64,000 bases of DNA from Siderastrea siderea (taxonomy: Eukaryota > Cnidaria > Anthozoa > Scleractinia > Rhizangiidae): NCBI GenBank assembly GCA_964030785.1, contig OZ034968.1, forward strand, positions 25,051,686 to 25,115,685, in the 5' to 3' direction. Below the pieces are notes generated by a model. The model saw only the letters and a program-made list of their open reading frames with translations, was not told the DNA's origin and did not search any database. Shown here piece after piece: positions 1 through 64,000 of this stretch. The translations under genes and the position numbers were made by a program. Every line of letters starts with the position of its first letter. Position 1 is the stretch's first letter.

Positions 1-128
1 AAACAACATAAAAGTGTGGAGCAACCCAAAGGCGTAAATTTCTAAGCTAGCGTTGTTCAGTCTCCGGTTAAAGTTGTAAGGTATGACGAAAGAATCGTTT
101 GTCGAGAAGTTGCGAACCATTTACTTAC

Positions 129-174
129 CTACAGAGAAGCAAAGGAGAAAAGCCAAGGCAAAAAAGTTTTTCAT
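129..174 (-). CDS. signal-peptide exon of a small secreted protein; rest lies outside the window
   Basis: Read on the minus strand, ATG at 174-172 opens a 46-nt exon encoding MKNFFALAFLLCFSV plus one base. A strong GTAAGT donor follows immediately at 128-123. The basic N-terminus, hydrophobic core and small residues at the end are a typical secretory signal peptide. The remaining exon or exons would lie to the left, beyond position 1, so the mature protein is unknown. The exon matches the ones at 3979-4024, 41564-41609 and 62325-62370 in length, phase and start. The last of these leads a Ly6/uPAR-type gene, but membership of this copy in that family is inference. Confidence 0.6.
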
Positions 175-263
175 CTTGTAAAGCGTCCTTCTTTCAACAG
201 TTAACAAGCGAACAACTTGCTAAGCCGCACCTTAGGTTCTGAGACCCGGAACATGACAGAACA

Positions 264-272
264 CGTTTATAG
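264..272 (-). promoter_or_regulatory. TATA-like box of the gene led by exon 129-174
   Basis: The minus strand reads CTATAAAC about 95 nt before the ATG at 174. The surrounding flank is conserved at the same distance before the gene starting at 4024, which supports a promoter role. Confidence 0.35.
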
Positions 273-1193
273 AAGGGAAACCCTTGAGCATGCTAAGAGA
301 TCGATATTGAGCATAGTACTTTGATAGATGGCTAATCAATGTCAAAAGGAAACAGAATGATATACGATTAAAAATCAACCAATCGGCAGAGAACTCTTTA
401 GGTGTACTTCAACATCATCGATATTGAGCATGGAACATTGATAGATGGCTAAACAATGTCAAAAGGAAACAAAGAGTGTGATTGCGGTTGAAAATCACCC
501 AATGGGCAGAGAACTAGCTACGTGTACTTCAACAGCATGACTCAGGAAAATACATAGCAACGGCAAGGTCATGAGATTTCAAAGGCCGACCCACCCAGCA
601 ATAAAAAATTATTTTAAAAAAATCAATTAAATGAATGTAATTTTCACGCGTTTATTACACAAGGTAGCGGCAGGAGAGCCATTTATTTACTGGACAGTAG
701 CAGGAATGGTCTAGACCGGTAGGAATGGAATCACTGGGACTAGAACGTTATATTATTTAGGACACATCATGCAACTTTGGTTTTATAAGGAAATGGCAAG
801 AAACAAAGCAGGCCTTGTTTTCGCGACTTTCCGAACGCAACTGATCCTTGACTGCCACGTATAGGTGATGAAATAGTGGATGATGTATTTCGCCATAAGA
901 GATCCATGTATACGTTAGAGAATGTCTTCGCAATGAAGACGTTTAGTTAAACATGCAAACATATTTATCAGCCGCTCCCGGAAGTTAGAACGAGGAAATT
1001 GCACCGAGCGAGGCTCGGATATGTAACTTTAACCATCTTTATTAGCTCAATACTCGGTCCACGCGCCGTGAGATGAAAATCAGTGATTCTAAATTGACCC
1101 AAAAAATATACCACGACTCAGTGATACGACTGACTATCTAGCCTGTAAACAGTATAAACAATAAACGATCTAAACAGTCTCAGGAGGCAGTTC

Positions 1194-4024
1194 TTAACAC
1201 AGCTTGTGAATGACTGCGACTGAAAAAGAAACTTCATCCGCAACAGAGACTTTGATTAGACATAGACTAAGATCGAAGGCTAAAATGGTTATTTGCTTAT
1301 TAGCCAATAGTCTGAGTAGCGATAACACAATCCGAAACTTATCAGGGAAATACAGCTTTCTGCGTGGTGTCTGTGATACCTCTGGTATCAACTAAAAGCG
1401 GATATAAACTTAAAGCAGATATTTTCAAAAAGCGAATATTCGAAGTGAGACTTTGTCTAAAGCATATCACGTCGTGTTAAACGGCAGGCGTTGTCAGGTA
1501 CTTTGATAAGGTCGCAATTTCAAGTAAAATAAGCAACGCATCTTGTTTCCTTTTGAAACAAATGTTGCCAAATGTTTCTCAGTAACTTAAATTAAAGTTT
1601 TCATAAATTATGTCCAAGTGCTTGGTACCATATGCATTTCTTCGTGTTTCTTAAGGTGGCTCCATACAGTTTCTCATCAGTTTCAACAGACAAATATACA
1701 TAACTTTTTTGATGATTTTCGGGACATTGATTTACATTTCACTAGGGAAAAGCTACCAAAGCAACTAGCCTAGCCTTTATACTTTTCAAATAAGTCACAA
1801 TTTCTGGGCCTGGCCCTTTTCCATGGCAACCACTGATACAGTTGTTTGGCTCATTTTTTAAGCTTACCCAGTTTCTTCCCGTCATTTCTTGGTTTTTACA
1901 CGGTGAATTTTGGCTATTTTTGTTGTAAAGGTGTTGTCGTTTGAGAAGTCTCAGCTGGCAAAGCTGTGAGGAATTTTGTACATAAGTTTTGTCAGAATAG
2001 TAAATTTCCGTTTTCGACGATTAATGCAGAAGTGCATGTACCAAAATTACTCTTACTTTAGTATGACTGAAAAACACAAAAATCCTACAAATGTTCCAAT
2101 TTTAAAAAAATTTCACCGAGTGGAACACGCGCAATTAGCGTTTGAAAATGCCTCAAAACCCACCTTTTTTCTTCACGTTACCAAAATAAAAATTCTTCAA
2201 GTTACGGGGTTGCGCATGCTCATGATTCCTTTTGCGTGGACGAGCGTGGACAGCACGCGGGTAAGCGGTAGAAAAGCTTTTCTAAAGCTTTTCTTTCCAA
2301 AGAACAACATTTTTCTTGACAACTGCTTTCCTTTACTGTAAAGGATCCATGTGACCAAAAAATTCGCAAAAATAAAGAAAGAAACGAACAAACAAACAAA
2401 AAAGAAGCAAATTTATACCGATTCGCGATATAAAAACTCGAACGAAGCCGCCACTTTATTGCCAGCAGCAAAAAATTTCCTTTAAAGTTTCCAGAACGCG
2501 GAATCATTAAACCACTTTCAGTTTCATTTTTACCATTAACTGATTACAACCGTTCTTCAAGAAAAAAACTAAAGCGGTCATGTTTGCTCTTAGAACATCT
2601 TTTGGTATGCTACCCGAGAAAAGCAGGGAAGCTCGTTCTTTTTATGTTGTATGCTCAATATTTTGTCTGCCGAGACCCGCGTTGTTTCTTAGCGGCTACT
2701 TGCGTGTTTGACAACTGCATGGAATAGCACATAGTATATAAATAAGCTTTCAATTTATATTTAAAGGCAGACGTTGGAGAAAGGGAACTAAAATGTCCAC
2801 AAGAAATTATACGTTTTGAAAAAGACGACATTATTTTTCTGCAAGGTTCAACAAGTCAACAGAACGCCTGCGAAACGCCGACTGTTTTAGAACCGGCCGT
2901 CAACTCGATACTCATCCTTTATTCGTTCACTGAATGCCGTCATTCTCGGCATAATTTTTCGTAAAAATAAAAATTGTATTTGAGCTTAGGTACAATTGAA
3001 CTTTTTTCAATTTTCGGTTTTATTTTAGACCACCGAAGTTTTTGAAGTCGCACATTGTCAACACAGGTGAAACTTAGATCAAAAGCTTCTGGTGACTGAT
3101 AAATAGACACTGAAATATAAGTGTCCTTTTGAGTTTCAACTTCTATCAAAATTCAATGACAACTGTTACCTCGTTACAAGTGTGTAATCTATTCATCGCT
3201 CAATAAAATTCACAAGTCAGCTGTATTTTGCTGAAACCGTATGAGAACGGCTGTAGTGACAACTTACCCGACAAAAAATAGACGGCTTGTTAGAAAGGCA
3301 AAAACTAAAGCACTTTTCGAAAAAATTACTTACATTTAGGCTCGATCCAAACAAACGTAAGCTTCTCATCCCAGAGACTCTCGATAGCTGACCTGGACAG
3401 CACTGATATTTCAAGTTGAGAACGGAAAGAAGTTCTTCACGCATAATTCTTGAAGGCGCGTAATAGTTCGTGCAACGTTTTCAGTCCTCTCTGTGTTGCT
3501 TGAACTTAAAGATCGCAATCAATCCAGTCCTAGAATCGTAGAACAATCGTAGGACTGCAACTGTCAGCTACAAAAGCGATTAAACTAAAGGCTTTTCATA
3601 ATTTCACTGCTATGTGCTCGACAGGTTTTGAAAAGGTAAGCCATAAAGATGCCTCAATCAGACTTTGGAAAAGTTCGCCTGGGAGGTTGATTGGCACATG
3701 TCATCTGACTTGGACTGTCGCGCTCCTCACGCGCGCGTTTGTGCCAATTTAGTTCCCATTCCTCGCGCGCTGAAAAACTATATGGAGCCACCTTAAGTAA
3801 CAACAAGCTGGAAAAAGTAAGTGCTGACTTATAGCAGAAATTTGAATCACTATTAGTTCAACGAAAGCTAGCTATAACATCGAAGTCTGTAAACACTGTA
3901 AAAAGTAAAGCTTCGGTTTAAGTTCAAAGTCATAAGCTATGACATCGTTTGTCTAGAAGTTGAAAATCGGTTACTTACCTACGGAGATGCAAAGCAGAAA
4001 AGCTAAGGCAAATAAGTTTTTCAT
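1194..4024 (-). CDS. small secreted protein, two exons (tentative model)
   Basis: Exon 1 (4024-3979) encodes the signal peptide MKNLFALAFLLCISV and ends in phase 1 before a GTAAGT donor. A candidate exon 2 begins at 1381 after a CAG acceptor and reads in the matching phase to a TAA at 1194, giving about 77 residues. Exon 2 is rich in Leu, Ile, Lys and Arg and has only two cysteines; I recognise no domain. The intron of about 2.6 kb is mostly filled by the TTAA-flanked element at 1655-3792. Exon 1 is well supported. The exon 2 join rests only on phase, an acceptor and weak similarity to the exon at 5078-5307, and the real reading could be a decayed pseudogene. Confidence 0.35.
1655..3792. mobile_element. 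TTAA-flanked DNA transposon without a recognisable transposase
   Basis: The left end reads TTAA then GGTGGCTCCATA; the right end reads TATGGAGCCACC then TTAA (TTAA at 1651-1654 and 3793-3796). Short matching inverted termini and a duplicated TTAA are known for the piggyBac and Kolobok superfamilies. The 2138-bp interior has only short unrelated open frames, so it looks non-autonomous. It sits inside the intron of the gene whose first exon is at 4024-3979. A lone matching right terminus (GAGCCACC then TTAA) is visible near 53559-53572. Confidence 0.7.
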
Positions 4025-4120
4025 CTTGTAAGTGTCGTTGAAAATTTTAAGTCCTCACGAGCGAACAACCAGTTGCAGAACCGCACCTAAGTTCTGGCAC
4101 CCAGAGCAGGACAGCAAAAG

Positions 4121-4130
4121 GTTATAGAAG
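4121..4130 (-). promoter_or_regulatory. TATA-like box of the gene starting at 4024
   Basis: The minus strand reads CTTCTATAAC about 100 nt before the ATG. It is at the same place as the CTATAAAC of the copy starting at 174, within a conserved 5' flank. Confidence 0.35.
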
Positions 4131-5077
4131 CCAAACCCTTGAGCATGCTAAGGGATCGATATTGGGCGTAGTCCAGTGATAAATGGCTAATCAATGTCAA
4201 AATGAAAGAAAGAGCACTCAATTGAAAAACGGTTGTCGGATTAAAAGCATAAATCATTAACGATGCGACCCAATGGTGCTCTGGAAGCGTGAAAATATCC
4301 CTCTATTCTTAGACACGTGCACTTTATAATAACACAGCATACCTTAATTTACTTTTTAAATTATCTTGGAAAGAAAATATTTGAATATCAAGAAACGAAG
4401 CCCAATAACAAACTTGCCCCTGTCATCTTCCCAGAGTTCCATTGTGTCGTATTGTCCATTTTCACTTTTTACACTTTTCACCCGACAACGTTTTTTAAAT
4501 GGGTGTATACAGTAAAAAATCAACCAATCAGCAACGACCTACGAGTGCATCAACACCATGACTCAGTAATATGCATAGCAATGTTAAGTTATACTTGCGT
4601 CAGCAAGGGTTTTGTATTGATCAAGAAAGTTGAAACGACCCACCCAGCGATGTTAATGTGGTTATTTTATTTCACGCTTTTCATTTGTGTTACTTCAGAC
4701 CCTTTGAAACCAGACCTTAGTTCCTCAAAGATTCGATTATTTTAGGCAATGCAAAAAGACATCAACGGCAAGTGAATGAAATCATTCATTTAGCAGTCAT
4801 TTAATGCACATGTCCTCTGCTGAACAGCTGGGGCAGTGTGAACTGGGACTAGAAACGCCATCTTATTCGAGACACATTTTTGCAAAATTCGCACTTTCAA
4901 TGGAATGACACGAATTCGAGAAACAATAAATAAGTGATGAAATAGCGTATGATGCATTGCGTCATAAGAGGCCTTATTTTGAGGAAATGTCTTGCGAATA
5001 GAAAAGTTACATGCACCAAACATTTTCAGTTTTGAAGCCGACTCGCAAAAGTCCTAACGCGGAACTTGACTTAAATA
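4131..5077. other. intergenic spacer of the duplicated array
   Basis: No gene is supported here. It contains the shared 5' flank of the gene starting at 4024 (to about 4650) and the shared 3' flank of the exon at 5078. The 142-codon open frame at 4317-4745 has no counterpart in the other array copies and looks like chance. Confidence 0.5.
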
Positions 5078-5307
5078 TCAATCTTTGACCACCTTTATTG
5101 CATCAATATTTTGTTCTTGCACCACGCGATGAGACACAGTGTTCCAGAAAACATTTCTGTCAATAGCCATAATCACAGCTTGTTCTCGAAGTAGCGTGCG
5201 ACAGCCTCCGCAACCGCTCTCCTGAGTGCGCACTGAAGCGACATCCTGTCTTAAGAGAAACACACCCCGATCAATCACTGTTGAAAAATCAGTTGAATCA
5301 GGGGCTC
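5078..5307 (-). CDS. terminal exon of a second array gene (mature part of a secreted protein)
   Basis: On the minus strand an acceptor (ATTCAACCAG) ends at 5308. The exon then reads GAPDSTDF.. and continues open for 75 codons to TGA at 5078, in the phase that a 46-nt signal exon would supply. The product is hydrophilic, with an SGCGGC stretch and the C-terminus ..DAIKVVKD. No domain is recognised. The DNA around its C-terminus resembles 1030-1110 and 7690-7740. The matching signal exon should lie near 6900-7050, judged from the conserved flank near 7424, but I could not find an intact one. The element at 5408-6601 has inserted in the presumed intron, so the gene may be dead. Confidence 0.35.
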
Positions 5308-5407
5308 CTGGTTGAATCAATATAAAATTAATATGACGTGAAGTCAACATCAAACGAAGCAATTGGTTATAGAGACTAACTATTATTCTGATCAAGTTTG
5401 TTTTTAA

Positions 5408-6601
5408 AGGCCCACCTTCACCCAAACGGCCTTGCGACCGTTTGTTATTGTTTTCAAATGGTTGTATTGTTTTTCTCGCCATCTGATTGGTTGCCAGAAT
5501 ATTCCTGCGAGCGAGAAAATTGTCACGTAAATTCAAAACAAATCGGAGGAGCCATGTTGCATCGATTTACTTTGCGAAGTTGCCCCAATCTACGGCCTCA
5601 ATTCAAATCTTTAGGCTTTTATGAAAAGCATTTACTCCCCCAAAATGGTGGAATTATCTGATGTTCGCCATGTGAAAGTTTCAATGACAAAGAAAGCGAG
5701 AAGTCAGTTTGTTTTGTTCGCATTTCTAAGCGCAAGCAAGCGATCTCGGCAGAAGACTCAAACAGTTACTTGGACATTCGATTGTTTTAGTTTGCAGATT
5801 GCATTCTCATTGTCTTGTAAGATAACAGTGATTTTAAAGGCCCCTCCCAGTCATTATAGAGGTTGGTCTTAAGGGAAATAAACAGCGTATACGACTAAAT
5901 AGCAACTCACTGATTATCGCTCCCAAAATAGCACTTGTCTGTTGACTCCCGCATTACAATTTTAACCTTTAAAAGCCAGCCATACGTGTGTACTAATCGA
6001 TCAAATCTCCCTGAACCTATGGTTAACTGAGAAACTAATTATTTTAATTCAATCGTACGATGATAGATACAGGGGAAGAAAAAGAAAACAGTCCTGCAAA
6101 ACCATTCATTTATTACACACTCGCGAGCCGGTCTGTTTACATCGCGCGAATAAAATCAAATCAAACGAATCAAACTTACTTGCCAAGGTCCCGCATCCAA
6201 TACAATCAGGAATTCAAACAATATCACTACAAGAGATTCATAAAATATCTGTTTCTGTTCTTCATAACACAAGCTCCTCTGAGACGAATACTGACAATAT
6301 TTTCCTTCGGCATAACCGTGCAGTATTTTCAACTGCGAGGTATCATTTGGCAGGAAACATATTGGACGAAGTAAGAGCGAAAAAAAATACGTTTGGCTGT
6401 CTCAGTCACAAAATAATTCCAGGAAACAACAGCCTGATAATTGAAGAATAAATTCCTGCATGCTTGTGGACAATTTTCGACAAGATGGCTCCGGAGGAAA
6501 TTGATTTTGAAAGAAACCCCGCTCAGAAACAATTTCGTGTTACACGAAATTCGTAAAACAGCAAGCGCGGCGCGCAAGGCCTTTTGGGTGAAGGTGGGCC
6601 C
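5408..6601. mobile_element. TTAA-flanked MITE-like element
   Basis: The left terminus AGGCCCACCTTCACCC and the right terminus GGGTGAAGGTGGGCCC are inverted copies flanked by TTAA (5404-5407 and 6602-6605). The similarity runs inward to GGCCTTGCG. The element is 1194 bp with no transposase, so it is probably non-autonomous piggyBac or Kolobok type. It differs in sequence from the TTAA element at 1655-3792. Confidence 0.65.
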
Positions 6602-7800
6602 TTAAATTTAAATTAGGCCGGTTAAGCCAGTTCCCTTGAACTTGTCCAAATGTCATGTGCATAGTATTCGATTATTTCCCATACATTCCCATCCAAGACC
6701 GTGAAGCGTGAGACCTATTTTCTTTGTTTTCTAAAACATGTGAGGAAAGAGGACGAGCCTCGGTGGGATAGAAGTGACCTGTCCGACTTACACAGTTTCG
6801 CAGAAAACTCAAGCGCCTTATTATTAGCGAACCGAAAGCAACTTTCAACACCTAACTTAATGATCAGACTTTAGTACAGGAAGTTGTACGGTTGAGCTTT
6901 GTTTTCCAACTGAGCACCCCCAAAGTCAAATAACGATATTTCATTATATCAAGTTGCAAACGATGAAGCCAGTCAACGCAGCTAACCAGTCAATCCGCCA
7001 GGAGATGAAACTCAGGAACTCAGATATTTTTAATCAATAGCTAATAAATATGAATTTATTGATCTGAATCAGTGACTGAGCCATTTTTACAAGACATGTA
7101 CCCGTATATTACATTTCATGTTTTCGAGAGAGTAACTAGATATCAGAGTCCAAAGAGTTCAAAGGTTGCTTCCGTTTTCCAGACGAAAAGCGTCAAAAAA
7201 AATACGAAAGGATATTCTGAGTTGCAGAAGTTCAATAACTTTTGAAACTGAAACTGTCATTGCACAATGCCAAAGAAACATAATACCGGACGGTTAATTG
7301 TCCAAAGTGAAACATTCTGCTCAGGAAGGAATAAGAGACCCCTTGCTGGTAGATTAGTTTCCCTCTGGTCTGAATGTCAACAAATCAACAGGGAACTCCG
7401 TCTACTTTAATGGCATGACTCAGGAATATGCATAGACTGTCAACTACATAGCAACGGCAGCACTGGCTTACGTGAGGTGCTCAGCCAGGCGATAATTTTG
7501 TGCAATGGATAAAACCCTATCAAGTAAATAAAATGTTCTTAATATTTAACGCGAGTGATAAAATAGTTAATGCATTATGGGGTTAGATGTGATGTGTTGA
7601 GAAGTAAGACATTTCAGTGAAGAAATCACCTTTATCAGCCGCTCCCATGCAAAAGTTTCAAAGCGGAACTTGACTGAACGAAGCTGAACACCCTTATCAT
7701 GCACCGTGAGATGAGGCCCAGTGATTAAGAAAATTTCTATCAACAAGAAAATAAATTGGCCAAAACTATAGCATGGCCCAATGACACGACTAGCTAGCCT
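6602..7800. other. gene-free stretch
   Basis: Apart from shared array flank blocks near 7424-7500 and 7560-7730, I see no coding exon, RNA gene or intact repeat. Confidence 0.5.
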
Positions 7801-7810
7801 ACAACAGCAT

Positions 7811-8083
7811 TTAGTTTTCCGGATCAGTTGAAAAGTAACAACGGCCTTCTAGTGTGGATTTAAGCGAGATCCAAAACACAGCCCCTTCGAACACTTGAAT
7901 ATTCAGTTGAACCTCGATCGCCTGATCAACGTTTAAGTCACCGCTACAACTGAAGCTCGTTTTTTTATCAGGTTCATCAAATTGAATTGGGTCCCGGCCG
8001 AACGGATGCATTATTTCCATCCAGCAACGTTCAACATTGTTGAATTCAACAAGCAAATTTTGTTCAACGCCTTCCAACAGCAT
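7811..8083 (-). CDS. unrecognised open frame at the exon-2 position of a third array copy
   Basis: The frame is open for about 90 codons, ending TAA at 7811. It has a plausible coding composition: the segment from about residue 40 (TSFSCSGDLNVDQ) to the end LEGRCYFSTDPEN. Its 3' flank (7690-7730) matches the flank of the array exon at 5078-5307, which puts it at an equivalent position. No acceptor in the expected phase 1 is obvious and no signal exon was found near 9300. It could be a decayed copy or a chance frame. Confidence 0.2.
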   Translation of the reverse strand: MLLEGVEQNLLVEFNNVERCWMEIMHPFGRDPIQFDEPDKKTSFSCSGDLNVDQAIEVQLNIQVFEGAVFWISLKSTLEGRCYFSTDPEN

Positions 8084-8099
8084 TCACATGACACAAAAT

Positions 8100-10660
8100 G
8101 GCAGCCAAACATATGTACAACATGTTTAACTCCACTGTGTTGAAAGTTCTTCAAGTTGTCCGGGGCCTTACACGTGGCTCATGGACGTTTTCTAATGTTC
8201 ATCTGTATTGCCATGCGAGAACATGTATTTCCTTTGCGTTCTCATCCAAGACCGTAAAATCCAATTTCTTCCTTTTTTTTTAATACAGTGACCAAAGGAG
8301 ACAAGACTCAGTAGGACAGGTCAGTTTTGCTAAGATTTATTAGACGTGATCGAAAATTCAAACTCAAGCGAGAATAAGCAGATATGACATAAACTGATTT
8401 GAAAATATAGATCTATCCGTAATGGCTTTTGGGCAATTTTAAAATGAAAACGCGTGGGCTACAATTGCAGGCTTACAATTAAAGCACCCTTTCCTTTAGC
8501 ATCTGAAATATTGACGCCACTGTAAAGTGACGAGAATGCTGGGACTAAGTTGGATTTCAACATCGTTAAAAACGTAAAATTTTGTGCTTTAATCGTACTA
8601 AAATACTCAAAGGTATAACCAGTTTTCAGTTGCATACGTTGCTCATAAAATTCCGCTATTCTCCAGGTCAATATTTTCATAAAAACTCTCGTATGAACTG
8701 ATCTGAGGGTTATAGTAAGCAGTGGGAGCAATTTTCGAGAAAAAAAAACATAAAAAGTCCAAACTGAAACCGCTTTTGAGGAGTCACGAAAACGAATCAG
8801 GATGCTACATAAACGAACTATTTTCTAATAGCTTTCCGCGCAAATGAATCAGCCTAACAAGTTTTGCATTGCAAAGCAACGTTTCAGACGTTAAACATTA
8901 CCATAAATCTATTTAAGGAACAATTGTTGATTTGCATACAATTTTCCACACCAAGAGCGTAAATTTGCCATACTAAATAGTATACTTTTATTTCTATGAA
9001 TTTGCCAAGTATACGACTCTATCAATGCGTTCCCTGTTCATTCAAGACTCACATAGAAGGCTAGGAAAGTTTATATCTATTTTTACTGTGTTCTAATAAA
9101 TTGTGACCAGAGAGGACTAGTGTTAGTGTGATAGGACAGTTGAGCAGACAAAAAAAGTCAAACCCAAGCGTGCAATAGCATATCACCTGGATGGTTTATT
9201 ATTTTTATTAATTTAAAATTCGTTATTTTATATTTCAGCAGGATGCAGTGATTCGACTGGATAACTATTTGTCTAGCAACGCCAGCGATAAATTAAATGT
9301 CACGATTCGGTTGTCAGTAAAATAATCACCCTTTTACCTAAGCCACAAGAATACCAAATTAAAATTATATATTCAGTTGGCCAGAGGTTTTGGATAGACA
9401 GGACTCACATTACCGCTGCCCTATTATAAAACCTAGTTGTAGAACCGGTTCTTTGTATTACGGAAGAAAAGCCTCAAGAAAGTAAACCGAAAATCAGAGG
9501 AAGTTTGAGCTAAATAGTTCAGACAATTTCTTTTACATTGGCTAGCATAATACGTTGTGATTATGTTGCCCAGTGACAGATATTGCCGGTCGTTTCAGCC
9601 GAAACTAGAACTTTTTGGAGAAAACTTAAAAAAATGTGCGTGCCAAGGCTTCCCGATCCCCCCCCCCCCCCACCCCACTTACCCACACCTCCCTTTCCCC
9701 GAGAAATCCGTTTCGTTGACAGCGTGACTCAGGAATATGGACTTCATAACTACATAGCAACGATATCGATACTGGCGCTATGCCACTTAGTAAAATGACC
9801 CACTCAGTGTACCAGGCCACCGCCGCTCAACAAGGGATTTTTTTTGCGATGGATAAAGCCCTTTCAAGGGAATTAAAAAAAAATTTAACAACTCTACAAC
9901 TTCAATACACTTGATATTTGATGGATATCGATAGCCGTTTATTTGCTGGGCAAGGAGCAAGAATGGCAGGGTCTGTGGGTCAGAAGGGAATGGGACAACT
10001 CATCCAATTCGAAGGAAATGGTACGATTTGGGCAAACAAAGATCGTCTTCTCTCGCCAAGTTTCAAATCTTGAATACCCGGCACATCATGAGTGATGAAA
10101 TTAAGGATGTCATGCATTGTTCAATACGGACCGACCTAAATATGACGGAACGACCAGAGAAATGAGACGGTTTAGTGAAGCCAAGCATTTCTATGAGCCA
10201 CCCTAACGAGATTACGGGCGAAATTTGACCGAACGTCAGAATTGGGCCAACTTTTACATTAATATAATTCAACTTACCAGAAGGTTAAAATCAGTTATTC
10301 AGACATTTTTTTTTATCGAGCGAAAATAAATTGCCCTAAGCTCGAACACCAATAAGTACGAGCACGCGCTTATAATTACCCAAAAGTAAGCATTTACGTC
10401 AGAACAATTTAATCAGTCTACAAATAGATTCCATTTAATTTTGCTTTGTATCTGTTCATGGATAAATCAAAGATGACGTCAAATGTGTAACGAAAAACAA
10501 GTGGTCCTCGAGGCGAAGGTCACTGATGTTTTTGGCGCCTAATCTATGGTCAATAATCTAAACAAGACCAGGACAAAATGAAAATATTTGTTCTATCAAC
10601 AACAGATCAAAGAATTTTCACTTTAAATAGGCCAAGTGCTGTAATAAAAACACAAGAACT
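8100..10660. other. gene-free stretch with array flank remnants
   Basis: I see only the array 5' flank block near 9720-9800 and the related block near 9930-10160, plus a C-rich run at 9658-9682. The open frames here are short and not conserved between copies. Confidence 0.5.
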
Positions 10661-10667
10661 AATTTTC

Positions 10668-10993
10668 AGATGATTGCACGCAAATGTAACATCGCTATAA
10701 ATGAAGGATTTGTAAGGCGTGAAGAGTAAAACATTTCAAGAAATATCTCAGTGAAATTATGAATATATGAAATTCATATATTTGAACTGCGGAATGAAGA
10801 AATAAATGTAAAGAAGATTTTCAGAAGATTTTCAGATTTTTCAGATGATTGCACGCAAATGTAACATCGCTATAAATGAAGGATTTGTAAGGCGTGAAGA
10901 GTAAAACATTTCAAGAAATATCTCAGTGAAATTATGAATATATGAAATTCATATATTTGAACTGCGGAATGAAGAAATAAATGTAAAGAAGAT
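10668..10993. repeat. tandem duplication of about 150 bp (SINE tail and flank)
   Basis: The sequence beginning GATGATTGCACGCAAATG.. and ending ..AATAAATGTAAAGAAGAT occurs at about 10669-10816 and again at about 10845-10993, nearly identically. A third partial copy lies at 11170-11242. Each contains the palindrome ATATATGAAATTCATATAT, which is also the tail of the neighbouring SINEs. Confidence 0.75.
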
Positions 10994-11140
10994 CCTCGCA
11001 GTTATTAACGCAACTTATGCAGTTACGAAAAGAAAGCCTGAAAAAATCAGGCTTGCCGGGACTCGAACCCTGACCTCTGCGATACCGGTGCAGCGCTCTA
11101 ACCAATTGAGCTAACAAGCCAACTGGGAGCTGGTCATTAA
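10925..11140 (-). mobile_element. tRNA-derived SINE, minus strand
   Basis: The 5' head is the tRNA-like segment 11120-11050. A short hairpin (CCTGA, T run, TCAGG), a unique middle, and a tail that includes the ATATATGAAATTCATATAT palindrome follow. The RNA polymerase III A box (TTAGCTCAATTGG) and B box (GGTTCGAGTCC) are both present. The plus-strand copy at 11250-11412 is its mirror image. Confidence 0.75.
11050..11120 (-). tRNA. tRNA-Thr(GGT)-like head of a SINE, probably not a functional tRNA
   Basis: The 71-nt minus-strand sequence starts GGCTTGTTAGCTC and ends GCAAGCC. The acceptor stem GGCTTGT/GCAAGCC pairs with one G-U, and the D stem GCTC/GAGC is intact. The anticodon loop CCGGTAT would give GGT (Thr), but position 33 is C instead of the near-universal U. 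The anticodon stem has an A-C mismatch and the T stem is imperfect. Its place at the head of a repeated SINE favours a tRNA-derived promoter over a working tRNA. Confidence 0.55.
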
Positions 11141-11249
11141 ATTGGTTCGTAATATACCCGGGAAAGATGAAGGTTAAATTACGAATATATGAAATTCATA
11201 TATTTGAACTGCGGAATGAAGAAATAAATGTAAAGAAGATCCTCGCAGT

Positions 11250-11412
11250 TTAATGACCAGCTCCCAGTTGGCTTGTTAGCTCAATTGGTTAAAGCGCTGC
11301 ACCGGTATCGCAGAGGTCAGGGTTCGAATCCCGGCAAGCCTGATTTTTTCAGGCTTTCTTTTCGTAACTGCATAAGTTGCGTTAATAACTGCGAGGATCT
11401 TCTTTACATTTA
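11250..11412 (+). mobile_element. tRNA-derived SINE, plus strand
   Basis: This is nearly identical, in inverted orientation, to 10979-11140, from the leader (GACCAGCTCCCAGTT) through the tRNA head to CTTCTTTACATTT. It has a B box GGTTCGAATCC and the same T-run hairpin. It sits exactly in the middle of the tail of another minus-strand copy (11170-11250). Confidence 0.75.
11270..11340 (+). tRNA. second tRNA-Thr(GGT)-like SINE head
   Basis: It has the same 71-nt head as the minus copy, with a weakened D stem (GCTC against AAGC) and GAATCC in the B box. It has the same C33, so it is judged to be a SINE promoter and not a functional tRNA. Confidence 0.5.
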
Positions 11413-12080
11413 AACATCTCAGTCTTGACAAATTAGCAAATTAAAAGAGTGCACCCGGGCAACTAGCATAGAAGCGAGTGCAGAAAGTATGTTTGAAGAA
11501 AACATATGAACGGTGAGAGAATTAACGAAGGAAGGCTTTTGCCAAACTAGGGAGACTGAAAATTCTCCCGGACATGGTAGCTTTATGTTTCTTTCTATTT
11601 TTTAAACTTTTTTTTCCCATGAACACTACAGAGGTTCCAGTAACTACTGAAGTAAGTTGACAGAGGCAAGCCTTTGAGCGAAAATCAAAGGAAGGTAGGC
11701 AGCTATTTAAGTTTCAATAGATAACTGTACACTACCGGCAGCCACCTACTAATGTAAGCAATGTGACAGTTCGGTTATCCGACCGAATACAATTGTAAAA
11801 TTGTGCAGACAATCATATTAGAACTGCAAAGATAACGGCTCCATCGAATTCAAGATGGCGTATCTGCAACATTTTCAGTAATCTGAGGACCCCAGATGTA
11901 CCACACATACTCAATCAGTTCAATCATAATGCCCCCTTGTCTTTATTTAATTGACGAGCTGAAAGGGTAACAAAAAAGTGCACTATAGGTGATAAATGAA
12001 TCTGGCAATATTGTAAAGATTGACAATATCAATAACAGTGCTTTGAGTCAGCAACATAGTAAATCATTCCTTTTGGTCAC
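11413..12080. other. gene-free stretch
   Basis: No coding exon or repeat with clear boundaries is seen. Confidence 0.5.
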
Positions 12081-13900
12081 GTCATTACATGGCTGCTTCC
12101 ACGGACTCAGTCGCAACTCTTCCAGTTTGACTATCATCCTTAAAAGCAAACTTGAGCCACTTTTCTGTTCATCTGCCGTAAATAAGATATGCTGATGGTT
12201 CTTCCTGTAGACAGATCTATCATCCGTCGGAAAGTACCCGGTATGATCTCCAGGCCACTTCGTCTAAGACCTTTGTGCTTATAAATTACCTTCCACTGTC
12301 CAACTGTCTGCGGCGGCCTCTCACTGTCCTCCCTTTTAATCTAGAACGAAGTAATTCTTTTGCCGTGCCTCGGTTTGACTCTTTTGTCTTCTCTTCACGC
12401 TACAGCTGCTTGGAGCTTGGGGACGACCACTTGCTTAGGTGGCCAGAAAGTACCATATAGCATTTCGCTTAACACATCTTCCATTTTCCACTGCACTACT
12501 AGTTAGGGGTCCCTTTTCTTTAAGCTATCGCTTTCTTCAGCGGAAAAAACTTGACTGATTTTTACTCTATTCTCCGCCATGTGGTAGGATTATAGATGAT
12601 AAGCATTTTGTTCTAATTGATTTATTTCACGACATACAAATTTAACATTAGAAGATAGAATAGAAGACAAATACACATCAATTCAAAATTATAGACTAAA
12701 AATAATTATAACAATGAAGTCATTACATATTTAATACATATTTACAAAGGAAATCAAAAGGCAAATTACAGTGCATTGATGTAGTATTTGTAATATAAGT
12801 ATAAGTATAATAGTGGCGAGGAGATCTCACAGAAGCTTAAGAGCTTCTAGTATGATCGAGGTCTCCTCACAGACATTTTGAATTATTTTAATCGAATTTT
12901 AAAGTAATATATGCATAAAAGGCGTCGTTAGTAGAAATAGATTGTACAAAGACTAGGTAGGAGTTGAATTATTTTGATTCCAGGTATGTGGCACACTTTA
13001 ATACTCCTTGGAGAATTCTGCAGAGCTCGAACGTGTGAAATAAAACCATTCATTAATTGTCTGTTCGCACAATGCGTTACGGATTCCCAGAAGCCCAAAT
13101 ATACTCTTCACGTGGGATATCACACTTGAACTTGCGTTAACAAGACAGCTTGGCTTTGGGAAACAACTGTAAAAGCAAAAACGTAGAGGGTAGTTTGCGC
13201 TATATTCAGCATGGACAAGTCTGCGAAAACTATCAAAAAGTACGTTCTTGAATTATATGGGCCCTGTTTAAGCATCAGTGGCACCATTTGATGCCAATAC
13301 TGACCTGAGTTCTGACGTGCCAGGCAGGTAGCACACTTGTTCAACTTCTGCTTAATCTCTTTGTGAATATCATGCCAATTCACTGCCCCTCTTGCTCTTC
13401 TAGTACACGTCTCGATTTCTAAATGCTTTGACGGATCAACATTAATCTACTGCCTTCAGTTTAGCGAGTCGCCATCAACAACTGTGCATGTCAATAATTA
13501 CATAAAGTTCTTCTAGGACTCCATAGCACTTTGTTTACAAGCTGGGATATCGGAAACAGCTACACTCAACACAGTGTATAACAACTCACCTTGAGCTAAG
13601 GCATCCAGATATTTTTTGACTCCGACAATATTGATTCCATGACTTCTCTAACATGCTTTTTAATCTATTTCTCTAAATATCGCAGGAAAGTCATGGCAAA
13701 TAAAATCTTGACAACATATCAGCAAGCACCCGCTGTGACCAGACTTCCAATTCCACACCAAATCACTCTGCAGTCTGATCCTCACGTGTTGGATCGTTGG
13801 GCTTGACCTTCTCAGTAACTAAAAAAATGAGAAATGGCGCAGTGGGACATCAAGAAACTCTACGAAATTGACATCCCAATGGCTGACATACCCTTAATAG
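12080..13900 (-). pseudogene. decayed Ty3/gypsy-type retrotransposon pol remnant
   Basis: Several broken minus-strand frames occur in the order expected of a gypsy pol gene. Near 13700 a frame reads LADMLSR, typical of the end of the RNase H region. At about 13440-13320 a frame shows an integrase zinc-finger-like H/C pattern, with a conserved NWHDIHKEI segment and CATC. Near 12220-12430 come the basic, Arg- and Pro-rich remains of an integrase C-terminus. Stops and frameshifts separate all parts, and no LTRs were recognised. The assignment is from motif order and is moderate. Confidence 0.4.
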
Positions 13901-15290
13901 AGAAGTCATTGTTTACATAAGCTTCATTGAACAAGACGACATTGTAGGCGAGGACGTTCCTCCACCTGCTGCTTCCATTTCGTCGCTAAAAAATAATGAT
14001 GATTTTCAGAAAGTTCTAGTCTGGCAAAAACTTTGATTTAAGAGGTGTAAGCCCAGAGAGATATCGTCTCACCTGTTTGGAAAGTCCCACAGAATTTACC
14101 TGGTCAATTCATTGAAAACCGCCATGTCGTTTAATACGGCTTTTACCGGAAATCGGTAAAATGCGGTTAATGGAACGTGACGCCCCAGCGATGGTAGGTC
14201 AGACAAGCTTTGCTCAATCACATTCAATAATAAATGCCTCTATTCACAAATTAATAGTCCGTGTGTATAAGCTCATAAGAATTGCCTTTCATGTCTAGAA
14301 TCCCTTCCGTTATGTTGCAATGTAGTCGGGAAATATATCTAAGCTTTACGTGCATTGGCTCTTACTATTTAAAAGCCTTATTCATGGCTAGTAGTTTTCC
14401 ACGTCGTGTCTATTTACTTCATAGTATAAGTTTGTTCATTGGGCAAACTCAGAGACATTGTTTTGCTGTAAAAGCAGCAACACGATAGTTTAAGTCATTA
14501 TTGTCGTAGTCTCGAACGAGCGAGTACACCTTGTTAAGAAATTTGTTTAGGTTGCTACCGTAGGTATTTGCTTTCTTTCAATAAACTGGGGTCACTCCTT
14601 GTGGTTTGGTTAAGTCTGCGTAGCGACTTCCCCAAGATTTTGGCATTACTTATGTCTTGCCATCTTATACCTTTCGTCCTTTGCCTTAATCTTGTCTGAT
14701 CCAGCCAGTGCGGTGCTGGGGAGATAAGAAAGGCTCTGCCAATACTCTTGTCTTAATCCCCACGTTTTGGGGAAACAAGTAAGGCTTGGTTTAATGTGCA
14801 TATCCTAGCTAGGCCTGAAGTCGCGTGTTACCTGCCAAAGGGCTGTGTTCCCCCATATTATGCCATACAGTTGTTGTTTATTTTGTCTCTGTGTACTGAC
14901 TCTGATTGCGTGACTCTTGCGGATAAATAAGGAACAGTGACATTAAGTGAGGCAATAATACTTATGTTTAATTTAATGTGCATGTAAGCTTAATACTTAG
15001 TGAATATTGAGGTTTTTCTTTTAAAATCCCACTGTTAATAACTGAGACGCTTTCCCGTGTCATTTATCCTCTTCAGACCAACTTTAACTTAGAGATCTAA
15101 GTGAGCGAATTTGGTTTTGGCAGCAGTATTTTCTCTGTGACGACTGGCCACTAGTTCCTGCAGGTTACCAAAATTCTTCCGACAATGTTAATTCAGGAGT
15201 ACCCAACGACAAACTTTTCAAATTTGAAAGTTTTTTTCGCCCAAACGATCCCTGGGCATTCGCAAAGACATTTACGGTTAATATTTAACT
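13901..15290. other. gene-free stretch
   Basis: No credible coding frame, RNA gene or repeat is seen. Short frames lack conservation and splice context. Confidence 0.45.
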
Positions 15291-15476
15291 ACCATGGGAA
15301 AAAAACAGTCGCTCTACAGAGCCAGCTAGCAATGGATTAACATTTTTAGTAGCCAGCCAGGATCCATTTCACTCATTTTGCCAGCCAGGGAAGTTTAAAA
15401 ATCATATAATTTTCCCAGCATTATTTGTGCCGCAGTTTTTACCAGCCAGGATATTACTTCGCTTATCATACCTTCC

Positions 15477-15580
<104 letters not shown>

Positions 15581-16118
15581 CTAAGGTTGCAATTGCTAAC
15601 AGCCTCCAGACATTTATTTTAGAGAAAGTAATCAATGAGGTAATCAATTAAACCTTAGTTACTGCAAATTTTTCTTACCTTAAGATGGAAAGCCGCTAAA
15701 CTCACCAGTAAAATAGCATTCTTGGTATAGGTCTTGGCTTGAACTTAGTCTCCGAATAGCTTGTCTTTTGAGGTTACGGTCATAAGCAGAAATATTACAG
15801 CAATATAAGGTACCCCTTTAATGATGGTTGAATTTTATACCATGACTTTCCGTCTGAGCAAAACGTTTATCACCCAGTGACCGAAGCCACCTTCCCATAT
15901 TTCCCAGTGCAGTAATGGGAGCCTTGCGCAATGGCCTACAGAAAATGTTTTGCAAATAAGTCACTGGACCTTAACTGCAATTCGCTATACTAGCATGCGC
16001 AGTCTGTTTTCAGTTGTACTCAAGAGAAAATTTTTTAATACCTCCTACCTGCTATTAATAATCACATGTGACTACTTAATCTGGCGTTTCCGAACACCAC
16101 CCAAACGGGACACAAAAT

Positions 16119-16850
16119 TATATCGAATCGTCGATGGTTAAATTTCGAACTTAAGCGTACAACAATTCACTAAAAGTGCTCGCAAACACACCGAGTATCT
16201 CTACCCAGTAGTTCACAAAACCTCGCTGCAAAGTGTGCAAGCAAAAAAAAAAGGAAAAAAAAAAAAGAAAAAGAGAACTATATCGAATCGTCGCTGGTTA
16301 AATTTCGGACTTAAGCTTACAACAATTCACTGTAAGTGCTCGCAAACACACCCAGTAGCTCTACCCAGTAGTTCACAAAACCTCGCTGCAAAGTGTGCAA
16401 GCAAAAAAAAAAAGGAAAAAAAAAAGAAAAAGAGAACTATATCGAATCGTCGCTGGTTAAATTTCGGACTTAAGCTTACAACAATTCACTGCAAGTGCTC
16501 GCAAACACACCCAGTAGCTCTACCCAGTAGTTCACAAAACCTCGCTGCAAAGTGTGCCAGCAAAAAAAAAAGAAAAGAACTATATCGAATCGTCGATGGT
16601 TAAATTTCAAACTTAAGCTTACAACAACTCACTGCAAGTGCTCGCAAACACACCGAGTATCTCTACCCAGTAGTTCACAAAACCTCGCTGCAAAGTGTGC
16701 AAGAAAAAAAAAAAAAAGAACTATATCGAAACGTCGATCGTCAAATTTCGAACTTAAGCTTACAACAATTCACTGCAAGTGCTCGCAAACACACCGAGTA
16801 TCTCTATCCAGCAGTTCACAAAACCTCGCTGCAAAGTGTGCAAGCCAAAA
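16119..16850. repeat. minisatellite of five units joined by A-rich runs
   Basis: Units start with TATATCGAATCGTCG (last copy diverged) at 16119, 16279, 16438, 16581 and 16722, so the spacing is 160, 159, 143 and 141 bp. Each unit continues with an AAATTTC then AACTTAAGC-like core, CTCGCAAACACACC, then CAAAACCTCGCTGCAAAGTGTGC, and ends in an A-rich linker (A10 with G interruptions) of variable length. The Lys-rich open frames across it come from the A-rich linkers. Confidence 0.9.
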
Positions 16851-16869
16851 AAGGAAGAAAAACTGAAAG

Positions 16870-17311
16870 AAAGCGAATCCACGATCGTCCACCCGGTAGT
16901 TTTCCTATGTTTCCGTCTTCTTCAAATCCTAGTCCAGTTACTTGACTGAACGAACTGAGAACGTCGGGGTTTTTTCGATTCTGCGAAATCTAAGTACTAA
17001 TGCCCGCGCCAACGTTAATTTTGCCAAGTTTACCTCACGCGCGACAAACGCGCGAGATGTTACTCCTGGTCACCGAATTCGCGCGCGCTCATTGACTACC
17101 GATGAGCGATATAAACTGGTCGGTTGGTGGAGCAGTAGTTCGCAATACCTAGCGATTTGAACGGGTGTATAAAAACGGAAATCGATATTGTTTAATTTCT
17201 TAAATTCAAATGCACAATGACCTAGATAGACCTGTTACTTGGCTTTCCAATTCAGCTGAAATTCAGTGGTCTGTGAATTTAGCGGTCGAATATATAACTG
17301 TTCTTACTTGA
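16870..17311. other. gene-free stretch before the LINE
   Basis: No feature is seen apart from short frames. The LINE similarity begins abruptly near 17312. Confidence 0.5.
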
Positions 17312-19718
17312 CGCCATAAGGACAATTGATGATGTATTAGAATATACAAAATGTAGTGATCAGTCGGGTATCCTTGTAACAATTGATTTTGAAAAAGCGT
17401 TTGACTCTTTGGACCATAGATTCTTATTAAAGGTCCTTCGCACTTTCAATTTCGGACCATCTTTTATTCAGTGGATTCGCACCTTTTACTCGAATGTGTC
17501 TAGTTGCGTAATAAATAATGGTTTTGCGACAAGTTACTTTAATGTTGACCGTGGTGTGAGACAAGGGGATCCCTTATCCCCTCTCGTTTATTCTTAGTTT
17601 AGAAGTTCTAGCTTGTAGTATTCGACAGAATGATAAGTTTCAAGGGATCAAAACTGAGGATCAAGTTGTGAAAATCTCTCTTTTCGCCGATGACATGACA
17701 TGCTTTTTGAGAAATAAGTCTTCATATGAGAAGCTGATTGTTAATTTAGATTTGTTTTCGAGATTCTCAGGTTTAAAATTAAATGAGGAAAAAACAGAAT
17801 TTTTTTGCTTAGGGGTCCAAAATTTATCTAAATCGTTTTCCTAGGAATTTAAACACTCAATTAAGATTTTAGGCGTACATTTTGACTATGATGAGCTTTC
17901 TAGGAAAAAGGCTAACTTCGAAGCAATCATTAAGTCTATTAAAAAAACATTAGGCATGTGGAAATGGAGGGGACTCACACTTATAGGAAAAATACAAATC
18001 GTTAAATCTTTTGCTATTCCGAAATTCATGTCGAAAGCTTCGCTTATTCATGTCTCTAAAGATCTCATACAGGCAGTCAATAAAGAACTTTACAGCTTTA
18101 TTTGGAAAGGAAAGGATAAGGTTAAACGGTTAGCCTTGATTAATGACATTGAAAATGGAGGGCTAAAGATGCTGGATATAGAATCTATGGTTCTAGCGCA
18201 AAGAACGATGTGCTTGAAGAAGTATATTGAGGACTATGTTAGTCCCTGGAAGATTTTCTTAAACCACTATTTGAAAAAATTAGGGGGAAAGTTCATTTTG
18301 CAGTGTCATTTTGATTGCCAAAAATTGCCCATATTTTTACCTGAGTTTTACAAAGATTGCCTTGCTGCGTGGTCAACTCTTTCAAGTAAAGAAGTGTTCG
18401 TACGAGGATGTTATGAACCAATATTTGTGGAATAATAAAAACATTCTATGTGAAGGTAAATCTTTATATTATGCCTTCTTTCACATAAACTGTGTGATTA
18501 GCAAAATCGGAGATTTAGTCTCTAAAGACAATACGTTTCTGGAAAGTGATAAAATTCTCAGGTCAAAACTATCCCCTAGTCAATACTTCCTTTTAATGGG
18601 AGTAGTCAGTGCCATTCCAAAGGAATGGCGCTCCATTATCAAGGGTGAGAGTATATACTGTGAGACATATCCCTGCCCTGCAAATTCTTTTGAAGTGCCA
18701 ATAAAGGGGGAAATGTTGGATATTTCTAGCATTTCCTCCAAAATTGTTTATGAAGAGTTTCTTTCTCGTAAAGTTATTCCTCCTACTGCCCAAAACAAAT
18801 ATAAAAAAGAGTATCCAAATCTCTCCGTCGATTGGAAGAAAATCTATTCTCTAGCGTTTAGCGTTACTTTGGATACAAAGTTAAGAGCTTTTCAGTACAA
18901 ATTGCTAAACCATATTGTGTATACAAATGATAGACTTTATAAATTTAAGATTGTAGACTCACCATTATGTGCTTTCTGTAACTCTGAAAATGAATCCCTC
19001 GAGCATTTATTGTTTCTTTGCAAAGCAAGCGAGGTATTCTGGAAAGAGGTATTGTCGTGGTTGGCCATCCATAAGAATGAACTTTTAAATGTTTCTCTCA
19101 CTGATGTTTTGTTTGGTAAATTTGATATTGATAAAGACTTTATGGTAGTTAACCATGTTCTTCTTCTTGGAAAATATTTTATTTATAGGTGTAAGCTTGA
19201 TAATATTAAACCTTCGTTGGCAGTTTTTAAGGCTAAATTAAAAGCTACTTTAAATTTAGAATTTTACATCGCCAGGAAAAACGGCACACTCGCTCAACAT
19301 TACAGAAAGTGGAATATCTTTATTCCTGTATTAATTTACAGATAATTTCCCTTTCCGTTCTACCATTTTAAGAACCCAACAAATATATGTTTTTTTTTTA
19401 AGGTCACTCTTTTTTTCGAAACATGTTTCTTTAACCTTTTGTTTAGAAAGCTGGTGTTTGCATTGTTATGTTTCCGTTTTCTTTCCGCTCTCCATAGCAT
19501 AATATACTTGTATTTGTTATTACTGTAACGTGCATATGTTGTAGTAAGTAATGTTAGGCTTGTTAGTATTTACTTTTATTGTAGTAGTAGTAGTGTAAGT
19601 ACCATCCAGACTGTAAGTAATGTTTAAATTGTATTGTTGTAATTGTATTGTATTGTTGTATTGTTTTGCTGTAATGGCAAGAAATAAAAATTTGCAAAAA
19701 AAAGAAAAAAAAAACTTT
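17312..19718 (+). mobile_element. 5'-truncated L1/Tx1-type LINE
   Basis: Reverse-transcriptase coding sequence starts in mid-domain near 17312, and the endonuclease half is missing. The element ends in an A-rich tail (about 19683-19718), preceded by a 3' UTR with GTATTGTTGTA-type low complexity. This is the usual product of incomplete target-primed reverse transcription. No target-site duplication was identified. Confidence 0.8.
17319..19345 (+). pseudogene. LINE ORF2 fragment: reverse transcriptase and C-terminal zinc-finger-like region
   Basis: The frame reads VTIDFEKAFDSLDH, then RGVRQGDPLSP (17548-17583), then FADDM (17682-17696, the catalytic YxDD-type motif). Next come LKLNEEKTE, the thumb motif WKWRGLTLIGKIQIVKSFAI, FIWKGK, ENGGLKMLDI, and near the end CAFCNSENESLEHLLFLC, a Cys-His pattern common in L1-type ORF2 C-termini. 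It is broken by a frameshift near 17586, an in-frame TAG at 17842-17844 and a frameshift near 18395-18410. The last 344 codons (to TAA at 19345) are open. The copy cannot encode a working polymerase. Confidence 0.85.
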
Positions 19719-20405
19719 ACAAACTGAATTACATTAACGAATTTTTCTTGCCCAGATAACGCTGTCCACTAACGACATTTACGTTCATGTTAAAAAAGGT
19801 CCCTACTCACGATTCTGAAGACTTCAAACGATACCACTCCTGAGATACTGCTGTAGATTTTGTTTGAGAAATGCCGCTGCAACTCTTCCCAGCGCGCTGG
19901 ATCAAAAAGAAAAGCATCGAATTCATTTTTTGAAAGCTTCTAAATGGAAAACCGCACAACCACCCCTCTAACACTGAGACCTTAGCCACTTACCTCCCAA
20001 AACAGCAGAAATAACAAAAACCGATCATGTTTTCCAATTCTGTGTCCAGTAATTTGTAGAGTACTTGTTAACGGTCAACCGCCGACAAACTGTTAAAAAA
20101 CTGCAACTGTGACACTTGATCGGTGTCTGTTTTGCGTCTTTAACCAGTTTTAACCAGCCAGAGCGTAAGATGGGCCACAGTTCCCAGCAAGCTTTCGCTA
20201 ACAGTAATTCCCAGCAAGATTTCAAAGCCGGTTATAAATTTGCCAGCCAGCTCAAGAATAGCCTGAAGAGCGGATATTTTGCGGAGCGGTTCCGTTGGGT
20301 ACTCCTGTTAATTTGGCGGTTCAGGGGAAGCATGTCAACAGGCGAGTGCTTTATTCTGCGCGCGTGAGTTTTTAAGCTCTGTGAGATACTACTGATTACT
20401 TAAAT
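19719..20405. other. gene-free stretch
   Basis: No coding or repeat feature was resolved. CCAGCCAG strings here and near 15325-15450 are similar low-level repeats. Confidence 0.4.
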
Positions 20406-21139
20406 TTACATTCCAGCAGTGGATAGTCAACCAAGCACAATGCCATGCTGCAAGCTGGCTTAACTGAGAGCAGAAGGCGAGATTCAAGTCGGATTAAGAA
20501 GGCAGAGAATAGCATTAGTCATCAACATAGGAGCTACATAATGTATAGGGTTCCACGTAGGACATAGGTCGGCAAAGCAAAGAGACAAAGAGCCGTCAGG
20601 CTTCAAAGAGTGGAAGAAGATGCAGTACTGGTGCATTACATGAACTGTGTATTAAATACGATCGGCTGAGAAGAAGACGGAGAAGTAGAAACAGAGTTTT
20701 GCACTTCTTAAGAGGCAATGTCCACTAAGACCGAGCAAAATCGAAAATATGTGGCACATGATGAAAAATCAAATTCATTCCAGCAGTGGATAGTCAACCA
20801 AGCACAATGCCATGCTGCAAGCTGGCTTAACTGAGAGCAGAAGGCGAGATTCAAGTCGGATTAAGAAGGCAGAGAATAGCATTAGTCATCAACATAGGAG
20901 CTACATAATGTATAGGGTTCCACGTAGGACATAGGTCGGCAAAGCAAAGAGACAAAGAGTCGTCAGGCTTCAAAGAGTGGAAGAAGATGCAGTGCTGGTG
21001 CATTACATGAACTGTGTATTAAATACGATCGGCTGAGAAGAAGACGGAGAAGTAGAAACAGAGTTTTGCACTTCTTAAGAGGCAATGTCCACTAAGACCG
21101 AGCAAAATCGAAAATATGTGGCACATGATGAAAAATCAA
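20406..21139. repeat. 367-bp tandem duplication
   Basis: The segment starting TTCCAGCAGTGGATAGTC occurs at 20411 and again at 20778, each running to GTGGCACATGATGAAAAATC. The copies differ at only a few positions, so the duplication is recent. Each unit ends with the left-arm terminus CTTAAGAGGCAATGTCC of the inverted-repeat element described at 21074. Confidence 0.9.
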
Positions 21140-21235
21140 AATCCTCCGTTTTTCGCCCAGAAATACCATATGGTAGCTCTAGAAACGTGGTGGCACTTTT
21201 TGTTGAGAAAATATTTTTACACCTCCAAAAAATTA

Positions 21236-24200
21236 AAAAACCGTTACTGCACTACGTGTCTCCACAAACACCCCGAATAAACGCGAATCATACCTTCTCG
21301 TAAACTTCGCTCTGTTTAATTCGCGTCATGGAAAAATCCTGTTTTGAGCTTAGAAAATTGCTGTTGAAGAGTTAACAAGTAATTTGAGTCAAATTATACT
21401 TTTTTGGATTAATTTTCAAGGTCATGGCAGGCTGCTGAAAACCACTGAAATTCGCTTGCTCAGAATTCTCAATTTGGCGCATTTTTTCAAGAGAAAGTTT
21501 CCCTCCCCGGTAAAACACTGAATCACTTGAAATTCAGAATTCTTTTAAGAAGAAATGCCGTTCTTAAACCAGGTTTAAAAATTAGTTTCGGGCTTTTTTA
21601 TCAGCGCCGAGTACAAACGCTCTCAAAATCCCGATAATTACAACATTAACACGTCAACAATTGACACATCACGCTCCGACCAAATAACCGCAAACGGGAC
21701 ATTTCCTCTATTTTGTTTGGTATTCGGTTGTTATCCACAGCGCTAGCGGAAAGGTAATGTCTAGCTCACCTGAATATGGTATTGTCTAAATATCGGGTTC
21801 TCGTACTCTTTCATAATAACCATCGTGACGTCCCGGGGTAAACAACATCACTGAAGCATCGCGTATTGGCAATCAACCCAAATGACTTATTTCCATCACG
21901 CCTCCTTTTGTTTAAGACAAGAGCCTTCAGAAATAAAATGATTTTGCCTTATTTGAACTTCAAAACAGTTTTCTCCTATAAGACGTCTTTTCTGTATTCG
22001 TTGCAATATTCGAAACCATAATTTCTTGCCGAAAGCTCACAAGCCTGTTTAGTTTGAGTCACGCAACAAAATTCCACGCACTTGATTTTACCTGACGTCA
22101 GGTTTGACCTTGGAAAAAGTGATTTGGAGGGGGAAATACACAGGAAACAACAACAACAAAACAAGCAGGCAAAAACAAACAATCAAAAACGGAAACAAAG
22201 CAATGAGAACTTGTAAAACCTATGGACCCAAGGACCGATTATTTATTTATCATTATCATTAGACACAGTGAAGCCTTGCCAACGGCCGGCCTTGCCTGTT
22301 ACTAGGGCTTTGAAAAAGAAGTTATTATTAGGTCTCTATGTATTGGTCTTCAAAACTTGGTCAAGACAGGAGTAAGAAAGTAAAAATGTATGTTGAGTTT
22401 ACTCAAACCCAAACCAGAGGTGTGGCCAGGGGTGCCGGAACCGTCCTTTTCGTTATAAGCTTATGAAACCATTTTATGGCAAACCTAGCGGATTACAAAT
22501 TTATACATGAAACTCAAAATAAAGTTGAATTTGAAACTCAACTCATGTTGAAACTCTTCATGACAAAGAGTCCTAATGTTCAGGGCTCTTTGTCGCTTTC
22601 CGCCTGATCTTTTGAGCAGTGCAGGTGACGAAGGTGGAGACCCATCCTTGTTACAAATGGCTAACGCTCGAAACGTCAGCTTTCAATCTCTTCACGGTGG
22701 CTCTATTTACCTTATTAACTTAGTTAACAAATCCAAAGTTCTGTGTTTCGCTTCCCCACCGACGCAGCAACACAGTTTCTCTAGAAACTAACCCCCTTGT
22801 TTGTCAGGTGACAGTTGGTTGTGCGATATTTCTCCGTCTTTTCACGGTTGAGGAGAACGAGCTCGGTGTCGCTTAGAGCACTGCTATGAAAGTTAGACCA
22901 TCTGATAACAGGGCCTTAGATTTCAGCGCATATATTAGTTTTATAGGTCCAACGCCACGCCATATGCTCTTCATACACGGACGGATTCCTTCTTTGGAAA
23001 ACTGTATATTCGAGAGTGTGCTCACACCATCGATCTTCCAAGTGCTTGTAAAGGGCTTGTAATGGACGCGCCCAGGGTGACACTTAACGATGGTTTTCCA
23101 CCGGGATCCTCATATCGTGTCCGTAGTTTAGGAGGATAAATGTCTCCGCCGGCCTTGCGGTCGTAGGCTCTCCATGGAGGGAAGGGAGGCAGGATTTTGA
23201 ACACCATGCCCAGCTCTGCTCCTAGTACTCCTGCACAAACTATGTTGCCCCTTCAGGCCCTGCAGTGATAGCAGTCAGCGTTGTCTTACCGAAAGCTGAC
23301 TGTCTTCAGGGCTGGTATGGCGGTGTTAATCTGCTTATTAAATGACGTCTGCCATCATAGCGAGGAATGCACGAAAGCGGGTGTGAGAAAGGGTGTACTT
23401 ACCAGAGCCCACTGGTACGAAGACGCCGCCGATGTGTTGCAAAATAGCTTTGGACTCCGACTTGCCAATTCCACGGTCTGCATGCTTTTCTCACTTTCCC
23501 GTTCGAGGCATACTTAGACAGCCCTGGTAGAACTCAACATGACCAACGTCGATTAGTCCCTCTGCGCTAGCCAATTCCCAGAGAAGAGCAATGGGCTGGG
23601 CAAATGGTCCTTGTTTAGAATACTAATTAGAATATACTATTGTGCGTGCTGAAAGAAAATCAACGAAGCTCAACTTCTGAGAGGATATCGCTGATTCCAA
23701 CACTGCAAGTGTGACCCGAAAAGTCTCTTTTTTTTTACAGCTGGAACAGCAACTACTCTTTCCTATCGCTTGTAAGAGGCGTAAACACCTGCAACTAGTT
23801 TCTGAAAAGAATACGCGACCTTTATTCGCAGCCAAGGGAGATTATGGTTTGATTCGCTTTTGTACTCGGTGACAGGGTTCCTGAATGCGAGATCTCCAAA
23901 GAACCTTATCCTTTTACAATGGCGAAATATAGAGTAAGCGCTCTACAACTAGTGTGTGTTAAATCTGGCATTTTCCTTTTTTTTCCGTTTTTTTTTAAGG
24001 AAAATTATCAGTTTTTGAACATTTACTCAAAGCCGATCCGCAAAGGGGACATTTTGTCTAGTTTCCAAAAATGTCGCACCTGAGATTCTCACACGCCAGC
24101 CTGATTTCCAACAAGTGTTTTATTTTCGCAAATGGCAGGTTCTCGAGGCGCCTTCTTCGACGCAACACTGTCGGCTTGCAAATAATACTGAAATCCTTCA

Positions 24201-25771
24201 CCGTGAAATTAATTAGGCTGTGGGAAAAATATCCTAAAATGCACTCACGCTAGGGAATATTCGCGTCTTAAAAAGTCGAACTCTGCAGTAAGATTTAAAA
24301 AAGATGCATTAATGTTTGCTATTTTTAGACTCGGAAGCTAACACTTTCTGCTTCTATTGAACACGTGACAATTTTTTTCCTCTCGCCAGAGCGTCACAAA
24401 ATGTACATCTACGTAATCTGTAACTTGTTTTGCACAGGTCAGAATTGTGTGATGAATAGTGCCATCATATGTAGCGTCACTCTATTTTACTAGATTTCAG
24501 GCATAACTTCGGCGGCGTAACATGACACCAAACAGAAGGACGGACTGTGAGTAAACAAACACAGTTGTAGCCAAGTGCGACGCATTGGAAACTCACGATT
24601 ATAGGGAAAAGTGAACTTAAAAATGTCAGGGACCTTGTAAAAACAAATGGATGCCTTCTTCATTAACCTTCGATATGCATTAGTTTAAATCATGGAAAAA
24701 ATTCAGCTATCTCTGCGGTTTGCTTTTACGTTGAGGTAGTCCGGCATCTGGGATGAAAACGGTCATTCCGGTCGATCGAGTTGCTGAAACAAACGCCACC
24801 ACTATTTATATCGTCTTCTATCTTGTACAATTTCTTTCATAGCTTAAGTTATTTCAGATGTCCTAATCTTTCGATTTTTTCCCATTTTTGCAATCCCATC
24901 ACCGAAACCTATCCTGTGACTTGACCAGAACCCGTTGCGTGACAGACAAATTTAGTTAAATCAGACCATAATAACTGGGCGGTTTCTGAGATGAATGTGG
25001 AGATCACTGAAAAGTTATTTAGTTTCTTCGGGAATTCATATTAACACTAAGAGATTTAAAAATTCATTCGCCATTCGTTAAGGGATGTGAATGTGATGGC
25101 GGAGTCGTTATTCATTAGTTGAAAGTCAATCTGGAGATACCAGGAGATAACGGTCGATTCCACGCGTCAAGATGGCCCTTGGACAGGACACCTAAAACTT
25201 GACAAAACCTGGCATTTAGACAAAATCTTATTCAAGGTGAGCTGGATATGACCTTTATCCTGTACTTTTCATCCAAATACCAAAGGAAACAAGAAAAAAA
25301 TTCCAAGTTTTCGGCTATTCGGTCGGAGGCACGAGCCTATTGTTTGTACTGGTTGACAGGTTAATGTTGCGATGATCGGGATTTTGAGAGCGTTTGTACT
25401 CGGCGCTGATAAAAAGCCCGAAACTAATTTTTAAACCTGATTTTAGAATGGTATTTCGTCTTTCAAGAATTCTGAATTTCAAGTGATTTGGTGTTTTACC
25501 GGGGAGGGAAACTTTCTCTTGAAAAACTGTGCCAAATTGAGAATTTCAAAGCAAGCGAATTTTAGTGATTTTCAGCAGCTCGCCATGGCCTTGAAAATTA
25601 ATTCACAGATCTAAAACAGGACTCAATTACTTCATACACTCTTCAAAAGCAAACTTCCACGCTTAAAATGGGGGTTTTCTGGGGTGCGAATCAAACAGAG
25701 CGAAGTTTACGAAAGGGTATGATACACGTTTATTTCGCGTGTTTACAGGACACGTGTGGCGCAAACGTGTT
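21236..25771. mobile_element. element bounded by diverged inverted repeats of about 450 bp
   Basis: The region 21250-21690 matches 25350-25765 in inverted orientation. Shared landmarks include GTAAACTTCGCTCTGTTT, GAGAAAGTTTCCCTCCCC, CCCGAAACTAATTTTTAAAC read from the right copy, and GAGCGTTTGTACTCGG. Exact termini and a target duplication could not be fixed. The interior has a short stretch with broken exons at 23022-23617 and, at 22600-22800, sequence resembling the 3' end of a common cnidarian retroelement (low confidence). Confidence 0.5.
23022..23617 (-). pseudogene. unrecognised two-exon coding remnant
   Basis: Minus-strand exon A (about 23617-23404) reads GPFAQPIALLWELASAEG.., then CLSMPRTGK, an in-frame TGA, and DRGIGKSESKAIL..FVPVGS, ending in phase 1 at a GTAAGT donor (23403-23398). 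Exon B starts at 23230 after TTTGTGCAG in the matching phase and reads GVLGAELGMVFKILPPFPP.., then GGDIYPPKLRTRYEDPGGK, to TGA at 23022. The phase match and amino-acid composition indicate former coding sequence. I do not recognise the family. It could be the decayed gene of the surrounding inverted-repeat element. Confidence 0.35.
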
Positions 25772-27342
25772 ATAGTCAAAGCTGGTCAGGCGTTCCTGTC
25801 GTTAACGGACTAATGAATTCATTATTGGAAAATTGATTCCGTTCGTTGATTGAATAATCCATCCGTGAAATGAATAATCCAATGTTCAAATTGCGCCTCG
25901 ATTCAATAATCGAATGTTGATTTGATTAATGAACAAATGCCTTGCCATATATTTCTCCTGAAATGCCAAATTTCAAGTTTATTTTTAGTATAAAGGGCAA
26001 GATGGGATTGTAAAATAACGTAAGGTTGCGTGTCACAGCAGACAACAAAGATCAATCGATCGATCAAACTGGTATGCTTTTGCAAATATTCACAAGTATT
26101 CTTTAAACGAAACGGCAAATATCAAAAGGAAGAATTAAAGGGACACTATCCCGTTAATGCGCACGCGTGAACGTCAGCTGTTATCTTTCAAAAAAACAAT
26201 AGAATTGTCACATTGAGGCGACAAGATTACCCCGCGGCCCATGCGGTGATCCGCTGTTTACATACTAATAAGTCCTCTTGTTACGAAAGTCCGACGTGAT
26301 GTTTTGCCAAAGAAATCTCTAGCTTTCACTGCAATTAAATCCGAAAATCTCCGGTGATTTATATTCTGTGTTTCGCATCACGGAGTGCGATCTACAGACC
26401 CTTTTCGTCAAGAAATTTAAGTTGTAGCTTCCTTGGAGCTATAAAACGCGAGCAAATATTTCTGAATCGTTTAGAGTGCAAAATAAGGTCAGCTAGCATT
26501 TTCGGCGAGCCATCAGCAGCTCGGAAATTCGCGGATAGGATTCTGTTTCCTAAAATTTTCTGCGGCCTAAATATTCAGCTAAAAAATCCAAACAGATCAA
26601 TCCGTATTAGCTTTCACAAATATGCCTTTATAAACCTCTCAGTGAAGCAATCTTGGAAAGCAGGAAATGATATTTCAAGTATTTTGCTAAAGTTTTCTCG
26701 TTGGGTGCCCCTGATTATACACAAAGATTTAATAGAGCTTGATGCGAAACACAAAATCCTGCAACAGAATTAAAAACAATAAGCCGAGCCCGGCGTTACA
26801 AACATCAGCAGGGAAACTCGTCACGCTGCAGTGAATATTTCAAGTCCTTCATTGTCGAAAATATAAACATGAGAGGCGGAAAAACCAATAAATTTCCTAA
26901 ATGAGCCAAACTCAACGTACCTATTATGCAAGAGCGGCACAGTAAAAACCACATTCAGTCGCTTAACAAACGATCAGAAGTCAAACCAACGGAGAATAAC
27001 AAACGACGAAAGCCACAAGAATCCACCAGTTATGACCTCGATATGACCTCGAGAATGCGACGCCTAAGTTGTAACGTCTCAATTCAGTCAACATTTAAAA
27101 ATCCTCCGTTCTAAACCCGCTACAAAAAACAAGAAGCAAAATGGGTCAAAAGACCAAGAAAAGGCGCGGCGTACAAGTACAAGTAGAAGTCGTGCAGCGT
27201 GCAGGCCTTCCAACCCATCAGTTTACAGTCCGGATTATCCCAATATTTTAGGACAGGCGTGGCTCGTGTTTCAACCAATGAGAATGCAGGGTGCGATTCC
27301 AGTATCGCGTTTCAAAACAAGCCATAAAAATTCAAGATGGCG

Positions 27343-27666
27343 GACGAAGCGAGAGCCGCGAGAGCTTTGTAAGCTTTGTAATACGTTTCTTCGGAAGGTA
27401 TATACATCACGGGAGTGCTCAAATTGAATTAAAGTTCTGCCATGAAGAGAACCGTTGTTTTTGCATTCAATATCACAGACAAAACTCCTTGGATAATGAA
27501 GTTTGTCCTCGGACAGAAGAAAGCGCAACGATCGCAAAATTTGGAACTGCGAGCAACGATGGTTTATCGAACTACTTTTTATCTTTCTTTGGAGAGAGAC
27601 CATAGAGTTGGTAAGCATATCTGCTCTCTATTGTCACCCTATTCTATTGGATCGTTATTTTTCTGA
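27343..27666 (+). pseudogene. decayed frame also present at the right end of the large element
   Basis: ATG at 27343 starts MADEARAARAL and then meets stops. The same frame resumes as VSSEGIYITGVLKLN and, from ATG 27442, stays open for 74 codons (MKRTVVFAFNITDKTPWIMK.. to TGA). An overlapping frame (27503-27781) is open in both family copies, 92 and 93 codons long, with about 80 percent identity and no ATG. This suggests an older coding exon of the element family; the function is unknown. Confidence 0.35.
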
Positions 27667-28189
27667 AGCACAGAATCGATTTAGATGTTCAAATAAATGC
27701 TTCTTCTATCGAGCGATTTGTGGGTTAAAATCGACAGGACACCCATGTTTGCATGTTGTAACCTCGTATCATTTCAAATAAATTTTAAGTTAACTCAAAG
27801 AAAACTGTATTCCTTCTTGTCCAAATACTTCTATAGATTTATACTATATGCAGTGAATGATGCAGAAAGGGTCAGGGTTGACAGGGGGAAGATTCCTTCA
27901 TCAGTTTTATTCTTGGTTGATTTTAATAGATCTTTTGGTGTGCATGTACAGTAGTTTCAGATTAATTTGACATCAAATTCAATCAACTGGAGAGTGGGTT
28001 ATTTGTGTTGTATTTTAAAAAATGTATAAGAATGAATAAGAAAAATGTACCAAGAGGTTAAGAGGTTTTGTCAAGGTTTTCCTTGAAATTTAATTAAAGC
28101 ATGCAAAACGAATGCAGTCTTAAAAATCTACTTTCTTTATTTTTTCCACCCTGTACAGTATTTACAACCTTTTATCCACCATGTACAGT

Positions 28190-28376
28190 ATTTTCTCTCC
28201 AGTGAGTTTCTACAATAGTTGGTAAGCCAAGATCTCGCAAACGACTCAACATGAGCTCAACACTGAGTTTCTGGCGACAGGAATATGCCAGAGCCAGTAA
28301 GAAAATTGTTAGCAGACAAGCTAATACCAGTGGTACTGGACGGAAACATGTATAGAGGGGCAAATGAGGTTTAAGA
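28190..28376 (+). pseudogene. 3' end of the MADS-like gene in the deletion derivative
   Basis: The frame NMPEPVRKLL..IPVVLDGN..NEV and its TAA match the C-terminus of the minus-strand MADS-like gene of the large element (56294-57119). The MADS-like domain itself is missing and the upstream frame is shifted. This supports descent of this copy from a MADS-carrying ancestor. Confidence 0.6.
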
Positions 28377-31300
28377 CTGCATCTAATAATCCACCCCAAT
28401 ACTAAAAACACTCGAACAAATAAATATTTTACTTGACCCAAATTAGTTTTATTTTTTAGCAAGTTTGTCTGTATAAAATTAAAAAAAAAGAATTCAATGT
28501 CTTGTTGATGTTAATGATGGTAACAATATGCATCAGTCAATTTCAGCAGGGTCCATGTCCTCCCAAGCCAACTCAAAGGCATGGTGTATACCAAAAAAAT
28601 GTTCAAATGCAGCAGGGTACATTAAAAAGAAGGAAAACTATACCTATCTAATCACCAGCAAGTTAGGTTGAAAACACAAGAAGGTCAGGTGCCCCAGGGT
28701 ACACTCTGGGTTTGGCTAATACTCGATCCCCGGGATTCGAATGTAATAAAATGCCTGACTAGTGCCCGGGGAGGGGGGGGGGGGGGAATGGGCACTGCTG
28801 AAATTAACTGATGCGTAGCACTTCAATTGTAATAGCCATTTAAATACAAGCACCAAAAAAGAGTCAAGTTTTGTTATTCCAGCAGTTCACAGATTTTACC
28901 CGTCATCCGTATGACAGATTCAAAGAAACATGAGGCGGTCTTGAGGGGGATTCTCTAGAGTCCCAAAAGAAACATCAAAAGCAGAAATGACACAAAAATA
29001 TAGCAAGCCTACTATAAATTGGCCTGAAAACTTACATTTTCAGGGCTGGTTCCTAAGAAAAATGCCAAGTATACAAAGCTCAGAGGCAGTGAAATGTTAG
29101 GTTCCCAAGCCAGAAATAAGCCACCCAGAAGTTTTGAATTGTGAATACAAGTGATTAACGTCTTTGCTTTTCTTTGTTATCACAATAAGCCCCTTATATC
29201 TCTCATGGATAGTTGGATGAGTGAAACACACGAGTAAGCGCAACAATCATGCGTGGGATCTATTTTTCTTGCTCATTCGCATGGTTACCCATTTGACAAT
29301 CCCCAAAAGAAATTAGGGACTACTTGTAGTATATTTTTTTCTACATTTGTTGTTACAGTTCTGAGATAAAGAATTCAGAGTACACTAATATGACAATCAC
29401 CCTCTCTTGATTGTAATTTTGGTTATTAAAAGATGAATATTCTGAGGAAACAAATAGTACAGTATTTTTATCCTTGAAATTGCCTCTTGGCTGAATGCAG
29501 GATCTGAAGCAAATGGCAGATTTAATCAGTATTAACCACAACTGCTTTCATGAGTAATTTATGTGTGCATAGTTTTCAGCATAATAAATGGCAGAATAAT
29601 TACACTTTAGTGCTAAAGAAAACAACATATTATATAAAAAGCCCATTCTCATCAGTAAGAAAGCAAAAACTGGTCAAAGCAACACAGTTCAATCAAGTTA
29701 CTCTCGAGTGTCATGGAACAGCGGATTTGGATAAAAACAGTGCCTTGACTTCTGGAAAAGTCTACCGAAAATCTGGCTTGTCTACCATGCTGGCACTTGG
29801 CATGGTGAAATTTTATCGACATAAGAAACGGCAAAAAAATACTGCGAGCTTCACAGAAAATACGTGAATCAAGTAAAAAAACGAAAATTATTCACCTACC
29901 TTGAAATCGCGACACAAAATGGCCCTACATCGTAACGTTTCTTCCACGAGAATTCGCAAAAACACTGCCTCAGACCTTCTCAATTCCCATCCAAAATGGC
30001 CACTGAAGACTCCTCGCAATGTTTCGTGACCAAAAGTCCCGGATGGATGCTCATGCGTGACTACAGACAAAGGATTTCACTGTTGCCCGGGATATTCGAA
30101 AAATGGCCGCCATTTGAATGGAGAACAATAGACTCGTGACGTCATCAATGTCCTAAAATATTGGGATAATCCGGACTGGTTTATGGCTGTGTCGGTCGAA
30201 TACAGACACCACTGATCCCTTCAGTCGTTTCCATGTCCCATGGATTGCTTTCTTTATATATATTCTGGTATGCTGCTGGTTCCATTTCTTCTTATTCCTT
30301 TCACGATTTTCTGAGCTTTTACGGAGGCTGGCGGAAGAAAGAAGCCTTCAACCGGCGCCATAGCGCTTCCCTCCTCTCGGTCCTCCGTCCGACGGCATTG
30401 AAAACAACGCCAAAAAATCCCGATCTCACACAAATTGGAACTTAACGAAAACTAGATATCATTAATCTATAACTGGGAGAAGCTTTAGGGTAATATTGAA
30501 CTAAACTGAGCACGATGCAAACGGATTTTTGAAGGTTCTATATCACTTCTCGCATCTTTTGAATTCGCGACATCCTATCAGGAAATCAAAGTTTGAAGCA
30601 TGCGCAGTAACCGGATATTGGTCCTTTAATCGTATGCCGGTAGAAAAAGAAACAACATTCGTTAATGGCGTGTTTATGGAAAAATTAGAATACTAAAATA
30701 ACTTACCTGCTCTTTATTCAAGTCCGCCATGTTTGCCGGTCGCACTCCCTTCCATATATGGTATAGCTTTTGTTCAGTAATCCAATCAACATTCGATTAT
30801 TGAATCGAGGCTCAACTTCAATATTGGATTATTCATTTCACGAATGGATTATTCAATCAACGAACGGAATCAATATTCCATTAACAAATTCATTAGTCCG
30901 TTTACGACGAGAACGCCTGACCGGCTTTGACTATAAATTGTTTTTTCGGGCTTAAAAAAAAATTCAAGAAAAAAATTCCACCACGTTTCTTTGATTACCA
31001 TAGGGCATCCGTGGAAAATTTATGAGGGAATTTTGTTTTTCATCATGTGCCACCACTCGCTCGATGTTAGTGGACATCCCCTCTTAAGTCTACTCGCAGG
31101 CTTAATGAAACAAAGAGTATGACGGAGCTGCCAATGTCGGATGGTGTTGCGCGGTTCGCTTCTTTAAGCCCTTCTGCCTTTTCAGACCAAACTATGTGAT
31201 TTTTGTTACCCAATTTCAGACTTAAGAGTGTGTCTCCCCAAGGAACGACCAGTGATTTTGGATCAAAAAATGAAATTTTCTTAGATTCTGTGATTTAAAA

Positions 31301-32354
31301 GCCTTTATCCTAGTAGTCACATAAATGCATTTCTTTTGACCTAAAAGGATCATTTCATTTTTTTACGATTTATCAAATTTCTTACTGGTCGCAGCTGGTT
31401 TCTTGGGCCTCAAAACTGAAGAAATCACGCACATTGCAGTTACTATAAAAAAATAGCAATTCGCTGAAGAGGCCCAATTCTCCATTTAATCTACAGATAC
31501 ACCTTTCTAGTTTGCCTAGCCATATCACAATTATAAAAATCACTTTGTTATTTTAACGGCAATGATATGTTTCTCCAAACACATAATCGGGCTCCAATCG
31601 AAACACGAAACCAGCCCAACTTTGAGGGCACATTAAAAAAATGTGGCACCTGTTTGGAGCTTTCACCCTAAATAAAAGTAAACTAGAAATGACAGAACAT
31701 TCGAAATAAGAGTAAAATTTGTATGCACTTTAGATTTTTAAAATTGATAACCGTTTGAATTTTAAGAAATCTCGAAAACATGTCAATAAACAAACACTTG
31801 CCTTCCCCGAGTACTCGGGTCAGCTTGTCATCTCTGATGGCTTTCTTGTTTTCAAGTGTGGAGTTTTGACAGCATAAATCGTCCCTGAATCCTGTAAAGC
31901 ATCGATTACGTGTAGTTTTCTGCCAGCGACAAGTTTCTACCGCCGTCTTTACCTGGTTTGTAATGGTCGTTTTCATTCGTAGCGAGCGTGACGCGTTCGT
32001 GACATCGGAACTTTGGTGCTCTCTGCCGGCTCCTGTCGGTTTTAAAGCGGGTTTGATGGTGCAGATTGCCCTTGGAGATAATGCAGAGTCAACCTTGGGG
32101 CTACAAAGACATTTCTTAAGCAAACGGTGTGAAAATATGGAGAAAGTACAGCAGGCGATTTCGCTGAAATGAACTTTGAAATATTCGTTTCCAGTCCCCT
32201 GCACTAATATGAAGCCGCAAATTAAAAAGTGCCGTGATACGGACAATGAAAGGGAAGTGTTCTTTTTCCGAACTGGCCAAATCCAGCTGCGGTGACTTTC
32301 GGGGCTCAACCCGTATGGTGTGTAGATTACGAGAATGCCAAGAAGACATAACAG

Positions 32355-35300
32355 GCCACTTGCAAGCGTACCACCTTTCAAAGCTTAACTGGAATTCCGG
32401 AATGCGAGCTAATACTCGCCAGAGCGGGATTAATTGACGTGCCTTTACACAGGCAGGAAGAAATGTTTGTTTGCCCTAAACACAGGTATAATCTGGGCCG
32501 TAACTGGCGTCCTTTAAGGACGTGCCAGTATCCCCTTCATTCTGGATCAAGGAAAAAGGTAAGAAACAGAAATGTAGTAAATATGCAGATGTCCAAGAAT
32601 ATACAATCGATTTTTGGAACAACAATTCCTGTTGGGTCAGGTGAGTGGTTTGTACACTTTTATTTTGTTAAATAATAAAGTGTATATCGTTTGTCTCACG
32701 ATGTGGTCACTTGAGTTGTAGATCGCGACGTTTCAACTGCTTACTGCTAGTCTTCATCAGGCGATGAGGTCGACTGGTTGCACGTCACCATATGAATCAC
32801 GATGGTCGGCTGTGATTGATGCGTTTCGATCCTCGTTGTTCCGCTGTCAAGTTGTTTCCCGAGAGGTCCGATTTGAAGTTGTTCCCTCGGCGTTTCGCTG
32901 ATGTACCAGTCTCCTGTTGTGTTTCTTGATCGTTGGTATCCAGGAATTTCAATTCCGTTTTATTTTGTTGTGCGTGGTTATAGCCACAAAACTGCCGAAA
33001 TTATTAATAAATAAAACAAAAATACCAATTTTTGGAAAACGTTTTGGTTCTACGGTCACTTTGTTATGAAGCTCTTAATTTAATTATGAAACCTAGAACG
33101 ATATAAAATTAAAATACTTCTTGAATTGGCTTACAAAATGGCCCGTTGTTGATGACGTTCTTCAATAATCTGGAAGAATTCTTTAGTACAACTTTATTCA
33201 CAGTCATAGGCGCTTTGAATTCTAAGTTTGCGAGACAGGTTGTCCGAAATTTTGAGATGAGAGACGTAAATACATGCGCGAGAGGTTTCATTGTGTAAAC
33301 AAACTGATGAAATGAACAAGTGTTTGCAAAGCGCATATTTCAGCTGAGCATCAGCAAAACCCGGAACAAGGAGCGCCCATTTCAGCTATTGCTAGATATA
33401 AATGATTAAAACGATCCACTTAACCTGTGCAATATCAAGAAAATATTACCTGACAAACTTTTACAATTGTTTTTTCTTACGATTCCTGAGCCCCCCCCCC
33501 CCCCCCCTGCCCGCGTCAATGAAGATTGATTGCTGGAGTATTTGAAGTAACCGTCCAGTGAATATTTGAACCGGTGAAAATCAGTGTTGTTATGAATCGT
33601 CCAGGAATTCTCCCGTTTTCTTATAAACGTTTCACTGACTTTCAAACCCCTACAATAAAGGGGAACCCTGCACTGTAATGCCACCAAGCTGCAAATTGGC
33701 AACATTTTTGTGATGTCTTCGTCTGTTGTACAGCAATTTGTACCTCGTGCGTCAAGAAACACAAACAGAAGTTCGATGAAAATGTTGGTTGGTTGGAGAA
33801 GGAAAGCACTAAGACTGGCGAAACTGGCAACAATCAGGAGGACACAAGGTTTGAAATAGAGAAGCGTTCATCATACTTTCTCTTGCTATTGAAATAAAGA
33901 CCTCCTTCTCCAGATGTCCATAATATTTTTTATTTCACAAAACATTCAAATAAAGTTAAAAAATAACAAACAAGCAAAAGAGCAAACTTACTTCTTTACG
34001 TTTGTATTAAATGTACGTGTGGCTAATTAACAATAAATGAGAAAAGACTGCCAGAGTACAGGGCAGACAAATCTTGGTAACCTTAATAATAGTAAGAAAA
34101 ATTTATACGTCAGACCAAAAATATAAACCACCATGGATGTACTTGTAGGTACTAACAAGTCAGCTTATAAAGATGCAGAATATGGCGAACAATTTGAACG
34201 GAAATTGAAGTTAAATACAAGTATACTGTACACTGATTTGAATTCACAACATTGTAATAAGCTGAAGGAGAAAAGAAACGCCTTAAAAATATCTTTTAAC
34301 CTTTTTTTAGCATTTCGATGTTATGTGTAATCCAAATGTGTTGTTTTTAATAAAATATTTATACAAACGCTCATTCAAAGGCGTTTTCTTTTCTTTTTTT
34401 CTTTTTTTTTTTTCATTTTTTATTATGTAGACTTACTAAACAAATGGCGGCAATGAGTTTGGAAGCTAAACTGGAATGTATTCCCGTGGCCCCTCGAACA
34501 GTAAAATCTGAAGTTGCCAAACATGTGGATTGGACTTCCGGACAGTGGTCTGGAGAGGACACTGACGATTCCCAAGAGGGCGAAGGGGACAGGGAAGAAG
34601 CAGAATCTTTGATAGCTACCTAGAACGAAGCAATGGCCAGTTTATCAGAAAAACAAAGGTTGGCAAAGTAAGTCCGTTGACGTTGAGCGTTGACGTTGAC
34701 GTCCGTTGAGCGTGGGACAAAGCAACAGACAAGGAAAAAGAAATATGCACAGACAAAACCGCGGAGGGATGCAGTGTTATATGTGAAATGATAGCTCCAA
34801 ACACTGGAGAGGAACTTTTGAGGTCTTGTGCTCAACTATCAGATCAAGAAACTGAGCGTGATTCTGGTGACCTGTTGGCTCTTATGCAAGCATACAAAAA
34901 CGCTCAAATGCAAACTTGAAGACCCAAATCCTCAGTCTTTATGCTTACCGTTACCCTATGGAAAAATTACAAAAGATGCACGAACCTTACGAAAGCATAA
35001 CGATTTGGCAAATAAAGAGGGCAAGAGCTCATGCTCGTGAATACGGGCCAGGTTTAGCCGTTGAGAAGTCGCAAACTCATCGTGTTCGACTTGACACAAG
35101 GCTTGTTGATCATTTTATAGATTTTGTTAACAGACCGTATTTTTGTCAAGATGCCAGTTTCGTTTGGAACTCGAAAATTGAAATTGGATAATGGTGAACA
35201 GGTGACAGTGCCGAACATAATTCGCACAGTGACTCGTTCAACTATGTTAAACCAGTATCTAAAGTTTTGTGAAGAAGAGATCGACAAACCAAGACCGCGC

Positions 35301-36953
35301 AAAGCAGGACGTGGTTGAAAATTTAAGCTGTAGCTCAAATTTAATTATCATGGATTGGGCCATGAAGTTTCTTCAAATGCGATATCGCGAAAAACAGAGC
35401 GATTGGTTTGGTAAAAGAGGCCTTAGCTGGCACATTAGCAGTGTTATATCCCGTGATGCTTCAACTGGAAAACATCAAGTTACGTCCTTCGCTCATTTAT
35501 TTGATCAGTGTACCCACGATTGGTACGCAGTGGCATCAATAATTGAACATCTGCTACAACATTTGAAAACCTAGAACCCCGGCCTTGAAAGTGTTCATTT
35601 AAGATCTGATGAGGCGGTCTGCTATCACAGTAACTTCTTGTTTGCCGCAGTTGGAGACATTGGACAACGAGATGGAATCGCAGTGGAGTCCTATGAATTC
35701 TCTGAGCCCCAGAGTGGAAAAGATGTGTGTGACAGGATTCTTTGCCCTCTGAAGTCTTCTGTTCGAACCCATTGTTCAAGAGTTCATGATATTCTGACGG
35801 CGTCCGATATGTGGGAAGCTCTTCAGAAGCATCCTGTTAGGGGGGCAACTGCTGCAGTTAGTATGGTGGATGAATCAAAGAAAAGCCTTCAATTAAAAAA
35901 GATTGAGAATTTTAGCAGTTTTCACAATTTCAACTTTGAGCCGTCGGGAATCCGAGCAAGAAAAGCCTGTTACAATTGTTCGGGGAATGCTTTTGCCTTA
36001 TGACACGGTCTATGTCGAACACCAAGTGGCAACCGACATTCAAACAGAAGACCCCACAAAATCATTTTTTGAGCCAACTAAGGAAAGAGAACTGAATCCA
36101 AAGAAAAAGGTTTTCTCCTCAAAAAGGGAGCCAGCTCCAGAAGGAAGCCCCACTCTTTTCGAGTGTTTATTTCCAGGATGTTCGCAGGCTTTTTGATTTA
36201 TTTTCCGATCTTGAATTGCACCTTGATGTAGGCGAGCACACCACAAATCCTGCACAACGGGAGAAGAGTGAAAGCTTATACGACAAAATCAGAAAAGAAT
36301 GGGCAGCGAAATTTGCGTCAGTGAATGTAGCCCTTAAACAATCCACTGCAACTTTGACGGCTTCCTCTGCTGAGTCAGCAAAGGCGCAACCCCTCCAAAT
36401 GGGATGGGCAATCAGTAAGACCCACTCAGGTTCTACTCGATTTTCTCCCCGAGTGAAAGAATATCTGACGGCCAAATGTGAGATTGGAGAACGAACAGGT
36501 CGTAAAGCAGATCCTGCTCAAGTTGAAAAGGATATGAGAAATGCACGAAACCCATCGAATGAACGACTTTTTAACTCCAAAGAGTGGTTAACAAAATCCC
36601 AAATACAAAGCTTCTTCTCCAGGCTTCCAGCGTCCAGGCGCAAGGAAAGAGGAATTGTTGGATTATCAGTAGAACAGGAGGAAGACGTTGAATGTCTTGT
36701 GGACGATGCCGAGCGTCAGGGCTTAATGGCGAAGATAACTGATGAGGTTGGGCTGAGGCATCCGATCACCTACGACATTTATGATCTATGTGAATTGCAT
36801 CAGCGCAATAAGCTTTCAACTTTTAATATTCCAATGCTAAAAAACATTCTTTCCCATCTCGACATCAGTTTCAAGTCAAAAGGGAAAAAAGCAAGTCTGG
36901 TGCAAAGGTTATCAGTGAATGCGAGTGTGATGCCTCCCTCTACGAACACTTAA
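32355..36953 (+). pseudogene. broken zinc-finger DDE-type transposase, at least three exons
   Basis: Exon 1 (32355-32640) contains CKRTTFQSLTGIPECELI and a C..H..C..H cluster (VCPKHR, then CQYPLH), ending in phase 1 at GTGAGT. Exon 2 (33734-33848) reads AICTSCVKKHKQKF. Exon 3 starts at 34431. It contains DWAMKFLQMRYREKQSDWFG, SWHISSVI, HLRSDEAVCYHSNF, FSEPQSGKDVCD and, near 36150-36240, a C2H2-like finger (FECLFPGC..HLDVGEH) split by a frameshift. The order matches a widespread invertebrate transposon protein known to me from uncharacterised cnidarian predictions. Lesions include TAG at 34621, frameshifts near 34680, 34915 and 35130, an apparent deletion near 35300, TAG at 35572, and frameshifts near 35990 and 36190. 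The final 245 codons are open to TAA at 36951. Confidence 0.75.
32670..32965. repeat. possible retroelement 3' fragment inside the transposase intron
   Basis: The sequence around CGACGTTTCAACTGC then CTTCATCAGGCGATGAGG resembles the conserved 3' region of common cnidarian Penelope-like elements, from memory. No boundaries or coding sequence were seen. Confidence 0.2.
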
Positions 36954-39009
36954 AGTAAAGTCCTGTTACGTGTGATGGGCGGTGCTTAACTCCGATTTCT
37001 GTGGCAAAAAGCAACCGGGAGTATAACTATTAATACCCTGCTGGGATGCTAGTCCATCACAGGGTTATCTCCAGTACTTTTACACCGGTACTAATTTATA
37101 CACCTGGGGGGAAGGAAAAGTTTCTTGCCTTATCCTTATTTATAATCTTCGCGGCTCGAGGAGGGACCCCCAGTTTACCGGTAGGTTATTGGCGTTCCCA
37201 ACTGCGTCAAGATGACAGTCCAGTCCACGGGGCAGTTTATATAACCGTGCACAGGATCAGGAAGACTGGGGACGAAAACGTAAATGTTCTCAGGAACACA
37301 ACAGTACTGTCTGCGGTACATTTGAACGTTCATTCCTCAGTTTTTATCCTCCTATATTCGGTTGGGATATGATGAAAATCTCAATGATATATCTACGTTA
37401 TTCAAAGGAGTAGCTTACACGCGCATCATGGCTAGTCGTGTACTGGCTAGCAAAGAAGAGAAAGTTCGGAAGTTACGAAGCCGTCACGCGTCTGTTCGTC
37501 ACAAAATGAATGCGGCCATTACAAAGCGGGTAAAGACGGCGGTAGAAACTTGTCGCTGGTGGAAAACTACACGCAATCGATGCTTTACAGGATTCAGGGG
37601 CGATTCATGCTGTCAAAACTCCACGCTTGAAAACAAGAAAGCCATCAGAGATGATAAACTGACCCGAGTACTCGGATACACAGGAAAAAAACCCAAAAAT
37701 CCAGGCCTGATTTAACTTGTTTTTAACTTGGAAATTTGCTGGATTTCATGGAAAATCCAGGTTTGGAAAAATTGCAATTTATCCAGAGTTGGGAAGGCAA
37801 GTGTTTGTTTATTGACATGTTTTCGATATTTCTTAAAGTTCAAACGATTATCAATTTTAAAAATCTAGAGTGTATACAAATTTTATTCTTGTTTCGAATT
37901 TTTTGTTATTTCTAGTTTCCTTTTGTGTAGGAAGGAAGTTCCAATCAGGTGCCACTTTTTTTAATGTGCCCTCAAAGTTGGGCTGTTTTCGTGTTTCGAT
38001 TGGAGCCCGATTATGTGTTTGTAGAAACATATTATTGCCATTTAATAAAATGACAAAGTGATTTATAATTGTGATATGGCAAGGCAAACTAGAAAGGTGT
38101 ATCTGTAGATTAAATGGAGAATTGGGCCTCTTCAATGAATTGCTATTTTTTTATAGTAACTGCAATGTGCGTGATTTCTTCAGTTTTGAGGCCCAAGAAA
38201 CCAGCCGCGACCAGTAAGAACTTTGATCAATCGTAAAAAAATTAAATGTTCCTTTTGGGTCAAAAGAAATACATTTCTGTGACTACTACAATATAGGCTC
38301 AGTTTAAATCACAGAATATAAGAAAATTTCATTTTTTTTCCAAAATCATTGGTCGTTCCTTAGGGAGACACACTCTTAAGATTTCAGACCTTAAAATTTT
38401 TCTCAAAATAGACAAAACGGCAAACATCAAGTCCGTATTTTAATTTATTAGGCAAAGTATAGATAAAATCAAACCAAAATGATCAAAATCTAAGACCAAG
38501 ACTACAACGACCTAAAAACCAAACCCTATGGGCATCCCTACAAAGCTTACATGGGGAGTACTCCGCCTCGGGTGTGGTGTAAGCCAGCTGCAGACAAGCG
38601 CTCAACCAGGTGCGTAGGTTTCAGAGGTTCGTGTGGGGTTGTAAGGCCCAGATCTCAAAAACTTAACTCCACTTTAACCAAATGGGCAATTTTTCACACC
38701 CCATCTCAAAGCCAAATGGATAAGTCTATTCTCTGTTTTCGACCGAATAGGATAATCAAAATCCATAGGCACAAAAGAGGCCAATAGACCATATCCATTT
38801 GTGCTGGATAAACCTTTAATATCAAACACGAAGTTGAAAGAACTTGTTAAGTGATCATTTCCATTCTTTGTCATATCCTGTATGATTGGTTGGGGTAAAA
38901 GGCTTAATCATCCTTCTTACGTATACGGAATAGCATGAAATTTTGGCAGGAGTTTTATTTTGCGCTTTGAAGATACTGAAAACTATTAAAGTTACTAGAT
39001 ACGAAAAAT

Positions 39010-39231
39010 ATGAGATGCCTGAATTTTCAGTGCATGCAGTTTCAATGGTGCCAAACGTCTAACACAGTTCAATTCGTCTTTTTTCAGGTGAGTCCGAAAT
39101 GGACTCTTTCCAGTATTGCCGATTGGTCTGTTGCAGCAACTTCACTCTTCCCGTCATTTTCCAGCGCGTTTTCGTATGAAATTGAAAAATTCAGTGTTGG
39201 AGCAAGGTTTGTGAAACCTGAACCGCACTGA
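39010..39231 (+). CDS. possible exon, unrecognised
   Basis: A 73-codon frame reads through a pyrimidine-rich CTTTTTTCAG into VSPKWTLSSIADWSV.. and ends FVKPEPH then TGA. The same spot (CAG then GTGAGT at 39088) is also a perfect donor, so this may be a terminal exon starting at 39088 or an exon ending at 39087. No partner exon was found. Confidence 0.2.
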   Translation: MRCLNFQCMQFQWCQTSNTVQFVFFQVSPKWTLSSIADWSVAATSLFPSFSSAFSYEIEKFSVGARFVKPEPH

Positions 39232-40232
39232 TAAAGATGGAAATGGAGTAACTCCCGTTGGCGGTTGCTCCTTTTTCTTATTAACGATCACTCACCGGGT
39301 TGCAGGCCATGTTAAATTCATACGAAATAAGCAGTAAAAGACGGAATGACTTTGTGGAATAGTATGTGGTATGAAGTTTCTAATGACGCCCCTATATGCT
39401 GGATTTATTCCCAAAAAGTCACTGCACGCAAACCGAAATAAACTCTTTAAAGCGGGACTCGTCAGACAATAAAAATACAAGTATTAAAAAGCTTGTCAGT
39501 TTGGCCCAATACGTGGGCTGGGCTTAGCCCTTCTATATACCACGGAAGAAAATGGTGCGCAAGAGTTGTGTGTGACATGGATCATTCCATCATTGCACAC
39601 GTTACGCCCCGTGATATTTCACAAAGTCATTCCTCTTTTACCGTCGGTCTGACACCGAACGATGAAAAAGAGGAATTGAAAACTCACTTTTGCCAAGAGA
39701 GAGGATTGACATGTTTTCTATGCAAGTTGTCTTACTGGTAGAACTGAAAGAAGAAAATTGAAAAAAAAAAAAAAAACGAGAAAGACTTCCTTGAGCTCAA
39801 ATTGAAACGCACAGATGCCCCGTATTAGGATAATGTAGCTGAGTTAACAAGGAAGCCGTATCATATAAGAACCAGTTAAAAATCTTGTCAATAGGTTTGT
39901 TGCTCTACTGTGACAATATAGTATGTGGGCATGTGAGTTGAGCAAATAGGTCAACTCATTAATTATGCTTGATACAAACTTCTCTGGCCGATTCATATTA
40001 ACATAGTAATAAAAACTTTCGTTGTCCTTCAATTTTGGCGTATATTTTTTTATCTTGGTAGTAAGCTTTCCTTCTTGAACAAGCGAAGTCAGTAATGCAA
40101 GATAACATGTTCCAAGTTAAACCGTTAAGCCCTTTAAGCCCCTCAAGTCATGCGTTTCAGATTTTATCAGCTTGATCTAGTTTAGGTTTTTCCACTGTAT
40201 TATGAAACGTGCAAAAATTCAGTCTCTACTGA

Positions 40233-40450
40233 TTAAGCTGTGGTGAACCGTGGGGTGAATCAGGCTTTGAGTGGTTACAACATGTGACATATTACTGAGT
40301 ACTGAGAACAGATTAGCGGTCAAATCTTGAGCGGGGGAGGGGAAAAATGTTATTTCTCGTAGAACGTTTTTATTCAAAATCCCATTTCGCAAACCTAACT
40401 TTGCCAAATTCCTATTTCCAGAAGCAGTTTTGTTTTAAAAAAACTGCTTA
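40233..40450. repeat. dispersed repeat shared with 59960-60120
   Basis: GAATCAGGCTTTG.., then TGTGACAT, then GTACTGAGA or CACTGAGA, then CAAAATCCCATTTC occur in the same order at both places. The second copy lies about 630 bp beyond the stop of the LU-domain gene. The first lies at a broadly similar place relative to the signal exon at 41564-41609, so the two gene neighbourhoods may be duplicates. Confidence 0.5.
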
Positions 40451-41563
40451 AAAGTCCCAGCCTCAGCGCCTCAAACCCCATTTTCATTAACATTCCAGTC
40501 ATATGTAAGCAACTCCCAGTTCCCACGTTACGCCTTCAGTTACCTCTTTATTTTGCCAATACGGCTTTCATACTATCACGAGTTCATTTAAGTTCCCCCT
40601 AATGGGTTTGGTTGTTTACCATTTACAGGGGAAACCGGTCGGTCCACGGTTTGTGAAAATGGTAAGCAAAATCTCCCGAATGGGAAATTCCATTCGAGAT
40701 TAAAATGTACCACTTGTGCAATTCACCGTTTACATTGGAAATTTTCCGGTCGGGCAAACTAAAATAACCTTGCCATTTACAGTCCAACCGAAATCTCCGG
40801 ATTTTTTTTTGTAAAGGAAAACATTCTCTGTATTCATTAAATGGAACGAGTAATGGCGGTGAGAGCCCACCCCGTGGGTAACTGTACGAGGATCGAGAAT
40901 CTCATTCCCCTTCAGAAACCTCATTCCCGCGGTGTCGATGTAACGGCGTAATAGCCATTTCTTTAAGACAGCCTTTAGTTTTTATACAATATGAGCTAAT
41001 ATGAAACTCGCACTGCTATCGGTTCCTGACGGCCGGAATGAAAGTTGCACAGGCAAACTTCATTGTAGATAGATTGCATGGCACATTGTTCCTTTTTCTT
41101 TCGACCCTTTCTCTTTATGTTCTTGCTACAAAGGTTTTTCTAGCAACGAATGGTTTTTGTTACAAGTCAAATGCAATTTAAACTAAAATCACACGTAATT
41201 AACAACATAGGCTTTCAAGATAATGAACTTGTTGGCTTTTGATGAACACCTCTCTTCGTGTTTCGTAAAAATAAAAGTGACGTAATTGTGAGCCTGATTT
41301 ATGTCGTAACTACATCAAGGAAAACCAAAATAATCGTCAACACGATGGAATTTGACTGTTCCGAGTCATGCACACGAATTTTCGAAGTAACCTTATTTGT
41401 AAAGAATCCAACTCATTGCATCGCAGTTTCACGTGTGATGAACTCCAAATCTAAACTGTCGAAGGTTGAGTTCAAAGGTAAATTAAATTCTCACATTTAC
41501 GAAGAAAGCAGGTTGTCCCTTTCTGCTTTTGATAAAAGATGTTAGCTATGCAAGTTAACTTAC

Positions 41564-41609
41564 CGGCCGAGATGAAAAGAAGGAGAGTGAGAACAAGAAA
41601 CGACTTCAT
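41564..41609 (-). CDS. orphan signal-peptide exon of a small secreted protein
   Basis: On the minus strand, ATG at 41609-41607 encodes MKSFLVLTLLLFISA plus one base, directly before a GTAAGT donor (41563-41558). Length (46 nt), phase 1 and signal-peptide character equal those of the LU-domain gene at 62370 and of the array copies at 174 and 4024. The following exon was not found, so the gene may be broken or have a long intron. Confidence 0.5.
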
Positions 41610-43215
41610 CGTGAACGCGGCTCGTCTCTTTGTGTTTTTAAGATGTGTATTTTTAGCGCTGTGGTAGGAATGTAAGCTATTGTATTACTCTGGCTACGTG
41701 CGTTTTTCATGCTGTTCGGCAGTGTGTAAGCTAACCAATTGGGGTTCGAGTTTCCAATTTTTCCCTGTCCTATTAAGGCTCAGCTCTTCCAATGAGAATC
41801 TGCGTTATGAGCACACTGACTAGGTGGGGTGGGGGTGGGGATAAAAGGAAGGATTTTCTCTCCGTTTTCAACAACGTGTCGGTGAGAGGTAGTTCGAAAG
41901 CTTAGTTCCAAGACAGTTAAGGTCTCGACAAACTCGACTTTCACTTACCTGGATCAAACTGTTCTACCCACGTTTACGATTTTTAAATTCTTTTGGCATT
42001 TCGATAACGAAATGATGTATGCAATTTTCCACTCTAAAATGGCGTTTTCTCTTGTTGCATATGGTCGTTGCGGTCAATATGTTGTTTCACTCGGTTTCAT
42101 GCTATTTTATTAAAGGACTCGTGAAATATAAAAATTAGGATGAGAAAAAATTTCGATTTTAAACGGGAAGTAAATACGTTATGAAACAAAAAGTTCGTGT
42201 GATTCTCTGCTAATAACTCTGCTAATTTGCACGTCCAAGCGTCGCACGCGCGGGGCTCACGCGAGAGTATTGGCATTTCGCGTCTTCCCTCGCAGCAAAC
42301 CTTGAAGAACAATTTCACTTGGTCTGTAGACAAAAGATGTAAAACTTTCTCACTTTGTAACATGTGACTTGCCGAACGTACGAGTACATTCGGTCCGATG
42401 TAACAACTTCTTCCCGCATTGTGTTACATGGTCTTACATGTTTAAATTGTTTTGCTCTGACAGGCTTTATATGCTGCACTTTAATTTAAGCCAGTGTGAA
42501 CATAACTTAACGTTATTTGTAAACAATGCTTTCGTCTTCATTACCTCATAAAAGAAAAAGGCACTATAGTAGACTTTCTCAAGTCCCTTAATAGCACAGT
42601 TTACGCGACTTCGTCCCGTGTGTCTTGCGACCTCGTTACAAGGGCACTAATTCCTAAAGTAGCCCGGAGGCACGCTTTGTAAGACTGTTCTAGTTCTCTT
42701 CAGACCACCTCAAGGCTCGAGTTTCAAATTCCTGCACCTTGTAAAACTGCATCAAAATCATCCAGTATCCATCGTTGCAAAGATATTACAGATTTTTTTG
42801 GATCTGAGGCATAATCAAGCCGTGATGCCAAACGTAAAATGTACATTTTGTGTTCGTAGTTGTAAGAGACAAGGGAGTTTGAATCAGAATGTGTCACAGA
42901 AATACTGATCTCTATAGTTTGTAGGTGTCTGCATGTGCACGTTTTATGTACGCTGATGTCTGTACACATATCAAAACAATTACTTGAGCGGCTTTATATT
43001 TTGCTCAGTAAAGAAGTAAAAAACAATAAAAACCAACCATCAAACAAACAAACAAACAAAACAAAGCAACAAAATAAAGATAAACCAAGCTTCTTTTAAA
43101 AAAAATATTTTTCATTGTGAAAGCAAACGGAAGTTGTTGGTGCAAACACTTATCTCCCAAAGTCAAGCATTTCAGAGCTTATCGGCATGATGTGGTTTAG
43201 AGTTTTTCCGCTGCA
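41610..43215. other. gene-free stretch left of the large element
   Basis: No coding or RNA feature is recognised. Short CAAA-type low complexity occurs near 43020-43075. Confidence 0.5.
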
Positions 43216-43785
43216 GTAAACAGTCCGGATTATCCCTATATTTAAGGACATTGATGACGTCACGAATCTATTGTTCACCATTAAAATGGCGGCCATTTTT
43301 TCGAATATCCCGGGCAACAATGAAATCCTTTGTCTGTAGAAACGCATGAGCGTCCATCCGGGACTTTTGGTTACGAAACATTGCGAGGAGTCTTCAGTGG
43401 CCATTTTGGATGCGAATTCAGAAGATTTGAGGCAGTGTTTTTGCAAATTTTCGAGGAAGAAACGCTACGATGTAGCGCCATTTTGTGTCGCGATTTCAAG
43501 GTAGGTGAACAATTTTCGTTTTTTACTCGATTCACGCATTTTTTGTGAAGCTCGCAGTATTTTTTGCCGTTTCTTATGTCGATAAAATTTCACCATGCCA
43601 AGTGCCAGCCTGGTAGACAAGCTAGATTTTCGGTTCAAGGCACTGTTTTTACCCAAAACCACTGTAACATGACACTTGAGAGTAACTTGATTGAACTGTG
43701 TTGTTTTGAACAGTTTTCGCTTTCTTGCTGACGAGAATGGACTTTTTATGTAATATGTTGTTTTCTTTAGGCTGTTTATCTTGGC

Positions 43786-45630
43786 ATGGAAGTGCACCGT
43801 GCGAGACTTGAGGCTCTTTGCCGAATTTGCGGGCAAAAAATTAAGGATCACAAGCGAAAAGTTGCAGCATCTAAGTTGACCACTGAAGTAAATAGAATAT
43901 GGCAAGTGTCTGTTTTGGTGGATTCACCAAATGTCCATCCAAGTTTTGTTTGCGTGAAATGCCGTCTTAGTTGTGGCAAGAATGAGTACCTTGAAGGTAA
44001 AATAAAAACTGCTACCGTCGCAAAAACATGGTATCCTCATGGTGAAAGTTGTGCTGTTTGTGAGTTACACCTGCAAACACGACGAGGGAGGCCATCAAAA
44101 GCCAAAAAAGCAAGGATGAGTGAAGGTGACTCGTTGAAGGGACATGAATATGAAAGTGGCACTGACTCAGCTTCAGAGGATGAAGCTCAATTACATGTAA
44201 GTTCTCCTCGAATCTACAGCTTTTCAATGGATTGTTTATGGGAATGCATTGGAAGGATACCAGAGCAAGACCAGCATGCAATCTTGGTGGAACTGTGCTC
44301 GTCTATTCCCAGACAGCAATTGGTGAAGCTGTTAAACCATGTAGAGGACCTCCATGTCCTGAGAGAAAGTAATTTATCAGACTCTCTTTGTGAAATGCCA
44401 GAAGATCTGCAGGCAAAAGTTGTGCATGAGGTTGTCCGGCTTCAGAAGCAAAAGATACAGGTGGACTGCCAGTCTTTTGCCCAAACCTACAAGGATCTAG
44501 GTACCTTGCAGAATTTTAGGGCAGTGGACTGGTTTTCGAGAAGAAATCTAATTGTGAAAGCTGTTGTGAATGGCCTTGCTTCCCCTGAGAAGAATCACTT
44601 TCACCGTTGTTTAGCTCTTGAACATCTCTACAATCTGCAAGGTGTGAACTTTGTTGGCCCATCTAGCTTCATGATCAATATCAGTCTTCTTGCCATTAGT
44701 AACTCAAAGCTGACGATAAACATGTTCGGCAAGGTTCTCCCTGGTGGATCATACTCAACCTTGAAAGTTTGGACAAGAGATCTCACCTCGGAAGCTAAGG
44801 AATTTCCTTCTGGAGACTGTATGGTTGCCATCGATAATGACCAGATCGTGCAACGGAAATGGAAAGTGAAAGTTGGGCAAAAGGCAAGGGTGAGTGTGGT
44901 TACAAGTGTTTGCCAGGCTGAGGTTGACAGTGGAGGTTCCTTGCAAACAAGAGGAGATCTTGCTCCAAGGTAATAATAATGTAGATGTAAGAAATATTAA
45001 ATTGTCCAATTATTATTGTGCAAGCTTATCATCATTGGTAGTTGGGATTAATTGCATCCAGGATGTCTTGAAAAGCACACATCTACTTTTAATTTCTTCT
45101 CTTGGAAAAATCATTTACTTGGTTGTGTCTCAATAAACTGTTGATTTCAATGCTTAAACAAACGTGGTCAGACTTGAGAAGAGCATGAAAAGCTTGTTTG
45201 GTTTCTCTGATACACTTCCAGATCCATGTACATTTGTTAACCAATCTAGTACTTTGTTTAAGTGTATGCTCCCAATTTAGTAGATGGAAATACATTCTAA
45301 TGCGTCTGTAATTAATGGAAACAGTACATTATGTTTTACACATAAGTGCTGATACAAGTCAGTTTGGATGCTTTTGTTAATTGTAGTTGTCATCTCACAT
45401 ACGTAGATGCTGGCAAGATGGTCTACACAAAGCCAAGGATGATGACAGTTTGCACAACCAACTCAGGAAGGGAATCCAGTTCACAGATAAGATGCAGGAG
45501 TTGCTGAGAAGAGAGGTACTGTTGCTAGTATTTTGCTTATCTGAAAACGACAACTAGTACCGCAGCTAAACCTCTCTTACTGGGACTTTGGAAACCTGCA
45601 ACTAACAACAGCTAATATAATGGTCATAAC

Positions 45631-45688
<58 letters not shown>

Positions 45689-48195
45689 TAACTTGCTACC
45701 CTGCTGTTCCTTAGAGATTTAAAGATTTGCATTTATATAATAATCCCAACTGCTTGATTGTAAACATTGTATTATTTTACATGTTTTAGTATATTATCTT
45801 CTGTTCTCTTTTGTCTCATATCATGGTAATGACTCTGAGGCAAAAGAAAATAGAAATTAAATTGGTTTGAAATTCCACCCTCCCCCCTCCCTCAAAAAGC
45901 TAACAAACAAATAAATCAAACCTTGACATAATTAGACCTCTACATTCCAATGTAATGCCCCCTCTTCCTGGGTGAGGTATTGGATTAAAATGTACAAAGG
46001 TGTCCTCAAATCTCTGCATCCTTTGAAGAACAAAACATTTTTATTTTTGTTTTTATTTTCAGAATAAGCTGTTGATTCAAGACTGTCTCAAGGAAGTTGT
46101 TTCTGAACAAATGGTTGAGAGTGGGTTGTTGAAAGATGATGTTGATTTGAAAGTCAAGGAAATTAACCTGCAAGAAAACAACCGGGTATGTCCCAATTGT
46201 GCAACTGTAATGCCAAAGACGAAACGAAAATGCATCAACAAAGAATGCAGAGTTGATTTGAAAGCAGCAGAGAGAAAGCTGTCTGGTGAAGACATCCTGG
46301 GCACAGCACTTGTGGAGCCGGTAAAAAAGTACCACTACAGGTTCAAGGAGAATGAAGTAGTCATGAATGTTGAGGATTCCAGTTTGCGCCAGGAGGTTAA
46401 GACAGTTCACGAAGAATTTGTTGCTGAATGGAGCCACGTCCCCTCCAACCATGCACCTAATGCTGTTAAAATTTCTGTTTCTGATCCAGTGTTTGTAAAT
46501 CCAAACTCTCAGAAGGCCGTCACTGAAGTGCTTCGTCGTGTTGGTTGCACAGCACGTGTAACACGTTATGGTTTCAGTGGTGCTGGTTCGCGAGAGTGGA
46601 TTACTGTAACCATGGATGGTCTTCCTTTCTTGATTGCTGTGAGCATTATAGAAGAGACAGTCATCTGTCTTGCCTGTGTCCAGAAAGAAGCCTCCGAGGC
46701 TGGTGCTGTTACCTTCTATGGTAAAGAATGGAAAGATCATTTAAAGGCCTTCCATAAGGATGAGGAAAGTGTTGGTTGTGCTAAGGAATTCGATTGGGTT
46801 GTGCTGCGTATTGGTCCACTTCATGTAGAGATGAACATGGTTAAGACATTTTTTTCAGTGAACTGGGATGTCTTCATAAGTAGTTTGGCGAAGGAACTTG
46901 GATTCACTTCAGAAAGTGCCTTGAACTATGCAAAAGGAGCTAAAAACCATCACCATTCAATGACGATGCTAAACATCATGGAGCGAGGGAACTGGTGTGA
47001 GTTGCTGGTGCCATATGTTCGTGACAGAATGGCCAGTAAATTGCCAATGTCTGTCAATGACTATTTGTATCAGTGGATGCCTAACGTCAAATGCAGTAAT
47101 TACCTGTATCTATTCGAGCAAACTTGGCGCTATGTTGGCTCTGTGAGGATGTATCACATCGGCATCAGGCGGAACAACAGTGCATATGTCAACAGTGGTC
47201 AGACAGGATTTGCACCCTTGTTCAGTTCCAGGCCATTCACATCAAAGTATCAGCTAATTGAGTTGCAAGACAGGTAAGTTCAATCGATTCACAAATGGTT
47301 AATTTGTAAATGTTAATTTTGATTAGTGCCAGAAATTGTATCACAGTTTTTAACCCTTGAACCCCTAGGTCAAGAAGGGACCAGCATCTAATTTCTCCTA
47401 ACAATATCTCTGCTTAATCAAACAAAATGCTTATGAGAATAAGGGAAACGGTCACCTAGAAAAAAGGTCTTGATTGTAAGACAAATGCTCCTCATCAGTA
47501 CCAAAGGAAATGTGTGGAGATTAGTATGGAGAATATGCATGTTGACATTGGAGTTTAAAGGGTTAATGTTCACAGCCCATAACCTACAGATATAGAAGAC
47601 AGTAATGATCTTTAAAGATGTCATTTTTTTAAAAAACCCACCTTTCCAATGTATTATGCATGTACCTTGCTCTCCTCGAGACTGAGGAAAGTGACTGTTT
47701 GGTGATCAAAGTTGATAACATCCATTTACTTTTTTCCAAACATAGGCATGGGTTTGAAATTATGATAATTTTTGACAGGTAATCTTCTTTTTTTTTTTGC
47801 ACATTTAAACATGTAGATGTGAGCGTTCCCTTTACCCAGAAGAACTGAAGAATTTCATTGAGAAGCATGAAGCTGTTAGCACAAGTGGTAACAACTCCAA
47901 AGGGGAAGGCCTTGATGCCCAACTGGAGGAAATAAACAAATCCTCTAAATGCTGGGAGAATGGTGCAATGACGGCCAGAGAATGGTTGACAATATTTAGG
48001 AACCATGATGAGCTTACTAAGGTAACTTTGCTATTCAATCAAGGTTTTACACCGCTTTGCTATCTAGTTTAAGTAATACATGTTTTTTGCATTGAAGCGA
48101 TTTTTTCCAAACTGTATATACCAAAAAAAGTGTGAACCTTACATGCAAGTCAATCTCCAACCCCTTTAACTATTTAATGCAATAAATTATTATTA

Positions 48196-48241
<46 letters not shown>

Positions 48242-51200
48242 AAGTGAGACCGGAAAACAATATTATAATTATTAGTTAATCATTAGTAATACACCTCTCA
48301 TCAAATTAGAACCAGTGTTTCATAAATTTTAAATAAGCCTCTGTTGTAGGTAATATAAACTTAAATATCTAAGCAATTTTTAAAAAATTAATGCTTTATT
48401 CAATAAGTGATTTGAAACCGGGATACTATAGTGCAATACGTTTTCTACACTGTAAGACGCTCTTATACTCATATTTTTCTCCTTATATGGTAAAATGACG
48501 CTATAGTTGAATAATAATGATGATGATGATGATGTACGTTATTTACTTGTATTAATTCCCCGGGATGTTAAATTAATAGTAGAAAGTAGTGAACCCTAAA
48601 ACATCCCAGGGCATTGCTTTCTTTCTTGACTGTCCAATGGTGGTAGTTACTCAGAAGGAGTACCTTACTGTCCAAAGAGTTAATATGAAATATAATTTAA
48701 ATTACTGTAAAAGTTCTAATAGTCCTGCTCTCTAATACGCATTCTTACCTACTACTTGCTAATTACAAATAAATTATTTGCTTATAAATATGTCATGACA
48801 TTGGGGCTTGAAAATTATTTTATGTCTCAACTGATGCCAGGTATTATTTGAGCAGCCCCGCAGCTCTTAACAACCTCTAATTTCATTGGACCTTGGTATC
48901 ACGCAGCTCTATTGTTTTCGGGGCTAGGGTCCATTGTTTTGTTGCTTGGTGTATTGTTTTCTTAGCAAATCAGAGAAGACCTTGTAAGAGCTGCGACATT
49001 GCCCTATTATTTTACTGCCAGAGGAAGATGCAAAGAAGTGCAGCATTATGCATGTAGTTACTAACATGTAATTCAGGTGAATAAATTCATTCAACTATTT
49101 TAAGTACCAATCAGTCAATCAATCAACCACTCAACCAACTGGCTGATAAATCAGTCAATCAGCCAATTAAAAAATAAATCATTCAATCAATCAATCAATC
49201 AATCAATGAATCAGTCAATCAACAAATCAATAAATCAATCAATCTGTCACTTCAGTGTTGCCAATGCGAATAACAAATGGTCCAGTAATGACAAGTGACT
49301 TTATTTGATGCACAGATTATGACTCACTCTCTTACTACCCAAGACCGTGATGGCAGTAGATCTCGCGACTTAAGTTCTTTTTGGTTTGATAATTTGCCAC
49401 CAATAAGCATTGTTACTGATTGCTATAATCTGGTACCAAAGAAAAACAAAAGGAATAGCCTCTTCCTAAATCATTTCAGAATAGTCTGAAACTTAACAGG
49501 CAATGAACTGACAAAAAGGGATCAGTCTGTGGTGAATCAGTCAATCAATATAGTTTTCCCCATAAAGAGAATTCAATCAAATAGGTCTGACTCTTCATTC
49601 CTGGGATAGTAGCTGGGGGGGGGGGATACTCCCCCCAAAAAAGATATGGGGCAGGGTGTGCTCATCAGATATTTTGAAGTAGATCCCTAAAAGGTGTACT
49701 CCAGGATTCATTCCATTTTCATACATCGTCCACTTAGTAGTACTGAGGGGACAGTCAAACTAATCAATGACATCAAAATGTTAAGCAGAAAAAGACAAAA
49801 AAATATATAACCTTATTTCAAAACTGCTCTTCAAATTTTTTATTTGAATTGATAAAGTGTGTCTGGGAATATAGCTAAAAGTATAAATTTCTTAACCAAA
49901 CCCTTATAATAAACTGCCATATTTTCCTGACATCAGGTTGATGGAATAAAAACCTGTAAGAAAAACAAAGTAGATTTTAATTATCGCAATTACCAATAGT
50001 AGGACAGTCAGTGTGCACACGCCAGAGAAAAATGAGAGACTGCTCGTAGTCTATGAGAATGGTACCAACTTGGGCCGGTACGACTTCAGATCGACTCCAA
50101 ATGCTTACCTCTGTTTACACGAAATGTACGAAACATGAAGCTAGTATAAAATAATTATCATCTTAGGCTGTGTTTACACGAGTGATTTCATCCCGAGATG
50201 ACTTTCATATCGGTGTCTGGTCATTTACCTGTAAGTTTTTACATGGTTTGGAGCTGAAATGGTGTTTACCCCGGGACGATTTCATCCTGGTGCTGAAGAC
50301 CAGGATGAAATCGTCCTGGGGTGAACACATTTCAGCTCCAAATCATGTAAACATTTACAGGTAAATGACCAGACACCGCAATGAAAGTCACCCCGGGATG
50401 GGATAAAAGTGACATCCGGGGATAAAGTCACTCATGTAAACAGGGCCTTAGGCTGGTTTAACTCATCACTGCTGCTGAACCAATATGAATGACTCAGAAC
50501 GGTTTGAAATCAGACTGGGGAGCCACTTAAGCATGAACAGGGTCCCAATTGGTCTGAGATATTTGTTTTGGGTATGCACGTTTAACAAGTGGCGTTGGAG
50601 CATTCCAAGCTGTTGGATAATAGATAAACTGGATTTTTAAGGATGGGGTGGTTGCGGACCATATTAACACAAACAGAGTTTAGATTGGTCTCAGGTAAAG
50701 ACTTCATGCCAGTCTGACTTTCAGACCCGTCTCATGTAAACAAAATCATACCAGTCTGAGTTTGCACCGGTCTCATGAAATCAGGGCATTACTGCCCCTG
50801 GGTCTCTGAGGATGTTGTGAAACATTCTTAAGAGCTGCTCGACTTTAGGCTAAGGGGGTGTTTACATAATACCAGCATGATTTTCATTCTGGTACAAGTT
50901 CCTCCCGATTTCCTCTTGTTTCTCTGTATTTGTTTCATGATTACAGCACAAAATCTCATAACTGTACAAGTCATACCTGTGTGAGCTTGCCCCAGTAGTG
51001 GAACTGGGTCACAATAATCACCATGGTACGGAAACCCATACATGGTATAACTGTTTGATTCATTCTGCATTAAGTTTTAACCCTTTAACCACCAAGAATA
51101 AATCTTACATCACTGTAAAAATGGATTTTGTAACTTAAGTGGGTATAAGGTTTTCATCACCTACCCCATTGGAAGTCTTGATGGAACACTCATGTAAATG

Positions 51201-54200
51201 TTGTGATTTAATTTTATCCTTGGTTCAACTTTTATTTTCCTTTGTGAGTATTAGGATTGCCAAATTCTCTTTTTCCGAAAAGGCTGTTTTAGCCACCCAG
51301 TCTTCTATGTGTTTACACGACAATATAAAACAGATCATGCTCAAATTCCACACTACAGAAATTTGTGCTTGTTCTCACACACTTAAAGGCAGATGGTTTA
51401 AATATCTGGTATATTTGAATGATTTTAAAATTGTTTAACTGTGCTTAATTATGTTTGACTGGGTTCAGAAATTGGAATCGAACACTGCTGTATGCATATT
51501 ATTGGTTTAATTGTGTTCAACTACCAAACCCAAATTCAACCGATCATTGCATCTGACCCAGTTCATTTTACTGAACAGTAAGATAGTATGTAAGCTGGGA
51601 CAATTATATGATTGATATCTTCCCTGGCATACCTTCACTGTAAGAAAAGCTGCATCACTGATCACTGCTGACATATACATGCCTAGTATAGATAAAAAAG
51701 GATCAGTGAAAACAACAACTTCAGGGCTAAAAATTGACAGTCTCCTGGTTACCAGTAGCAATTTAAAACTGACCAGGGCCACTAAAAGTTGAGGTTTGTT
51801 TTTATTGACATGTGACTCCAGTCTTACTTAGAGTTCTACAGTATGTGGTAATTTTTCCACATGATTATTGGCGAAATCCCTGGTAAAAGACTTCTCATCC
51901 GGGGTGGGAGGGGTCTATTCAAGTAAATATGGTTTTAAATTTTTTGATTTAGACTAGAGGATTTTGAAAGCCACTTTATCTAAATGGCCTGGTCCACTAT
52001 ACTAAGTGAGCAAGTGAAAAGACCCTGGGGACGAGGTTGGAATTCAAGGATACTAGCCCCAGTTGCAATTCAATGATTCAAGCACTGAATTGAAGTTAAT
52101 TTTTTACCCTGCAAATTATGGAATAACTTAATCAGTAAAAGTAGAGAATGAGATGTACAAAAAAATTACATCCACCTGCTTTGAACTCGATTATCTTAAG
52201 CATATTTTCCCAAAAGTGATCATACCTAATTCGAAATTTAAATTTGTTGTTTGTCATCAAATCATACCAACTACATGTATAGCTTTGAACCTTACTTGAT
52301 CTAAGAAACATTCGTGAGTCATTAGATGTATATAAATAATTTGCTCGCAGTGAAGAAAAGCCCAGCTAATAAACAAATGGAGTTCCAGATAAAATAAAGT
52401 ATGTTATGTGTTATGTTATGTTGTTATGAGATGTTTACAACACGTAAGCTTAAATGATGCTACACAAAACAATTTAAGCTTATCTGCCAGTATCAACATT
52501 AGGAGAATAGCCTGACCTTCTTGCTTTAAGCAATAGCTGTTTGAAACATTATTTTTAACAGCAACGCTGTAATTAAAGTTACTGAAAACATAAAGGATGC
52601 GATGCTACACTTTTACGTGGCCAACAAATAACATACGATTCACAGACGAGCGTACAAAAACTACATCACTTCATATCACGTTTATTTAAAGACTTACGAA
52701 ACTTAATAAACTTTAGTTACCAACCTAAGTGTCTATCTTTCGGCTTTTTGCTACCGGAACGAAAATGGCAAATTATTTAAGCACTGGACTAACGATAAAT
52801 ATGAAACATTATACTATAATGATCGATCGGTAAAGCCCTGCTAATATATTAAGCTGTTTACCGAAGACAATAAAAAGCTATAATTACACGTACCTGACAT
52901 GAGCAATGCAACGAAAAATGAAGTGCTGTCCTCTTTCCGAGAAACCATTAACAATTCTTTAGCAGAAATGGACCACAGAAAGCTAAAACACCTTTTCACC
53001 CCATTTTTCAGCTTTTGTCGCTAGCTATGGCGCCGCGCCTAAAAAGTGCACCAGTCTTCCTAAGCAATCCGTGACATTGGTGCCCAGTACTCCGCGTGCC
53101 TGCAAATTCACATCCCTAAGCTATATGAAAACGAATTTTTTTTATAAAACTGTTAACGTAGTTAGAAAGAGCATAGTTTGAAACCAAATATGCTGATTCG
53201 TTTTTACATTTATATTAAAACCTCACAAAACAGGGGATTATCAAAAGTTTAAGGTTCATTTTTCATTGTGCTTTTTTCAAAAGGAAAAATAATAATGGAC
53301 GTTTTTGAATAACTTGCAATTTTTTCTGCAATATTACTGTGAGAAATTACGAATTTATTGAGCTTAAGGCAGTTTTAAAGTGATTTGAATTTTCTGTGCG
53401 CTCTGGTCACGTGACCAATGACGTCACAACAGTGAGCATATCATGGTCGTTACTTTCATGCGAAGTTCTATTAACCAGCCAAGCGTTGTTTCTCTCCGCC
53501 TTAAACTACCATAGCTACTGACTCCTTACCAGTCCCCTGGGAAATGCTCTTGTACAGAGCCACCTTAACTTTCAACTGCCAGATGTCAAGTGGCAATTTC
53601 CATATTGCCCATTCCAATGGCTATCAGGGCACGTTATCTGCTTTTGAATTGATGGAGGCCTGTTGTTGCAGTGAGCTAAAACATATTTTTGCCATAGTCA
53701 CGTGAATAATGACGTCATCACCCTAACGTTAATATGAGGGATAACTTTCACGAAGTTGTAAATAACACATGGTACAGCATTCTCTTCGACCACAAATTAA
53801 CTAAGTTATTTTGCATTGAAATTTTTCTGGTGCAAAGCATTCTGGGAAGGTTCTTATTATAATTATAATATTGTTTTTAATTATTATTTGTACATTGTAG
53901 CTGAGGAGTACTACATTCTCCTGGATTGGAATGAAGGATCCTAAAGATGAAGCTCAATTGTCCAGAAAGAGGGATGACATCGGCAAGGAAATTCTGGCTT
54001 GGCGCGTAAAACTAAGACGTGAAAGGTTAGAAAGTGCTTTTTAGTTACAAGTTTGGGTAGAAGGGCTTTACAAGACACCACATATCAATTGAAACTGAAG
54101 AACCAAATTTATTTCTCCGACAACTTGGGATCAAATTTCATATTGTTAAATATTCTGGTGAATGGGCTACATTATGGCCTGGCAGCCATGATCTGTACAA

Positions 54201-54738
54201 AAGAACCAGTGTTTCATTTATTCAGCGTGTTACTACTTATTTATGGAAACTGAGATGTACATTTATTCATATCAGACTTATTTTCCTCTCCACTTGCAGT
54301 TACTTGATCAACCCATTTGACGAGAAGACCCACACATCTCTTGATGGTAAGCCTTTGGACAAAAGTCTGGTGGATCTTACTGATATTGCAAGTTCCAACA
54401 GAGAAATCGTGTTTGAAGAGGTTCTCATCAAAGGTAGCCAGAGAGCAGACCTGCCATTAACAACTCTGTACGTGACACAAGAAGAGAGGGAGGCAGCATC
54501 CCAGCTTGCTAACATTAAAAAGGCAGATCTAGTTAAAATGATTGAAGATCTTATTGTTAAGATTAAGGATGATTCTTCACTTGAATTTTTTAAGGAAAAG
54601 CTAAGCCTTATTCAGAAGAGGTTGTCATCAACCAAAAAGGAAGTCATAATCTCTCTTTATGAAGACATTAGCCAGCTGCTGAAGAGAGATGACTTGGATT
54701 ATGAAGAGAATGTACATGAAGCAGTTGAAGATGTCTGA
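43786..54738 (+). CDS. transposase-like protein: RAG1-N-like zinc module, AT-hook, DUF6589-like core
   Basis: Coding exons read by eye are 43786-44889, 45387-45515, 46063-47273, 47817-48021, 53901-54025 and 54300-54738, with a likely untranslated part upstream (exon ending 43500, then 43771-43785). All junctions are GT..AG and frame-consistent and give about 1070 residues. Residues 11-16 are LCRICG. Next come HPSFVCVKC (51-59) and WYPHGESCAVC (82-92), the same Cys/His order as the RAG1 N-terminal zinc-binding region. RRGRPSK (99-105) is an AT-hook. A second zinc motif has C454, C457, C468 and C473. VTMDGLPF (about 593-600) offers an acidic candidate residue, and GPLHVEMNMVK (662-672) sits where DUF6589 proteins have a GDWH-type motif. 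The C-terminus is Lys/Glu-rich and helical. Every listed exon is free of stops, so the gene may be functional. The DUF6589 link is from memory. Confidence 0.7.
45633..45689. repeat. (ATT)n microsatellite in the third intron of the transposase gene
   Basis: About 18 ATT units; a similar run lies at 48185-48240 in the large intron. Confidence 0.95.
48022..53900 (+). other. 5.9-kb intron of the transposase gene
   Basis: The intron runs from the GTAACT donor at 48022 to the TACATTGTAG acceptor ending 53900. It holds an (ATT)n run (48185-48240), a TCAA-type low-complexity stretch (49105-49245), a palindromic MITE (50163-50450) and a single terminus of a TTAA element (GAGCCACC then TTAA near 53560). 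No coding exon was found inside, so other elements seem to have enlarged it. Confidence 0.55.
50163..50450. mobile_element. palindromic MITE of about 290 bp
   Basis: The left arm (TTAGGCTGTGTTTACACGAG, then TGATTTCATCCC) and the right arm (GATAAAGTCACTCATGTAAACAGGGCCTTA) are inverted copies. The similarity continues to the centre at CATCCTGGTGCTGAAGACCAGGATG, so the single strand would fold into one long hairpin. It has no coding capacity. Related TGTTTACA or CATGTAAAC fragments continue to about 50870. Confidence 0.7.
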
Positions 54739-55785
54739 CTTCAATAGTATGCAAATGGAACAAGTACAGTAGAATCGTAATAAATCGAACCATCAAGGGA
54801 AACTCAAAACTGTTTGTGTTAGCAAAAGTTCGAGATATCGGGGGTTAGAATACTGTTATGAATCAGGCTGAGTCAACTGATATCAGTTGGAGTTAATGAG
54901 AGGCTTGAGTTATTGAGGGTTCGAGTTTGATTGAGATGCTACTGTATTTGCTTTTTTTATGTGAACATGTATATTTAGTTCACATCTGCCATGTAAATAG
55001 AGAAGGAAATAAAGAGAAAATAGACCAATTTTTTCCCCGTACATAATACTATTTGATTTTCATATTTTTATCCATTAATTGTTGACAGTGTCCATACTTT
55101 AGGTAAGAAATAATTAATTAATGCTGCAATTATGTATATTTTGGTTATGATTTTTACAGGTATATTGTAAATAAATTAGATTTCTAATATAAGATTTATC
55201 ATCTGATGTCTTCTTTTGGATTGTGTTGAACAATGTTAACTATTTGTTTCCTCAGAATATTCATCTTTAATAACCAAAATTAGTGTACTCTAAATTCTTT
55301 ATCTCAGAACTGTAACATCAAATGTAGAAAGAATATACTTCAAATAGTCCCTAATTTCTTTGGGAATAGTCAAATGGGTAAACATGCAAATGAGCAAGAA
55401 AAATAGATCCCACGCATGATTGTTGAACATACTCGCATGTTTCACTCATCAAACTATCCATGAGAGATATAAGGGGCTTATATTAATCTAACAAGAACAA
55501 CAAGATAACAAACAAAAGCAAAGTCATTAATCACTTGCATTCCCAATTCAAAACTTCTGGGTGCCTTATTTCTGGTTTGGGAACCTAACATTTCACTGCC
55601 TCTGAGCTTTGTATACTTGGCATTTTTCTTAGGAACCAGCCCTGAAAATGTGAGTTTTAAGGCCAACTTACAGTAGGCTTGCTATCTTTTTTGTGTCATT
55701 TCTGCCTTAAATGTTTCCCTTGGGGCTCTAGAGAATCCCTCTGCTCATGTTTGTTTGAATCTGTCATACAGATGACATGGTAAGA

Positions 55786-56175
55786 ACTGTGAACTGCTGG
55801 AATAACTAAACTTGACTCTTTTTTTTGTGCTTGTATTTAAATGGCTATTACAAGTGTTATGCACCAGTTAATTTCAGCAGTGCCCATTCCTCCCCCCCCC
55901 CCCCCGGGCACAAGTCAGGCATTTTATTACATTCGAATCCCAGGGGTCGAGTATTAGCCAAACCCAGAGTGTACCCTGGGACACCTGACATTCTTGTGTT
56001 TTCAACCTAACTTGCTGGTGATAGATGGGTGTAATTTTCCTTCTTTTTTAATGTACCCTGCTGCATTTGAACATTTTCGTTGTGGTATACACCATGCCTT
56101 TGAGTTTTCTTGGGGGGACATGGACCCTACTGAAATCGACCGATGCATATTGTTACCATCATTAACATCAACAAG
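55786..56175 (+). repeat. internal direct repeat of the large element, copy 1
   Basis: This segment and 58525-58895 share TGTGAACTGCTGG/C, CTTGACTCTTTTTTTTGTGC, a C run followed by GGGCAC, CAGGCATTTTATTACATTCG and GGTATACACCATGCC, in the same order and direction. Copy 1 has a C run of about 15 bases. The reverse complement also appears in the derivative at 28540-28860. Confidence 0.8.
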
Positions 56176-56293
56176 ACATTGAATTCTTTTTTTCTATTTT
56201 ATACAGACAAACTTGCTAAAAAATGAAGCTAATTTGGGTCAAGTAAAATTATTTGTTAGAGTGTTTTATTGGTGTGGATTATTAGATGCAGTC

Positions 56294-57119
56294 TTAAACC
56301 TCATTTGGCCCCCTGCACATGTCTCCGTCCAGTACCACTGGTATTGGCTTGTTTGCTAACAATTGTCTTACTGGCTCTGGCATATTCCCGTCGCCAGACA
56401 CTGTTGAACTCACATTGAGACGTTTACGAGATCTTGGTTCACCAACTATCGCGGAAACTCTACCAGTATTATTCCGACCAGATGTAGGACTAGGTGTTAC
56501 CTCCAGTGTGCAAACAACTGCGCCATTGTTCGGATTGTTGCAACTTTCTCCATCTCCATCCCGCACTTCCTCTTTGCCAGTGCCATGTAATCTTCCACCG
56601 AGATACTCTTCTCGTAATGGTCCAGTTCCATAAAACCTTCGCTCTCGGTTGTTTTGAACTATAACAAGAACGTCTGCGCCGGTCATTCCATTTAACTTGA
56701 ATCCAGATTGAAATAAGCTTTTCCGACGCTGATACAAAACTTTAGATCGTTGGCGAGGGTCACCTATAAATTTAACTACCTCTTTTCCTCTTTTTGTCCT
56801 CTTGCGACCCTTGTCTTGATGTTGATTCTTGTCTTCCCTGAGAAAACAAGTAAAATTGAACCGTGAAATAAATATTCACGTGGATGCGAAATGAGCCAAA
56901 CGAGTTTCGCGTATTGTCGCACATAAATCGGCTCTTGTGCGGGCTTGGATTTTAGAAAAACAGTTTCTAACAACAGGGCAATAAATAGAAACCTTCTTGG
57001 TGCCCTTACTTTGATTTATCCTCTTGATTTGAGTCGTTTTTGGAGGAATCATTCCCATTAGAATCCATTTTTGTCGCCAGCCGATCGACTCGTTGAGATT
57101 CCTCACAGCTTGTAAACAT
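56294..57119 (-). CDS. MADS/SRF-like DNA-binding protein encoded in a transposon
   Basis: Exon 1 (57119-57010) starts MFTSCEESQRVDRL and is Ser/Asn/Asp-rich. A GTAAGG donor follows, and exon 2 (56837-56294) starts after TTTTCTCAG in the matching phase and ends TAA; total 217 residues. Residues 47-110 read GRKRTKRGKEVVKFIGDP, then RQRSKVLYQRRKSLFQSGFK, then LNGMTGADVLVIVQNNRE. This follows the MADS box: a basic start, an R-x-Y/F-x-x-R-K helix, the K-G-F/Y-x-L step, and the L-T-G/A-x-x-V-L-V strand of the dimer core. The remainder (111-217) is Gly/Asn/Pro-rich with no known domain. By family knowledge it would bind A/T-rich CArG-like DNA as a dimer; that and its role in the element are inference. 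It is stop-free. A shorter start at Met18 is possible. Confidence 0.6.
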
Positions 57120-57363
57120 CCGGTTCATCCATTTCAACCAATCACACTTGCAGCAGTCACAATGCCATAGTGTCTAAGCCAATGGAAAGTCGACATTTTT
57201 CGCCGGGAAAACGTCGCGCGAACTAATGTCACATGCTGCTTTTAGCTGCTTTTGCTAGTGTGGAGTTGGTAGTAGCAAGGATTTTAGCCGTTTGGAGAGA
57301 GTATTTCTTCGAATTTCCCATGGAATATGGCGAAACGAGGTCAGTAAGTTTGCCCCTACTGTT
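56736..57363. promoter_or_regulatory. divergent promoter region between the MADS-like gene and the third gene (57120-57363)
   Basis: The ATGs at 57119 (minus) and 57364 (plus) are 244 bp apart and face away from each other, so the control region is shared. It contains a CCAAT box on both strands (AACCAATC near 57137 and AGCCAATGG near 57178) and GC-richer sequence (GCCGGGAAAACGTCGCGCG near 57200-57218). No clear TATA box is seen. The listed start includes the 5' part of the minus gene; the core is 57120-57363. Confidence 0.35.
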
Positions 57364-58293
57364 ATGAAGACTAGGTCAGTTAATGATTCAAATCATATTC
57401 GCCGTTTTTATGTACTAGACCGCAGTTTTCTGGATGAAGGGGAAGACTTGGAAATGGACATGATGATGGCGGTACAGATCACAAATGGCATGATCAAAGG
57501 GTAAGCCTCGAAGCTTAAAGATTTCAAGTACTTTGCTCTGGGAAATATCTTGTTAAATAAACATGGAGATGTTGAACTCAGCTTTTCATTTTTAGGTACC
57601 ATGAATTTGGAATCAAGTTGCCTGTTGGCTGCCGAGTGAATGTCGAAAGGGAGGACTCGAGCGTGGCTAAAGACGAGTAAGCACTATTATGTAAGGTCCC
57701 GCAAGATCTCGATGAGGAAACGAAGCGGACGGTTATGAGGAGCAAGTCGAAGAGGAAGGAATATAGAGTTAGTGACGTGATGGGGAAACCAATTGGCCGG
57801 GTGCAGTACTTCCTCAACAAGACCTCCATCCAGCTGTTGGAAGAAGGCAAAGTGAAGTCTGTTAATGGGTTAGTGTTCTTTTTGTCCTACAATTCATGTA
57901 ATGATTTGCTTCGTGAGCCACAAATCAATAGATTTTAGGGCTTTGCATTTATTCTTAAACCTGGCCAAATGTTGATCAGGCCTTAAGTCTCTTATGCCAC
58001 TGCTTCCAAAAATACCAGTACCAGGGAATACTGTCACATCTTGTTTGGAAAGTGTCACCACAAGTTCTAATTTACATATTCAGGTTATGGTTTTATTTTG
58101 TTTGAATTCTCTCCTCTCCAGATCAAAATAAAATTTTCTGTTTCTCTGTTACAGTTGTATCACTGGAGAGCCAACAGCCAGCAGGAAACCACCAACCACA
58201 CAGAAGTGGCAACAGAACAGACAGGCTGGTGGGGGGCAGTCATCCCCTGCTCGTGGATTCTTCAAGTATCTAGGGGAATGGAGCAAAGGGTAA
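57364..58293 (+). pseudogene. third gene of the large element, three exons, one in-frame stop
   Basis: Exon 1 (57364-57500) reads MKTRSVNDSNHIRRFYVLDR.., a GTAAGC donor follows; exon 2 (57596-57868) reads YHEFGIKLPVGCRVNVERE.. and later EYRVSDVMGKPIGRVQYFLN; exon 3 (58155-58293) reads CITGEPTASRKPP.. to TAA. All three joins are phase 2 and frame-consistent. A single TAA at 57678-57680 breaks exon 2; without it the frame would have 181 sense codons. As written the product is about 73 residues. No domain is firmly recognised. The SKSKRKEYRVSDVMGKPIGR segment faintly recalls methyl-CpG-binding folds, which I rate as weak. Confidence 0.5.
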
Positions 58294-58524
58294 AGGAGAT
58301 TGTGGAATCCCGTCTACCTGATATCGAGGGCCATAAAAGCATGGAAGTTAAGGTTTGTAGGTAGCACTGAAATGTAATTATTCTTCCATTAATTATGCTA
58401 AAAACTATGCACACATAAATTACTTATGAACAGGATGAAAGCAGTTGTGGTCAACACTGACTAAATCTGTCATTTGTTTCAGATCCTGCATTCAGCGAAG
58501 AGAAAATTTCACGGAACTGTGAAT

Positions 58525-58895
58525 CTGTGAACTGCTGCAATAACAACACTTGACTCTTTTTTTTGTGCTTGTATTTTTGTATTTAAATGGTTATTATGCA
58601 TCAGTTAATTTAAGCAGTACCAATTCCTCCCCCCCCGGGCACTAGTCAGGCATTTTATTACATTCGAATCCCAGGAGTCGAATATTAGCCAAACCCAGAG
58701 TGTACCCTGGGGCACCCGACATTCTTGTGTTTTGAACCTTACTTGCTGGTGATTAGATAGGTGGAATTTTCCTTCTTTTTAAAATTTGTACCCTGCTGCA
58801 TTTGAACATTTTTTTTTTGGTATACACCATGCCTTTGAGTTGGCTTGGGAGGACATGGACCCTACTGAAATTGACTGATGTATACTGTTACCATC
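58525..58895 (+). repeat. internal direct repeat of the large element, copy 2
   Basis: Direct copy of 55786-56175 with a shorter C run and small indels. It lies just beyond the third gene. Confidence 0.8.
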
Positions 58896-59332
58896 AAAAT
58901 GAGAAAATACTGTACATGGTGGATAAAAGGTTGAAACTACTGTGCAGGGTGGAAAAATAAAGAAAGTAGATTTTCAAGACTGCATCTGTTTTGTATACTT
59001 TATTTAAATTTCCAAGAAAACCTTGACAAAACCTCTTAACCTCTTGGTAAATTTTTCTTATTCATTCTTATTCACTAATCATTCTTATACATTTTTTAAA
59101 ATACAACACAAATAACCCACTCTCCAGTTGACTGAATTTGATGTTAAATTAATCTGAAACTACTGAACATGCACACCAAAAGATCTATTAAAATCATCCA
59201 AGAATAAAACTGATGAAGGAATCTTCCCCCTGTCAACCCTGACTCTTTCTGCATCATTCACAGCATATAGTATAAATCTATAGTAGTACTTGGACAAGAA
59301 GGAATACAGTTTTCTTTGAGTTAACTTAAAAT

Positions 59333-59770
59333 TTATTTACAATGATGATACGAGGTTGCAACATGCAACCACGGATGTCCTGTCGATTTTAACCCACAAA
59401 TCGCTCGATAGATGTGGCATTTATTTGAACATCTAAATCGATTCTGTGCTTCAGAAAAATGACGATCCAATAGAATAGGGTGACAATAGGGAGCAGAGAT
59501 GCTTACCAATTCTATGGTCTCTTTCCAAAGAAAGATAACTAGTAGGTCGATAAACCATCGTTGCTCGCAGTTCCAAATTTTGCGTTTGTTGCGTTTTCTT
59601 CTGTCCGAGGACAAACTACGTTATCCAAGGCGTTTTGTCTGTGATATTGAACAAAAACCAACGGTTCTCTTCATGGCAGAACTTAAATTCAATTCGAGCA
59701 CTCTCGTGATGTATATACCTTCCGAAGAAACCTATTACAAAGCTCTCGCGGCTCTCGCTTCGTCCGCCAT
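59333..59770 (-). pseudogene. decayed minus-strand frame at the right end of the large element
   Basis: ATG at 59770 starts MADEARAARAL, followed by two stops. The same frame then reads VSSEGIYITRVLELNLSSAM. A one-base shift follows, and the shifted frame runs FNITDKTPW.. The overlapping frame 59614-59333 is open and matches the one at 27503-27781 in the derivative. The two copies share the same start and many residues, so this was probably a coding exon near the element's right terminus. Function unknown. Confidence 0.35.
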
Positions 59771-59886
59771 CTTGAATTTTTATGGTTTGTTTTGAAACGC
59801 GATACTCGAATCACATCCTGCATTCTCATTGGTTGAAACGCGAGCCACGCCTGCCCTTAAATATAGGGATAATCCGGACTGGTAAA

Positions 59887-60750
59887 CATAGCCTTAGTTG
59901 TGACTGTTTCAGTCATCCTCTTACATTTTGGAACATGCAAGAATACAGTCTTTTGTAAGTTGCGGTGAACTGTGGTACGAATCAGGCTTTGTGTCACAGG
60001 GTGTGACATCATTAAGCACTGAGAAATGCAATTCTCGTTTTTCAGCCCACTGTTTTTTTTCAAAATCCCATTTCCCAACCCTTTCCCATTCCCAGTAGTC
60101 TTATTATTATTTCCCAGTGGGCTTGGCAAAGAAGGGTAGGATTAGAGAAGGAAGTAGGAAGTACTCGGTAGCACCCCCGTCCCCAAACGTACATCATGGG
60201 TAGGTCTAAAATAGAAATTAGAAACGTTGTGGTTTTGGAGGGAGGAAGAAACAATCTGGAGGAAAATTAAACAGTGGAGCAGGGAGAGAGATTCAACAAC
60301 AAAATCAATCTCCCGAGGACAAAATCCCGAACACATCTGTAGGAGGCAAGAGATCTCATCACCGATTATGTTCAGCCTGCTTATTGGAATGGTTATTAAA
60401 TGTGGTACCTTAATGGGGATAGAGCTTGGAGAACGTGTCATAAAAGTTTGAGAAGATTTAGTAGCCTACACGCCCCCTATGAGGCTTTTACTACCCTAAT
60501 ATTATTTTTCATTGAACCTGTATAGAAACAAAACGTTTTGCTGCATAAGAAAACAGAAATCTTTTTATTAAACTAAACGACTTACAAAAGATGACTTTTT
60601 CTAGAAGTTTACAAAATACTAAACGATCTCGAAATAAAAACCTGATGAGCAAACATTAAGTGTCACCACTTTTATCTTTACCTTGTATTACTTTGATCAA
60701 AAACTGCAAGTTCCATTTGTTACTGTTTAAAGTGGTGAAGAAACATCGCC
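59887..60750. other. 3' flank of the LU-domain gene
   Basis: No coding feature is supported. It contains the dispersed repeat at 59960-60120. On the minus strand, likely polyadenylation signals (AATAAA-like, from TTTATT) occur near 60560-60640. Confidence 0.4.
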
Positions 60751-62370
60751 TCAAAATGCAAAGACCACAAAAGGGCATGCGGTGATGACGACGGCGCTGA
60801 TCATTGGTACTGCGGCAGCATTGCAGAGGTCACCAGTGCAACAGTCGATTTTACACTCTTTTTCCTTACAGAAGTCGGTCTTTGGGAAAGCATCGCAATC
60901 CGCTGCAGATACACAGCCTTTCTCGTAGCCTTTAACTGAAACTCCGTCTTCCTTACCGCTTACAAACGCCTTAGAACAGCGGTTCTCGTCAGCAGAGCAA
61001 TTTACCTCTTTCTTAACGCTCGCACAGTCATCCCAGCTTTTGGTGCTCACGCAGCGATAACACTTCAAGCCATCATATCCTACAAAAGAATGCACATTGA
61101 AAACTCATTGAAAACTTGGTGAATGAATGACTAAATTAAGTCAGTATAAACCGTTGAAATACTGGCTAGACTAATTCCATAAAATTGCTCATAACATGCA
61201 TGCAATGACTCAGAAATGCGGAAGTTAGCCGAGGTTGAAGTTGTTGACTGCAAAATACATAACCATCCCTTTTCACTGAAATCCATAGACGAGCCGAGTC
61301 TATCCATGGTAATTTTTCGTTCAAAAAATAACTTGAGGGTTAGCGGGTTGTCAATTAAACTGCTGTTTATTTCAGCGCAAATATGGCTGTGAAACATTTC
61401 CCATTCAACACTCTTCGGTCGGGTTTGCATCTACTGAAATCAGTTGTAAATTTCTTACCTTTATTGAAACGTTTTGTTTCGATTTGTTTGCTCGTTCAGC
61501 TAGCAGCTAAATGCGAGACTATAAAAAAATATTTGTATGACAAATTGGCCCATTTTAAATCTAACGAAGTTGACGAAAATTAACAGGCTTTCGGCATCTC
61601 CTGTGAACAGAGGACGCGTTCATTTAACTGTTTGTGCTAACAAATGTCTTGTTCAAGTGCGGAAAGTATGCACTATTCCGCTTTCGGCCCAACTTAGAAA
61701 ACACCAAAATGTTTTGTCAGATATACCAGATACAAACTGTAACACACGACAAATCTGTTAATGGAAGCTCTTAGTCGTTTACTGGCTTCTAAGTATAAAA
61801 ATGCGCACAGAAAACCCTGTGTACACCAACAAGGCGTTGTTTTGGGACAGATTATAAGCTATATGGGCGCTGGCTGACTTACTTTAACCGGAAACTTGGT
61901 GGCATTCTTATCTGTTCTTAGTGCACATGGTAATAATTTCAGCAACAGTTTTTTCTCTCTCACTACCAAGTCCGCTTGGCTTGTTAAAACGCGAGCCTGA
62001 ATTCACATAACAAATTCTTTCTTCATGATATCACAATCGATCAAGCTCTGTGAAACTGCATCACTTAGCTTTAGAATCGAACACTAAAACAATCTACGCT
62101 AATTCGTCTAACTGCACGCGAAAGCATAACAGTAAGCAATCAACAAATGTTATTGCTTTTAAACAAAACCAGCATGTCTTAACGCTGCTATTAACTAGCC
62201 ACTAATTGAAGTAACGCATCTCAGTATGTATATATAGTACATCATCGATCGTTGAATGGACATTTAGCTCGAAACTGAACAATGTAAAGCGAATCAATTT
62301 GTAAACAACAATGGTGGAACTTACCGACGGAGATGCACAGAAGAATAGCGAGAACAGCAAGCAACTTCAT
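60751..62370 (-). CDS. secreted, GPI-anchored Ly6/uPAR (LU, three-finger) domain protein
   Basis: Exon 1 (62370-62325) encodes the signal peptide MKLLAVLAILLCISV and ends in phase 1 at GTAAGT. Exon 2 (61079-60751) follows TTCTTTTGTAG and ends TGA; total 124 residues. The mature part opens GYDGLKCYRC, the usual LU start (L-x-C-Y-x-C). It has 12 cysteines (22, 25, 34, 43, 50, 71, 77, 86, 91, 95, 96, 101) and closes CCTGDLCN, the family signature C-C-x(4)-C-N. The last 22 residues are hydrophobic without a basic tail, as in GPI-attachment signals, with cleavage likely near N102. It would sit on the outer cell surface; ligand unknown. Two coding exons with a 1.2-kb intron. It appears intact, the best-supported host gene in the window. 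Confidence 0.85.
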
Positions 62371-64000
62371 CTTGACGAAATTAAAAGGCGCAATATCAAC
62401 TCAACTTCTATTTTCCGTTATCCCTCTGAACGCTAAAAACTGAGTTCAATTAGTTTCAGAAGCAGCCGAAGAAAGAACTCAGTCACTCGTCTCCTCAATT
62501 TCTATTGACAACGGACCAATGAAAAGAGGGAATTTGGTCTATGTCACAATTTTCACCAATCAGCCTCCAAGGGAGTTGCCTTGTTGTTTGGGTCAATGGT
62601 TCAGACTCTATTCCCCGAAAGAGAAAATTTTTTCTCGGAATTTTTCCATGAGACTGATCTTACAGCAAGTTTTAATGGAAAACAGCTCTGAATGACGCGC
62701 ATTAAACGCGACTCTACAGTCGAACGTGACAAGCTGACTTAACCTTCGTAAAAAGTACTCTCGGGTGATCAGTAATCCTACTATTTTCCTTGAATACAAA
62801 TCGGTTTCTTGGAATTATTGGGAAACAGATTTTCATTACTGCTTACTACAGCTCAATCTTCACAGCGATCAAACGACCGACACGTGCGTAATATCCTCCA
62901 TCATTTTGCAAAGAAAAATGAAAACAAATGAAACTTCACTTTAACCGCGAAACCTAACGCAGTTTCTGAAAACTTAAGCTTTTTACGTTTAGTATGCGTT
63001 CAAATGAAGTGACTCTCATCCACATGTTTTATCGACGCGAAAATCGGTTTGTGGGGACATTTTCTGCATCGCTTCCAAACAAACTTCACGCCGTTATAAA
63101 TGTTTGAACTGATTCCAACTTCGAGGCTCTGGAAAACCGGAAGTGACGTATGTTTGTTCGTTTGGCCGCTGTGAAAGCTGACTCACTGTCTGCACTTGTT
63201 TGTGTCAAGCTTGTCAAGCCAACTTGAAAAGTACCTTCGGTCGACGCGGCCCCTATTTTAACCATTATTGATTAATGGTGCAAAAATATGACAGAAAAAG
63301 TCGTGTTCGGCGTACAAAATCAAACAGGCTCTCTAGTACACAACTGTAGACCGGAGAATTTACCGTTGGAAGAATGCTGCTAGCGAGAAGTTGCGTAGCT
63401 ACAAAGAATAAGAGGAAAGCGTCACCTATGTCTAATACAGCAGAAAGGCAGGGTTACGGGCGTTTGCATTAATGCTCTGAAAACAAGAATGAAATGACAA
63501 AATTCCTAGAAACGATGCATTTATGTGAAAATGTTTCTTGAAATTTTTAAATTAGACAACGTGAATGCTAAGCAGTGTCTGAAAGGCTAATGACGTAATT
63601 CAGCAGGCGAGTGTTTTCTCGGAAAAAAACAAATTTCCGAGAATAAAAGCTTTCTTCTTAGAATTTTGGATCACTGCTGCTTATGTAATGTCTAGAAATT
63701 TTTGTAAAAAAGGAACGTTGTACTTCCTGGATCAACAGGGGCATCATATAGCCGAATAATCGGCACGTCATATCATGCTAACTTTATAAGCTGAGGGCCA
63801 TCATCAGACGGGCCCAGGCACAAGGGATTTTTTTGTAGGAGGGGCTCTCACAGTCATAATGCTCTATAGGAAAAGTTACAGAGGGGGCGTATGTTTTAAT
63901 TGCTTTTTTATTCTGTGGATCGGAGAGGCTTCATTTAGTTACTGCAGTTTGATAGCTTGTTTTAAATCTTTCATCCCTATCTTGTAACTCAGCCACTTGA
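62371..64000. other. upstream flank of the LU-domain gene; otherwise gene-free
   Basis: The promoter of the LU-domain gene should lie just right of 62370. An ATTGG/CCAAT motif on either strand near 62510-62565 is the only recognisable element. No further coding exon or RNA gene is seen to the window end. Confidence 0.45.

Follow-up and report, generated by a model that had tools for sequence, protein, structure and literature searches.

A probable three-gene cut-and-paste transposon family with a RAG1-N-like transposase and a MADS-box gene in the coral Siderastrea siderea

What kind of mobile element would carry a transposase-like gene next to a gene for a MADS-like protein? The question is raised by an insertion at positions 43221-59881 of the window, the 64,000-nt stretch of Siderastrea siderea DNA analysed here (contig OZ034968.1, positions 25,051,686 to 25,115,685). 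A sequence-only reading had proposed one 16.7-kb transposon with matching termini and a GTAAA duplication, and these boundaries are real: the insertion measures 16,661 bp, ends in perfect 27-bp inverted repeats (43221-43247, plus strand, and 59855-59881, minus strand) and is flanked by GTAAA at either side (43216-43220 and 59882-59886). Two further full-length genomic copies (A and B) have identical, exact end points and their own 5-bp duplications, one with GTCAG and a length of 11,110 bp, the other with TTCAC and 11,052 bp; the same left end is found in copies on C4 and C1, and the prospect that other copies might end elsewhere is not borne out by the intact full-length ones. A further copy (C), near full in length, differs at its ends and lacks a clean duplication, and the window copy is the fourth near-full copy. 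The proposed length, however, is inflated and is not the family's own. About 5.6 kb of the window copy, located in intron 4 and adjoining an (ATT)n run (approximate bounds 48240-53851), is extra sequence that copies A, B and C lack; without it, the element spans about 11.05 kb. The preferred reading, with a probability of about 0.78, is that the window element belongs to an autonomous family of cut-and-paste DNA transposons with three genes, one that may still be active.

The family's ends are found well beyond these copies. CAGTCCGGATTATCCC occurs four times in the window, each time exactly although up to two mismatches were allowed, where 0.04 occurrences are expected by chance; the four sites are the two ends of the insertion and the two ends of a second element at 27226-30178. 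This second element (2,953 bp, minus strand, 30-bp inverted repeat, GTTTA at both flanks) is an internally deleted relative without the transposase, lies in the opposite orientation to the insertion at 43221-59881, and matches it with 84-91% identity in the main BLAST blocks and K2P distances of 0.063-0.079 across three blocks. Elsewhere in the genome, the element's left 550 bp is matched at least 42 times, which amounts to at least 40 loci once two split matches are merged. Twenty of the 34 other left-end loci were read at the distance that the small type would predict, and 14 show both ends; of these two-ended loci, 10 have exact 5-bp duplications and 12 have duplications with at most one mismatch, while mis-paired flanks used as a control agree in 62 of 13,045 trials. 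All 14 exact duplications (from the 10 loci, the two window elements and copies A and B) follow the pattern NTNAN, with T in 14/14 and A in 11/14. The termini read CAGTCC, placing the element among those with CA..TG ends (CAGT..ACTG). The transposase would excise the element at its CAGTC ends and join it to a staggered cut, which would leave 5-bp duplications at sites of the NTNAN pattern.

The sequence-only reading had recognised a transposase-like gene with stop-free exons, and the frame is indeed intact in the window copy, where it encodes 1,090 aa in six plus-strand exons. Exon 1 (43786-44969) holds the RAG1-N-like domain and D350 within AIDNDQ; exon 2 (45407-45515) has splice sites that are retained in copies A, B and C; exon 3 (46063-47273) contains D616, C633xxC636, H657x4H662, an LH motif and E687; exon 4 (47817-48021) contains E872 within LEExNK; and exon 5 (53901-54025) is followed by exon 6 (54300-54738) with the stop. 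All 1,090 residues lie in open frame in 3 of the 4 near-full copies. Divergence is lower in coding than in noncoding sequence in both comparisons (36/4225 versus 96/6625, Fisher p = 0.005; 31/4216 versus 97/6658, Fisher p = 0.0007), and the transposase pN/pS of 0.54-1.13 among close copies gives no clear sign of selection.

The N-terminal part of this protein is homologous to the N-terminal region of RAG1: it matches RAG1 in the PDB with an E-value of 1.6e-14, and the window protein exceeds the Pfam cutoff for RAG1-N (PF12560). The protein would be the transposase, and its N-terminal domain may bind zinc. The other half of the proposed description, a likeness to DUF6589 (PF20231), is sub-threshold in all six proteins compared (11.2-17.6 bits against a cutoff of 27; best E-value 0.0017), and no paper on DUF6589 was found among open-access papers. 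Relatives spanning the whole or almost the whole length of the transposase are present in Branchiostoma, and none was found in viral contigs or prokaryote genomes. A protein search using a three-sequence alignment returned nothing at an E-value of 0.001, and an NCBIfam search returned nothing of weight (best E-value 0.044).

The sequence-only reading took the pairing of such a protein with a transcription-factor-like protein to be undescribed. The RAG1-N half of that pairing may be known, because N-RAG-TP was reported earlier in Aplysia (Panchin and Moroz 2008, as cited in later papers), where it is described as a transposable element with a RAG1-N-like sequence (PMC8355894). The strongest alternative, with a little less than an even chance, is that the window element is of the N-RAG-TP kind, so that its transposase would be known and its MADS and third genes alone would be new. 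In its favor, the likeness of the N-RAG-TP protein to RAG1 is described as confined to the N-terminus, and the window element encodes such a domain with no detected RAG1 core; against it, five related proteins were found and none of the three bearing names is molluscan. The citing passages on N-RAG-TP mention neither a MADS gene nor a third gene, both of which the window element carries. Membership of the N-RAG-TP kind is compatible with the preferred reading of an autonomous three-gene family.

The remainder of the transposase points to a DDE enzyme. D616, C633, C636, H662, H685, E687 and E872 are invariant in 10/10 proteins, H657 is present in 9/10, and D350 is conserved in 6/6. The core is probably an RNase-H-like DDE domain, with D350, D616 and either E872 or E687 as candidate catalytic residues assigned by conservation only. 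Together with the CA..TG ends, these conserved D, D, C2C, H4H, LH and E residues point to a DDE transposase close to the CMCT clade, which includes CACTA, Mirage, Chapaev, Plavaka and ESTA. Members of this clade are described with a C(2)C and an H(3-4)H motif between the second D and the last E (PMC12730594). The C(2)C, H(4)H-like and LH motifs of the window element may correspond to those of the clade, but they differ in order, C2C-H4H-LH with the His pair before LH, and the two aspartates lie 266 residues apart.

A second alternative follows from these likenesses, namely that the element is of Chapaev or Transib type, with a Chapa domain as its N-terminus, as in Chapaev, and a diverged CMCT transposase as its core. 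The RAG1-N/Chapa-type domain, the CA..TG ends, the similar motifs and a 5-bp duplication that falls inside the clade's range of 2-5 bp all agree with such an assignment. The position of the His pair before LH does not, as it is unlike that in RAG1. Nor do the ends: Chapaev is described with 3-4 bp duplications and 5'-CAC..GTG-3' termini (PMC4079192), and Transib and RAGL elements with CAC at their termini (PMC8355894), whereas the window element has a 5-bp duplication and CAGT..ACTG. Transib/RAGL elements (ProtoRAG, TransibSU) and RAG1-RAG2 share with it the 5-bp duplication and CA at the ends, and RAGL also the RAG1 N-terminal domain, but a RAG1 core was not detected at the sequence level. 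In particular, Pfam gave no RAG1 core match in 6/6 transposase proteins, and an hhalign comparison of six sequences with one mouse RAG1, which has low power, scored 17.0, no better than column-shuffled alignments (mean 16.0, maximum 23.9, n = 30); with three sequences against one mouse RAG1 sequence the result was not significant (P = 0.14-0.19). Taken together, a Chapaev or Transib assignment appears doubtful.

The second gene of the element, predicted to encode 200 aa, lies on the minus strand in two exons (57010-57068 and 56294-56837), of which the second holds the MADS box. The window's own protein scores 19.8 bits, below the PF00319 (SRF-TF) cutoff of 26, while its four diverged relatives in the genome score 31.8-42.5 bits, all 4/4 above it; through these relatives, the proposed MADS identity of the window gene is shown to be real. 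Profile matches include MCM1 (E = 2.9e-11) and SRF (E = 2.9e-10). For the C-terminal part of the MADS proteins, the searched libraries gave no match, and no MADS protein was found in viral contigs. Of 13 genomic matches covering part of the MADS box, 10 have a transposase match at a distance of up to 13 kb and three have none nearby. In a codon test of the MADS region, two other reading frames likewise score above the highest background value of 0.086, at 0.106 and 0.116, but they contain 10-12 stops.

A possible target for this protein is located in the ends themselves. A CC(A/T)9GG box, a possible MADS site with a putative function, is present in the left end (43235-43247) and the right end (59855-59867), and occurs in 37/44 ends versus none in 44,386 background bases, the ends being related copies of one another. 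The set of 44 was obtained from 53 ends by dropping nine with more than two mismatches in the terminal 16 bp, with copy C left out, and the idea of a MADS site arose after the sequence had been seen; the MEF2 consensus fits 6/44 ends. Within the preferred reading, the MADS protein would be a conserved second component whose most likely role is to bind either CC(A/T)9GG in the ends or promoters of the element, and its binding may assist or regulate the transposase.

The third gene lies on the plus strand, with two exons predicted from an inferred model (57327-57339 and 57419-57500) and a third, conserved part (57596-57868). It travels with the other two genes, as the sequence-only reading would have it, but is interrupted in the window copy by an in-frame TAA at 57678-57680; in copies A-C it is open across the part read. 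Splicing around this stop was considered and rejected, as the intron would be shorter than about 40 bases. No Pfam family is matched above cutoff, and the PDB gave no match of weight (best E-value 0.81).

Four diverged families in the genome (C1:30.5 Mb, C2, C5 and C6), whose transposase cores are 47-58% identical, show that the gene set is conserved: in all 4/4, read 3' past the MADS gene, the trio has identical order and orientation. Because distantly related loci share the trio, the element appears to belong to a type of mobile element not recognised so far, in which the third protein would be a conserved third component. Three of these loci carry defects: a transposase core split across two frames in C1:30.5 Mb, a broken first exon in C6 and an in-frame stop in gene 3 of C5. 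The internal genes are thus found at four loci whose ends were not located in the stretches read (exact seeds and a relaxed scan for C5, C1 and C2; exact seeds only for C6, whose last 5 kb lay outside the scan), and these loci are not orthologous insertions. At further loci, C8 has MADS and lacks gene 3 in the 4 kb read, and neither gene is seen at C14 or at a second C2 locus across the 4-5 kb read.

The trio bears on a third alternative, in which the MADS and third genes are trapped passengers of one element without a role in transposition. Host-gene capture by transposons is possible, most of MADS exon 2 is missing from copy C, and the window copy and the C5 family both have a broken gene 3; the conserved order and orientation in 4/4 diverged families argue against it, as does the MADS pN/pS of 0-0.30 in three pairs, though with 3 to 5 changes per pair. 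Passenger genes are improbable. For the remaining explanation, that unrelated repeats and a host gene cluster happen to lie between coincidental inverted repeats through chance or misassembly, no evidence was found, and it is virtually eliminated because other contigs hold copies whose ends are identical and whose duplications are their own.

A more ambitious form of the three-gene reading is tentative. It would make the family an undescribed animal transposon superfamily working as a three-protein machine, with a RAG1-N-headed DDE transposase lacking a RAG1 core, an obligate MADS partner that binds a CArG-like box in the ends, and a further conserved protein; the lineage would be the source or the sister of the RAG1 N-terminal region. 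The origin of that region is disputed: it is derived either from a separate N-RAG-TP joined to Transib or from a Chapa domain already present in the ancestry of Transib and Chapaev. According to Kapitonov and Koonin, no other known transposable elements encode the Chapa domain. In the window element a RAG1-N-homologous domain is joined to a core for which neither a Transib nor a Chapaev identity could be demonstrated. With full-length copies, defined termini and open transposase frames, the question can be put to the test in cells.

Two-protein transposons are known from PIF/Harbinger, which combine a transposase with a separate DNA-binding protein. There the partner is described as Myb/SANT, as opposed to the MADS-box partner here, and the ends and duplication differ; RAGL elements likewise have two genes, with the kelch protein RAG2L as partner. 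A narrow search of open-access papers found no MADS partner of a transposon, and if a MADS protein is a conserved part of a transposon, this adds a new kind of partner and may offer a way for transcription-factor genes to spread. The element's MADS proteins share the MADS box with SRF/MCM1-type proteins and differ in being about 200 aa long and encoded beside a transposase. The element also contains a direct repeat on the plus strand (55787-56161 and 58525-58896), whose two copies are 87% identical.

The element at 43221-59881 ends in 27-bp perfect inverted repeats with GTAAA flanking each side, which confirms the matching termini and target duplication proposed by the sequence-only reading. 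The small element (27226-30178), flanked on each side by GTTTA and oriented the other way, has identical 16-bp ends. The large element is represented in it by its initial 550 bp and three blocks from the right-hand side alone; the transposase is absent, and a 3′-terminal part of the MADS-like gene (residues 129-200, in two pieces; tblastn E 2.9e-17) is retained.

The left 550 bp of the large element has at least 42 matches in the 831-Mb assembly containing the window, or at least 40 loci once two split rows are merged, and the family's matches all lie on contigs C1 to C14. Besides the window copy, three copies share 97% identity in this left end and copy D (C1:62.88 Mb) shares 81%; the other loci are the small element and 34 further ones. 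Copy A on C4 is 11,110 bp long with GTCAG on each side, copy B on C1 is 11,052 bp long with TTCAC on each side, and copy C on C3 is about 10.8 kb long with altered ends and without a clean duplication. A stretch of ~5.6 kb in intron 4 of the window copy is absent from A, B and C, indicating that the element proper is ~11 kb; thus, the description of a single 16,661-bp insertion holds for its boundaries, but not for the length of the family. Intron 4 also carries a palindromic MITE-like insert (about 50166-50447; GGC..GCC ends, TTA each side). When 20 of the 34 further loci were inspected at the spacing expected of the small type, both ends were located at 14, where the 5-bp duplication was exact in 10 and had at most one mismatch in 12; in a control, mis-paired flanks matched in 62 of 13,045 cases. 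Pooling those 10 loci with A, B and the two window elements gives 14 exact duplications, which follow the pattern NTNAN (T in 14 of 14, A in 11 of 14). There is a non-autonomous subfamily of up to 34 loci besides the small element, with ends ~2.95 kb apart in 14 of the 20 inspected.

The large element carries three genes. Six GT-AG exons of the transposase gene join into a single open frame of 1,090 residues, which is also open in A and B and contains stops in C, bearing out the claim of stop-free exons. The MADS gene comprises two minus-strand exons encoding 200 residues, and those codons stay open in copies A and B as well. The gene scores 0.184 bits per codon, compared to a maximum of 0.086 among 2,772 equal-length background windows; when this DNA is read in the wrong frame, two of the frames reach 0.106 and 0.116, with 10 and 12 stops. 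The window's MADS protein alone scores 19.8, under the Pfam SRF-TF cutoff of 26, and its assignment is established through its relatives: those from four diverged families score 31.8, 42.5, 31.8 and 32.7, all over the cutoff, and all 18 PDB matches of a five-protein profile at E ≤0.01 are MADS proteins. At the DNA level, the first part of gene 3 is present in five copies (the window copy and A to D); across the part read, A, B and C keep its frame open. The proposed third gene is supported by ~90 residues of its predicted exons that are conserved across all five families, though its frame is interrupted in the window copy; Pfam and PDB searches found no named relative.

The same gene set occurs at four diverged transposase loci, whose core identities to the window transposase are 50% (C5:50.94 Mb), 47% (C1:30.51 Mb), 58% (C2:32.94 Mb, where the stretch read does not include the N-terminal exon) and 48% (C6:27.88 Mb). 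At all four, the MADS gene lies downstream of the transposase on the opposite strand, with gene 3 beyond it; in single-locus searches, E-values range from 2e-18 to 8e-32 for MADS and from 2e-17 to 4e-28 for gene 3. Some frames are damaged: the C1:30.51 Mb core is split over two frames, the C6 first exon is broken, and the C5 gene 3 has an in-frame stop. The C1:30.5 Mb family also has 97-bp tandem repeats upstream of its transposase (about 1164-1480 of the stretch read). At C8:51.9 Mb, MADS is present and gene 3 was not found in the 4 kb read; at C14:28.47 Mb and C2:37.35 Mb, neither was found in 4-5 kb.

A genome search with MADS listed at least 48 matches. Thirteen of those listed start no later than residue 70, thereby covering part of the MADS box, and 10 of the thirteen have a transposase match within 13 kb; of the 35 tail-only matches listed, 34 have a left end of the family within 15 kb, in line with the non-autonomous subfamily. 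A MADS-box match lies within 13 kb at 10 of 19 transposase loci, drawn from 42 of 179 candidates scored; the remaining nine are eight loci where the transposase match is partial and copy C, which has lost most of MADS exon 2. Weak MADS matches at C14:16060709, C7:30118089 and C9:37899085 have no nearby transposase match, and we read them as host MADS genes or unseen elements.

Residues 1-113 of the window transposase match Pfam RAG1_imp_bd above its cutoff; all six transposase proteins compared match this family, five of them above the cutoff, and a profile built from the six retrieves RAG1 from the PDB (E 1.6e-14), which upholds the RAG1-N-like part of the earlier description. Relatives of 977-1,101 residues include Branchiostoma proteins (P0001, P0003, P0004) and two further proteins. 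The proposed likeness to DUF6589 recurs in all six proteins, but always below the cutoff. The Pfam RAG1-core family matches none of the six. A profile comparison of the transposase core with the mouse RAG1 core scored 17.0, a value that 30 column-shuffled controls also span (they average 16.0 and reach 23.9), and a three-sequence version gave P 0.14-0.19; kinship to the RAG1 core is therefore not established. The combination of RAG1-N with a transcription factor had been considered undescribed. RAG1-N-bearing transposons are already known, namely the Aplysia transposon N-RAG-TP, to whose kind the present transposase may belong, and Chapa-domain TransibSU and Chapaev; narrow searches of the open-access literature turned up no MADS-box partner.

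D616, C633, C636, H662, H685, E687 and E872 are invariant in 10 of 10 transposase proteins, H657 is present in nine, and D350 is invariant in the six whose N-terminal half was aligned. For the CMCT clade (the CACTA, Mirage, Chapaev, Plavaka and ESTA group), PMC12730594 describes a C(2)C and an H(3-4)H motif located after the second D and ahead of the final E, mostly CA..TG ends, and 2-5 bp duplications; for Chapaev, PMC4079192 describes CAC ends, 3-4 bp duplications, and the motifs C(2)C, H(4)H and LH. The present family has motifs of this type, but its His pair lies ahead of LH, whereas in RAG1 the His pair comes after LH. We read the protein as a putative DDE transposase near the CMCT clade, without demonstrable membership in it; either E687 or E872 would be the catalytic glutamate.

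A CC(A/T)9GG box is present in 37 of 44 mutually related, and hence not independent, ends (the set omits copy C, and nine of 53 ends whose terminal 16 bp had over two mismatches were excluded). Within the window copy, the box is confined to the two ends, and it occurs zero times in the 44,386 window bases outside both elements. The MEF2-type consensus YTAWWWWTAR, with a background count of 28 on both strands, is matched at the ends of A, B and the window copy and is not matched at small-type ends. Taken with the conserved MADS gene, the box makes the element's ends a candidate binding site for the MADS protein. The MADS and gene 3 starts lie head to head ~260 bp apart, making a shared promoter another possible target.

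An 87% direct repeat (55787-56161 and 58525-58896) surrounds the MADS and third genes and is also found in A and B; the small element retains a different subset, suggesting an old tandem duplication with subsequent losses. Directly outside the large element, an open frame at 60754-61104 (minus strand) has a u-PAR/Ly-6 domain (E 8e-9). A further element of 7,160 bp (31221-38380) has inverted arms of about 0.8 kb that are 87-91% identical and the 8-bp duplication ATTTCAGA on each side. A 98% inverted repeat holds two tRNA genes in its arms, 11049-11120 (minus strand) and 11270-11341 (plus strand).
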